DNA of 64,000 bases from Congeria kusceri (lineage: Eukaryota > Mollusca > Bivalvia > Myida > Dreissenidae), in NCBI GenBank assembly GCA_027627225.1, contig CM051029.1, forward strand, positions 17,413,656 to 17,477,655. Direction: 5' to 3'. The notes beneath the pieces were generated by a model. The model was not told the DNA's origin and searched no databases. It saw nothing but the letters and a program-made list of their open reading frames with translations. Positions 1 through 64,000 of this stretch are shown piece after piece. The translations under genes were made by a program, and so were the position numbers. Within the stretch, counting starts at the first letter, position 1. Each line of letters begins with the position of its first letter.

Positions 1-215
1 TTATTAAGAAATATCTTCAGAAAATATGCTTCATGTTTAAATTGTTTCCAAAAAAATGTGTAGCCAAATTATAGAAATTTTAGTAGCCAATTATAAAGAT
101 TTGTAGCCAATGGCTATTTTGCTACTGGTAGCGCTTACATATGATGTTAATCTTACCTGCAGTAGACTGGCGAAATACCAGTAGTTGCAATAGCATGAAA
201 ATATATTTATTTTAA

Positions 216-425
216 AGGGACTTGTTCACACATTCGTATTTTTGAAAAATGTCGCTTAACGTCTTAACTGCGATTTAGACTAAAGATGTTGGATTGACCA
301 AAAACAAATATCATATTAAGAAAATAAATAAATACAAATTGCCCTGGACAGGACTCAAACCACGTCCGCCAGGATTAAAAACCTCTCACTGTAACCACTC
401 AGCTATTCTGACTGCCGATCATTGA
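216..425 (-). mobile_element. tRNA-derived SINE copy (reverse orientation)
   Basis: Read on the minus strand, the head shows an A-box-like TAGCTGAGTGGTTA and a B-box-like GGTTTGAGTCC about 40 bases apart, as in a tRNA gene. It is followed by an AT-rich body that ends near AAGTCCCTTTAA. The same end, AGTCCCTTTAA, closes the plus-strand copies near 1200 and 4550, so these look like one SINE family. The head does not fold as a clean functional tRNA by eye, so a tRNA gene is unlikely. The first 215 bases of the window are AT-rich and show nothing recognisable. Confidence 0.6.
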
Positions 426-784
426 GGTGAATGTTTAACGCTAATCGCTATATAAGTGGTACACATGTTTTCCAAAATATCGACAAAAAGCGTTACAAAC
501 GCTTTTCAATTTTAGCCATTTCAGTAGATTTTTCATAAAACTGTAATTTTAGCCATTTCAATTGATGATTTTTCATAAAAGACACTGTATTTCCAATATA
601 TTTCTTTGTCTGTTTAGTGTCATTTTTCTTGTTTATATATAATGTATATAAAAGAGTGTACGCATTCTGAGATAAAAATCAATTAATATTATGGGTTTGG
701 TTTGTTTGGCCCTTTTCCTGTTTATATTTTGACATCAGAGTTGTGAGCATTATTTAAGCATAGTTTACAAACGACACGTTACCA

Positions 785-1205
785 AGCGTGAGAGTGCAGT
801 TGGTTAGTGCGCTGGCTACTGTCATTTCTTACAATGGCTCCTAAGTAGTGCGCTGGCTACTGTCATTTCTTACAATGGCTCCTAAGTAGTGCGCTGGCTA
901 CTGTCATTTCTTACAATGGCTCCTAAGTAGTGCGCTGGCTACTGTCATTTCTTACAATGGCTCCTAAGTAGTGCGCTGGCTACTGTCATTTCTTACAATG
1001 GCTCCTAAGTATTGAGTTCCATACCCACTTGGGGTTTTCTTTTTTTCAGGCTCTTTTGTTAATTTGTTTTTATCAAATATCTTATTGTGTTTTATATTAT
1101 ATTTATTTATTTAATACACATGCCTTAGAAGAGCGTATTTCTATCAAATAATATAATTTATAGTGCAATAGGAAGCCATTCTTTCGTTGATATAGTCCCT
1201 TTAAA
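785..1205 (+). mobile_element. tRNA-derived SINE with internally amplified head
   Basis: The head has an A-box-like AGTTGGTTAGTGCGCTGG and a B-box-like GAGTTCCATACCC, then a T-rich body ending at ATAGTCCCTTTAA. Between the boxes a 41-base segment is repeated five times in tandem, so the A-to-B spacing is much larger than in a normal tRNA promoter. This is probably the same family as the reverse copy at 216-425 and the truncated copy near 4370-4557. Confidence 0.55.
805..1009 (+). repeat. 41-bp tandem repeat, five copies
   Basis: The unit begins TAGTGCGCTGGCTACTGTCA and ends GGCTCCTAAG. Five copies fill 205 bases exactly with almost no divergence, implying recent slippage or unequal exchange. 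It lies inside the tRNA-like head of a SINE. Confidence 0.95.
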
Positions 1206-1278
1206 TGCTCATATATAAATAGCTGATAACAGATTTTACAGATATATAATACATACATGTATTCCCTTCTTCACACAG

Positions 1279-1380
1279 GTATGGAGATTATGAAAGAGCA
1301 TTTGATTCTACAGTACAACTTCAGCAGAAATGATGGAAAACAACATTTTGTCAAACTTCAACCTGTCCAAGCTTGATAAA
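1279..1380 (+). CDS. Candidate coding exon of an unidentified small gene
   Basis: The segment is bounded by a good acceptor (TTCTTCACACAG) and a strong donor (GTAAGTTTG). An ATG ATG at 1330 opens a frame of 17 codons (MMENNILSNFNLSKLDK) that ends in phase 0 at the donor. Another frame of the same exon is also protein-like (YGDYERAFDSTVQLQQK, then a stop), so the exon could be the tail of a longer upstream gene with a one-base disruption. I do not recognise the protein. Joined to the exon at 1853 it would encode about 40 residues. Confidence 0.35.
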
Positions 1381-1852
1381 GTAAGTTTGATATTTTGAGA
1401 AAATGAAATTGCTGCTTATTTTATGAAAATCAAATTGTTGTTTGTTTTGTAAGAATACATAACATGTGTATCAACTTTAATCAGATTTTTTTTTCAATCC
1501 CAGACTCCGTGGACCTCAAAGTCATCTGTCAGACAATGATATGTAAAGCATACACCACATGTTGAAAACATATACACTGTTAACTAATTATTATTTATTT
1601 AATTGGCATAACATAATGTATACACCGATTGTTGCAGTAATAATTCCTTTATATATCAAACAAAGGTTTAACTAACATTAAATAATAATATGTATAAGGT
1701 TTGTGATAAATTTTATCAGACACCCTCATTTTTTGTCTGACACATCTGATTGTCCGACAGGTTTCGCACTGTCTGGAATTATATGTATTTCTTAATGTTT
1801 ATTTCATTTCAACACATATTTTTTAATTTGTACTTTTACAACATGTGTTAAG

Positions 1853-1924
1853 GTCGAGGAACCAAGAATGCGAGGCAAGCGTACAATGAGGAGACTGAAA
1901 AAAGCTAAGTGTTGGTGTGTGTGA
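1853..1924 (+). CDS. Candidate terminal exon, basic C-terminus
   Basis: After an acceptor-like ATGTGTTAAG the frame reads VEEPRMRGKRTMRRLKKAKC then WCV and a TGA at 1922-1924. An AATAAA follows at 1946-1951, 22 bases after the stop. The frame is compatible with the phase-0 donor at 1380. An intervening segment after 1503 (TTCAATCCCAG acceptor) is an alternative exon that would terminate after 11 codons. The basic tail resembles a nuclear localisation signal. The family is unrecognised. Confidence 0.35.
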   Translation, partial: VEEPRMRGKRTMRRLKKAKCWCV

Positions 1925-2270
1925 TCCAAAAATGCTGCAGATGTAAATAAATGAACGTGAAACACCCCATACTTCTGATAATCAAACAGTGATCAGTTCA
2001 ATTAACTATTAACAAGGCAGTAATTGCCGAACTTGTATGGAGTCCAGTATTTTCGTGCTCATTACAAGAGACAGTCAGTTAGCAATGAAGTTCACACTAA
2101 ATTAGAGAAACAATGCACATCATAATTACCAGTGTTATTAACACTTGATATTTATATCCACTAGTTTTTAATTAGAAAACATGCAATTGTAATAGCTGTG
2201 AGTGAAATGATTGCAATCATAGCCTAAAATGTTGTATTACATCGATTTAAATTTTAAATAATTATATGTG

Positions 2271-2691
2271 TTTTAGCTCGACTATTCACCGAATAGTTTG
2301 AGCTATACTACTCACCGGTTCGTCGGCGTCGGCATAATGCTCTCGTTAAGGTTTGTGGGCAACAAGTCCATATCTCTGTAACTACTACAGATATTCAATT
2401 GAAAATTAACCCATCAGGGTCATCATATAAGGTCACTGGCCAAGACCCATAACTATGACCTGCAATTTAACAGAATTATGCCCCTTTTTGTACTTAGAAA
2501 ATTCAGGTTAAAGTTTGCGTGCAACAAGTACATATATCAATAACTACAGTACTACTACATATATTCTATTGAAACTTCACACATGCCTTCTTGGTCATTA
2601 TGTGCGGTCCCTGACCAAGGCCCATAACTCTGTCCTGCAATTTAGCAGAATTATGCCCCTTTTTGTAGAATTAGGCCCCTATATATATATA
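2271..2691 (+). repeat. Interspersed repeat, CGACTATT family, 5' part
   Basis: Begins TTTTAGCTCGACTATTCACC and contains two imperfect internal copies of a unit with GTTTGCGTGCAACAAGT, ATTCAATTGAAAC and AATTATGCCCCTTTTTGTA. Other copies lie at 5550-5836, 7471-7876 (reverse) and 9769-10660. No coding frame is present. It stops at an AT run just before the GTGACCATAGGGCGAA motif. Confidence 0.7.
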
Positions 2692-2712
2692 TAATCGTGA
2701 CCATAGGGCGAA

Positions 2713-4075
2713 GTGTATTAAAAACCAGTACTATGGCGAAATTTTCTAACTTCTTTGAAATAACTACGTCTCAAATAAAAATGCACTTTTAACACAATTT
2801 AAACTTGTTCATTAGCAGGAAAATAAATCTTTTTTTCTAATATTGACTCTTCATTGGTGAAAATTTGAATTGATCCTTTAGGCCTTAATTCTATTCGACT
2901 TCGTTTCGATACTTGGGAGAAAGGGACTTGATGCGGAAAAACACTTTCTTCCGGTTTGCTTTCTTAATTAGACTGCGATACATAAATATGAGTTTGCATT
3001 CAATGAATAAACCGTTATGAAAATATGTGTGGAAAAACTAGATAATATAATTTTAATATGTACATATTTTTCTCAACAATCTAATTATATTTACTTCTTT
3101 TTCACGCGTGTATTTGATGAAGTGTATTTATAGAGTTCTAAAAATATAAAATGTATATTTGATATATCTATAGACTTAGGGGACCTCGAATATTAAAATA
3201 CCAAATGTTATTATCTTTAAATAATTGACTCGTGTTGGCTTGTTCTCCATTACCATATAACAATTGCAACCGAACTGTTCATTTGGAATATTTTAACCAC
3301 GCGACCGTGAGCGTTCTACATGTGTTCGCCGAATAGACATTCCTTTCGGGTGCTCTGATTGTCTTTTTAGAAGTATTATGTTGGGTTGCAGGACACGCAT
3401 CGTCTGTGAACAAATAACGTTTAATTGAAAGTAATAATGATTCATTTTCCGTAGTATGGATAGCATAATAGTGTCTGTATAGCTAACGGTATTGTGTGTA
3501 CGATTTCTGTCATTTCCAGCATTGAGTTGTTTTCTGTAGTTTTTACCTCAAGTTTGATTCTGTATTGTTGATCGTGTCATATTTCCAGCATTATGTCGAA
3601 GTGTAGCGCTTACAGCATGTAGAAAATGCGAGTCAGTGATATTGTTACACCCCAACAGGTGTAGGTGTCTGCTGTTTGTCTGAACAATCCTTTTTTGAAG
3701 CACAATCATTTTTTGAAGCACATCCTTCTCCGATTACATCTTTTGGTACTATATTACTTTAGATATATTGTAATACTTGTAAGTATAATAATTATGTTAA
3801 TTATGTTAATGTCTGGAGTTTTTTGTGACATTTGATGCTACACAAGCAGTATTAAATTGAAATAACTCCATGACAAATCCCGAAGAATTGTTCTCAAATA
3901 TATACCTCAAATGTATGGGCATATACAGTACATGTGGTATGGTTTTTTTACTGTGCAGTAAACACATATGTTAGTTTTAGTTCTCTCTTAATATGCAATC
4001 TGGACACAACTTTCTTTCAATATTTAATATAATTTTATTAAAAGAAGTACTTACTCACGTAATATAAATAGACAT
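2713..4075. other. AT-rich intergenic DNA, nothing recognised
   Basis: No coding frame, splice-bounded exon or clear repeat structure was identified here. It begins next to the motif shared in inverted orientation with 9747-9767. Confidence 0.5.
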
Positions 4076-4557
4076 GGTAAACTCCACACGAGCTTATGCC
4101 ATGGCGGTTCTTGTGTCGTGCGTGCGTCTGTTCGAGAGTAAACTTTTCCTTAAAATGACATCTCTTCTGAGACCAGTGGGCCAATTTTGATGACACTTCA
4201 CAGAAATGTTCCTTAGGAAGTCATCTATGAAAGCTTCCCAAAGGGTTCCGCGCCGTTGATAAACATGGAAGCCAGGGACTATTTTTATTTATATGACTAT
4301 ATTGAAAACTTTGCAAATTTTCTTGACAGAAACCACTGGTTGGGTTTCCAAATAATTTCACAGAAATGTTCCTTGGGTGTAATTCGATACCCACTCAGGT
4401 TGTTTTTCTTTATGTTTTTTTTAATTAAAAATTCTTATAATGTAGTAAATTATTCAAACGTTATATATTGTATACGCCTTTATATTGCTGATTTCTGTAA
4501 CATAAAAACATTTAAATTGCTGAAAGGGGATCACTTTGTGTTGACATAGTCCCTTTA
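4076..4557 (+). repeat. Composite of an interspersed repeat and a truncated SINE
   Basis: The first part (to about 4370) contains two imperfect copies of CACAGAAATGTTCCTTRG and resembles a dispersed non-coding repeat. From about 4370 the sequence carries a B-box-like AATTCGATACCCACTCAG and ends GACATAGTCCCTTTAAG, matching the SINE tail at 1190-1205. The short open frame over 4256-4549 crosses this boundary and is not considered a gene. Confidence 0.5.
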
Positions 4558-5549
4558 AGTATAAAATGACATGGTTATCATGTTGAAGCAGGATTTGGCT
4601 AGTTTAATCAAACCATGGTGGTACAAAGTGACACAAATGTTGGAAATGAATAATTTAGGCTTCGTTATTACATTTTAAGATTGTAATCCTGTCATGATTA
4701 ATCTTGCAGACACATGATATCTTCCCGGTATGACTGCCGAATAAATGGGTGCCAAGGTGACACAACACATTAACCATTGTGTTAGATGAGAAAGTGTTGT
4801 AATTTTATTGATGAAATAAAATTTGTGAATTGCTTTGATATACTAATAGTTAAAAAGCATGGTTATGATAGAGGAAAAGCACACTGGTTTTGCAAAACCA
4901 AATGCCCTATGTTTAAGTCCTTCATTGTCTGCACAGCAGGGATTTTTTTTTGAGGGGGGGGGGGAACAAGTAATTTCCTCAAAGAACCCACAAGTCACGA
5001 GTGTGTAATTCACCTCATGAATTGAATTAAAGACATTTAGATCAGCTGGGAGTGCATTAGTTATGTAAAACTTAAGTTTATCCGTTTGTACGGTTGCACA
5101 GTGGCCAAATTTGCATTGTTAAATGCCCCTTGAAAAGTTTCGGGGGAGCGCACAGTTGACGCAATTTCAGGGTCGTAGCTATCTATATATTCATGTGGAT
5201 TCGCAATATTGTTTCAGTTATGCAGACCCCCCCCCCAGACCCCACCCTACTATAGGATTTTGAAAAAAATGTAAATATGGTGTATTATGAGCATTACTAG
5301 ATACATTGTAGTTATGAAGTAATGAAGTAATGAAGATCTGCATATTAGGATAACTGACAAAAGATTTCTTTACTTCGAACATTTTACTCTCAAGTAGAGC
5401 TGAAACAAACACAGTCTTATTTTCTGTCCTTTTTGCAAGCTAAACTGCACAATTACACTTGCAATGTCAATGTCTATAATTATGTCAGTACACAGTAGGT
5501 TCTTAAACTGATCGGACTTACTTTTAAAGGGTAGGTGTAAAAATATATA

Positions 5550-5836
5550 CATGTGACCTGAAATTTAGTAGAATTATGCCCCTTTTCGTAGTTAGAAATT
5601 CAGGTTAAAGTTTGCGTGCAACAACTCCATATTTCTTTATCTACTACAGATATTCAACTGAAACTTCACACATGTCTTCAGGGTCATTATGTAAGGTCAT
5701 TGACCAAGGTCGTTAACTGGTCGACCTGCAATTTAGCAAAACTTTGCCTCATTTTGTACGTAAAACGTTCAGGTTAAGGTTTGCGTGCAACAGTACAAAC
5801 ATATCGAGTGCGCTGTCCTGTGACAGCTCTTGTTAA
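5550..5836 (+). repeat. Interspersed repeat, CGACTATT family, 3' part
   Basis: Shares GAATTATGCCCCTTTTCGTA, GTTTGCGTGCAACAACT and ATTCAACTGAAACTTCACAC with the copy at 2271-2691. It ends in the family terminus GCTGTCCTGTGACAGCTCTT. The stretch 4558-5549 upstream holds a poly-G and a poly-C run but no gene. Confidence 0.7.
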
Positions 5837-5849
5837 TAATCAAGCTATT

Positions 5850-7190
5850 AACTATGCCCCACATCAAAGATGGCAGGGTATATTGGTTTGCTAATGTTGG
5901 TTGGTTGGTATTAATATTCGTTTCCGCTCAATTAGTCCAACAATTTTCATCTTATCTTCACCAAACTTCATGAACATGTTTGTGGGCATAATATCTAGGC
6001 CAAGTTTGATAATGAGCCAAACTTTATGAAAATGTTTGTTATAAAATATCTCAGTCAAGTTCTTTGCAAAGCGCAATAATCAGCTAAATCGCACTCGAGT
6101 TATGGTCCTTGAATTATTTGATTTTGGCCCTTTAAGCCGTTTCCACTCTTTCACTCTCAAGTCCAACAATTGCCATCTGATCTTTATCAAACTTAGTGGA
6201 AATCTTTGTGACCACGGTGAAGTTGGATAATCAACCAAATCGTTCAAGTAACTGTAGAGTCATGGCTCTTTGTTTATCTAGAATTAACTTTTTTAGCTGT
6301 TTCCGATCTGATCTTAACCAAACTTGAATAAAATATCTGAGATTATAATATCTTAGACAAGTTTTATGATCATCTAAATTGCCACAGGAACCGCAGAGTA
6401 ATGGCCCTTTATTTAACTAAAACTGACCGTTTTAGCAATGTTCATCTTATCTTCACAAAAATTGATGTCTATGCCCCCTATTAAAGATTGCGCGGTATTG
6501 GTATAATAACCAGCCAAATCGCTCCAGGTTTTGTGGAGTTATTGCCCTTGAATTATCTGAAATTGGTCTTTTTAGTTATTTCCGCTCTCTATATCCAGCA
6601 ATGTTCATCCAATTTGCAGAAGTGCTAAGCATGGTAAGACAAGGAATCATGTGCAAGAACTCTAGATCTCTAGGTCAAAGGTCAAGGTCACACTTAAAAG
6701 TCAAAGGTCAAATATACGAATATAAGCCATAGACCTTGTCCGGTGTATAATTTTGTCCAGCAGGGTAGGAGGGTTAACCCTAACCCTTCGAATTACTTTT
6801 CAGAAGTGATAAGCATTCTGAGGTGGTATGTCACATGCAAGAACCAGATACCATGATCCAAGGTCAAGGTCACACTTAAAGGTCAAAAAAGTGTATTCAT
6901 GTTAAAATTCATGTTAAGAGTCAGCATTTGCAAATAACTTGGTAGAAGTGATGTAAGACAGTGTGTCGCGCTTTAAGCTAGGTCCACGGTCAAGGTCACA
7001 GTTTAAGGTCAAAGGTAAAAAAAAAGAATTAATACTCTGTCTGGAGGATAATTTTGTCTGACATGGACATATTTTCAAATTACTTGCCAGAAGTGTTAAG
7101 CATGATGAGATGGTGTGTCGTCCGCAAGAATCAGGTCCCTAGGTCCAAGATAAGGTCGTACTTAAATCCTAGATGCTAGGGTGCGTTGCA
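5850..7190 (+). repeat. AAGGTCAAGGTCAC-type dispersed repeats
   Basis: The first half repeats a unit with CTTCACCAAACTT and TCCGCTCT. The second half has four imperfect copies of a unit with CAGAAGTGNTAAGCAT, GCAAGAACCAGATCC and AAGGTCAAGGTCACACTTAA. Another copy of the second type lies at 8200-8350. These are non-coding and ancient-looking. Confidence 0.7.
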
Positions 7191-7470
7191 TGAAGTGTTC
7201 GGTAGCTAAGTGAATGGCTAATCTCTCAATTATCCGGCCGTTATTTTGTATGTATTATATAATTACTATAAATAAAACATGGAATTAGTGCATGTTTCTT
7301 TTGTAATAATTTTATCTTTTCTGCACATAGTATACACATTATATACTCACTTTTACAGTATCATCTTAAATTTTAAAAAATAAATTAAGGTTTCTTTTAA
7401 CATACATTTCTCTGCATTTATTTTTTGGTAACGTCATATACAATCACCAAAGTTAAATGCATTTTATGTA

Positions 7471-7876
7471 AAACAAGAGCTGTCAGAGGACAACGCTCTA
7501 TACTTTTCAAAGTGTTTCAGTTGGTACGTATTTTGGGAGTGGAAGGGGTATAAATTTGTTGAAACACAAAACTGAGTTATGGTAATTATTTCATCAAATT
7601 AATGTTTCAAGTGAAAACCTTTTGTAGTTGATAACTTGTGTAGTTTTGCAGATATAAGAGTTTTGAATATAAACTTTAATCAGAAAATCTATGTGAACTG
7701 GGTTATAGGAAACGTTGCTTCTGATGCTGGAGTTGATGACACAATATATTCCAAGTTTCCAGTGAATAACTTATGTAGTTTTGCAGTTAAAAAACTTTTA
7801 AATATAAACAAAATTTAGACATGTACACCGTCGCTATTAGGAAAGCTCACTTATTATTCGAACAGTCGAGCTAAAA
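7471..7876 (-). repeat. Interspersed repeat, CGACTATT family, reverse copy with both ends
   Basis: On the minus strand it starts TTTTTAGCTCGACTGTTCG and ends GTTGTCCTCTGACAGCTCTTG, so both family termini are present in about 406 bases. The internal sequence differs from the copies at 2.3 and 5.6 kb, suggesting a subfamily. Confidence 0.65.
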
Positions 7877-8359
7877 ATGATAAAATATCATACCTAAAAT
7901 GCACAAATAACTGATAGTGTACTTGAATCTCACAAATCACTTGTATTGTGCTGTTCGAATAAAAACACGGCCTATAAATTAATTTATTGTACAAGATAAA
8001 CCTAGCTATGCGTTCTTCTACCATTTGCTATCTTTTAAAAAATGGTAACATATTTTAACATGACGTAGCATCAAAAATAACCAACAGCCACCGTGCAGCC
8101 AACCACCAAATGACAGCTTAGATATGGTACTTTCATAACAACACTGTCCCGAATATGCCTGCTAGGGGTGGGGGGAGCATGGTCTATTGTCAGCGTAAAG
8201 TCTGATAGACCCTGTCCGGATGATAATTTTGTCCAGCAAGGAAGGCGTTTCAAATAAATTGGCGGAAGTGTTAAGCATGGTGTAACGCTGAGTTTCGAGA
8301 ACCAGATCCCATGGTTCATGGTCAAGGTCACACTAAAAGTTCAAAGGTAAAATTATGTT

Positions 8360-8540
8360 GATGAGCGTGCAAAGCCAGTCATTTGAGGGCCTATTTGGGG
8401 CAGAACTTTGGCCCCATTCTCCTGCTTAAAGAGTGTATATTTTCCCCCAATATTTACCTTTGAATTACGCTCAGAATATAGGCTTTTTTTTAAATAGACC
8501 AAAATTGAACAAAAACTAATTAAGATAGAGGAATTTTCAT
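8360..8540 (-). repeat. Dispersed repeat also found at 51.5 kb in the opposite orientation
   Basis: Contains GGGCAGAACTTTGGCCCCAT, CTCCTGCTTAA, TTGAATTACGCTCAGAAT and a run before GACCAAAATTGAACAAAAA. The reverse complement of each block appears in the same order at about 51,540-51,735. No coding content. Confidence 0.6.
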
Positions 8541-8924
8541 AAGTAATCCCAGCAGTTTTTATAAGCAGTAAATAAAATCTCACACATATAGAGAAACACT
8601 TTCTACTATATACTTGAGACTAAAAAGACATACAAACATTACATTGCCACACAATTAACATACTTTATTGTTATTGCAATTGATAAAGCAGCCAAGTTAT
8701 TTCACAAAATGTCACATACTAAGGGTTTTTCTGTCGATCAAAAAAAGTCGCCAAATCGTGAAACAAACGAGGCCACAAATTTTTTTCCATGTGGCGAAGA
8801 TCACAAGATCAGCTGTAAATGTTTTTGATTGATTAAAACTGTATCTTATCGATAACGTTCGTGTTTTGTTTACCTCTGACAGGTATGACTTACAGAATAT
8901 TGCAGTATACCAACCATATAGGAT

Positions 8925-9165
8925 GAAAAAAGGATCATATATAGACCCAAATACTGCCCGTATGCAGCCCATATTGAACCCATATAGGACCCATATGCAG
9001 CCAATATGGGTCCCATATGGGCTGCCCATATAGGCAGCCCATATGGGAACCATATAGGACCCATATTCAGCCCTTAGGGGCTGCCCATATGGGTCCCACA
9101 TGGTTCCCGGTTGCAATACCCATGTGGGTCCCATATGGGTCCCATATATTTTGCTTGCTGGGGTC
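8925..9165. repeat. CCCATATGGG palindromic minisatellite, short array
   Basis: Dense degenerate repeats of GGACCCATATGGGCTGCCCA with many self-complementary CCCATATGGG cores. The open frames on both strands are a by-product of the repeat. The array closes with CCCATATATTTTGCTTGCTG, similar to the closing sequence at 13,150 and the TTGCTTGCTGGGG at about 61,731. Confidence 0.85.
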
Positions 9166-9780
9166 ATTGTATTGTTTACATTTAATAATTTTGTTAAATA
9201 CAATAGTATAAAACGCACACTTAAAACATCGCTCAACGAAATCAGCAATCAGGAGCTGTGCTTCTTAAGTCTTTTTGAATTGCTTACAACGCGCATTCAC
9301 TGCGAAACGTATTCCGGTTAAAATTACACAGCGCAAAATTGAAGACACCTCAACATTTATAAATGGATTTGTTTAATCGAAAGGTACTGGGAATGTCCGG
9401 AAAGACAGTACTAGCAAAAGCAGTGTTAGAAAAGCATTCTTTACCGGGTTAAACCCATTAGATATATTATTAGTTTAAGAGAATAAAAACGATATATTTA
9501 TTTTTTCGCCCGAAGCATGGATTTGACGACCATATAGATAATATATTTTCAAAAAATAAAGAAAACTATATTTATCTTTACAACGAACTTAATACCGTTT
9601 CAAATATTTGTGTAGGTAATACAGTATGTCCATACAAAAATCCAATATGATTGCATAAATAGGTCATTAGTAATTAATTACGAGAATTAAGTCACCGGCA
9701 CCTTAATGGTCGCGGTCGCCTTAAGTCTGCTTTGTTCGACAATTTATTCGCCCTATGGTCACGATTACATATATATATTG

Positions 9781-9944
9781 CAGATAAGAGTTATAGGCCT
9801 TGGTCAGTGACCGCACATAATGACCCCGAAGACATCAATTACATATATATACATGTAACTACTACAGATATTTAATTGAAACTTCACACATGTCTTCGGG
9901 GTCATTATGTGCGGTCACTGAACAAGGCCTATAACTCTTATCTG
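9781..9944. repeat. Near-perfect 55-bp inverted repeat (hairpin)
   Basis: The arm at 9781-9835 (starting CAGATAAGAGTTATAGGCCT) and the arm at 9890-9944 are reverse complements with one mismatch, separated by 54 bases. It lies within the CGACTATT-family repeat. Confidence 0.95.
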
Positions 9945-10113
9945 CAACTTAGCTGAATTCAGATATTCAGCTGATACGTCTCACATGTCTTCAGGGTCAT
10001 ATTATAAGGTCACTAGCCAATGCCCATTACTGTCACTAGCATTTTAGCAGAATTATGACCCTTTTTGTACTTTGTGAAATATTCAGTTTGAAGTTTGTGT
10101 GCAAGTACATATC

Positions 10114-10501
10114 CAGGGCTTTCATTAACTTTAGAAAACTGGAAGTTTTAACTTCCTGGCCTCTAATTTCGGAAGTTTTGCTCATAATATTTGGAAGTTT
10201 TGACAGTATTGCGCTACAGAAGTCCTGAGCATTTCAGAAAGGGGTATATTAAGTATAAAATTCAAGGTTTTTTAAGGCCAGTTCTTTTTCATCAAGTGCT
10301 TATATGCCAATTTATACAGTGAAAGAGGTATACATTTAGAAAGATTTCTTAATTTTTCTTCTAACTTGTTCATCCTTACATGATGGAATTTCCTTGTCTG
10401 CAATTTTGGAAGTCCAGCAACTTCCATGGCTGCAATTTTGGAAGTTCTGTGACAAAAACTGGGAGTAAATTACTCCCAAACTTCCCTTAATGGAAGCCCT
10501 G
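10114..10501. mobile_element. 388-bp inverted-terminal MITE with target duplication
   Basis: The left end is CAGGGCTTTCATTAA and the right end is the complement of CAGGGCTTCCATTAA. A 6-bp direct repeat CATATC flanks it (10,108-10,113 and 10,502-10,507). The interior repeats GGAAGTTTT/GGAAGTTCT motifs and has no coding frame. CAGGG ends suggest a hAT-like non-autonomous element, although hAT normally gives an 8-bp duplication. Confidence 0.75.
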
Positions 10502-10660
10502 CATATCTCTGTAACAACTACATGTATTCAATTGAAATTTCACATACGTTATTATCTTCATTATGTAAAGTCACTGACAGAATATATTATACTTTCAAAG
10601 ACTTAAAGTTTAGTGAATAGTCGAGCGCCCTGTCCTGAGGCAGCTCTTGGTAATTCACAT

Positions 10661-12330
10661 ATTCCCTATAATATTTTCAGGCTTGTAATTTAACATGTTT
10701 AAAAAAATATTATATGCTAATATTCTTTTAAAAAAAAGGTTTAATTCAAGAAACAGAACTTTTTAACTATTGGAAGATTTTTTTTAGAAATACTTGATAG
10801 TTTAGAATTGCTAGCTTACATTGATTTCACCACATCAGTCCTCCTTATATTTTACATTATCTTGATCATGCTTTATGTTTTGAATCAATTGTTGTTTAAT
10901 GAAGGCTCGGTATTAAATGTGAGAAAGTTTTAACCGTTTTTACATATTGAATATTAATGCATGTTCAAGTTAGTATCATTGAGATGTGGCTCTTACAAAT
11001 TAACACAACCATAACTATTTTCATACTTGAATTAGTTTGTGAGCCTTTGTCTTGTGACCATTCTCAAATGTTTTATAACAATGGTGTATGCAATGACATG
11101 TATCAAAATAACAGGCTTACCTACTGAAAATAATAACCATATATCTCAATCTATGCTTAATAGATATTTATAAGTTAACACATGGGCCTATTTGAATTGT
11201 TTTGTATTGCACTGTTATAATTATGCGGTACTCTAATTCGGAACGATACATTTTTATATTGCGCTTTTGAAAACACAACTATCAGAATTGTTTGAAACTG
11301 TTTATGTTGTATTGTGGGTTGGATATATAAATTATATTGCCAGCATGAAAACACAATGGTATGTCTGAATTGATTTGAAACCATAATATACACTAACGTT
11401 GTATTCTGGGCCAGACAAATACATTGTATTGATTTTATGATAACACAGTTGTCTAATGGAATTTACAAGCATTTAAACTGTTATATATGCTGTATTCTGT
11501 GCCTGATACATAAAACATTATTAATATTATGAACGCAAGGTGGTATATTTTAGTATGTATAACTGTTATTTATGTTGTAGTCTGGGCCGGAGGCCTATAT
11601 TTACATGTTTACTTTTTTTGTAAATTCTGATAATATAGTCATACTAAAACGTCTTTGTTAGGTTAATTGGTCCATACTGTGCCATACTGTAAGATTGGTA
11701 TATCTACTGGTGGAGTTGTCTCGCATTTGATTCCATTATCAAACCTTACTACCAGTAAAGGCTGTGTGCTATAGAGTCACACCAAGTGTTAGATTTGTCC
11801 ACACTGTGTTTGGCTTTTAAATGTGTCTGAATTTACTCATAATGTGTTATTCTTTTATTGCTGTTTCATTGCGCCACATGTGTGCAGTTCACAATCATGC
11901 TTTATTTACAGAATTGTATCTTTCTATACTAGTTAATATGATCTAAATGGTATGGTCCATTTTTGTAACACAGGCCAAAATGTCATCATGAATAGTGTGT
12001 GATTGTTTTTTTTTCCTGTTTACATGTAGAAAACAAGTGATTGATTGTACATATGTAGTACATACATGCATTGTCCGGTTAACATTATGCATAAAGGAAC
12101 TAACACATCTATTGAATACCCTTTAACGACAATAGACATATGTTAATTACTAGTAAGTGTTATATTCTGCAAATGGCAATCCAATTAAAGTAAGAAAGGA
12201 TTAAATGTGTTGTTGTATTAAAGATTGAACTTTAATAATGAAATTTATATATATATATGCTCCGCAGCTTGTGAGTAACATTTATAGAATAGTTATTGTT
12301 TATTGAATTTTGCAATGCATCATGACCTTT
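10661..12330. other. AT-rich intergenic DNA
   Basis: No exon, repeat array or coding frame could be supported. Loose similarities recur around 11,200-11,600 (TATGTTGTATTNTGGGCC every roughly 100 bases), suggesting a decayed tandem unit. Confidence 0.4.
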
Positions 12331-12334
12331 ACAT

Positions 12335-13165
12335 AAACGAAACCTACATGGGACCCATGCAAACATTTTAACAAAACCCAACTGGGTCCCATATAGGATG
12401 CCCAAAGAGGACCCATATCGAAACCTGGATGGGTCCTAATTGGGCAGCTCATATGGGGCCAAGTGGGATTTTGCAAACACCTTTTGCATTGGTCCCATAT
12501 GGGTAGCCTATATGGGGCCCATCTTGGATCCATATAGAACCCACATGTATCCCATAATGCAACCCATTTGGGACCCATGCAGAAACAGTTTGCAAAATCC
12601 CACATGGCACCATATGGGATGCCTATAAAGGACCCATATCAAAGGCAATATTGGACCCATATGGGTGGCCGATATAGGACCCACCTTGGGTCAAAATGGG
12701 ACCCCCACAGGTCCCATATCGCAACCCATCTGGGACCCATGCAAAACAGTTTGCAAAATCCCACTTGGCCCCATATGGGTTGCCCATACTGGACCCATAT
12801 CGAAGCCCATATTGGACCTATATGGGTACCACATATAGGACTCACTTTGGGTCCACATGGAACCCACAGAGGTCCCATATCGCAACCCATCTGGGACCCA
12901 TACAAATACAGTTTGCAAAATCCAACTTGGCTACATATGGATTGCCCATACAGGACCCATATCGAAGTCCATATTGGACCTATATGGGTATCCCATATAG
13001 GACCCATCTCGGGTCCACATGGAACCCACATAGGTCCCATATCGCAACCCATCTGGGACCCATACAAATACAGTTTGCAAAATCCCATTGGCCCCATATC
13101 GTTAGCCCATACAGGCCCCATATGGTAGCTCATATTGGACCCATATGGGTCCAATGTATTTATGC
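12335..13165. repeat. CCCATATGGG minisatellite with ~165-bp higher-order unit
   Basis: Short GGACCCATAT/GGGTCCCATAT units are organised into a longer unit containing AACAGTTTGCAAAATCCCAC, GCAACCCATCTGGGACCCAT and CCCATATCG. The longer unit recurs near 12,590, 12,750, 12,910 and 13,070. Open frames up to about 200 codons run through it on both strands in Met/Gly/Pro/Ile/Trp-rich frames; they follow from the absence of stops in the repeat and are not called as genes. Confidence 0.9.
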
Positions 13166-13824
13166 TGGCTGGGACTTCAAAACCGTTCACAAGTGCCAAG
13201 AAACTACATCAAAATCTTTTTCTACATGTGGTCTGGAGGAGTTCATATTGAATAATTTAGCACTGCACGAGTGCATTGCACAAAGTAACATTTATCGTTG
13301 AACTATTCTTGGCGTATGTATGGGCTGATATGCTTCCGGTCTTTGGAAGACTCATTATGCTGTCGTGTATTATTTCGTTGAAAGGGTTGCGATCTTACAA
13401 GCTAATTAAATGACTTTCGAAAGTTTTATGGGACAGTATTATCTTACTACATCAAAAACCAATTTGCAATAAAGAATAGAGTGAACTTTTTAATCTTCGT
13501 TGGGCATATTAAAGACGCAGTATCATCAGTTTTCGAGACTGATTAAAGTACATAATTTTGCTAACCTAACAATGTTCTGCACCAATTCCATTTTAATTTT
13601 TAATCTTGATCGGATTTTCAAAATTAAAAACGCATTGAATTGGTTCTGAGCATTTTTAAAACATTGAAGTGCAAATAATTTCGGTTTCAACTTGCACGGT
13701 TATTATAGCCGTCGATGATTCGTACATGCACGCTAATTATTTAAAAACATACACCTCGCAATGCAAAGATCATCACTACCCCGAATTTTTTCTCGCCACA
13801 GAATTCCATGATTGTTCTGGTGGC

Positions 13825-14135
13825 CCGGCTGGCTCAGTTAGTAGCGTGCTGGACTGTCAATCCGGGGATCGTGAGTTCTTGCCTCAGCCCGTCCAAATAA
13901 CTTGTGTACGGATTGGACATGAAATCATTTCTACAGCCATCCCACCCCTTCCTCTGATTCAGGTAAAGCAGTTATCAGTTACTGGCATAGGTATGTGCAA
14001 TTAGTAATGGTTAACCGATCAGATCGGCTAGGTTTTCCCAGAAAAGTGTCAGTAGGTTAACTGACCTCCGCGACATGAGTGAAATACTGTTAAAACGGCC
14101 AAAAATCCAAACAAGCAAACAAACGTTCGGGTGGC
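13825..14135 (+). mobile_element. tRNA-derived SINE, full copy with 3' tail
   Basis: The head GCCCGGCTGGCTCAGTTAGT carries an A box, followed by a tRNA-like GGACTGTCAATCC anticodon arm and a decayed B box (GTGAGTTCTTGCCTC). The tail has AGTAGGTTAACTGACC, GAAATACTGTTAAAACGGCC and an AAACAAGCAAACAAACG end. The same tail without a head occurs at 52,134-52,250. An open frame of 111 codons over 13,669-14,004 crosses the head and is not a gene. Confidence 0.75.
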
Positions 14136-14770
14136 AGTTTATTCTCAGAGATAATGTATCAAATGAAACAAATGGATAAATGGGATGCACAAAAACATAT
14201 AATCCATGTTTTTTTCCAAGCTAACTGATGTTCATTCCGAGTAACATACTAGCATTTCATTTGTCAAAGGTTTTAATAAAAAAGAGTAAATAGTTTGGCA
14301 TAATCATCAACAAGTCAAACAAAATGATGGCAAAGTAGGTGTCAATATTTATGATTTACATTTTCTAACAAAAGTGCCACAATAATCATTATATAAGTTG
14401 ACACTATTTTCTAAGAAAGAATGAGTCCCGATGATGTTTTTGTTTGTTTGTTGTTGTTTTGTTGTTGTTGTTGTTGTTTTGTTGTTGTGTTTTTTTTTTG
14501 TATTGTTTTTTTGTTGTTGTTTTATTTGACAAATTTATGTATGAAAAATTGAGGATGCACACAAAAAGCATCACTTCTCAATAAGCTCATTTGGGTAATC
14601 GTTTGATAGTTATCCTTGCAGATTTTGTTAACACAGATGTCCCTTTAAAGTACGGCAATACTGCTAACTTTAGATCGCTTAACATATTGTGTCTTTTCCA
14701 CGTCTGATACGCCATTACGTGATTTAGTCAGAAGCCGTGGGTTTATTACGCATGAGATAACCAACTTCGG
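14136..14770. other. Gene-free stretch with GTT microsatellite
   Basis: Contains a TTG/TTTTG microsatellite at about 14,440-14,525 and nothing else recognisable before the first exon at 14,776. Confidence 0.6.
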
Positions 14771-14775
14771 AGACA

Positions 14776-14815
14776 ATGTGCAGTACGAAGAATTTTATAC
14801 GAGCTTGCGTTATAG
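14776..14815 (+). CDS. LamG-PAN secreted protein, exon 1 (signal peptide start)
   Basis: ATG at 14,776 opens 13 codons plus one base (MCSTKNFIRACVI) before a strong donor GTAAGG at 14,816. The exon ends in phase 1, which is the phase needed by the exon at 15,558. Joining gives a hydrophobic N-terminus MCSTKNFIRACVIVSLPTSV, then QA, which reads as a signal peptide with a plausible cleavage after the Ala. This start is preferred because it supplies a secretion signal to an otherwise headless extracellular protein. It is inferred from splice phase, not from transcript data. Confidence 0.6.
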
Positions 14816-15111
14816 GTAAGGTAAACAGTTTTAACAGTTATATGCTATTATTTGATATTTTCTGATTGGATATCAATTTTTCAAATGTCTTTTCTCACTA
14901 TAGTACGAGCTTTAATTGTTATTATTGAAGCCTTCTATGAGTGAATCTTTCTTAAAGTCAAAATAGACGAAACTGATATATCAATATACCGGTAAATTTT
15001 TTATCTTAGATTTTCATATTTCTTTTACTTTTGTTCATAAGTTGTATATGTTAAGGCTTAATAAATTAATTTCTTTTATACATGAACAGTACCTTTTTGT
15101 TGGAATTATTA

Positions 15112-15440
15112 TTACCGCTGTCTTCTTTGTATGTTTCGTATGATTGAAAATATGTTTTTATTTTGCCCCGAAGGAGGGCATATTAAAATCGAACCGTCCG
15201 GCCCTCCGTGCGTCCGTCCGTCCGTTAGTCCGTCCGAAGGTTTTATCACGTCAAATATTTTGAATAATATAAAAGGTATTTCCTTGAAACTTGAAATACT
15301 TTTTTTACTATCAATGTCTCCACCAGGAAAAGCAACCCCCATAAGTCTGTTTCGTATTTTGACAGATTTGTGTCCCATTTTTAACTTAGAAATTTTGGTA
15401 ATTTTTTTTCAACGATTTATTTTTGTGCCAATGTCGCACT
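15112..15440. repeat. Dispersed CCGTCCGTCCGT repeat in intron 1
   Basis: Begins TTTTGCCCCGAAGGAGGGCA and contains the CGTCCGTCCGTCCGTTAGTC microsatellite typical of a dispersed molluscan repeat. It lies entirely within the intron between 14,815 and 15,558. A GT/G run (GTGTGTGTGGGGGGG) follows at about 15,460. Confidence 0.6.
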
Positions 15441-15557
15441 TACTGAAGAGCATTCGAGTGTGTGTGTGTGTGTGGGGGGGGGAGCATATGTCACCTGATA
15501 GTGACGGTATTTGTAATGTATTTTTAAAATGCGTCTTAATTGTTTCTGTACTTCCAG

Positions 15558-16295
15558 TGTCCTTACCTACCAGCGTGCAGGCCTACTCATCTCCTAAAAT
15601 GACCTGGCCTCTAAGCATTCAGAATCCGGCCTTCGACATCATTGCCATGACAAATGACGGGGGAGCAGTCGGGTGTGGTATAGAAGTTGGAGATGTGAAT
15701 CAGAACTTCGGCTACAGTGCCATTAGGTTTGGCGGCAACAGTCTGTCTTTTATCGACTTAAGGGTCGTCCACCATTCGGTTACATACTTCGAAGCGTTTT
15801 CCTTGGCCCTAACTGTCAAAGCAGCCTCGTGTACAGCAGGTACATATTTTCACTACCAGAAGGTTTCAACAGCAACTGGAAGCGCCAGTTCTATTAAAGA
15901 CATTATATGCTGGTTCAATTCTTCTAATACAATAGTAGATGTTGTTGGTCAGAATGGACAGCCGTTAGGTCAGTTGGCAGCTCCATCACTGTGTTCGACG
16001 TCAAACTGGATCACAATCGCTATATCGTATGACAAAAGCATCGGAAGTCTGACGCTGTTGAAACTTGGACAGACTGTCGGCGTCGTGTCTGTCGCCGTCG
16101 GTGGAAGCATACCTCGGTTGATGCAGCCGGGAAAATGGCGCATCGGCGGCGCGTTTGATGGTGCTACAAAGTCGTTTGTAGGGCAGGCCATGTGCTGCAA
16201 TATGTACGACAGCATAATGCTGAATAGCGAACTCACGTTGGCTGATTTGGAGTGCAGGACGTTCAAGTTTCCGTCGCCCTTTCCGAACGATCCTT
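15558..16295 (+). CDS. LamG-PAN secreted protein, exon 2: laminin-G/concanavalin A-like domain
   Basis: Acceptor TGTTTCTGTACTTCCAG precedes it and donor GTGAGT at 16,296 follows; both ends are phase 1. About 246 codons encode a jelly-roll-like segment: a lead-in YSSPKMTWPLS, strands such as AFDIIAMTNDGG and FEAFSLALTVKAAS, a WITIAISYDKSIGSLTLLK strand pair, a KWRIGGAFDGATKSFVGQ segment and a closing NMYDSIMLNSELTLADLECR that matches the usual end of LamG/pentraxin-like domains. This fold commonly binds glycans or matrix proteins outside the cell. The ligand cannot be inferred. The longer open frame starting at 15,131 is intron read-through, and the antisense frame at 15,970-16,344 is a shadow. 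Confidence 0.75.
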
Positions 16296-17093
16296 GTGAG
16301 TATTCGGCCGTATGTATCTCAGACAACCGTGGTTTTAATGACATCTGATTTCAATATTCACAATGATTGTTATTTTGTATTGAACTTAACGGCAATAGGT
16401 TTTCTTTGCTTATTAACCGAATACTGTGAACTCATTTTATTTCGCGGTAATTAAAGTTTTGCGTAAATATGTCATTTATATTAGCATGCTGTCATCTGAT
16501 GAAGTTTCTTGCATGTTGTGTATATCACAAGGGGGGCTGCGATAGACGAGTGAATGACACCTAAGGGCATCATTTAGTAGCCAGTTCTGGGTCACTTGAG
16601 ATAGAACCTAGTTGAATACGAATATAAAAGTGACAATAAATAATGTGATTTTCATTTTGCAGGATTGTTTATCATGTTAGGACAAGTTTGCGAATTAGGG
16701 ACCTCGCGAATTTGCGGGGTTTTTTCAGGAAGGCTCGAAAATTTAGAAACTACGAAATAAAATGGTTTTACAGTAGCTCTGAAACATTTAATAGTTAACT
16801 GGGCCCGTATTCACCAACCTACTCTGAGCTCTGAGACTTGAGAATAAATAACAGGCTAAGACTCAAGAAAAGATACTTGTGCGTTTGCAAATATCCAGGG
16901 TACCAATGTTGGTTATGTCGTTAACAAATTGATCTAAACAAAGAATGGACTAATTAGAGTGAGTGAATACCAAGTAATATGTATCTTTATAGCGCTCGTA
17001 GAACAGAACAAGTTTCAAGAATAATCTTTATTCTTAGTCTTAAGTCTAAGAAATAGTTGATGAATATGGGTCCTGATCTGAGTTTTCCAATAG
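16296..17093. other. Intron 2 with a reverse LINE-tail remnant
   Basis: Near 16,998-17,055 the minus strand reads AATAAAGATTATTCTTGAAA then CTTGTTCTGTTCT, the kind of TGTTC-repeat 3' end found on the LINE at 60.5 kb. Near 16,801 CCCGTATTCACCAACCTACT resembles the sequence at 48,517. Nothing coding was seen. Confidence 0.5.
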
Positions 17094-17365
17094 CTTCAGA
17101 GTCCGGATCGTGCGAAGAGTTAAAAGGGTACATCGTTCTGGCCTCACGTGACACGGACATTGACAGTTCCACGGTGCCCATAGCAACGTCAACAGTACCA
17201 TCACGTGCAAAGTGTGCCGATGTATGCCTTAAGAATGACCAATGCGTCACATTTACGTTTTCGACTTTTAGCAAATTGTGTAAGATGTACGACGATCAGT
17301 ATAACGACGATCTTGTTGCAAGTTCTGGTGTTAACTATTACACACGCAAAGATCACTGTTGCTAA
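17094..17365 (+). CDS. LamG-PAN secreted protein, terminal exon: PAN/apple domain
   Basis: The exon runs to TAA at 17,363-17,365 and encodes about 90 residues with conserved cysteines: CEELKGYIVLASRDTDIDSS, then SRAKCADVCLKNDQCVTFTF and LCKMYDD, ending RKDHCC. The C-x3-C-x5-C spacing followed by a hydrophobic stretch and LCxxY is the PAN/apple signature, a protein- or carbohydrate-binding module. Two acceptors are possible. AG at 17,092-17,093 gives an open junction with exon 2. The stronger-looking AG at 17,098-17,099 would create a TAG at the junction and is rejected. The whole gene then encodes about 349 residues. The open frame upstream to 17,057 is intron. Confidence 0.7.
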
Positions 17366-17637
17366 TAGCTCGGACACATTAACCCGACATTCATGAACTC
17401 TATTAGTATATATAACGCGCTTTATTTATCTCCAAAATAAAAAGATCTATATTTATACTCGGTTTTGTGCTTGCACGTGTTTTCACGTGTTAACTTATAC
17501 AGTGTATCATAGTTTCAGTGAATTACGCAAACATTAACTTAACTCGATCCCAGTACGAAAATTCAAATACTCATCGAAACGGATTTATAATATATTCATG
17601 AATAAAGGTCAGCGTTAAGTCAATGTGTCCGAGCTAT
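17365..17637. mobile_element. Small inverted-repeat element abutting the stop codon
   Basis: ATAGCTCGGACACATT at 17,365-17,380 is matched in inverted orientation at 17,622-17,637. The left end shares the last base of the TAA stop of the PAN exon. The interior is AT-rich and carries AATAAA at 17,436-17,441, the first poly(A) signal after the stop. Confidence 0.7.
17436..17441 (+). promoter_or_regulatory. Poly(A) signal of the LamG-PAN gene
   Basis: Canonical AATAAA about 70 bases downstream of the stop codon, within the inverted-repeat element. Confidence 0.5.
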
Positions 17638-17639
17638 AA

Positions 17640-19555
17640 CTTTTAAAGCATAATCAGTTAATTGTTTTTGCGACTCGTGGTCTTAGCCTTTGCAAAGTTC
17701 AACCAAACAGACTATGTTATACATGTATTTACAGCTGCCTTGATAACCACTCAACAAAAAAATCGCTTAAATACGTGTGTGTTTTCAGTATGTATATAAA
17801 AAAAATCTGACTGTGTTGGTATTTTCATCAAAATATTTCTATGTTATTTTTAAATGTATCTACCGGTAATACTTTATTGTTTGATTTAAAATACAGATAC
17901 ACCATAATCGTAATCATTACTGTAATCACCATTTTCATAAATACTAACTTATAATGTTCGTATCATCATCATCATCATCATTATCATCATCGTCGTCGTC
18001 GTCGTCACCATCACAACCATCATCATCAGCAGCAGCAACAGCAGCAGCAGGAGCCGCATCATCATCATCATTATCTCCAAAACAGTAACAAAATAACGAA
18101 CACGAAAACATTGGTTCCAGCTAATTAATTTTATTTACTGAAAAGCAAAATATACATGCTTTTACATGTAGGAACAACGTGTTATTAAATTGCATCTTAT
18201 TTACCACGATGTCTCAGTCTTATAAAAACCATCACTTCACTTGATGATGGTCATTTTACCACGCGTTCTTCGCATTCAGTTCGAAACCATCACTTCACTT
18301 GATGATGGTTACATGTGTTACTGGATCTCAAAGCAGTGGAACTGGTGAAACTGACCCTTAACTAGGTCAATTTCATAAAATGTCAAATTAGTTCTGTGGA
18401 AATATGATAAAAGCCAATATGCTTCGGACATTATCGGCGTTTGTGTTTCTTAAACCGCACACTAATCGATGAAGATTTGATTTCACACTGGTCTTCACCA
18501 AAGTGTTGCACTTTATGAATAACGTCACGGCAAATCAGGTAATCCACATTCATCGGCGAGGGCACAAGACTGCTTGGTTCTACAGTGTGCTTATTTTGTT
18601 AATTACAATGGTATATGTTTGCACACGCTCCAACTAATGTAAAATACATTTAAATACTTACAGAAGGAGAACTATAAGCAAAAAATACTAGTTATACATG
18701 ACAACACAAAATACGTACAAAAGGGCAATACCTTAACATATTAACATGAAATAAACTGACAAAGCTCAATTGAGAACAAAATCATAATTATTCGCAATAC
18801 ATGATTAGTAATATAATTATTTGTACTATTATTGTTCCGATTAAATTTCACAATAAAGGTTACATAAAGTATTACATTCCATTTACTTTAACGTGTATAT
18901 ACAAAATGCAACAAATATTGGATATTAATTAAATATTTTTATTATTTCATTACAATATATTTTAAATCACTTTACACAGTTTTTTCTTTCATACACCCAA
19001 CACAGTTCTTACACAGTTCTTACTGTTAACGCAGAACGTTGATTATCCAATTATTATGATTGCTAATCAAGTCAGTAGCTGTTAACATAACATCGAAGAG
19101 CTTATAAAATTGCTTCTAAATCGCTTGAAATAAATACACATACATGTATATTAATAATCTAACAATCAACATGTCAACACAAGAGGAGCTTCAATAAAAG
19201 TGTTCAGATTTTCTGCGCCGTCCTGCGTTAAGATTTCCTGCGCCGTTCTGTGTTCAGTGTTTCTGGGCCAAGCAAAGTTACACTGTGGTCCAAGCAAATA
19301 TAAGAAAAATGAAACTCTAGTTACACTCTGGGCCAAGCAAAGTTACACTCTGGCTCATGCAAAGCTACACTCTTGTTAAACATAATTATGTTACGTATGA
19401 GTACCTACACAACGTCGTTGGCAAGTGTATTCATTTAATTCCATTTAGAGGTTAACTTAGTGTCAATATTATTTTGCCTTTTTGTTTGGCATTTTCTTAC
19501 TTTTGTTTTGTTTTGTCTTGTTCGTTTGTATTACTTTATTTTCTTTTTTTCTGAT
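17640..19555. other. Gene-free stretch with microsatellites and hairpins
   Basis: CATCAT/CGTCGT/CAGCAG microsatellite tracts occupy 17,965-18,075. The imperfect palindrome CCATCACTTCACTTGATGAT(GG) occurs twice, at about 18,227 and 18,287. Around 19,200-19,380 there are short direct repeats of CTGGGCCAAGCAAAGTTACA. No coding frame. Confidence 0.6.
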
Positions 19556-19556
19556 T

Positions 19557-19595
<39 letters not shown>
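19557..19595. repeat. C29-A10 homopolymer tract
   Basis: Twenty-nine consecutive C followed by ten A, starting 57 bases downstream of the 3' end of the ZAP-like gene on the minus strand (so G29 on the sense strand of that gene). The length is likely to vary between alleles or assemblies. Confidence 0.9.
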
Positions 19596-19596
<1 letters not shown>

Positions 19597-19651
19597 ATAA
19601 TACGCTATAGTTAACACACCCTTGATCAAAAGTTTTACATGCATGTATGTA

Positions 19652-21102
19652 TTATTCTTTTGAAAAACTTGTCGAAGACTGTCTAAAATATCTCTCGGCT
19701 AAGCTTTCGGAGGGGCTCTCGCTTCCATTGTCCTTTTCAAAAGCTTGTCTTGCTTTAATAGCATAATGGAGAAGTTTCTTTATATCTTCTTCTCGAATGT
19801 TTTCCACATCAAGGCCGAAATTATCCAATACATATCTCGACTGCGAATTCAGAAGATGATGATTTCGTTTGCAGGCTTGACGAAATTTGCAACCATCCTC
19901 GATGAAGTATTTGCATACGTGTAAATGTTGACATTTGTCGCTGTTTTTGCAGCCGCCTTCATTGTTATAAAATTTGCATACAATTGGAAGGGTCGTCCAG
20001 TTTCTGTTTTCAGCGTGCCTACATAGTTCGAGCACGACGCAGTCGGGAAGTTTGTCAATCTTCTCGTTTTCTAAGACTTTAGCATTTCGGGCGTGGCGAA
20101 TATCGTGTGAAAATTGACACGTTGATTGCTTGTGGCATCGACCAATCATGAAAAACTTGCAAAGGTGGAGGTCTTTGCAAACATGATCGTGTTTTAAGGT
20201 TTTGGTGTATGTTGGACAAATGTTGAGGTTAATTCTTGGTATTTCAATTCCATCTTCTTTAATTTCTATAATAGTGTCTTTAAACATTGTCTCCACGAAC
20301 GTCTTTAAACAATACATCGTTATAAATTCACGGCCTTTATAGAAGTTCTTGCAAAGATACTCAAACGAAGCGTTTGATTTCGGTTGTTTCAAGGCTATAT
20401 TTATTATATCTTTGCCTATGGATACCAAAACATTACGATTCGCTTTCTCTATGTATTCTTCCGTAATAAATCTGTGATCTTCATTTGGAGATGATGATCG
20501 TATTTCTTGTTGGTTGTTTTGCCTTCGTTTTTGTAGTTTTTCCGAACGTGACTTGCGTTTGCGATAACGTTTATCTTCGGCATTTGAAGCTGCATCGCGT
20601 TTACGTTTTCGAGAGGCATGATCGACACCGTAGGTAAGTTCAATATCTTCTGGGTATTGATTCCTCGTATCAGGTTCGTCAATGTAACTAGAAGTAGTAC
20701 TTCCTATTTCTTTTACACCCCGTTCAGTGTTTGTGTTAAACACTTCACGTCGTTCCATCTCCATTCCTAGTTCTTCAACATGCATTCGTCCTCCAACACC
20801 ACTCACATGCGTGCGGTCATCACAAGAATCGTGCGTAACACCATATCCTATTGTGCGAAAGGCTTCGTCACTAAAATGTAACCTTGCCTCCGCATATCGA
20901 CCCACCCCATCTCGTTCAGTCTGATGATTTCTCCCTGATTCCTTCTCTAAATACCTACCTTCACTATATCGATCGTATCCGTTATCAATGTCATCGACCC
21001 GTCTATTTGGAGAATAATCATCCCTATGATAACCATCGCATCGATTTACATGCAAATCTCGCTCTTCGATATGTATTTTTTCTTTTTCTCTCAGGCAATA
21101 CT
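19652..21102 (-). CDS. ZAP/PARP12-like CCCH zinc-finger protein 1, C-terminal part
   Basis: Read from about 21,102 this frame gives a charged linker, a basic KRKRD/RYRKRKSRSEK stretch, an ~80-residue helical segment (around ITEEYIEKANRNVLVSIGKD) placed like the winged-helix at the start of ZAP, then the zinc-finger block. Numbering from the TTG at 21,055, the clear fingers are C299-x7-C307-x5-C313-x3-H317, C360-x8-C369-x5-C375-x3-H379 and C381-x7-C389-x5-C395-x3-H399. A degenerate fourth lies ahead (C280, C293, H297, one Cys missing). DLHLCKFFMIGRC, SHDIRHARNAKVL and CQHLHVCKYF follow the ZAP pattern closely. There is no PARP, WWE or helicase domain. A role in RNA binding, perhaps antiviral, is inferred from family. 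The C-terminus has a short Ser-rich tail. The first in-frame codon upstream is not ATG, so this is a continuation of 21,091-22,323 in another frame. Confidence 0.75.
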
Positions 21103-22323
21103 ATACTCTCTACTCTCTTTGTCACTTTCATGCAGATTTTCAATACGTTGATTAAGTAAGTGGTCAAACATGATGTCCCGTCCCGCCATTAAAGGGTGAT
21201 CGCCAGTATAACTTCTTAAACCGTCACGCCGTCCTCGAAGCAATTCCAACCCATCAAAACGCTGCCTTTCTGGGTGCATTTCATCAACCCTATAATTATT
21301 ATATCTGTACCTTTGACCTCCATGTCCACCATCATGTTTTCTTCCTGCGCCTCTCTCAAAATGTACATTATCTTTATCAGGGGTGATGGTGTTCCGTCTT
21401 CTATGCAAGAATTTGTCATTTTCAACTCTTACATCTTCATATCTATCTCTTTCAGTATTGTGTTCTCTTCCCCTTCGTTTTTCCACATAGTCATCATGTG
21501 AACCATGTGACCTGCCTTTATTACTCATTTGTCCAAACGAACCATTCGTGGTCTGATCGCTTACACCTTCATGTCTGTACAATGAAATATCTCGTTCACG
21601 AAATCGATGCCTGATTCTTTCATCTCTTTCATCGTAACTCTTTCGGTCTTCATATAAACCACGTTGACTGTCGTTATTTCTTCTTTCTGCGAACAAACTA
21701 TTTCTGTCATCATCTCGTACATCTTTGAGTAGGTCCACCGGACAATTGCGTTCATCAAGATGTTGTTTGTCTTTTTCTGTAGCCAAATGCTCTTGGTTTT
21801 CATATAGATCAGTTGATATAATGTCAGATCTGCCGCTTCGTCTACCTTCTTGTCTTCTTTCAAAGGACCAAACCCTTCCATCGTGTCTTACATCTTCCAT
21901 TTTACACGTCTCAGCGTAGTTTTCTTTCACGGAATTTCTTTTTAAATTTTCTGGAAATGTCATGCCATTCCTGTGCTCTATGTACCCTCTTAGATCTCCG
22001 GGATAATTTTTCACATGGCTTATTTCTCTGTCGCGTTCATCACTGCGTGTCGAATTACTTGTTCGCAACTGTGCATCATGCTGGAACTGTGGATTTCCTA
22101 TCCGTATGTCCTCCAACATGTTCTGCTGATCATCAACAGGATAGTCAAGATCTGTGTATAGAATCAAAGGTCTCTTTCCAGTCTGTATTTGTCGGTTGTC
22201 TATTTTTACCTCTTTCAGTATGGTCGCCGTTGTGACTTTTCCACGTGCATACTTAGCTTGGTTCCTTCCACGGCCTCGTCCCGCGAAACCACGACTTCTA
22301 CCTCTGTGGTACCCACGACCCAT
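21091..22323 (-). CDS. ZAP/PARP12-like CCCH zinc-finger protein 1, N-terminal RG/RE-rich part
   Basis: ATG at 22,323 is preceded 10 bases upstream by a splice acceptor (GGCTATATTTTCAG on the minus strand), so a 5'-UTR intron ends just before the start; the paralogue at 39 kb has the same arrangement. The 410-codon frame begins MGRGYHRGRSRGFAGRGRGR, an RGG-type RNA-binding or methylation-prone tract, and continues as a low-complexity region rich in Arg, Asp, Glu, His and Tyr (repeats such as RYRYNNYRVDE and DRYEDVRVEN). It ends at TGA after KESREYSIA. Eleven bases upstream of that stop the frame used by the zinc-finger part is already open, one base earlier, so both ORFs should belong to one ~890-residue protein. 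The overlapping plus-strand and other-frame ORFs here are shadows. Confidence 0.7.
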   Translation of the reverse strand: MGRGYHRGRSRGFAGRGRGRNQAKYARGKVTTATILKEVKIDNRQIQTGKRPLILYTDLDYPVDDQQNMLEDIRIGNPQFQHDAQLRTSNSTRSDERDREISHVKNYPGDLRGYIEHRNGMTFPENLKRNSVKENYAETCKMEDVRHDGRVWSFERRQEGRRSGRSDIISTDLYENQEHLATEKDKQHLDERNCPVDLLKDVRDDDRNSLFAERRNNDSQRGLYEDRKSYDERDERIRHRFRERDISLYRHEGVSDQTTNGSFGQMSNKGRSHGSHDDYVEKRRGREHNTERDRYEDVRVENDKFLHRRRNTITPDKDNVHFERGAGRKHDGGHGGQRYRYNNYRVDEMHPERQRFDGLELLRGRRDGLRSYTGDHPLMAGRDIMFDHLLNQRIENLHESDKESREYSIA

Positions 22324-22562
22324 TCTATTGTTCTGAAAATATAGCCTTTTAATAGGAAAAAGCAAACTCAATAGAACAAATGTGCTTGCAATAATGCAAT
22401 AATTATGTTATAGGCTTCTGATACTTGGGTATGGTAGAAACACTTGACATTGTGTAATCTACAATCCGTTTTGATTAGATATTTAAAAGTGGATGGACTC
22501 CTTTAAATTTGACTGCAGATAAAACTGTTTGTCTTTCAACTTGTTATCTTTGTGTATGGTTT

Positions 22563-23540
22563 ATTTTATTATGCCCCCCCCTCGAAGAATTGGGGATATA
22601 TTGCTTTGCACCTGTCCGTCCGTCGGTCGGTCGGATGGTCGGTCTATCCGTAGACCATTTCGTTTCCGCACGATATCTAGAGAACGCTTTGATCTACGAT
22701 CATGAAAGTTGGTATGCTGGTTACTTGAGTGGAAAGGAAGACGCCTATAAATTTTGAGGTCAACAGGTCAAAGGTCAAGGTCACCGTTGCTAAAAATAAA
22801 AACGGTTTCCGCTCAATAACTTGAGAACGCATCAAGATATTTTTATGAAAATTTACACATATATACCTCATATTAAGACCTCGCTTGGGAATGTATATGG
22901 GGTGAGTGGGGTCAAGGTCAAGGTTACCGTTACTAAAAATAGAAAAACGGTTTCCGCTCAATAACTTGAGAACGCATTGAGATATTTTAATGAAACTTCA
23001 TGCATAGATACCTTATATTGAGACCTCGCCTGGGATTGAATATGGGATGGCTGGGGTCAAGGTCAAGGTCACCGTTACTAAAAATAGAAAAAACGGTTTC
23101 AGCACAATAACTTTAGAACGCATCGATATATTTTAATGAAACTTCATACATATATACCTTATATCGAGACCTCGCTTGGGATTGCATATGGGGTGGGTAG
23201 GGTCAAGGTCACCGTTGCTAAAAATAGAAAAAAGGTTTCCAATTAGTTACTTGAGAACGAATTGATATATTGTAATGAAACTTCATACAAAGATACCTTA
23301 TATTGGGACCTCTTTTGGGATTTCATATGGGGTGGGTGGGGTCAAGGTCAAGGTCACCATTACTAAAAATAGAAAAACGGTTTCCGCTCAATAACTTGAG
23401 AACGCATCGAGATATTTTAATGAAACTTCTTACACAGATACCATATATCGAAATCTCGCTTGGCATTGCATATTAAAAAAGTTTCTTAACCATTGCACAT
23501 ATTCACAACTTGGCTGCAAGTCGGGGGGCATACATGTTTT
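22563..23540 (+). repeat. ~150-bp tandem repeat element with GGGGGCAT ends
   Basis: Opens ATTATGCCCCCCCCTCGAAG and closes GTCGGGGGGCATACATGTTT, so the ends are complementary. Five to six copies of a unit of about 145-150 bases lie between, each with GGTCAAGGTCAAGGTCACCG, AAAACGGTTTCCGCTCAATA, CTTGAGAACGCATCGAGATA and TTATATTGAGACCTCGCTTG. CGGTCGGTCGG microsatellite sits at the left. No coding function. Confidence 0.85.
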
Positions 23541-24042
23541 ACAAACATCTCTTGTTTTATTCAAGACCATTTGGCTAAAACATATTATTGCAAATAAATA
23601 AATCGTTTTATAACCACAAAAGTATAATACAAATTAATAAGGTAAAATGGCATTATGTAAAACCACAATATAATTGCGTTGTTTCATGTTCACTAGAAAT
23701 TGTTCAATTATATGCTGATGGTGCGAAACGGGGATATATTATAGAACGTATATTGTTAAATACACTGGTAATTGTTTATATGAAATACGGTATTAATTAT
23801 ATACCTTATACCTACTAAAAAAACAATTGCATTTTAAGTTAAAACACTCCGTGCTGCAAACTTTAACTTTCTGTGTTTTATCTTCACCCGCTCATTCCAA
23901 AAAAGTGAAATAACGTTTGAACAGAATAATCTTAAGCTTGATTTTGTTACCTATGTTTGACTTGGCAAATGCTCCAAACATTACTTAAGCAACTAGTGAC
24001 CAGTTTCTATTATTAGTTAGAATAATTATATATCTTAAGACA

Positions 24043-24172
24043 ACCTGAAACTTCATTTTCCTTATACTAACTTAGTAAATCATAACCTGAAACTTCATTT
24101 ACTTATACTAACTTTAGCAAATCATAACCTGAAACTTCATTTTCTTTATTCTAAATTTAGCAAATCATGTAA
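24043..24172 (+). repeat. ~42-bp tandem repeat, three copies
   Basis: AACCTGAAACTTCATTT followed by TTATACTAACTTAGCAAATCAT occurs three times with small differences. Confidence 0.85.
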
Positions 24173-24211
24173 ATTATTTATAGACTTTCCCAACATTTTT
24201 TTCCATTTGTT

Positions 24212-24570
24212 TTTTCCAACGACAGATTTTCTTAAAAATTTGCACAAACATGTATCAATGTAGCCTTAAACTAAAACAGTCTTAAAAAATATGGGTCACC
24301 GACCTTGCTTCGAAAATATTGGGGTTTAAATACAGTACCTGTCGAAGCCCTTTTATTCAGTTGGTGTGACTAGCAATGTTCAATTATATAAAGCATTCAA
24401 ATTCAAACGAGGACTGAGATTTTTAAATGCATCTTTTTTAATGCTTCGTTTGGCAATATACAAGTACAGTTGAATGATAAAATGCGCTTTATCTATAGTT
24501 ACCATTTAAAACATGACTTAATGGACGCTTAATGAGGTTAATTATTTATTTAGAATGCCTTTGAAAACAT
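24212..24570 (+). repeat. Repeat copy upstream of the LINE (family of 29.5 and 29.9 kb)
   Basis: Contains AACGACAGATTTTCTTAAA, GGGTCACCGACCTTG, GGTTTAAATACAGTACCTGT, TTCAGTTG and TTTGGCAATATACAAGT in the same order as the copies at 29,508-29,900 and 29,907-30,050. Confidence 0.85.
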
Positions 24571-24825
24571 CAATAAATAGTCAGATAAGAATAATCTTAT
24601 TGGCCAACTTTCTGTCTAAGTATATGCCTGTGTATGCTTTATGTACTTGAATACGCACATAAATTAAACAATCCAATTTTATTTTAGAGCTTAGGATATA
24701 TACTGATACTTTCTACCACGCATGTAACAAACATTTATTGCTAACACTTTATAAGTACTATTTTTCTGTTTTGTTTGTTTTATGTTCAGAAGTACATGTA
24801 TTTTTCTGTGTGTATATAAACCTAC

Positions 24826-24992
24826 ATACAAAAATATTAGAAATAGTAACATGCTTGTCGAATGTATGTTTATATAATAAGATTTAGGCTACAAATTAAT
24901 TGATTAATTACAAAAATATTAGAAATAGTAACATGCTTGTCGAATGTTTAATCTCTTCTGTATGTTTATATAATAAGATTTAGGCTACAACT
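24826..24992 (+). repeat. Direct duplication of ~85-95 bp
   Basis: ACAAAAATATTAGAAATAGT, ACATGCTTGTCGAATG and GTTTATATAATAAGATTTAG occur twice in order, the second copy carrying about 14 extra bases. Confidence 0.9.
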
Positions 24993-25617
24993 TAAAACTT
25001 ATTAAGGTGTTTATATACTTATATTAATGCAACAAAATTATCACTGCTATACTTTTTATGCTTCTAATTAAACTCTTTCAGTAGAAAGCTTAAATTATGA
25101 TGCTTCTAACCACCTCTATAAATAGCATGAGTACTTTTATTACATAAGTCAAAACTAAAATAGATGTTGTCATTTCTGCCTTAGTGTTTTTGACCAAAAT
25201 GAAACTCTTTAGTATTCTTTTTAGTATAGTGACATGCTTATCAAACTTATGTCTGTCCTGCGTGTATCTGTTATGCAACATAATCAAAACTACTTAGCGG
25301 CTTCTGATAAACAACTGCTGTTTATATTAACTTGTGCAAAGCTTAAAACTACATGCATGGTACCAGTTTTATCAATTTTATTTAAGTTAACTGATTTGCA
25401 TATGCTATTTTATCTTTTGTTATATTTAGCCAAGCTGCCACAACATATATTGTTATGTCTTCCTTTTTTCTATGCCAATGTATTTATTTTGTCTTCTCAC
25501 CTTTCTCAAATCTACAGGTCTTGCGTACACGTGTCACTTCGTCGTGTAACCCTACTTTTTGTAATATAGAGCATATACTATACATGTTAACTCATTTATG
25601 TATGATTGTTATTTTAA

Positions 25618-28611
25618 ATGACTGACAAACTAAAAATTATATCTTTAAATTGTAGAGGTCTAAATGGTTTCAAAAAACGTGTAAAGGTTTTCAACTTTCT
25701 GCAAGAGCTCAAGTCTAATATTTACTGCTTGCAAGATACACATTTTACAGAAGACATGTACAACGTCATCCATGCTGAATGGGATTGTGAACTTTTTTTA
25801 AGCTATGGTACATCACAATCTAGGGGTGCTGCAATTTTTATAGCAAAAAACTTTGAATATAAAGTTCATAATACTGTCCCCGATGAAAATGGAAATTTTG
25901 TAGCGATTGACATAACCGTCACGGGAACACGGTTTACCATATTATGTATTTATGGTCCTAATTGTGACACTCCGTCTTTTTACACAAATATTTTTAAATT
26001 AATAGAGGACATTGGAAATGACTCTTTAATAATGTGTGGAGATTTCAACCTGGTATTAAATACAGAACTTGACTATAGTAATTATAAAAATATCAATAAT
26101 CCTAAGGCTCGGAATATACTGTTGGAAAATATAAATAATTACAATCTCATTGATCCTTTCCGCGAAAAATATCCGTCTTTAAAGAGGTACACGTGGCGAA
26201 AATCTAATCCATTGCAACAAGCTAGACTTGATTTTTTTCTAATGTCTTCAAATATGTTTGCAAGTTTTGAGTCAACGTCAATACAACCTAGCCTACAGTC
26301 TGATCACTCATTGATATTGTTAGAATTGGCACTTTCCAATTTTTCGCACGTATCAGGCTTATGGAAGCATAACAATTCACTTTTATATGACTTAAACTAT
26401 GTAAATGAAATTAATCACAAGATTGATCAGATAAAAGAACAATATGCTGTTCCAGTGTATAATTTGGTACAATTAGGGACTATTCCTGATAGTGAATTAC
26501 ATCTCACAATAAGTGATCAACTCTTTCTTGAAACTCTTCTTATGGAGATAAGGGGGAAATCTATCTCTTATGGTTCATATAAAAAGAAATTAAACACCTT
26601 AAAAGAAAAAGAATTATTGGAAAAAATAAATACTTTAGAACAAAACCTCTCACAGGAAAACATTGAGGACTTACAAAAGTTAAAACAAGAACTTGAAATA
26701 ATACACGAGCATAAGTTAAAGGGATATTTAACACGAGCAAAAACAAAATGGATTATAGAGGGTGAAAAGCCATCTCGCTATTTTTGTAATTTAGAAAAAC
26801 AATGTGTTACAAGCAAAACTATTTACCAACTGCAAGATGATGATGGGGTTGTTTTAACTAATCAAAAAGAGATTTTAAAGAAAACTGCATCATTTTATGA
26901 AAATCTTTATTGTAAGAAAAGCGAATGTAATGATTCGGATTTTTTTAATTTTGTTCAAAATGTTAATTGTCCAAAACTAAGTGACAAGGAAGCACAATGT
27001 CTTGAAGGTAATATTACATTATCTGAAGCATCCATTGTATTAAAAAAAATGTCTAACAACAAAAGCCCAGGTAGTTCTGGATTTACTGCCGAATTTTATA
27101 AAATGTTCTGGAATAGAATTGGTACTTTTGTGGTAAGATCTCTTAATGAATCTTTTGCCCTGGGGAATTTATCCGTAACTCAAACACACGGAATCATTAT
27201 ATGTATCCCAAAAGGCGATAAATCAAGACTTATCATAACAAACTGGAGGCCAATTACTCTTCTAAATACCGTTTATAAAATAGGCTCAGGTGTTATTGCA
27301 AACAGAATGAAACATTGCATGAATAAACTTATACACAATGACCAAACTGGCTTTATCAAAGGACGCTATATTGGAGAAAATACTCGACTGATTTTTGATA
27401 TTATGCACATTATAGAAGAACAGGATATTCCTGGTCTGCTGCTACTAATTGACTTTGAGAAAGCATTCGATTCGTTATCTTGGTCCTTTGTGCAGAAAAC
27501 ACTTTCATTTTTTAACTTTGGACCTGACATTAAACGTTGGTTTGACATTCTTTATAAGGATGCAAAATCAGCTATAATTCAATGTGGCTACCTGTCTAAT
27601 TTTTTTCCCATTCAGCGTGGATGCCGCCAGGGTGACCCACTTTCCTGTTACATTTTTATTCTATGTGCTGAAGTACTATCTCTTAAAATTAGAAATAACA
27701 CACATATAAAAGGTATTACTCTTAAAGAAGTAGAACATAAACTTACACAATTTGCAGATGATACAACTATTATATTGGATGGAACAGAACAATCCTTACA
27801 TGAAACACTGCATACTTTAAGCAAATTTTCTGCCATTTCTGGATTGAGCGTTAATTTTGACAAAACCAAAGTAGTATGGATTGGAAAAAAAAAGTTCAGC
27901 TCAGAAAGCATAAAAACAAAATGGAAACTCCAGTGGAACCAAGATGGTTTTCAAATGTTAGGTATACATTTTCATGTTGATTTACCAAAGATCATACAAC
28001 TTAACTATAGTGACAGGCTTACCAAATTGGAGAATATACTTACAAGTTGGAAAAAAAGATTTTTGACACCTATTGGCAAAATAACTGTAATAAAAACTCT
28101 TTTGATTTCTTTGTTCAACCACTTGTTTATATCACTTCCAAACCCACCACATTCTTTTATTAAACACTTAAATACCATTTTTACTAACTACATATGGAAT
28201 GGGCAGAGTAGAATCAAATTATGCGTTTTAACCAACGAATACTGTGATGGTGGCTTAAAAATGATAAACATTGAAGCTTTTATCCAATCTTTGAAATTAA
28301 CTTGGCTTAAACGCGCTTACAGCACAGCTGGGAAATGGCTGAGTATAGCAAATATATATGTTGATTTTAGCAAACTTTTCAATTGTGGAAATCATTATCC
28401 TAAAATATTATCAAATATGATTACAAATCCCTTTTGGAAAGATGTTTTACTCAGTCTGGTACATTTCCAAAAGCAATTGCCTTTTAATGCAAAAGATATT
28501 CTGCATCAGCCACTGTTTTATAATGAAAACCTTTCCATAGGAAATACAAGTATATTTTTCAAAGCCTGGTATATGTATGTGACCTATTTGATAAAAATGG
28601 AGACTTCTTAA
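25618..28611 (+). CDS. LINE ORF2: endonuclease and reverse transcriptase
   Basis: ATG at 25,618 starts MTDKLKIISLNCRGLNGFKK, the canonical beginning of an APE-type endonuclease. QDTHF, GDFN (D142) and the SDH motif (D229-H230) are all present, so the nuclease looks intact. The reverse transcriptase follows: NWRPITLLNTVYKI, LIDFEKAFDSL (first Asp D612), GCRQGDPLSCYIF and QFADDTTI (F712-D715). The enzyme would nick target DNA and prime reverse transcription there. The frame stops at TAA 28,609-28,611 after a run (MYVTYLIKMETS) that no longer resembles the family. A two-base frame change just before it, around TGGTATATG at 28,568-28,577, returns the sequence to the downstream frame. The near-complete frame suggests a young copy. 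Confidence 0.9.
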   Translation: MTDKLKIISLNCRGLNGFKKRVKVFNFLQELKSNIYCLQDTHFTEDMYNVIHAEWDCELFLSYGTSQSRGAAIFIAKNFEYKVHNTVPDENGNFVAIDITVTGTRFTILCIYGPNCDTPSFYTNIFKLIEDIGNDSLIMCGDFNLVLNTELDYSNYKNINNPKARNILLENINNYNLIDPFREKYPSLKRYTWRKSNPLQQARLDFFLMSSNMFASFESTSIQPSLQSDHSLILLELALSNFSHVSGLWKHNNSLLYDLNYVNEINHKIDQIKEQYAVPVYNLVQLGTIPDSELHLTISDQLFLETLLMEIRGKSISYGSYKKKLNTLKEKELLEKINTLEQNLSQENIEDLQKLKQELEIIHEHKLKGYLTRAKTKWIIEGEKPSRYFCNLEKQCVTSKTIYQLQDDDGVVLTNQKEILKKTASFYENLYCKKSECNDSDFFNFVQNVNCPKLSDKEAQCLEGNITLSEASIVLKKMSNNKSPGSSGFTAEFYKMFWNRIGTFVVRSLNESFALGNLSVTQTHGIIICIPKGDKSRLIITNWRPITLLNTVYKIGSGVIANRMKHCMNKLIHNDQTGFIKGRYIGENTRLIFDIMHIIEEQDIPGLLLLIDFEKAFDSLSWSFVQKTLSFFNFGPDIKRWFDILYKDAKSAIIQCGYLSNFFPIQRGCRQGDPLSCYIFILCAEVLSLKIRNNTHIKGITLKEVEHKLTQFADDTTIILDGTEQSLHETLHTLSKFSAISGLSVNFDKTKVVWIGKKKFSSESIKTKWKLQWNQDGFQMLGIHFHVDLPKIIQLNYSDRLTKLENILTSWKKRFLTPIGKITVIKTLLISLFNHLFISLPNPPHSFIKHLNTIFTNYIWNGQSRIKLCVLTNEYCDGGLKMINIEAFIQSLKLTWLKRAYSTAGKWLSIANIYVDFSKLFNCGNHYPKILSNMITNPFWKDVLLSLVHFQKQLPFNAKDILHQPLFYNENLSIGNTSIFFKAWYMYVTYLIKMETS

Positions 28612-28613
28612 AC

Positions 28614-29420
28614 ATGCATATAATCAATGAAAACTATAACCTTAAAATTGACTTCCTCTTGTATAACGGTATTAAAAAGGCTATCTTTGCAATGTTTAAG
28701 AAATTAAATGTTGAAGGAAATTACCAACAGTATGCAAACATACAAAGGCCTTTCATACCTCCTTCACACAGAACACTATTTATGCCTGTTTCCGGAGCAA
28801 AGCCAATGTATACAATATTAAATAAGACCGAAAAATGCTTACCAATAAAACAAAAATGGTCAGGTAAATTAAATATTGAAATTACTGACAATGTTTGGAA
28901 GGATATTTTTCGTGAACCATTTTCTATAACTAAAGATGTGAAAATGCAATGGTTCCAATACAGAATTATACACAGAATACTTGGAACAAATAGTCTACTT
29001 TTCAAAATGAATCTGAAAGACTCTCCCAAATGTACCTTTTGCAAAAGTTGTGAGGAAACGATTGAAGATTTTTTCTGGGAATGTCCTATTTCAAAAATTA
29101 TTATTGAAAACCTTTTCCCCAAACAGTTGTTTCCATTTTGTAACATATATACTTTTCTTCTGGGATATATAGAAAAGAATAGTGATGCTGTCAACAATGC
29201 TTTTATTTATGCCAAGTTTTATCTGTATAAATGCAAGATGTCTTCAACACAACCAACGGTTGAAAATGGAAGACACTTTATGAAATCACAATATGACAGT
29301 CTTAAAGATGTAGCAATATATGAAAAGAAAGTTGACAGTTTACTTGCTTGGAAAGATATTTTGAATGTCAATGTATCACAGAACCACCTCTTTTTGCAGT
29401 TGACTGAAAACACTTCATAG
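28614..29420 (+). pseudogene. LINE ORF2 C-terminal part, out of frame
   Basis: This 268-codon frame continues the LINE protein; it is open upstream of its first ATG back to about 28,570, overlapping the end of the main frame. It carries a zf-RVT-type segment (KWSGKLNIEITDNVWKDIF, then CTFCKSCEETIEDFFWECP) in which the usual His before the last Cys appears to be replaced. The break is consistent with a 2-bp TA gain in the TATATG run; I have not restored the frame. It is part of the element, not a host gene. Confidence 0.8.
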
Positions 29421-29507
29421 CACTATCTAGAGTATTTACGTACGTTTTTTTTCTCTATACATATACGTGCTTGTTTTGTAGAAACGCTTTCCATAACAGT
29501 TCAACCT

Positions 29508-30050
29508 TACTCCAAACGACAGATTTTGTTAAAAAGTTACATATACATGTGTCATTGTTTATGAGACTAAAAGATTGATAAAAAAAAAAAGGGGTCACTT
29601 GCCTTTTTCCGGAAACAGTGGGTTTTAAATACGGTACCTGAAGAAATCCCTTTTTTTCAGTTGGGATTTTTTTATCAATGTTTTAACTATATAGGAGAGC
29701 TTTTTTTCAAACAAATGTATGGTTCTTTCAACTGATATGTTTTCACATGTCTTGTTTGGCAATATACAAGTGTATTTTGGTAATAAAAACGCTTTACCGA
29801 CATTTACTGTTAAAATAATGAATTTGACTGGACATTTAAGTAGACCAAATGGGTACTAATAATACCTTCTGACGCGTCATTTATTATGCATCAATATATT
29901 TTGTTTCAAACGACAGATTTTCTTAAATTTTTGCACATACATGCACCAATGTATACTTACACCAAAACATTAATAACAAGAATGGGTCACCGAACTTGTT
30001 TGGGGAATAAATGGACTTTAAATAGGGTACCTGTCTAGCCTTGTTTAAGT
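29508..30050 (+). repeat. Two tandem copies of the repeat found upstream of the LINE
   Basis: AAACGACAGATTTTNTTAAA starts both copies, 399 bases apart (about 29,512 and 29,911). Each has GGGTCAC, a GG(A/T)TTTAAATA and GGTACCTG block. The second copy is shorter and decays after 30,050. Confidence 0.85.
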
Positions 30051-30054
30051 TCGT

Positions 30055-32030
30055 GTTACGTAAACAACAAATGTTAAACCAACATCCACGCACGTAAACT
30101 CATGGACGAGATTTCGTTATAGCGTCGCTATATGTACCTTATTTGCTTGTATAAGTTTCTCTTGTCAAACTTTCCATATTATTAGAAAAACCATATTTAA
30201 AAATGAACATTCTAGCATTTTAGTTAGAGTATCGGCGGTTTTCTGTGTTATTGTCAATTTTATGTTATCTAAAATCGACAATGGATGGAAATACAATGTA
30301 CAAAAATAAAATTGATTAAAACAATCAAAAACTAATTAATAACAAGATAAGTTTACCAAATAATAATAATAACAATAATAATAATAACAATAATAGTTAA
30401 ATAAAGTTAAAACTATTATGCTTGAATATATAAAGTCAAAATTATTCAAATGTATTACTTATATATCTTGTAAAAGCAATTTGTTTTAGCTATATGCAAA
30501 ATGTAAAACTTTTAAAAGAAGGGTCGCTTTTGAACGTTTGTTTTTATTTTGTGTAAAATTAATGGGATTAAGTTGTTCTCATTATACATTATTTTTATGT
30601 ACTATTTTAACTTTATATGGATCTGTGGAACAACTAAAATACTTGTACATGTAATTGTTTTACAGAGTATTATTTCATTACTTTATTATGACTTTGAATG
30701 GCACTATCCATTGAAATAAATAGTAAAATAAATCAGAATAAAAAGTACCTTCTCTTCCAGAGTATTCTCAGTTGAAAAAGTTTAACGTCTAACTTCCACA
30801 GATGTAAACTGAACTCTAAAACTCCAATCTCAAGCATATATTTAACACTCTAACATATCAGATTTCTTTATCGCCTTCTACGTTTTACGAAAACGAGGAT
30901 AGTCAGTCACATATCGGATAAAAACGATTTACGAAGAACAGGTGTGTCGTTTTTTGGAGAAAAAGTTACTCATTTTTGGTAGACCAGATAATCTCAGAAA
31001 TATGACTGTGGGATCCCATCGAATCGAATGTTCTGAAAACCAATCACTATTAAATATATGTATACAAAATTTCGTATCTCATCATATGTTGGAATACCAG
31101 CGTATTTATTCCCCATTTCACCTATATTTGAATACATATATTTATTCAGTTACTGTCCATACAATGGGATCCCAGTCAATGTGACCTTTCAGAACACCAA
31201 TAATTGATAATTTGATAAATAAAAGTGGCAACTGAACAAAAATGTAAGCTTTGTTAAATAAATAAAATCTTGAGTTTTCTAATAACTGAAAACGAAAGTT
31301 AATTGACGGCAGTATAAACTGAAACCAAAAGTAAAGTTACAACAGTTAATAATTTAGTAAAGAAGAAAGTGGAGAGAAAAATAAAAATGGCAGCTTCTTA
31401 TAACTCAAAACAAAAGTAAATTGCGGCTTGAAAAAGAACAGGAAAACACACATTATAATTATGGTTCAGATTTTAATCTTTAGTTGGGTAAATTATAGCC
31501 GCCTTTTAAAAATAATTTTAATTAAATGTGTATTGCCAAGATAAACTCATATATATTCATATAATGTTATCTAATTATAATTATTATGAGAATTGTTTTG
31601 GGTCGATGTTTTGCAATTGTGTTTGTATTTATTGAAAATGACTATAGAAATGACTATAGAAATGCACTATTTTAGTGTTGTAATTCAATCATTCATGATG
31701 TCAGCGCTCAAGAATGCGAGATCCACATAAAACCACACTAAATAATGAGATACCATGCATATTTTATCTTTTAACTTAGAACTAAAGTACAAGAGATAAA
31801 CATGTTGTATTCATAAAGATAACCTGCAAACTACCCGGCCAATGTTCGCCATTGTAACTTCCTTATTATCTTGTTCGAATGAAGTCATCAAGTAGATAAC
31901 AACATTTGCATCAGATTTACAGAAACAGCAGAAATCGGAGATTAAAAAAGCAACGCACATATACATGTGCAACTATTTTTGTAAAAATACGATGAAGTAT
32001 TTAAAAAACTATGTCTAAGAAAAGACGATG
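30055..32030. other. AT-rich intergenic DNA
   Basis: Only an AAT/AAC microsatellite (30,361-30,400) stands out. The 80-codon frame at 30,942 has no recognisable features. TGGGATCCCA(T/G)TCRAT occurs near 31,010 and 31,164 in a degenerate form. Confidence 0.4.
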
Positions 32031-33690
32031 TTAATGTTATTATGTTATAGAAATGAGTAGTTAATGTTATAAGGTTAAAGAAATTAGTTGTTAATGTTAT
32101 TATGTTATAGAAATGAGTTGTAGAAATGAGTTGTTAATGTTATTATGTTATAGAAATGAGTTGTTAATTTTATTATGTTATAGAAATGAGTTGTTAATGT
32201 TATTATGTTATAGAAATGAGTTGTTAATGTTATTATGTTATAGAAATGAGTTGCTAATGTTATTATGTTATAGAAATGAGTTGTTAGTGCTATTATGTTA
32301 TAGAAATGAGTTGTTAATGTTATTATGTTATAGAAATGAGTTGTTGATGTTATTATGTTATAGAAATGAGTGTTGCTACGACAATGTTAATGTTATTATA
32401 TTATAGAAATGAGTTGCTACGACAATTTTAATGTTATTATGTTCTAGAAATGAGTTGCTATAACAACGTTAATGTTAGTATGTTATAGAAAATAGTTGCT
32501 ACAACAAGGTTAATGTTATTATGTTATAGAAATGAGTTGCCACAACAACGTTAATGTGTTATAATGTTATAGAAATGAGTTGCTACGACAACGTCAATTC
32601 TATGTTGTTATAGAAATGAGTTGCTATATCGATGTTTATGTTATTATGTTATAGAAATGAGTTTCTACAACAACGTTAATGTTATTATGTTATAGAAATG
32701 AGTTGCCACAACAACGTTAATGTGTTATTATGTTATAGAAATGAGTTGCTACGACAACGTCAATTCTATTATGTTATAGAAATGAGTTGCTATATCGATG
32801 TTTATGTTATTATGTTATAGAAATGAGTTGCTACAACAACGTTAAGGTTATTATGTTATAAAAACAAGTTGATATTTCGATGTTTATGTTACTATGTTAT
32901 AGAAATGAGTTGCTACGACAATGTTGATGTTATTATGTTATAGAAATGAGTTGCTGTATCGATGTTTATGTTATTATGTTATAGAAATGAGTTGCTACGA
33001 CAATGTTACTGTTATTATGTTACAGAAATGAGTTGCTATATCAAGGTTAATGTTATTATGTTAACGAAATGAGTTGCTATATCGATTTTTATGTTATTAT
33101 GTTATAGAAATGAGTTGCTACATCAATGTTAATGTTATTATGTTATTGAAATCAGTTGCTACATCAATGTTGATGTCATTATGTTATAGAAATAAGTTGC
33201 TATATCGATGTTTATGTAATTATGTTATAGAAATGAGTTGCTACATCAATGTTAATGTTATTATGTTATTGAAATCAGTTGCTTCATCAATGTTTATGTT
33301 ATTATGTTATAAAATGAGTTTCTACATCAATGTTAATGTTATTATGATATAGAAATGAGTTGCTATATCGATGTTTAAGTTTTTATGTTATAGAAATGAG
33401 TTGCTGTATCGATGTTTATGCAATTATGTTATAGAAATGAGTTGCTATATCGATGCTTATGTTATTATGTTACAGAAATGAGTTCCTACATCAATGTTAA
33501 TTTTATTATGTTATAGAAATGAGTTGCTATATCGATGTTTATGTTATTATGTTATAGAAATGAGTTGCAACATCAATGTTTCTGTTATCATAGAAATGAG
33601 TTGCTACAACAATGTTAATGCTATCATGTTGCAAAAATGAGGCGCTACATCAATGTTAATGTTATTATGTTATAGAAATGAGCAATACAA
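32030..33690 (+). repeat. Large minisatellite with 30-bp and 41-bp unit blocks
   Basis: The left block (to about 32,370) repeats GTTAATGTTATTATGTTATA then GAAATGAGTT, 30 bases per unit. From there the unit is 41-42 bases: the same 30-base core plus an 11-base insert, GCTACGACAAT or GCTATATCGAT. About 10 short and 30 long units are present, with divergence rising to the right. The open frames are repeat translations (RNELLMLLCY) and are not genes. Confidence 0.95.
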
Positions 33691-33769
33691 ATACGTATTC
33701 AATAAATAATGTATTAATAATTTACTGCACTATGATTTTTGTGTATAAAACAGATAAAGAATAATGCTT

Positions 33770-33870
33770 AGAAAACGAAAACCCAAACTAGGTATCGAAC
33801 TTACGACATCGAAGTCGTAAGAATAATTGACAACTGACAGCGCTCTACCATCTGCGATATTCTGGCTTGT
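33770..33870 (-). mobile_element. tRNA-like SINE head
   Basis: On the minus strand GCAGATGGTAGAGCGCTGTC gives an A box, TACGACTTCGATGTCGTA a self-complementary arm, and AAGTTCGATACCTAG a B box. The arm geometry is not that of a standard tRNA, so it is called a SINE head, not a tRNA gene. Confidence 0.5.
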
Positions 33871-34123
33871 GAGACATACATTATGCAAACTATGGGTAAA
33901 TCAGATGTTCATAATCTGGGCTTTAAGACATATACGTAATGCAAACTATGCGTATTGAAGATGCTCCCAATTCTGACGTCAAACTGGTAACAAGAAAAGG
34001 CTGAAACGAACACGACCTAAATTATATAATGATTATTTTTCAGAATGCGTGAACTCTTTTCCTAGTATATGTACACATACATATTTTAACCATTACGCTG
34101 GATTATATGCCAATATTAATAGC

Positions 34124-34323
34124 TAAATATCAGATTTTGATTGATGTTGCCCCATTGTGGTTCTAAATATCAGATTTTGATTGATGTTGCCCCATTGTGG
34201 TCCTAAATATCAGATTTTGATTGATGTTGCCCCATTGTGGTCCTAAATATCAGATTTTGATTGATGTTGCCCCATTGTGGTCCTAAATATCAGATTTTGA
34301 TTGATGTTGCCCCATTGTGGTCC
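34124..34323 (+). repeat. 40-bp tandem repeat, five copies
   Basis: Five nearly identical units, TAAATATCAGATTTTGATTG followed by ATGTTGCCCCATTGTGGTCC, fill exactly 200 bases; only one substitution is seen (TTC for TCC in the first copy). Confidence 0.97.
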
Positions 34324-34853
34324 GTTAGTTAGACATATAAAGTTTCTTTAAAGATCACGGAACATTAAGGATAAACTTAAATAAAAAAGAATATCTCCAT
34401 AAGTGTACATGGTATTGTGTACATGTATATAAACACTGTCCTATGTATTTAATATTAAAACTAAATGACATTGTGTTCATAACAATATATAATACACGAA
34501 GGTATTCGTAAAGTATGCAATTTACTGCAGTACCAATACTGGTTAAGTGAGGTCAATGTATCATAGTTGTATATCAATGTATAGATAAACTACTGTACGT
34601 GTAAAGCAAATCCCAATTGCTTTGATAAAACCTTTACCGATATCGGAAAATAAATAAGGATAAACATACCTTAATAACGAATGTGTTTCATTCTTTTTAG
34701 TTGTTTCTTTTCGATACAAACAATTTCAGATTCTCAAAACTTTAGCTGAAAGAGCTTCCTAATTTCAAAACGAGGGGTGAAAACCAGAACGTACTAATTG
34801 CTATTGATTTCAATGGCAGTAAGTACCATCTGGTGTTCAACCCTCGAAATTAT

Positions 34854-35184
34854 GCACCTATCAATATTTTCCCCCAGGGGGAGCGGCGGGCAGACCTAGG
34901 GGAATTTGACAAATGTTGTTGTTGTTTTTTTTTTGGGGGGGGGGGTCTAATTCCCCACCCTAGAGCCAAGCATATTTGTCGTAATCCCCTCAGTGGGAGA
35001 TGCTATTTATCTATCAAATGGCCCGGGGGCCTGTATTACCGGGATCTAAAATCCGACCAAAGTCTATTTGCCCGGGACCCAGAATCATTCGGCATGTCAA
35101 ATTCCTGCCTGTCGGGAATCGCTTGCAGTCTGAAGTCCCCTATATGCCCGCCGCTCCCTCATGGGGGAAAACATTGATAGGTGC
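34854..35184. mobile_element. 331-bp MITE with ~45-bp inverted ends and 5-bp target duplication
   Basis: The left end GCACCTATCAATATTTTCCC is mirrored at the right, and the similarity continues inward through GGAGCGGCGGGCA. ATTAT flanks both sides (34,849-34,853 and 35,185-35,189). The interior has a T-run/G-run and no transposase. The 114-codon frame over 34,833-35,177 is coincidental. Confidence 0.85.
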
Positions 35185-35189
35185 ATTAT

Positions 35190-37560
35190 CATTGCGGTCC
35201 TGTCCCTGTTATGGAGTTATATGAGTGGTAATCTACATACATGTACACGCAAATTTCTTTGATAAAAAATGAGTTACTACTATTTCATCGTCATCGCTTT
35301 CATCAGTATCGTAAGCACTGACATCATCAACAGCAGCAGCAGCAACATCATCATCATGCCCACAATCATCATCATCACCATCATCATCACCATAATCTTC
35401 ACTATCATCATCACCGTCAGCATCATGCGTAGGATGCCGACCTTGGGTTATGTCAACCCATAGTCCAAACGTGTATCTAAATAAATTATGGTGCAAAAAC
35501 AGATTTATACAAAAATATTCCGTTGGATAATGGCATCAAATAATTCGTATGTTTGTTTCGGTTTGTTCCTGTTGTGTCAGTTAAAGGACAAAAGGATTAG
35601 GTAACAACAATAAACATTGTACATCCCATTTTATTGGTTTAAGGTTATCACACAAGTTTCATCATCTAGACAGTGTTTCCGTTTTCTGTGTATTTCTGAC
35701 GGCTTTTTGTGTCGTTCACCTCTTGTGGAGCAGTTGCCTTGCATTTTATCACCAGACTTCCACATACACTCCCTGGTTTATATATTTGAACATTTGGAAC
35801 TATGGCTCGGGATGGATACGATTTCAAAGCAATTCTTCCTTTTCCGTAGGTGGTCTCAGAATATTATCTTCACGGTCGTATTCTATGCCTACTGTGTAAA
35901 CGGTAAGCTTCAACACATTTTATAGGTACGGAACTGTATCAATAACAATCATTGGTAACAAAACAATGCCCGTAGTCTTCAACCTAATCTTACACTTACG
36001 AATAGACATAGACTCAAACTAACAGCCTTTTTAGAACAGAACAGTTTCAATAATACTCTTTATTCTTAAGTCACGTGTCTAGGAGTCATTTGGTTAATAC
36101 AGGCCTAGCTTTGTAACACATAATATAAGTCATAGTCTTCCCCATATCACCATCTAATATAAATAATAATAACACACCTTAGCACACAATTTAAACAACA
36201 ATAATACAAGCGTTATAGCATATGCAACAAGAAAGCACTCGGAGATTGAAGACCTCCGCCAAAGCAGTTTATTCCCCCATGTGTTGTACTAAATTCAAGA
36301 GTTAAACAATATACTGTGACCATTTGCATCTCCAATTAAAGGAGGATCCAGACGAATCATAACCAAATCTAATCATTTGTTAATTAGCCCGATTCCAACC
36401 TTCCAAGAAAACCCCATATAAATCCGTTCATTACTTTTTGCGTGAAGTTGTTAACTCACTACAGTGATTGTTTTTCTTACTAATTATAGTGCCGTTTAAA
36501 TTCTGTTTCCCCTGACAAAAAATCCTCCATTTTTTTCCCCCAAAATTGTCTATTTTATTCTCCCCAAGTAATTAGCATTTACAGGCGGTGCGTAAATAGA
36601 AAAAAGAATTATTGAATGATAATTTGAATCAGCACCATTGTCAAAAAGACGTTCAGTAGATGAAACATTAGAATATATTAATCATTAAAAAAAGCAAAAT
36701 ACATGTAACCACACATTTCATGAAAAATAAACTTTTCTAAACTTATCCTTTTTTGAAATATGTCACGCTAAAATTTCCCCATTTCATGGGCACAGGCAGC
36801 TAGGAAATTTTGAAAAAAATCACTGCACTAATAAACATCCAAACTAACGCCGTCAAAAACAAAACCTCCTTGCTGAAGGTAAAAATGTAAAGTATGCAAA
36901 ACACAGAGATAAAAAGTGGACGAAACGAAGTCAATACACAGAGACACACCAAGAACACAAAGTAGGAAAAGAACATTAAACAATAAAATAAATACATAAA
37001 CAAGAACATTAGAAAATAATAAATAAAGAAATCCGTTTATAACTGTTTGCGAACATTAAAGAATACTAAATAAATCAACAGACACGGCAAAAAAAGAATG
37101 TTTATACAATGGAAAAAATCAACACAATTAAACATCTCAGCAAACATAAAAGGAAACAAAGGCTATTTCAACGATACAATACTGATATATATTTTTATTC
37201 TTTGTTTTTTTTTTTTTTTTTTTTTGTGTTGTTGTTTTTTGTTGTTTTTTTCTTTTGATCTATGTTTTATTTTGTTTGATTTTCCTCTTTGCTTCTATAC
37301 CGCTGTTTTTATCTTTTTAAATATTTTATGCTATTTTGATATTATCTTAGTCGACATTTATTTTTATCGAGCATTTTTTTCATCGTTATGTAATAATGCT
37401 TGGTTTCGTTTTTGTATATTTGTTTAAACTATTTTCAAATTAAACAAAGCTTCATAATGTACGGAATTTCTTTGTCATGATTAATAGTATATTCAATGTA
37501 CAGATTTTCCATTATTATTTGCATTCCCTTAATTATATCAAATCATCAATACTTCAGTCT
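35190..37560. other. Gene-free stretch with microsatellite and LINE-tail remnant
   Basis: A CATCAT/CACCAT microsatellite spans 35,285-35,430. Near 36,038-36,075 the minus strand reads AATAAAGAGTATTATTGAAA then CTGTTCTGTTCT, a LINE 3' tail like that at 16,998-17,055. A T20 run lies at about 37,206. No supported exon. Confidence 0.5.
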
Positions 37561-37568
37561 TTCTTGAT

Positions 37569-39041
37569 TTATAATTCACTCGACAATTGGGGAAATACCA
37601 GTGGAATATATCTCAAACAAGGTTTTCTACATCGCAAAGGCATTTGCTGTTGTTGTTCTGGTGGTGGTGGTGTTGGTGGTGGTTCTTTGTGTTCTTGTTG
37701 TTGTAGTTGTTGTTGAAAATATCTCGTACCGCGCAAAGGCTGTTGCTGTTGTTGCTGTGGTGGTTCGTGTTGTCCTTGATGTTTAAACTGTTGTAGAGCA
37801 TGTCCATCAGGTCTGAAGCTAGGGCCAAGGCTCTTATCAAAATCCCGTCTTTGTTTCACAGCATCGCGGAGAACTCTTTGTATTACGTTCTCGCCAATAT
37901 GTTTAGCATCAATTCCGTAAGTTTCCAAAACTTTTCTCGTCTGCTGATCCCTAACAAGCGAGTGGTTTCGTCTGCATTTTGGAGCAAATTTGCAGTCGCC
38001 ATCGACATAATATTTGCAAACATGTAAATGTTGACAGTTTTCTTTCTTGCACGTTTCTTCGTTGTTATAAAATTTGCATACAAAAGGAAGGGTGGTAAAA
38101 TTCCTGTTGTCTAGATGTCGACATATTTCCAGTACTTCTCGGTCTGGAAAGTTGTAGATTTTGTTACTTTTTAAAACATTTTTATTGTGGCGTCGGCGAA
38201 GGTTATGTGAAAATTTGCATTCAAATTCTTTTGATTTGCATTTTCCGATCAGGAAAAACTTACAGATGTGAAGATCTGTACATCTGTGCTTGTCGGCCGT
38301 ATTTGCTGTATAAGTTGGACAGATTTTTACCTTGATCGATGGTATTTTTTTATTACCAGACATAGATGATGACCTTCTTACTGGTTCGTAGTGTTCACTT
38401 CGTTTAAGTCGCTTTTTCGAACGTAACATGTGTTTTCGACTTCGTTCACGTTCGCTGTCGTGGTATGTATCCCTTGCACGTTTTCGGCTTGCACGCATGA
38501 TCCCAACAACTGACATTGAACCCTCCTCTCCATACGTTGAACTGCAGGATGCCTCATTTGTAGGGAAACCGTCGCAGCAATTGCTGAAATTGCTATATTG
38601 CATTTCATTGTTTCTTTGTTCCAGTATCGTGTTTCTATGACTCTTTATTTGTCGTTCTCCCCTATCGGTATCATTATCCCATATTTCACCATCTGATGAG
38701 AATTCGCCGTCTCTTTCTGGGCTTACACTTTCGTATCTGTCTCTTTCTGGCCTAGATCTTTCTTGACCTTCTCGTTCAGAGCTTGATCGGCCATGTTCTC
38801 TTCGTTCCGTGCGTGATCTTCCTTTTCCGCCCGGTTTCGAGCTTGATTTTTCTACTAGTTTTCCGCCTGGTTCCGGGCTTGATCTTCCGTTTCGATCTCG
38901 TTCTGAGCTTGAACTTCTGCCTCGGTCTCCGTCGTAGCTTAGACTTCTCTTTCGATCTCGTTCAGCGCTTGAACCTCTGCCTAGATCTTCACTATACCTA
39001 TCATGACTATACCTTCTATAAATTTGACGTCCTTGAGCCAT
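37569..39041 (-). CDS. ZAP/PARP12-like CCCH zinc-finger protein 2
   Basis: ATG at 39,041 lies 9 bases after a splice acceptor (GATCCTTTTCAG on the minus strand), as in the paralogue at 22.3 kb. The 490-residue protein starts with about 120 residues of RS/RE/SP-rich sequence (GRSSSSERDRNGRSSPEPGG and similar), which resembles SR-type splicing-factor tails. A basic patch follows (SRKRARDTYHDSERERSRKH). The fingers are C260-x7-C268-x6-C275-x3-H279, C322-x8-C331-x4-C336-x3-H340 and C342-x7-C350-x5-C356-x3-H360, preceded by a degenerate finger (C241, C254, H258). The spacing and the LHICKFFLIGKC / CQHLHVCKYYVDGDC motifs match the ZAP N-terminal RNA-binding block. Unlike paralogue 1 it lacks the winged-helix-like segment and ends in a polyGln/Pro tail. 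There is no PARP domain. RNA binding is likely; an antiviral role is only inference. Confidence 0.85.
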   Translation of the reverse strand: MAQGRQIYRRYSHDRYSEDLGRGSSAERDRKRSLSYDGDRGRSSSSERDRNGRSSPEPGGKLVEKSSSKPGGKGRSRTERREHGRSSSEREGQERSRPERDRYESVSPERDGEFSSDGEIWDNDTDRGERQIKSHRNTILEQRNNEMQYSNFSNCCDGFPTNEASCSSTYGEEGSMSVVGIMRASRKRARDTYHDSERERSRKHMLRSKKRLKRSEHYEPVRRSSSMSGNKKIPSIKVKICPTYTANTADKHRCTDLHICKFFLIGKCKSKEFECKFSHNLRRRHNKNVLKSNKIYNFPDREVLEICRHLDNRNFTTLPFVCKFYNNEETCKKENCQHLHVCKYYVDGDCKFAPKCRRNHSLVRDQQTRKVLETYGIDAKHIGENVIQRVLRDAVKQRRDFDKSLGPSFRPDGHALQQFKHQGQHEPPQQQQQQPLRGTRYFQQQLQQQEHKEPPPTPPPPEQQQQMPLRCRKPCLRYIPLVFPQLSSEL

Positions 39042-39049
39042 TTTTTAAA

Positions 39050-41095
39050 CTGAAAAGGATCAAAGAAAGTTGAAATTAGCAAACGTGATTATTTTAATGA
39101 GTTATTGTGGGTGTTATTAATGAGTAACTATGTAAGTAAATTTCTATTACAGTGACACGTGCATAGCATTTTATTTCAGTATAACAGTAAGCATGATATT
39201 ACAGTACACCCGGCCTATTGTGCCTTTAAGTCACCTTAGCATAAATAATTATTTAAAGTCTATATATAAGTATATAGTGTGATATAAATGTTATATTTGT
39301 ATGCCACAATACAGATTAGAGTTTAAGTTTTCAGTCGTTAGTGCATTAGTAATTAAATAGGTAAGAACAAATTATGTACAGTATTCGTTTTAAGGTTTAC
39401 TATGAGAAGCTTTCGTCGCAGAGTTTAAGCTTTTACAATAAACTTGGATAAATGTCTTACTTTAATTTTCTTAAATTATGTTTCATTAATGATGTAGCAT
39501 ATGAAATTCTGTTAATTACTTTGGACGAGATGTTAGTGATGTAGAATCAAAATTCTGTTAATTACTTTGGACGAGACGTTAATGATGTTGCATATGAAAT
39601 TATGTTAATTACTTTGGACGAGATGTTAATGATGTAGAATCCAAATTCTGCGAATGACTGGTTATCGGGTTATATTGAGTTGATCGATATTTAATATAAA
39701 ATAAGTACTGGAAAGATGAAAACATGTATGATTACGCTTGTGCACACAACTCCGCTCAGTACGAACATGTTTAATTGATTTATTCCGCAACGATGTATAC
39801 TGAAGAAAATTGGCCACAATTTAAACCATATTAAAAAACACTTACCTTGTATAATATTCACAGTCAATTTTGACACATGTCCACATCGACAGGTGATTAA
39901 ATATTATGATGCACTTGGTAATACTATATGTATGTATTTAAACTGGTAAATCTGTCATTTTTATAGCATTCTTTTTGTATGATCACATGCATACAAGACC
40001 TAAATGTATTTACTAAATACAGCCAGGGTAAATTCAATATAAATGAAATATCGATACACATGTTTGTCCTTTTTTGAAAATAACTGTAATAATATACACG
40101 CCTACGAATTTTTAGAAAACTAAATTATAATTATATTGATGGGTTTTCCACCTCGACCCGTTGGCGTATATTTGCTGCCCTCTCAAAGTGTTAATTCGCT
40201 TGAAATTCGATACCTTCGTATAGAAAGTGTTGACGTACGTATATATACATCCAATGCAAAAATATACTAAGTATACATGTAATACATGTAGTTTCTATTG
40301 TTTGTTTGTTTTCCGAAAATAAGGTGTTACAAACTGCGAATGTTTTCAGCTCTTTATTCCAATAAAGATTAAAGGAATCATTGTTCATTAATCTTTCCTT
40401 TTACAAACGCTTAAAAAATAAAATGCACTTACATTACATGCATATGTGGCAATGTTGAAATTCAATAAGCAAGAATAACAAAAGCACCATATTGATATTC
40501 GATACGAACACTTGTATAGGCGATTCCGCTTTTTAACTTGAAAATAATATATCGATTAGGTGACACAATTTTGATATAGAAACATCTTGAAAATATGTGA
40601 CCAACAGGAAGTTCACCATGGTAGTTATTAACTTCGCCACCAACGTAGCAGAAAAAGTGCATTATGCTGCTTCAGCGAAATATGGGGATCGTAGAAGGAA
40701 TACTCGACATTGTATAATAATTTGATAACTTGATCCAGGCTGTTATATCTCTTTGATGAAATTATGGTGTTAAGCAATTGCATCCCTTGTATCGCTGTAT
40801 ATTTGCTAAATGTTATGGACATTTCAAAAGATATAAAACTCTTGGTCATTATAATACCCAACACTTCTATTACACACAATTTATCGTAGAATATTCGCTA
40901 AAATGCAACACTTTCAAACCAAAGATCTCTCAATAAACAGATTATAGATCTCTGTTTCAAACATTCAAACAGTAGCAGGATCCAACAAATTGCTAAGTAT
41001 ACATTGATTTTGCTATGCTTATAATTTATATTATTATACCTCACTCTTCTGTACTCCTTCTTTGTTCATATAAAAACGGAACAGTCAAGAATTGG
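39050..41095. other. Gene-free stretch upstream of ZAP-like gene 2
   Basis: Holds the 5'-UTR intron of the ZAP-like gene at its left edge (acceptor at about 39,051). A ~52-bp tandem repeat (GTTAATTACTTTGGACGAGA core, three copies) lies at 39,485-39,650. No upstream exon could be identified. Confidence 0.5.
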
Positions 41096-41154
41096 AATTA
41101 TTATACCTCACCCGTCTGTCTTCCTTCTTAATTCATATAAAACGAAACAGCCAA

Positions 41155-41775
41155 TAATATATAAATATTGACTTCCTTGAGGGTGACAGTGCGTATTGTT
41201 GATATGTCGCCCGGGAATGTCGCCCGCTACCGCTATATCGTCCGGTACGCAAATGATACGGGATTGTTCGGTATAATAAAATAAATATTGACTTCCCTGA
41301 GGGTGACAGTATGTCTCGCCAACCCTCGACAAACACTGTCGACCTTGGCTAAAGCCTCGGTCGACAGTGTTGCCTCGGGTTGACAAGACGCACTGTCACC
41401 CTCAAGGAAGTCAATATTTATATATTGTTGCCCGCTGCAGTTTGTATGCATTGTATAGAGAAATAATCAAGTGAGGTATAATAATATATAAATATTGACT
41501 TGAGGGTGACAGTGCGTCTTGTCAACCCGAGGCAACACTGTCGACCGAGGCTTTAGCTATGGAAATATCACATAGCAATGTCACCTGCTATGACGTCGTG
41601 CCGGTAAACATTTGCTTTGGTATCACGTCATGGCGGTTGACATTTGTTTCGGTATAATAAAATAAGTATTGCATTTTTTGAGGGCGATAGTGCATTTTGT
41701 CAACCCTCGAAAAATAATTCCCTCGGGTCGACAAAATGCACTATCGCCCTCAAAGAATGCAATATTTATATAATA
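41155..41775. repeat. Cluster of fold-back elements
   Basis: ATAAATATTGACTTCC(T/C)TGA then GGGTGACAGT occurs forward at 41,159, 41,281 and, shortened, 41,488, and in reverse complement at 41,390-41,425. Inside are paired GACAGTGTTGCCTCGGGTTG and its inverse. A related palindrome (GAGGGCGATAGTGCATTTTG with its inverse) occupies 41,665-41,775. Large hairpins can form. Frames here are not genes. Confidence 0.9.
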
Positions 41776-41779
41776 TTTC

Positions 41780-44700
41780 CCTTTAATAATTAATTCCGTG
41801 TTCGTGTTTTAGTGAATCCCAAATATGTTGATGATATGGGGATAAATAACAAAAATAAATAGAAACTGATTATCATAATGATATAAAAATGATACGATAA
41901 TAATTGTATTGAACGAACGGAAGATATTACTACGATATTACATAGTGACTTTAATTGATAGTAAGTGTTGTGTAACCATTTACTTTTTGGTGTTTACTTT
42001 TCGCACATGACCTTGACATAAGTTCGCTTCCGGTCATTTGAGCGAAGTAAACTAAGCAAATTTTGTGATTTTAACAAATGCTACAGGTAAAATTACGCTG
42101 TTAACCTTGTCCAATTGGTCATTTAATAAGAACCTGATTGTCCAATGAACGTTTCAGTCAAAATCACTTGCTAAATTGTGCAGTTTAGTATTAAAATTGC
42201 CGACAACTGCAACTTCCGTCATCGTTAATGATAAGTCATGTCCCTTGACAAGATAGTCATGAAATGCTATTTAGTAAAATTTTTAAGTAATCCTGGTTAT
42301 ATAGCATTTGGTGGAAATTTCCCAACATAAATTGCAATCTGGTCATTTGGCAGCTAGTCACTGGCACAATTGGTCTGTTTAACACTCAAGTCTCAACTGT
42401 AGTCTTATTAATAAGATGTGCAACACATTTAGTGTTACTTTTTATATCGTAGTTTCCTATCGAATCGTGGTTTCCTATTGATTTTGTGGCTATCGCATTC
42501 ATGCATGCGCCGAAATAGCGCGTGCCCGAATTCGTGCAAGTTTTTCCGGAAGTAAACAACAATAAAATATACACCAGAAAAATGAAATATAATCCAATAA
42601 TTAGCTTTAATTATGAGATAACCAGTCCAAAATACACCTTAAACTACAGTAAAATCCATTCTTTTCCGCATAAATAAAGGTTTTTCTCGAATATTTAATG
42701 AATATCAAAATGAAAATATCAATAAGCGTCCATGTTGTTGCATCACCTGACCAAAGCCAACTCCCTATACCGGTAATATGTAAAAGGTTACACGATACTG
42801 ACATTTATGATATACATACATAGCCCAAATCGTGTTTTATTCTGTTATGAACGTTGTGCAATCAAAGTCAATATAAATAAAAAAAAGCATACAAGAAATC
42901 ATATATTAAAATGTTAAAGTAAATTACAGTGTCCCTACAGGTTTGCATTTTTATAATTGTTTGAAGGACTTATGCAACCCAAAACACCATGCCAGTTCAA
43001 TTGACTGCCCTTCGCATGCTAAATAGAGTGGGATTTGTGTTTGGGAAAACCACTGTCCAGTGAAGCTATTTTTAGAACAGCCAATCATTAGCAACGAAAT
43101 CGATAGGAAAGCATCTAGACAATTTTGATGGCCAAGGGTCATCATGTTAAAGGTCATCTTATTTGTAAGCAATGGATTTTTTGTAAGTTTTGTTCACTGA
43201 ACATATTTTGCTTGTGTTAATTTGTTTAAAAATTGATTTACATTATTGTAATTATCAAACACTCAGTGCACATATTTAGAAGATAAGAACCACGAATTCA
43301 TAGGAACAAAGCATAAAGGGCAATATTCGTTCGAACATCTATTCGGCGAAGGACCTTTTATGTGTGGTGGAAACCTGAAAGTTTACAATGTTATAAATTC
43401 CTATAATTTGCTACAGTGCAGTTATTAATCGATGTACTTTATATAAACAAGACTTAAGCTGCATTACATGTGCTGACATTTACCTAATATATGCATTTAA
43501 TTCTGATTTAAACTTGTGTATAAATCTATCACTTGTATGTAGAAATTCCCAAAATTTAAGCCTCGTTTAGGACTTAAACCAATCAGAGTGAGGCTGTCCT
43601 GATACTGACCAATAGAATGATATTACACTTCTACAGTGTAGCAGAATATCGATTAAAGTTTACAAAGTGGAGTACAGCAAGATTAGTTTAGAAATGCAAT
43701 AGTGTGTAGGTTTAAATTGCTCAGGCATGCAAAATGAATGTGTTATCATACAAATATTCATGGAACATTAATTGGGAATGGTTTATCTGTCCAGGTATGT
43801 AACTTTTATTGCAATCCGTCCATAATAACTATCTAATTTCGGGGCGTGAAAATTGCTATCAAAATCCTGTCGGAACAATATAGACAAAGAAGGAAAACTT
43901 TCGACCACAGAAATGGTCCTTGCTCGGTGGTGTGCTGCGAATAGTGCCCATGTAAACTGAGCTCAATATTCGCCCAGCGCTAACCAGTTATGCTGGTTTC
44001 AACTGTTGACATTTTGGCATTCAGCCATTAACAGATGGTCATTTAAGCACTGATGGATGTCATATTTTAATTGCCGTTAGTTATAGAGTTGTAGGAATTC
44101 GACACATATTAACTTTTGCAGTGTTTTTTTAACCTCTGTGTCCTGCGTCCAGGATGCAGTAATATTGCCGTAGACACAAAGTTTCAGTTTATGTGCGTTC
44201 GCGGGACGCATGCATTTTGTAAGTAGCGAGTCCTGTCCGGCAGTTTTGAAGCATTTTGTGCACAAGTATTGTCATTATAGAGGGTAAAATTTACCATCGC
44301 ACCGTTCCTGCTATTTTTGTTACGACCATTCTCATTGGATAATCGATTTGCGAATAACCAATGGCAATAGTCGTACTGTTATAAACATAATGGTGTGAAG
44401 GTAAAATAATATTTCATTTTTGGGGAAAGTTTTTTTAAAGTTCGTCTGCAACATGGGTCCGAAAAGAAAAATGACCATGACAAAACGCAATACACCTGAA
44501 GTTAATTCTGGGCAGGTTCTACCGAAAATCATCTCAAAAATATACGTTAATAGAATAAAGATTTGGAGAAGTTGTTTAGTTGGTGAGCATATACAATTAA
44601 ACTATAAAGTTCAATAGCATGTACTGCACTTTGTGTACGGTCCCTAAAAGGTGCAATGGTATGGTAAAAAATGCACAAACTTTTAACAGTCTACTCTAGC
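41780..44700. other. Gene-free AT-rich stretch
   Basis: No coding exon was supported. An ATG context at 44,453 (MGPKRKMTMTKRNTPEVNSG) is exon-like but lacks a convincing donor. Short inverted motifs around TTTCCTAT...ATCGAATCG at 42,450 were noted without further structure. Confidence 0.4.
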
Positions 44701-44704
44701 TAGA

Positions 44705-45085
44705 CATGCAGGGATTTCAGTAGATTTTGAAAACCAGAAGTCAAATTACCCCTGGCTCAAAATTTAAAGGGGTCAGCATGAAAATTTCTGGATTCCAAAT
44801 ATTCAAGTCACAGGAATTTTTTTTGGCAGAAATGTTTTATGCTTTGCAAATGGTAATTTTTGTCAATAAAGGTTAAGAGCTTTGCCAAAAAAAAAACACA
44901 TTTGTATGATAAAAAATATAATTTTTTAGTGGTTTACAAGTTGGTGAATGGAAATCAAGTAATCAAAACGATGCAAGGCAGAGTATTTGCCTGAGTCAAA
45001 AATGAGTAAATTGAAATTTGCTTGTGTCAAAAAGCAGTATTTTGCATCTATTAAAATTGCTGACATGCTTCTCAAAAAACACAAA
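44705..45085 (+). repeat. Dispersed repeat, copy 1 of 2
   Basis: CAGGGATTTCA, GAGCTTTGCCAAAAAA, GTATGATAAAAAAT, GATGCAAGGCAGAGTATTTG and AATTTGCTTGTGTCAAAAAG are all matched in order at 48,820-49,165. No coding content. Confidence 0.8.
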
Positions 45086-45320
45086 GTTAAAATGACTTCT
45101 GTTAATATATATAATAAAGAGTTAATTGTATTATCGCCTTGCTCATCTTACTAACTGACTGCTTATATTCCCATTTGAATAAATGAAAATTTTTGAACTC
45201 ACACATTTAACTTTGGGACTCATAGATTTTTAGTCCAGCGAGTCCTAGGACTCATGGCTGTGAAATTGTAAAAAAAATCACTGCTTTTGCATTAGTGGCT
45301 TCACTTTAATGTATTAGATA

Positions 45321-45581
45321 TGAAGCGTCAAGGGAAAACCAGACCTAATGCATGTGCGTAAAGTGTCATCCCGGATTAACATGTGCAGTCCGCACAGGCT
45401 AATCCGGGACAGCACTTTCCACTTGTATGGTATTTTCTGTTGCAATGAAGTCTCTTCCAAACATAAATCCACTGTAGGCGGAAAGTGCCGTCCTTGATTA
45501 GCCTGTGCGGATTGCACAGGCTAATCCGGGACAACACTTTACGCACATGCATTAAGACCAATGTTCCCACGACGCGCCTCA
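45321..45581. mobile_element. 261-bp MITE with TA target duplication
   Basis: Ends TGAAGCGTC and its near-complement GACGCGCCTCA are flanked by TA. Subterminal inverted blocks are AATGCATGTGCGTAAAGTGT and CACAGGCTAATCCGGGACAR on both sides. A TA duplication fits a mariner-like or related non-autonomous family. I know this sequence type as very abundant in bivalves. Confidence 0.85.
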
Positions 45582-45589
45582 TATATTAT

Positions 45590-48470
45590 TTTTGGCAGCG
45601 CAGCATCTATGAGATGGGTTTTACCAGAAGCATAATGAAAGGAATGTTGATTACATTTTAATGCTTAGAAACACTAACTTGTTGATGAGTGAAAGTGAGT
45701 ATTGTATTGACTATTCGCTTTAAGAAAATTAATATTTCCACCCTCGGCAACACTTTCGATACCTATTAAAACGAAAAATCATGCTTTTAATCGTTGATCC
45801 CTGAAATGTTGACTTGTCGCAAAGTCAAAATTGGAATTTTCTCCGGTGTCTCGTCTAGAAATATGCTGTGAAACATGCTAAAAATAGCATTGGAAGATGA
45901 AACTGATACAAGTGCGTAGCCAGTAACATGCCTGCGCTGGGGTTGTGTTTTGAACCAGTGTGTGCATATTGGTTTTGACACTGAAGCGTTTATTATAAAA
46001 ATTGATAATCATTACGTTTATAATATTGGTGTTGCAATATGTATGCTGATTCACGCTATTATTTTCTTGCATTGTAACTCTGTTCATTTTGCTTTGCCTC
46101 ACAAAACGTAAAATATGTGTACGTAAAACGTGTTAATGTGAATTATTAAGATTATTCAAGCAGGAGTTTCCTTTGGCCCGAGCTCCCGGGTTTTGATGCG
46201 TGAAAATGTCAAAATACGCTTGTTTGACTCGTGTGGTAATTACTTCATGCGTCACCTTTGACCCGGGGCAATTTCCGGACTTGCGTCATACAGTATAACT
46301 CGGCTGGCTTATTATCCCAATCAGTCGAACAGCGATGTCAAAGTTGATAAAAACTCTCGGCGAATATTGGTTGGAGGCGGAGTCAATCTTTAAATAGACA
46401 CTGTCCATAAGCAGTCAAGTTACCGTGTAGCTCCGCCCATTAGGCGGAGTTTTGTTGCTCAGAGAAATCTATATTGACCAATTAAAATGCATAGTTACAT
46501 ACGCTTCCAATGAAGTGAACAATCGACCTATTGGCGTAATATACATGTATCAACACTAATTAATGTACATGAGTCCGTTAGAGTATGTTTATTCCCGACC
46601 ATTAAACGTTTAAAACACAATTAACTCACCGCTTCCGTTGTTGATAATATCCACATATAGTTTAGTTTCTAAATATAAAGTCATTATTTTAAATGACTTC
46701 TTTATACTTTGGGTAAAATTATTAATATATTTCCAAAATTTGGAATCCGATTTCAGCAAAAATTCTGGCTTTTACGTAACATTTCTTATATCCGAAATAT
46801 CCAACATTAAATTTTAGTGTTCGAGTGCCATTAACACATTTTTCATAGTCTGTCACTCTGTGTAATTCATGTAAATCCTTTGTTTTCTAGAAAAGCGTGC
46901 GATAGTTATGCTGACACAAACAACATCACGTTCCATGCATGGAAAGCGTGCGTGTATCAACCATGTGCTTTACCAAATATATACATGTCATCTGGGAATA
47001 AAAACTTCGTAGTGCAAGAATTTTGAAATCTTCTTTTTGTATAAAACTTTCGTAGTGCAAAAACTTTGCGACCTTTAGCATTTGAATAATTATTTTATTG
47101 CAGTTTATTAATATACTTTAAAACTATATTTGGGGACCATAACTACGTAATATTTTTTTAGCAAGGAAAGCCTATGTTTTATTGTTGTACATGATATGCG
47201 ATTTTGTAAAAAAAAAAAAATTGTGGTATTTTAGTATGTAAAGAATATGCTAAAATCGTATTAATAATTATAATAATAATAAATAATAATAATAGATCAA
47301 ATAATAATACTAGCAGTGTTCTGGCAAGGCCGTGAAATTGCGATTTTATTGCTTATTTTTCACAAATATCGCAAAAAAATATATCTGGTAGCGATTTTTG
47401 TCGCATACAAAATTTCATGGGACGAATCGTCAAATATGCACAACAATTTGGGGACGAATATCAGTTCTCTCAAAGTATACCGACTACGAATCAAACGTCC
47501 GATTGAAATCTTCTTCCTGATTGGTTTAATTAAATATGGCGCAACAATCTAAGCCAATCGATAACACAATATGTTCCCAGGTTTAACTCTGTATCAAAGA
47601 GTATTCGTTTTGTTTTCCAAGATGGAGTCGTCTGCTGGGTCACCTAAGAAACAACGCCTCAAAGGTTATTGAGAAGAAGAAGAAAATAAAATAAATTTAA
47701 AAAAAAAGAAAAATTAATAACTTAATATAAAATAATAATTAATAAATTTAAATAATATTATTAAATTATAAAATAAAAATGATAAATTAATACAAATAAT
47801 AATAAGAAGAAGGAAAATGAATGAAAACTACCCACAAAGCATCGACTCGTGAAGGTTTACATCTGACTCTTGGGGAATTTGATTTTGACTCTTGAAAATT
47901 TGACCCCAAGAGTCATTGACTCTTGAAATTCAAAGTCGAAGGAAAGCCCTGTTAAAGTATAATTGAAAAACACAAGGCGTTAAGATCGGAAAATTGTACG
48001 GACATTACATGATGATGCAATTTATCTGAAGCATAAGAATTTTCATTCTTTCGTTTTTTAAGGAGCTTTATAATGACAACCCCAGGATAATATGAGATTA
48101 ATGTTTTTTTAACTCCCATCATACTTATTTACTTTTATTTAATGTAGGGTTCTTTTCTTGTTTTACGTGATTACTTGTATTTTTCGGCGCCCTATGATTC
48201 TTTGCATCATTGTTTTGCTTGTTATTATTTGTATTGTACTTCAAAAAATAAACACAACAAAGTATGTATACCTATAATTTTGTTTTATTTTTTCAGATTT
48301 TAATTACATACTATCTTCGAATAGCATATAAAATATGTGAACATTGTAAACAAAGCTGGCATATTGAAATAATTTGAACAGTTCGCAATATTACTCGAGT
48401 GTATCTTGTGACAGCTAGTATCTAGGGGTGGACCATATCTTGAGAATAAGGGATACACATGCCTTTGGCT
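45590..48470. other. Gene-free stretch with repeat fragments
   Basis: TAGCTCCGCCCATTAGGCGG at about 46,430 with GGCGGAGTCAAT nearby forms a short dispersed hairpin. AAT/ATA-rich runs occupy 47,260-47,310 and 47,690-47,810. An exon-like start (MESSAGSPKKQRLK at 47,622) lacks a good donor. No gene is called. Confidence 0.45.
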
Positions 48471-48474
48471 CTTG

Positions 48475-49175
48475 TTATGAAGTCACAGGGATTTCAATAG
48501 AATTTTAACTCCAGGGCTGGTATTCACAAACATTCTAAGTCTAAATTTCAGACTTGAACTCAAGAAAGGAATCCCAATAGCGAATCGACCATTATGCAAG
48601 TCACACAATAATCACATTCATCCTAAAGTGTACTACACAAACATAGGGTTATTTAAATTAAAACTTACTTTTTACCCGAAGAAATCTTACATTTTAAGCT
48701 ATTAAAATTTCAGTCTGAGTATATGTTGATAAATTTCAGTCTGAGTCTATGTTGATAAATTTCAGTTAGAGTCTATGTTGATAAATTTCAGTCTGAGTCT
48801 ATGTTTCAGGCTCAAAATGTTTGTTACTACGGACCCAGGAGTCAAATGACCCTAACCATTAAATTTTGAGGGTCAAAATGAAATTTTAAGGGGTCATAAT
48901 ACTGAAGTCAGAGCTATTTTGTTCCTGCATATTTTTTAATTACTCTGCAAATGTTGCTTTGTTTTAATAAAAATCAAGAACTCTGCCAAAAAACGCCATG
49001 AGTATGATAAAAAATTCTATGTTCATGTACTTCTGAAGTTGGCGAATGGGTAACAATTGCAACAAAATGATGCAAGGAAGAATATTTGCTCGAGTCAAAA
49101 ATAAGTGAATTGTAATTTGCTTGCATAAAAAAGCAGGATTTTGTGTATATTGAAATCACTGAGTCATTACTCCAA
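48475..49175 (+). repeat. Dispersed repeat, copy 2, with internal 26-bp tandem repeat
   Basis: The right part (48,820-49,165) matches 44,705-45,085 in order and orientation. Inside, TTTCAGTCTGAGTCTATGTT then GATAAA repeats four times between 48,708 and 48,806. TATTCACAAACATTCTAAGT near 48,522 resembles 16,806. Confidence 0.8.
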
Positions 49176-49443
49176 AATCTTCATATAAGTATGACATTGA
49201 TTTCCATGTGAAATGTAAATTCCACCCATTTTAGATGTTATGGACTTCAGAGAACAGAACATTAAATATTCCTATTAAATTCATTTTGTGTGGCAAACAT
49301 ACAACTAATATTTTTAGTATTTTCTCCATGTTTCTAGCCAAAAACCAACTACATTTTAAAGACAAGCATGAAAAAAGTAATTATGTTCAATACTGTTGCC
49401 ATGCATGTGTTAAATTATTTTCTGATTTTTGATTTTTTTTTAG

Positions 49444-49566
49444 AAACCAAACGACCCGAGATGGTGGTGCCAGGGACTGATTCTGTACAAATCATAAAAG
49501 AACAAATATCACCTAAAATTGCTGAATACACATTAAATAAAATGGGATAAAGTACAAGTCATCAGA
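49444..49566 (+). promoter_or_regulatory. 5'-UTR segment with an upstream ORF
   Basis: A pyrimidine-rich acceptor (GATTTTTTTTTAG) ends at 49,443. The segment contains a 29-codon upstream ORF (ATG 49,461, stop 49,548-49,550; begins MVVPGTDSVQIIKEQISPKI) that ends 16 bases before the main ATG and is out of frame with it. Such an arrangement can reduce main-ORF translation or require reinitiation. Confidence 0.5.
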
Positions 49567-51031
49567 ATGAATTGTGCGTCGGGAAAAAATGAAAAGCGCC
49601 CAAGTAATAAGAAGGGTAAAAGACCTTCAAAGAAGAAAAAAGGCAGTAGTAAGCAACTCAGTGATGGAACAGAGAGTTTAGACAGTGAGAACAGAGACTT
49701 GGCAAGAGAGCCTAAAGAAGAAACAAAGACCTTTGAAATGGACAGTAGAAGTGGTGAACGCAAAAAGGATAATAAAGAAAAGTATGATTTTAGTTCGAAA
49801 ATATCTCCGTCCGTGGTAGATGAAGTTTTTAAACCAAAACAAATAAATGTGATTGATCATGATATTTCAAAGCATAATGAGGCAGCAGATAAGGAAACCA
49901 ATGATACAGCAGCACCAAAGAAGATTGTTACGGCAGTTGTGGGTGAGAAAATGCCAAAGAAAACATGGGATAATGAAAGTGAACAAGTTGAGACAAATAC
50001 TGGAGATGAGAGGGACACGATTACTGTAATTAATTCGGCTAATATGGAGACAGCTACAAATGTTGGTAATGTGCTTGTGTTTGAAGAGATTGGGGAATCT
50101 ACAGATTATGTGGAAGGGGAACAGGTTGATTTAGAAACAACTGGAGATAAGGTTCTTAAGGACATTGGACAATCAAAATGTGTTGTTGATGGTGTAGAAG
50201 TACATAAGAAATTGGACTCAGATAGTGAGACTGACAGTGATGGAGTAAAAACAGCTGAAGAAAGAGATATCAACAGACAGAGTCATGAAGCCATAATTGT
50301 AGAACTCGCCAAGATAGTTGGAGGTTCAAAGATCAACAAAGTTGAAGACATAAAAGGTAGTGGCAGTGAAGAAGAAAACAGTGATGATGATATTATATTT
50401 ATTAAAATGAAAAGTGAACATGCAGATAATATAGACACAGAATTGGTTGTGGAAAAGCTTGATAGTACTCACAGTATTAAGAATTCTTCTAATAATTCTT
50501 CAGATATAGATAATCATATGTCAGATACAATAAAGGCAACTGTGATACCTGGCGTATATGCAGAGAAGAAAGACAAATCAACGAATGAGTCTGCAAAAAC
50601 ATTAAAACAAACCAGTGATAAAAAAGCACCTGATAGTAAAGATATTGAGTCTGATACAGACGATGAAGATCCTGATAATCAAAGTAAGAAAGAAGAAAAC
50701 GAAAATACAGCACTTGAAATTAATATTGACATTGACTCAACGGACGATCATCCCTTTAGCAAATATGTCGACAGATCAGCCATTGCAAATGTTTTGAAAG
50801 TGCATTCTGAACATATCGAAGAAGGTCATGACGTGGAAGTAGGAGAAGAAATAATTGTGCAATATCTGAAAAAGGCGGACAGGAAACGGTTAAAGATGGT
50901 CCTACGACCCGCTGCCTGGTCTCTCAATCATAAGATACGGCGAGTGCTCTGGTACAAAATGTGTCACTACCTGCACCGGGCCGATGATAGTGACATCTAT
51001 GCTGAATATGTGGAGGAACTCTTTCCGAAGG
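49567..51031 (+). CDS. TBC1D24/skywalker-like Rab-GAP, 5' coding exon
   Basis: ATG at 49,567 opens a frame that ends at a donor, GG|GTAATC, after 488 codons plus one base (phase 1). Residues 1-60 are Lys-rich, then about 370 residues are highly acidic and low in complexity (Asp/Glu/Ser/Asn, e.g. DIESDTDDEDPDNQSKKEEN). From about residue 420 the sequence becomes ordered, and LKKADRKRLKMVLRPAAWSL, then NHKIRRVLWYKMCHYLHR, matches the start of the TBC domain of TBC1D24 (the segment where residues pair as S-H-x-R-x-x-x-Y). The family acts on Rab/ARF6 membrane traffic at synapses and endosomes. Known members have only a short lead before the TBC domain, so the acidic extension is unusual. The plus-strand read-through past 51,031 reaches a stop at 51,060 and is intron. 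Confidence 0.75.
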
Positions 51032-53056
51032 GTAATCAGCCATTTTTTTCACTGCTTTGAGAATGAGTCCGGTACCCATTCAAATGGGAATTTCGCGACA
51101 TGGAAACGTGCAATTGGGAAAAATTTAAGAAAGACAAAACAACTTAAACTGGTGTTTTATTGGTTGAATTGTGTATTTTAATGGTGTTTATCTATACACA
51201 TACAATGTACCAGTAATTTCATGATTTACAACTTAGAATCACATTTTCTATGTATTAAACATTTTGTTACTTCCGATCTGGGATTTCGCATTGGGAATGG
51301 GTCTGTTTACAGGACACTGTAATATAAGAAAACAAAGATTCTTGAGGCCAAAATTAAAATTAACTTTTTTTTTTCTTTTCGGGGCAAAGGTGGCGGGGCC
51401 TTTCAGATGGGGGAATTTTACGGCAATAGGGGATTTTCTTTCATAAAAGCATTATTAGTAAATTTCCATGTTTATATTCTACTTTGTTATAAAACATAAA
51501 TTAATCAATTGTTTTGCTAACAATGATAACTTCTTTAACTTGGTTTGATGAAAAATTGCTGGCATATTTTACGAAAGTTCCTCTATCTTAGTCAATTTTT
51601 GTCCGATTTTGGTCTTTTTTTTTCAAAATAAAGGTTACATTCTGAGGGAAATTTTAAGGTAAATATAGGGGAAAAATATATACCTTTTAAGCAGGGGAAT
51701 GGGGCTGAATTTTGGCCCCAAATTGGCTAAAAAAAACACTGACTTTGTTTGCCATTGCTTACCTAGCCGACGAAAAGGTCCCTACTAAAAAAAAATGTGT
51801 TTGTTAAATCAAAACAGTTTTTTGAAATTCCGAATATTCTATTTTTTCTTTGGATTAAATAAAAGCTCACTCTTCTTTCATTTCGGTCATTTTCCATTGG
51901 GTTAATAAATTAACTGTATCAGCTAAACCCTTCCTTATAACTGGCCATATCAAAATGCAATTCTAATCATGTTATATCAAACTTGTGACAACAACAGGCA
52001 GGTTGTCAGCATTCATTGTCTAATTACAGATGATTGCTAGCAAGCTCTCGTTATATCAACAGACACTTGATTATATTATTAAAATCAATGTCAGTGTTAT
52101 ATGTTATATTTTGACGCTAAATGGATCATTCGTAAACCAGCTTACCCAGGAAAAGTGTGAGTAGGTTAACTGACCGCCGTTATATGACTGAAATACTGTT
52201 GTATACGGCGAAAAAATCCAAATAAAACAAACAAAACAAACATAAATGTACATTTTTTTTCCCCCCAAAAAAATGCCTACCTACCTACACGTTACCAGCA
52301 ACCTTGGGTAGGCAATGGCAAACAATTTTTTAAGGTTGGCCTTACATATGACAGACATTTATCAATTTAAACGCAGAGTGGACAAACAAAGAATAAGTTA
52401 TAATGGTAAGAGCTTAATTATTTGATATTATTGTATCCAAGGATTTTATTTCAGAGTCTCGAAATGGGGCCTTATGTTTTGGGAAAAATTTAATTATTGT
52501 AATAAATTTGGTAAAGAAGAACAAAAAATCAGCTTTGTCAACATTTTGGGAAAAGTTTAATTTTCAAGGAATTTTTCATGGGAAATAAATATGTATTTCT
52601 GTATACATCCAGTGTTTTATAAAGTGAAAAAAAAACTATAAAAAAGAAATCATGGTTAGTGGCTTTTCAAGATGTTTCAGTGTGTTTTTTCTAGCAGACT
52701 TATGGCCGAAATTGGACCCCATTCACAAATAAAAACTATTCAGATTTCAAAAAAATTTCCTCCAAAATGGACAATTGCTAGCAAGTTTAAGTTGGACTTA
52801 TTGTCTGCTTTATTATTGTTCCATGCCCCAGTTTTGTCTACACTGGTTACAATGTAAATGTCAAAAGACATATAATAATTATGTACAGTTTCAATTAAAA
52901 TTGGTTACAACAATGTGTTATATACTCCTGATATAATAACTTTATACATAATAGGTCGAAATGTTATTTTCACAAACAATGGTATTACGGCGCTCAAATT
53001 TTAAAGGCCTCGGCCCCATTCTTAAAGGACCGTGTTCAACGAACTGATGCTTTCAG
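51032..53056. other. Intron with repeat fragments
   Basis: Contains the inverse copy (51,540-51,735) of the repeat at 8,360-8,540 and a headless SINE tail at 52,134-52,250 (AGTAGGTTAACTGACCGCC, GAAATACTGTT, AAACAAACAAAAC). Nothing coding was found. Confidence 0.6.
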
Positions 53057-53367
53057 GGTGCCAGGAAGACATCCGGATCCCTGCCTTCGTAGACCCAAAC
53101 CACGTCTACAGTTTCCACCTCAACAGAAGCGGGATACGTACCGCCCGTAAGATCTTGTGCGTCATCGAACACATGTGCCCCGACATCATCAACAGTCCTT
53201 TGCTGTACTCGATAAGTTGTCTGTTTCTTCATTACATGGATGCTTCACAGTGTTATAGCTGCGTCTATTCAATGCTAAGGGAGAGAGACTCAAAGTATTT
53301 GCCAACCACGAAGGTGTCCTATGACGCTTCGAAGCTGGTGATACGAGACCTTGCAAAGAAGTATGCG
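53057..53367 (+). CDS. TBC1D24/skywalker-like Rab-GAP, second coding exon
   Basis: Acceptor CTGATGCTTTCAG and donor GTAAGT at 53,368 bound 311 bases. The phase-1 end of the previous exon plus two bases gives Gly, so the join reads FPKGCQEDIRIPAFVD. The segment then reads VYSFHLNRSGIRTARKILCV, CPDIINSPLLYSISCLFLHY and SYDASKLVIRDLAKKYA. This is the TBC1D24 pattern of P-x-FVD, Y-x-LN-x-x-G, R-KILC, PDI-x-x-CP-x-L and LLHY. The exon ends in phase 0. The rest of the TBC domain and any TLDc domain were not found downstream in this window, so either the next intron exceeds 10 kb or the gene is broken. Confidence 0.8.
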
Positions 53368-53754
53368 GTAAGTGGAAGCTTTTTTCTTCTACAGAACTTT
53401 ATCTGAAAAGTTTAATAAGAGATGATTTTTTTTGTTGGCAATACGAGAAAGGTTTCATCTTTGTCTTAGTTACGTTTTTGTATTGCTTTTTATAGGGCCA
53501 AGTTTAGCTTAGAAATTCAAAATCTGTTTGATATAAAATATTAATTATATTTTGTTGGCCTGTAACACATTTTAATAGTATTAATAGTACTGGGGTATGT
53601 GTAATTAAATAAAGTACAGGGGTGTGGAAATCCTATGCAGTGCTCCAAACAGAATTTAAAAAGGGCAGGGTGCTAATTCCTAAAAAGGGCACATTTGTGC
53701 GCGTTCATATTTTTTGCAAGTACCAGTTTGCCAATTAGGACTGGTCATAGATGC

Positions 53755-54755
53755 ACACAGGCCGATATGGGGCCCATATGGGCTTGCTAGTTAAAAACCC
53801 ACATGGTCTATCTTGATGGGACCCATATGGGCTTGCTATTTGTGACCCATCTAGACCTGCTATTTGGGGGCCAATATGGACTTTCTTGCTGGGGCTCATA
53901 TGGGCTTGCTGTTGATGACCCATCTAGGCCTGCTTGTTGGGGGCCCATATTACCTTTCTTACTGAGACCCATATGGGCTTGCTTTTTGGGGACGGACATG
54001 AGCTTTCTTGATGAGACTCGTATGGATTTGCTTGTGTGAACCCATGTGGGCTTTCTTGCTGGGACCCATTTGAGCTTGTTGGCCTGGGACCCATCTGAGA
54101 CTGATATGGGCATGACATGTATGTGGGACTTACATGGGGCCTATGTAGTTAATAAGCCCAGGCATATCACATATCAGGCCCACATGGGCTGGCTTGCCAG
54201 GACCTATATGTGCTTAATTGCTGGTTTTTTTTTGGGGACCCATATAGGGTTGCTTGAATGAGATCCATACGGGCTTGATTGCTGGGGACCCATGTGGGCT
54301 TGCTCTTTGTGACCCATATGGGCTTGTTTGTTGGGGACCCATATGAGCCTTCTTGCTGGGGCCCATATGGGCTTGATTCTTTGGAACCCCATGAGGGCTC
54401 TCTTGCTGGGACCTATTTGGGCTTTTATGTTGTTGATCCATATGGACATATTGTTCGGGACCCATATAGGCTTTCTTGCTGGGACCCATATGGGCTTGCT
54501 TGCCTGGGGACCTATATGGGCTTTCTTGCTAGGACCCATATGGGCTTTCTTGTAGTGCGCCCATTTTGGGCTTTCTTTCTGGGACCCAACTGGTTCTGAT
54601 ATGGGCAAGACCACACAAATGGGTCTCACATGCAGCCCATGTTTTTACATTGGACCAGATCAAGCCCTTTCCCAGCCCAAATGGGATGACTTTCTAGGAC
54701 CCATATGTGCATACTTGCTGGGAACCCATGTGGGCTTGTTGCTTGGTCTGATATG
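53755..54755. repeat. CCCATATGGGCTTGCT minisatellite, left part of split array
   Basis: About 30 degenerate units of GGGACCCATATGGGCTTGCTTGCT-like sequence, typical spacing 28-35 bases. It ends at CTGATATG, exactly where the CAGGGTTGGCA-ended insertion begins. Frames on both strands are repeat-derived. Confidence 0.9.
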
Positions 54756-55854
54756 CAGGGTTGGCACGAATTACCCACCCCCGGGGTTTCCTGGCGGGTT
54801 TGTACCGGTTTTTCCGGCCCCGGTCAATTCTCTAAAGTGGGTAATACTGGGCAATGCTGGACAATACTATTTTTTCTTCAGTTAATTTGCAGTTGTAATT
54901 GTTTTTCTAAATCTAAATGCTCAGTTAACTTATGTCATTAAGAAAATGACTTGTTTAGTTTTGCAGATCTAGTATATGCATAGTTACAGTATTGTAAGTG
55001 CCTGCACATATCCACTGGTTCATTCATTCATTTTTTATGGCAATGCTTATCATATATTTTCTATAATGTTTGTGAAATGATTCTGCTTGATATTGAAATA
55101 TGTCTAAACTTATTTAAATTATTCAGCCTTCTTTTTTTCTTGCATTGAACTATTCTTTTTTTGTGTAAACAATAAAACTAAGGGAGGCCTTCTCTGTCTG
55201 GACAATAATGCCAGCCTGGTCAATATTATTATGATCTGATATTGGGCAATACTGGGGATAATTGACAAATCACTTATCTTCTATTTTCATTACTTTCATT
55301 TTTTTCACTTTAATAGCAGGATAATGATAATGATGAAGCAAAGAATAAAAATAATTATTTTAATACTGATGCACAATTAACAGCAGGAATCAGTCACTTA
55401 AGGTGCCAATCAATGCATGTTTTCACGGTTTGGAGAAGGCCCCTACTAGACATGGGCCTTTGCCTGACCCCTCATTGAGATAGGTCTAATGTTTATTCAA
55501 GGGGTCCAGTTTAATTGTTTTTTTAGCACTTGCATCTGTCAATTCAATCAATGTTTGTGTTTGTTTAAGAGGGTGTACATATTGTGGATGGGTCATTAAT
55601 GATATCACCATATTATGTCATTAATTTAATGTACTGCATGGGGCTGCAATAGGGTCAGAAAGCCGCAGCGCATACTAAAATGCGGACCAATCTGCGGACG
55701 TAAATTGTGCGTTCGTTATGGTAAAGGTCGTGTTTTGAATTGTGGACAAAGAAAATCATTAAAATCTTAATTTTACAAGTTATATCTGCAAACAGGATAC
55801 ATTTGCAGTGTTTGATCGGATACAAAAACATAACAATGTGTGAAATTGTGCAAT

Positions 55855-56864
55855 ATGGGCAATAAACGCAATGAAAAAAGGAAAAATCGAAATAGTAGTG
55901 GTAACGGCGGGGACACCAGCAGAAAGTTATTGAAACATAGAGGCCCGTCCGACGAATTGGATATCCCAGTAAGTGATGTTTTAAGCCAAACTAACGCTGT
56001 ATTATACACTGACAAATGTTACAATTGTAACAATTCTTCTGACTGTGTTTGTGTGTTTTATCACGAGACCAATTGCAATAGTGCTTCAGTAACGACACAC
56101 AAAATGGCGGAAAACGTACAACAAACAAGTGTTGGAACTAAAGAGCCAACAATTAAAGATGTATTGAGCTGTCTCCGTGCTATAAGTTCTCGTATGGATT
56201 CAATGGAGAAAAAGCTAAATATTTTAGGTCAGCTTGAACAGAAAGTGTGTGGAATTGAGAAAGAACTTAAAGGTATTTGGTTAGCGTTAGAGGACAGGTC
56301 GAAGAGAGTAGAGGAGAGGATAGCAAAGTTAGAAGATAAAGTAGATGGTGCAGACATTGGTGCAGCTATGCTCGCCAGCAAAGTCGAGGAGCTGGAGAAG
56401 GCTAGAGATAGTATTCAAGACGACATGGCTTATATCAAGTCCCAGTCAATGAGGAACAATCTCATTTTTACAATCATCCCAGAGGACAATACTAACGGCA
56501 GCGAAACTGCGGAAGTGACTGAGCGGAAACTCCGGCTACATTTTCAAGAGGCATTGAAGATATCCAACGAAGTTGCTGACAGCGTACGCTTCGAACGTGT
56601 ACATAGATCGCCAGGCCAGCCTATTAACGGTAAAGTGTGAAATATTGTCGCAAAATTCACGTATTTCAAGACCGCGAATTCGTGCGCAGACAGTGGAAGA
56701 ACCTGAGTGGTTCAGCATTTAGAATGTATGAACAATTTCCACCAGAAGTACTAGCAAAGAGAAGAAAGCTTGTTCCCAAAATGAAATCAGCCAGAGACCA
56801 AGGAAAACGGGCGTGGCTAGCATATGACACGCTTTACATTGATGGCCAAGCAGTCAGGGACTAG
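55855..56864 (+). pseudogene. LINE ORF1 (coiled-coil RNA-binding protein), frame-broken
   Basis: The first ATG is at 55,855 (MGNKRNEKRKNRNSSGNGGD). A Cys-rich stretch (CYNCNNSSDCVC) follows, then a heptad-like coiled coil (roughly from LSCLRAISSRMDSMEKKLNI to VEELEKARDSIQ) and an RRM-like core (SMRNNLIFTIIPED). The frame stops at 56,638-56,640. The C-terminal domain (FQDREFVRRQWKN, FPPEVLAKRRKLVPKMKSAR) continues in another frame to 56,864, so a small indel lies near 56,630. Known LINE ORF1 proteins bind RNA and assemble the RNP. Confidence 0.8.
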
Positions 56865-56879
56865 TTTCACGCCGGAGGT

Positions 56880-59800
56880 GAACTGTCTGTACTGGCTTGG
56901 AATGTGAACGGTTTGACAAACGATAAAAAATCGAGTGCTGATTTTGTAAATATTATCACTAGTCACGATATTTGCTTTTTGTATGAATCGTGGACAAACT
57001 CTTCCAGTAACATTTCATTAAGTGGTTTTGTTTCACATCATTTTTATCGAAAATTTCAAAATAGGAATGCACGCAGATGCAGTGGCAGTATTGTGTTGTA
57101 TTATAAAGAAAATTTAGCTGATGGTGTTAAAATAGTAAAAAACCACCATGATACAATTATTTGGCTAAAATTGGATAGGAACTTTTTGCACACCGAAGAG
57201 GATATATATTTATGTGGTATATACTTGTGGGGTGAAGACTCACCTGCGTACAATATATGTGATGTTGACTTATTTGAAATTTTAGAAAATGATATTTTTA
57301 TGTATGATAATATGGGTGCTGTTTACATTGTTGGAGATCTAAATAGCAGAGTAGGCAATAAAATGATTATATTTTAAATGATACTTTATATACAGTTATT
57401 GACGATGTGGATTACATTCCAGATAGTACACCTGTGAGGGCCTCAATTGACAAAATTTGTAATGGTCATGGAGTAAAATTGTTGGATTTATGTAAGTCGT
57501 CATGTGTTCGCATTGTCAATAGTCGTATAGGAAACACAAATCAGTATACCTATCTTTCTCATAACGGTACCTCTGTTATTGATTATTTGTTGTGTAACGA
57601 ACGTAACTTTCCATTGATAACGATTTTAGCATTGGTCAGTTCAATGAATGGAGTGACCATGCACCGTTACACTTGTCACTTCTTTGTTGTAATTTGAAAC
57701 AAAACGGTCATAGCTACGCCGAGACTAAATTTCAGTGGAATGAAACTTATAAGCAAAAATTTAGATCAGGGATTATTGCTAATTTATCTGTTTTGAATAA
57801 TATTGTTGATTGTATAGGCTCTGATAATAGACAATCTGTTAATAATGCAATCAACAGCTTTACTGACGTACTGCGAAAGGTCGCAGATCCATTATTTGCC
57901 AAACAATGAACATTCAAAAATGTTCATGGTTTTGAAACAGATTCTTGTTTAAAACATGCAGATTGGTTTGACTTAGACTGTGTAAACGCACGAAATAATT
58001 ACCTTGAATCGTTGAGGTTGTTTAACTGCTGTAAAACCGATACAAATCGTATATACTTGTGTGAACAAAAATCATTTTATAAAAAATTAATTTGTATGAA
58101 GAAAAATAACTGTCACAAAAAGAAAATGGTTGAAATAGAAGGTTTAAAGAAAAAAAAGCCAAAAGAATTTTGGAAATATTTTAAAAGAAGGAATTCAAAA
58201 TGTGAAAATAATATACCACTGGAGCAATTTAAAGAATATTTTGAGAACATAAGCAATGATTTGTTTATTTGTTACAATGATGAGGCTGAGCAGTTTTGTA
58301 CAGAAAATGATTTTGATACTGAAAATAATACTTTTTCTGAGTTAGACCAACCGATCACTTATACTGAAATTATAGCTGCTGCTAAATCTTTGAAACGTTA
58401 TAAAGCTTATGGCAATGATTGTCTTTTAAACGAGTACTTTATTGAAAGTATCGATATTTTAGCATCTCACCTATGTGATTTATTCAATTGTATTTTAAAT
58501 TCGGGTTACTTTCCTGATAAGTGGTCAGAACGAGTTATAATACCGTTACATAAAAAGGGAAGTCAGTGCGATGTAAATAATTATAGGGGTATTACGTTGG
58601 TGAGTTGTTTGTCTAAGTTATTCACAACAGTCTTGAATAAACGAATTGAAGCTTTTTGTGAAGAAAATAACACTATTTCGGATGCTCAATTTGGATTTCG
58701 TAAAGGAAGGTCTACAATTGATGCTATTTTTATTCTGATGTCACTAGTACAGCATTATCTAATTGGAAATAAGAGACTATATGTTATTTTTGTAGACATG
58801 GCTAAATGCTTTGATACTATTTATAGAAATGGATTATGGTTAAAAATGTATAAATGTGGAATTCAAGGTAAACTTCTTAGGATTATACGCAATATGTATC
58901 AAAAAGTCAAATCTTGTGTAAAGTCATGTTCTAGTTATTCAGAATACTTTCAATATGCAGTCGGTTTGCGTCAAGGGGAGGTAATGTCCCCTCTATTTTG
59001 TTTTCACTTTTTGTTGAAGATCTTGAGTTATTTTTACAAAATGGTATTAATCCTGGTATTTCCATAGATGATGTAGTTTTAGTATTGTTGTTATTTGCTG
59101 ATGACATGGCCATTGTAGGCAAAACGCCTGAAGAAGTACAAATCCATCTAGATAATTTATTGTCATATTGTAATGCATGGGGGCTACAAGTAAATACATC
59201 GAAAACAAAAATCATGGTATTTCGAAAACGAGGTGGGTTACTAAACACCGAGCGCTGGACATACAATGGCCAATTCATCGAATCTGTTAATTATTTCACC
59301 TATTTGGGTACTGTTTTTAGTTACACTGGTAATTTTACACATCAGGAAGAATACCTTTCTGGTAAAGCCCTAAAGGCCATGAACTTGTTATTGTGTAAAT
59401 GTAAGGAATTCGATCTGAGTCCTAAAACCTTTTGTCAACTATTTGATGCATTTGTTACATCTATATTGAACTATTCCTGTGAAATTTGGGGCTTTAAAAA
59501 AGCGAAACATATTGAAAGAATTCATCTTAAGTTTTGTAAAATATTATTAAAAGTTCGAACTAATACTTGTAATGCATGCGTCTATGGTGAACTTGGAAGA
59601 TATCCTTTGTATATCAACATTTTTGTTAAAATTTTAAAATTTTGGCTTAACATTGTTAAGACTGAAAATATTATATTACAATCTGTATATAACCAAGCTG
59701 TTAGAGATAGTTACAATGGCTGTAAAAATTGGGTCTCGAATGTTAGACAGTTATTAAATGATTATGGTTTTTCATATGTTTTTGAAAACATTCAAAGTGT

Positions 59801-60293
59801 CAATACAGAATTGTTCATAAATGAATTTAAAAGTAGAATTTTCGATTCTTTTAAACAAGAATGGTATGCAAATTTGGAAAATAGCTCTGTGTTATATATC
59901 TATAGACATGTTAAAAACACTTTAGATTATGAAAATTACCTAGATATATTACCAAGATCCTTAAAACCTTATTTTTTTAAGCTTAGAGTGAATGGACTAC
60001 CACTCAGAATACAAACGGGAAGATATAGCCAAAACAGAATAGTACGTGATGAAAGACATTGTTTATGTTGCAATACTCAAGACATTGAAGATGAATATCA
60101 TTTTATTTGTGTATGTAAATGTTACTCTGACATAAGAAAGAAATATATACAAACTTTTTACTACAAACATCCATCAGTATATAAGTATTTACAATTACTT
60201 AATACAAGAGATAAAACCAGATTAATACAAATATCTTTGTATGTTAAGGAAGCACTTATTCTAAGAAACTCACTTTTAAATATGGAACGGTAG
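56880..60293 (+). pseudogene. LINE ORF2 (endonuclease-reverse transcriptase), several frame breaks
   Basis: The endonuclease part (LSVLAWNVNGLTNDKK, VYIVGDLNSRVG) stops at 57,377 and resumes in shifted frames at 57,407-57,697 (GTSVIDYLLC) and 57,673-57,909. The reverse transcriptase runs from 58,012 (NNYRGITLVSCLSKLF, VDMAKCFDT, GLRQGEVMSPL) to a break near 58,990-59,020, then continues in another frame with LLFADDMAIVG (59,088-59,120), GLQVNTSKTKIMVFRKRG and a C-terminal CLCCNTQDIEDEYHFIC knuckle, ending at 60,293. At least four indels or stops make it non-functional. RT motif style suggests the Jockey/CR1/L2 side of LINEs, but I would not fix a clade. Confidence 0.85.
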
Positions 60294-60619
60294 GTAAATT
60301 AAAACGATCATCCTCCGTTATAAGTACATACTTAACGTTGCTGTCATAATTGTGCACATACACTGTACTCGTATGTTAAAAATATACCAACTATATGATA
60401 ATAACATATTGTTTCCCCTATGTTTTGGTCACGTATACTTTATATATATGTATACTTATATTCATTTATTGTAGACGATGTACCTTGTACAAGTCTTAAT
60501 AAAATATCTGTTCTGTTCTGTTCTGTTCTTGTTGCAACATGATATTGACTAAAATATTTTATAACATACAAATATGTTAGAATTGTCAAATTTTTGTTTC
60601 ATAAACATAATTCTGTTAC

Positions 60620-61310
60620 ATTATACACAAGTATATATATATGACAAATAAAATCAATGTGAGTAAAACACAAGTATATATATATGACAAATAAAATCTA
60701 TGTGAGTAAAACACAAATATATATATGACAAATAAAATCTATGTGAGTAAAACACAAATATATATATGACAAATAAAATCTATGTGAGTAAAACACAAGT
60801 ACAAATAAAATCTATGTGAGTAAAACACAAGCATATATATGACAAATAAAATATATGTGAGTAAAACACAAGTATATATATGACAAATCAAATCTATGTG
60901 AGTAAAACACGTATATATATGACAAATAAAATCTATGTGAGTCAAACACAAGTATATATATGACAAATAAAATCTATGTGAGTCAAACACAAGTATATAT
61001 ATGACAAATAAAATCTATGTGAGTAAAACACAAGTATATATATGACAAATAAACTCTTATGTGAGTCAAACACAAGTATATATATGACAAATAAAATCTA
61101 TGTGAGTAAAACACAAGTATATATATGACAAATAAAATCTATGTGAGTAAAACACAAGTATATGTATGACAAATAAAATCTATGTGAGTAAAACACAAGT
61201 ATATATATGACAAATAAAATCTATGTGAGTAAAACACAAGTATATATATGACAAATAAAATCTATGTGAGTCAAACACAAGTATATATATGACAAATAAA
61301 ATCTAAACCA
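60620..61310 (+). repeat. 41-bp minisatellite inside the hAT-like element
   Basis: About 16 units of GACAAATAAAATCTATGTGA then GTAAAACACAAGTATATATA T. Variants are AGTCAAAC for AGTAAAAC and shortened TATATA runs. The minus-strand open frame is repeat-derived. It lies just left of the right terminus of the element. Confidence 0.95.
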
Positions 61311-61620
61311 CAAGTAATACTCAGTATTGTCGAGACTGACCAAAAAATCCAACTTAAATTTTGTGAAAAGGAAATGAAATTATCAATATGTTTACACATT
61401 TAATAGAAATAAACAAGGTAACTTACAGTATATAATTGTTAATCGATATGTGTTTATAATGTAGCAACTCAGTATTAGTATGCAATGATAATTGTGCAAT
61501 ATCTTTTTTCCCCAGTATTGCCCACTATTGCCCAGTAATACCCTGTAAAACCCGGTTTTTCCCAGTATTACCCGCCCGGGCGGGTCAATACTATAAAACC
61601 CGGGTTTTATGCCAACCCTG

Positions 61621-61738
61621 CTGATATGGGCTCGATATTGGCAGAAAAATATATGGGACACACATGGGGCTCATATGGTATATTTGCCCAGGTATAGCCC
61701 ATTTTGGGCCCGTATGGGCTTGCTTGCTGGGGAACTGT
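61621..61738. repeat. CCCATATGGG minisatellite, right remnant of split array
   Basis: Resumes with CTGATATGGGCTCGATATTG and ends GTATGGGCTTGCTTGCTGGG, the same units as 53,755-54,755. Together they are one array interrupted by the insertion. Confidence 0.85.
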
Positions 61739-61739
61739 T

Positions 61740-62765
61740 CACTTACAATTTCAATGTCAATATCCATATATTAATGATGATATATTTCTGTAAGTAGCAG
61801 TGTAAAATTACTAAAATTATCTTACTTAAATTTTAAGAGAAGATATAAATATTAATATTATATTCAAGGGAGTATCTAAGTCAAAATTGAATGTATGCCC
61901 GAATGAAAAACACATAAAATAACGCATCTGCAATGACAACATACGTAAAATTTCTTTTTAAATTTGCATCAGATAAATTGTAATTAGCACTTAGTAGTAG
62001 TTTTATATGTAATTTACATTTTATTGAGCAATATATATGCCGGTTTCAAACGATGAATAGATATCATTGCTTTTAAGTTTCTGCTTTTATATGCGTACAC
62101 TACATCAAACGCAGATGTATGTAACTTTAGATTTACTGATTATGCAGAATTTTCTGTTTTGCTGCACGCCCGAATTAAAAACACATAAAATATATCTGGA
62201 ACAACAACATACATAAAATTTGAATCAGATAAATTGTAATTAGCACTTAGTCAGTGTTATAATCATGTAATTTACATGTTATTGCGCAATAAATAAATAT
62301 GCCGGTTTCAAACGATGAATACAGTTCACTCCTTTGAAGTTGCTGCTTTGATATGCGTACACTACATTAAACGCAAATGTATGTAACTATAGATTTACTG
62401 ATTACGCAGAATTTTCCATTTTGCTGATTTTCTCTTGAATTTTATTTTTATGCATTATAAATTTCAATACAATGATCACAGGAGTATACATACACCACAA
62501 GTAAATATTGTGAACAAAACAAGATCATGCCAAACTACATAATATATATGGTCATTTACAAAACAGACCGTTATGAAGGTATATCGCAGTTACAAAAGGA
62601 CAATAACAACTCCCCACAAACTTTTATATTTATCTGGTAGTTGTGTGTGTTAGATAATTGCAAATGCTATTATGCAACTAGTTTTAAGGCCGTGAATTGT
62701 TGGATTTACCATTTTATGGTTTCGAATCAATATTTTAACAGGAAAGAACTAAAATACTGCAACAC
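61740..62765. other. Gene-free stretch with a ~300-bp direct duplication
   Basis: ATTGTAATTAGCACTTAGT, ATATGCCGGTTTCAAACGAT, GCGTACACTACATCAAACGC and TTTACTGATTATGCAGAATT occur at 61,975-62,155 and again at 62,232-62,415, following CCCGAATNAAAAACACATAA at 61,899 and 62,168. So this is a tandem duplication of about 260 bases. Confidence 0.8.
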
Positions 62766-62772
62766 CCCTAGA

Positions 62773-62826
62773 AGGATTATGGTAGAGATAGGGAGGATGA
62801 TGGTGGAGATATGGAGGATGATGGCT
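62773..62826 (+). repeat. Short forward block of the terminal minisatellite motif
   Basis: GGATTATGGTAGAGATAGGG followed by AGGATGATGGTGGAGATATG is the complement-strand form of the motif that fills 63,000-64,000, here in the opposite orientation. Confidence 0.7.
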
Positions 62827-62994
62827 TTACATACCAGTATTCAATCAGAATATCTTACTTGGTGCACTATTTTCGGTTTTTGCACATGCCATAGTTGTAT
62901 CTCACAGTGTCCTTGCTAGATCAATAGTTGAATTTCTTTCCATTTTCTTTCCGAAACTATAAATGAGGTAAGCAACTCTAGCTAGAAGTGTCTC

Positions 62995-64000
62995 ACAACC
63001 ATTATCCACTCTATCCCCACCACCATCCTCCCTATCCCCACCATCAACCGAAGTAAGAAACTCCTAGCTAGAAGTGTCTCACAAACATCATCCCCTCTAT
63101 CCCCACCATTATTCTCCCTTTCCCCCACCATCATCCTCCGTATACCCACTATCCCCGCTATCACCCCTATCATCCCCACAATCCCCACCATCATCACCTC
63201 AATCCCCACCATCATCCTTCCTATCTCCCATCATCCTTCGTATCCCTACCATCATCCTCCCTATCTCCACCATCATCCTCCCTATCTCCACCATCATCCT
63301 CCCTATCCCCACCATCATCCTCCCTATCCCCACCATCATCCTCCCTATCTCCACCATCATCCTCCCTATCTCCCATCATCATCCTCCCTATCTCCCATCA
63401 TCCATCGTATCCCTACCATCATCCTCCCTATCCCCACCATCATCGTCCCTATCTCCACCATCATCACCTCAATCCCATCCAACATCCTGTCAATCCCCAC
63501 CACCATCCTCCCTCGCGACCCCATCATGCTTGGTATCCCTACCATCATCCTTCCTATCCCCACCACCATCCTCCCTATCTCCACCATCATCACCTCAATC
63601 CCATCCAACATCCCCTCTATCCCCACCATCATCCTCCCTATCCCCACTATCATCCTCCCTATCCCCACCATCATCCTCCCTATCTCCCATCATCCTTCGT
63701 ATCCCTACCATCATCCTCCGTATCCCCACCATCATCGTCCCTATCTCCACCATCATCACCTCAATCCCATCCAACATCCTCTCAATCCCCACCATCATCC
63801 TCTCGACCCCATCATCCTTGGTATCCCTACCATCATCCTTCCTATCTCCCATCATCCTTTGTATCCCTACCATCATCCTCCCTATCTCCCATCATCCTTC
63901 GTATCCCTACCATCATCCTACCTATCTCCACCATCATCCTCCCTATCTCCACCATCATCACCTCAATCCCATCCAACATCCTCTCAATCCCCACCATCCT
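62995..64000. repeat. CCACCATCATCCTCCCTAT minisatellite, continues past window
   Basis: Units of 19-21 bases (TCCCCACCATCATCCTCCCT and variants with ATCACCTCAATCCCATCCAA) fill the last kilobase. A higher-order unit of roughly 170-210 bases, marked by CACCTCAATCCCATCCAACA, recurs near 63,469, 63,591, 63,757 and 63,959. The strand is strongly C/T rich. Open frames on the minus strand (MMVGIGRMMVG-type) are artefacts. Confidence 0.95.

What the first reader, a model, noticed from the sequence alone, without database searches (positions are those of the whole stretch)
54748..61628. hAT-like insertion with exact 8-bp target duplication splits a minisatellite and carries a LINE and a second minisatellite
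The termini begin CAGGGTTGGCA in inverted orientation and are flanked by CTGATATG on both sides. The array to the left and right is the same CCCATATGGG family. This gives a clear order: array first, then the hAT-like element, then the LINE inside it; expansion of the 41-bp array near the right end is undated. No transposase is visible, and the subterminal GGGTAATACTGGGCAAT repeats could be transposase binding sites.
Basis: partly seen in the sequence, partly recalled or inferred. Interest (0 to 1): 0.75.

Follow-up and report, generated by a model that had tools for sequence, protein, structure and literature searches.

The report
Jumping gene inside a minisatellite array
A cut-and-paste DNA transposon without its own transposase, carrying a broken LINE retrotransposon and a short tandem repeat, landed inside an older tandem-repeat array of what is probably a bivalve genome; it is an ordinary nested insertion with unusually regular transposon ends.

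Summary
Element 54756-61620 (6,865 bp) ends in an exact 11-bp inverted CAGGGTTGGCA, flanked by an exact CTGATATG duplication; it is the only such 8+11-bp pair in the window (0.02 expected per simulated window). Both flanks belong to one CCCATATGGG-type array. New here: frames read inward from the terminus match database ORFs whose similarity begins at CAGGG after different flanks, two significant and one weak, so the terminus recurs elsewhere. No transposase domain was found in 10 of 31 ORFs scanned. The nested LINE is broken and has no detectable target duplication, so it may have entered before or after the element landed here. hAT membership rests on ends and duplication length. The own genome could not be searched: copy number, an allele without the insertion and an autonomous partner are untested. 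New member of a known kind; modest interest.

The parts
53768..54747 (.). Left part of the CCCATATGGG-type degenerate minisatellite array (periods of about 24 and 49 bp)
   Evidence: TRF rows within 53768-54588; the rest to 54747 from the sequence and array matches
54748..54755 (+). Left copy of the 8-bp target site duplication, CTGATATG
54756..61620 (.). Non-autonomous hAT-like element, 6,865 bp including nested LINE and 41-bp array
   Evidence: terminus recurs elsewhere
54756..54766 (+). Left 11-bp terminal inverted repeat CAGGGTTGGCA
54837..54866 (+). Left subterminal 10-bp tandem repeats: GTGGGTAATA CTGGGCAATG CTGGACAATA
   Evidence: lag-10 identity 0.75
55239..55261 (+). Inner left copy of the subterminal motif, complementary to 61506-61528
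   Evidence: inverted repeat I2, 91%; motif match
55640..60530 (+). Nested LINE; 5' boundary approximate (judged from the sequence, about 55,640), 3' end at a CTGTT-repeat tail ending near 60,530
   Evidence: ORFs, Pfam, tail read; no target duplication found
55855..56864 (+). LINE ORF1 (coiled-coil-like), apparently broken by one frameshift near 56,640
   Evidence: ORF layout; coiled-coil-type Pfam matches, all below cut-off
56865..60293 (+). LINE ORF2: endonuclease (Exo_endo_phos) and reverse transcriptase (RVT_1); apparent frameshifts within 57,362-57,377, within 57,607-57,697 and near 58,998, and an in-frame stop at 57,907-57,909
   Evidence: only the frameshift near 58,998 was compared with relatives
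60625..61305 (.). 41-bp tandem array, 16.8 copies, 93% matches, inside the right part of the element
61506..61575 (-). Right subterminal 10-bp tandem repeats, 7 consecutive units with GGG at positions 3-5 in each, mirror image of the left end
   Evidence: lag-10 identity 0.70, second-best locus among 56,701 windows, after a T-rich tract at 37192
61546..61609 (.). Imperfect palindrome adjoining the right terminus
   Evidence: DNA fold -20.1 kcal/mol versus shuffle mean -9.5, z -5.1, 0 of 200; the left end shows none (z -0.06, 87 of 200)
61610..61620 (-). Right 11-bp terminal inverted repeat
61621..61628 (+). Right copy of the 8-bp target site duplication, CTGATATG
61629..61736 (.). Right remnant of the same minisatellite array (end approximate)
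   Evidence: joined-flank alignments; right half alone is weaker than the left

Best explanation
A non-autonomous cut-and-paste element of the hAT type, mobilised in trans by a transposase encoded elsewhere, inserted into one unit of an existing CCCATATGGG minisatellite and duplicated 8 bp of target. Its ends carry the 11-bp terminal repeat plus mirror-image clusters of 10-bp tandem repeats, one per helical turn, which most likely are the sites where the transposase's DNA-binding domains line up on one face of the helix. A LINE inserted into the element by target-primed reverse transcription, before or after the element reached this site, and a 41-bp array expanded near its right end. Shown here: ends, duplication, array on both sides, recurrence of one terminus elsewhere, broken LINE, no transposase domain in the ORFs scanned. 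Inferred: hAT superfamily, mobilisation in trans, binding-site role, LINE mechanism (general knowledge of LINEs).
For: Exact 8-bp duplication directly outside an exact 11-bp inverted repeat, once in the window against 0.02 expected. Array sequence continues across the joined flanks. The frame RVGIKPGFYSIDPPGRVILGK read inward from the right terminus matches P0121 (E 3.8e-8 from the window alone), P0122 (E 1.6e-16 with a profile that includes P0121) and weakly P0123 (E 5.8); in each the likeness begins at the R-V-G that starts at CAGGG, after residues that look unrelated (judged by eye). Left and right ends can be aligned in the same frame (46% identity, no significance computed). All 4 matches of TACTGGGCAATA with at most 1 mismatch in the 64-kb window lie in this element, plus strand on the left and minus on the right. 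hAT is among the richest DNA transposon superfamilies of bivalves, whereas Zisupton, Novosib and Merlin were found almost only in cephalopods with automatic libraries, although a curated bivalve library holds three Merlin (passages of PMC10294476).
Against: No transposase links the ends to hAT. The duplication fits the Hermes preference nTnnnnAn at position 2 but not at position 7, where T stands for A (preference from a passage of PMC10368747). The right flank alone is a weak match to the two paralogous array sites, and array alignment does not single out the 8-bp length. The host genome was not searchable, so no second copy in the same genome, no allele without the insertion and no autonomous relative were seen. 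Scans of two DNA collections for the right terminus found no convincing copy. The database ORFs show one end only.
Confidence: 0.86

Rival explanations
1. Composite transposition: the LINE was already inside the element when the element jumped, so the retrotransposon was carried to this array as cargo of a DNA transposon. (This is a variant of the best explanation, not exclusive of it.)
For: The LINE is broken (apparently 4 frameshifts and 1 stop) while the element's duplication is exact; the LINE has no detectable duplication of its own. Nothing seen excludes it.
Against: Eight bases are too few to date anything. Much of the LINE is still open: one frameshift in 58126-60290 against P0001. At 6.9 kb the element is longer than the 2.5-5 kb given for hAT elements (passage of PMC3942097), and long cargo usually lowers mobility (recalled).
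Confidence: 0.15
2. The element belongs to another superfamily that makes duplications of about 8 bp (P, Merlin, Zisupton, Novosib; list recalled).
For: No transposase is present, so the superfamily rests on ends only; the duplication fits the hAT target preference at one of two positions.
Against: CAGGG termini fit published hAT (Buster) TIRs such as CAGGGCTTCTTAAAC and CAGGGGTGGCCAACCT (passages of PMC4298943); Merlin, Zisupton and Novosib are rare in bivalves according to PMC10294476. P elements were not checked.
Confidence: 0.1
3. Chance: the array's repetitive sequence and an unrelated inverted repeat only mimic an insertion.
For: CTGATATG occurs 3 more times in the array; the window holds more short repeat-plus-inverted-repeat pairs than Markov windows; array alignment does not single out the 8-bp length.
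Against: P of an 8-mer shared by two random array positions is 0.0013; 0.02 chance pairs per window at 11 bp, none in 200 windows beginning CA[GT]; the same terminus occurs next to different sequence in other contigs.
Confidence: 0.02

Closest known systems
Non-autonomous hAT elements (Buster NA elements of PMC4298943; BuT2-derived MITEs of PMC3942097)
   Same: Short TIRs (CAGGG-type in Buster), 8-bp duplication, no transposase; conserved terminal regions are reported for Buster elements (passages)
   Different: Much longer here because of a nested LINE and an internal 41-bp array; relation to any named family not established
Hermes (hAT) transposon ends
   Same: Clustered subterminal repeats next to the TIR at both ends; the transposase's BED domains bind them at the left end (passages of PMC10368747)
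   Different: Different motif (about CTGGGCAATA in strict 10-bp tandem, against a short AAGT-type motif); binding not tested
Bivalve LINEs with endonuclease and RT
   Same: The seven listed relatives named from Dreissena, Mya, Mercenaria and Mactra are 46-64% identical to the last ORF
   Different: This copy is broken; its clade was not resolved
Class II elements with internal tandem arrays (such as Pearl/CvA and MITE-linked satellites listed in PMC9659126)
   Same: Non-autonomous DNA element with a tandem array inside (passages)
   Different: No sequence comparison was made

Membership tests
hAT superfamily | 8-bp target site duplication | tested here: met
   CTGATATG exact on both sides; the length rests on the exact repeat, array alignment is neutral
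hAT superfamily | Short TIR (10-25 bp), CAGGG-type start | tested here: met
   CAGGGTTGGCA, 11 bp exact; size range from PMC3942097 passage, start compared with Buster TIRs
hAT superfamily | hAT transposase | tested here: not met
   10 of the 31 ORFs listed for the non-LINE parts gave no Pfam match below E 0.05. Expected of a non-autonomous copy; it bars the claim of an autonomous hAT element and leaves superfamily membership unproven
hAT superfamily | Target preference nTnnnnAn (Hermes) | tested here: inconclusive
   CTGATATG fits at position 2, not at position 7; one site only (preference)
hAT superfamily | Other copies with the same precise ends | tested here: inconclusive
   Two significant and one weak database ORF begin similarity at CAGGG after different flanks, but one end only and no duplication visible; DNA collection scans gave no convincing copy
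hAT superfamily | Autonomous partner with the same ends | not tested
   The genome search did not complete (21 identical requests)
Non-LTR retrotransposon (LINE) | AP-type endonuclease plus reverse transcriptase | tested here: met
   PF03372 E 3.9e-7, PF00078 E 1.5e-20 and 5.5e-11; LINE-1 ORF2p in the PDB E 8.4e-20
Non-LTR retrotransposon (LINE) | Target site duplication flanking the insert | tested here: inconclusive
   Best candidate no better than shuffles, 38 of 60 reach it; exact repeats of at most 8 bp

The most novel reading that the evidence does not exclude
A hAT-type element whose transposase reads a helically phased ladder of 10-bp repeats (one binding site per turn, up to seven in a row) and which has moved a LINE as cargo, so that a class I element spreads by class II transposition.
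Probability: 0.1. Interest if true: 0.5.

Novelty: new member of a known kind. Interest (0 to 1): 0.22.

Why it matters
It gives a well-delimited transposon family with defined ends, 10-bp subterminal repeats and two significant further occurrences of one terminus, which makes the family easy to trace. The flanks show that the CCCATATGGG array is older than the insertion. If LINE-bearing copies exist elsewhere, it would be a testable case of a retrotransposon carried by a DNA transposon. Otherwise it is ordinary genome archaeology.

Tried and rejected
A LINE target duplication was sought between 55250-55830 and the region after the tail: exact repeats of at most 8 bp, best inexact candidate no better than shuffles (38 of 60 reach it). 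None is claimed. Aligning joined flanks with 0, 1 or 2 copies of CTGATATG to the array scored 64, 72 and 68, but random 8-mers averaged 69.8 (maximum 75), so this does not prove the duplication length.

Scans of public DNA collections: the right terminus in viral contigs 0 and in genome contigs 1, in a bacterium (Litorivivens, L001), judged chance after reading 251 bases around it. The long subterminal motif in viral contigs 0, the 17-base motif 1 (L002, 1,757 bases, read whole, no transposon ends seen, judged chance). LINE relatives in viral contigs: one stretch matched a pattern, none was confirmed. The paper search for GGGTTGGCA with 'hat' anywhere held 317 papers and listed 10; I opened one of them at that word, where it lies in mariner TIRs. 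A Zisupton search was seen as a listing only. Rfam: no match in the window. ORF1 piece against the PDB: none. P0121 against Pfam: none. No other copy of either terminus in the window.

My first thought that an exact duplication plus a broken LINE points to composite transposition was dropped as proof: eight bases cannot date it.

On checking the draft I mended: motif matches at two mismatches inside the element are 7 of 14, not 8; the right repeat cluster is 61506-61575; ORF1 starts at 55855; 'other copies with precise ends' is now called inconclusive.
Full report
What is there. The element lies at 54756-61620, 6,865 bp. It starts and ends with CAGGGTTGGCA in inverted orientation (11 bp exact; the 12th base differs), and CTGATATG stands directly outside both ends. 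A scan for exact 8-bp direct repeats directly outside exact inverted repeats, 60-12,000 bp apart, finds one case with an 11-bp inverted repeat; 200 first-order Markov windows averaged 0.02 and gave none that begins CA[GT]. The control is lenient: with shorter inverted repeats the real window exceeds it (8 bp: 4 against 0.78; 6 bp: 26 against 10.6).

The target. Both flanks belong to a degenerate CCCATATGGG-type array. Joining the flanks with one CTGATATG gives a sequence that aligns through the junction to 54040-54197 (73% over 159 columns) and 54511-54698 (66% over 188). Scored separately against the two array sites that hold CTGATATGGGC (54101, 54596), the left half clearly beats 300 shuffles and the right half beats their mean but not their maximum; further right, 61706-61736 matches array units at up to 88%. 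Random 8-mers in place of the real one align about as well, so the 8-bp length rests on the exact repeat at both ends; two random array positions share an 8-mer with probability 0.0013. The array predates the insertion. Upstream, 53062-53367 gives a sub-threshold RabGAP-TBC match (E 3.5e-4, 20.7 bits against a cut-off of 25.2), so an intron is possible but not shown.

Recurrence of the terminus. The window's own genome could not be searched: the genome search did not answer in 21 identical requests. As a substitute, the frame that reads inward from the right end (RVGIKPGFYSIDPPGRVILGK...; R is the AGG of CAGGG) was used as a probe against the protein database, where spurious ORFs on contigs can reveal non-coding DNA. 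The one candidate matched: P0121, E 3.8e-8, 79% identity over 77% of the 43-residue probe; in a pairwise comparison 27 of 37. A profile of the right end, P0121 and the left end then gave 3 hits at E up to 10 among 8 candidates: P0121 (in the profile), P0122 (E 1.6e-16) and P0123 (E 5.8, not significant alone). In all three the likeness begins at R-V-G, that is at CAGGG, and the residues before it look unrelated to the window and to each other (by eye). This is what copies of one mobile element at different sites look like. It shows one end only; host and DNA of these contigs were not available. Pattern scans of two DNA collections gave no convincing copy.

The ends. Identity at lag 10 is 0.70 for 61506-61575; of 56,701 70-bp windows outside ten listed array stretches, 20 score higher, and by the list of separate loci these belong to a T-rich tract at 37192. 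All 4 matches to TACTGGGCAATA with at most one mismatch in the window lie in this element, plus strand on the left and minus on the right; at two mismatches 7 of 14 lie in it, against 6.3 expected for the whole window. The right end also holds a palindrome (61546-61609) that folds better than all 200 shuffles; the left end does not. In Hermes, subterminal repeats are bound by the transposase's BED domains at the left end (passages of PMC10368747). By analogy the 10-bp units are the likely binding sites, and a spacing of about one helical turn would put them on one face. This is inference.

What it lacks. Ten of the 31 ORFs listed for the non-LINE parts gave no Pfam match below E 0.05; the other 21 were not scanned. 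The element is therefore taken as non-autonomous, and hAT membership rests on TIR and duplication. Published Buster TIRs (CAGGGCTTCTTAAAC, CAGGGGTGGCCAACCT; passages of PMC4298943) are of the same type. The duplication fits the nTnnnnAn preference at one of two positions.

The LINE. About 55,640 to 60,530 on the plus strand: an ORF1 with coiled-coil-like matches below cut-off, an endonuclease (PF03372, E 3.9e-7) and a reverse transcriptase (PF00078, E 1.5e-20), ending in a CTGTT-repeat tail. Of 488 relatives of its last ORF, 120 were listed; eight of these carry an organism name, seven from bivalves (Dreissena three, Mya one, Mercenaria two, Mactra one) and one from a bacterial bin, Candidatus Thiodiazotropha taylori, a clam symbiont (recalled). 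The host is thus probably a bivalve; this rests on the LINE alone. By ORF layout one frameshift breaks ORF1, and three frameshifts and one stop break ORF2; of these only the frameshift near 58,998 was compared with relatives, 30 of the 120. No LINE duplication was found, so the 5' boundary is approximate. The clade was not resolved.

Order of events. Array, then element: supported by the flanks. LINE into element: supported by nesting. Whether the LINE entered here or at an earlier site is open. The 41-bp array (60625-61305, 16.8 copies) is undated.

Verdict. A real, well-delimited, non-autonomous hAT-like insertion with a nested LINE, of a known kind. The phased end repeats and the recurrence of the terminus are the new details. 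Papers: PMC3942097, PMC10368747, PMC4298943, PMC10294476, PMC4678618 and PMC9659126 were seen as passages found by term, not read whole; the others as listings. Searches for hAT with subterminal repeats and molluscs (1 paper) and for retrotransposons nested in hAT or DNA transposons (5 papers) listed no title on this element; these are narrow searches of one library.

Noticed in passing
25618-29420: A second LINE: a 997-aa ORF with endonuclease and RT (PF00078 E 2.3e-32), then an overlapping ORF with a zf-RVT match (E 2.6e-7); about 25-30% identical to relatives of the nested LINE.
   Followed up: partly
2691-9768: Inverted pair ATAATCGTGACCATAGGGCGAA / GTAATCGTGACCATAGGGCGAA about 7.1 kb apart, next to AT microsatellites; perhaps two ends of another element or two inverted copies.
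   Followed up: no
8945-9147 and 12488-13150: Two further CCCATATGGG-type arrays, one with a 162-bp longer unit, so this minisatellite family occurs at three places in the window.
   Followed up: no
19652-21100 and 37569-39044 (minus strand): Two ORFs with PARP12-like CCCH zinc fingers (E 3.8e-11 and 5.3e-16), perhaps a local gene family.
   Followed up: partly
22766-23473: 145-bp tandem array beginning GGTCAAGGTCAAGGTCACC, 4.9 copies.
   Followed up: no
61546-61609: Strong palindrome at the right end only; the two ends of the element are structurally asymmetric.
   Followed up: partly
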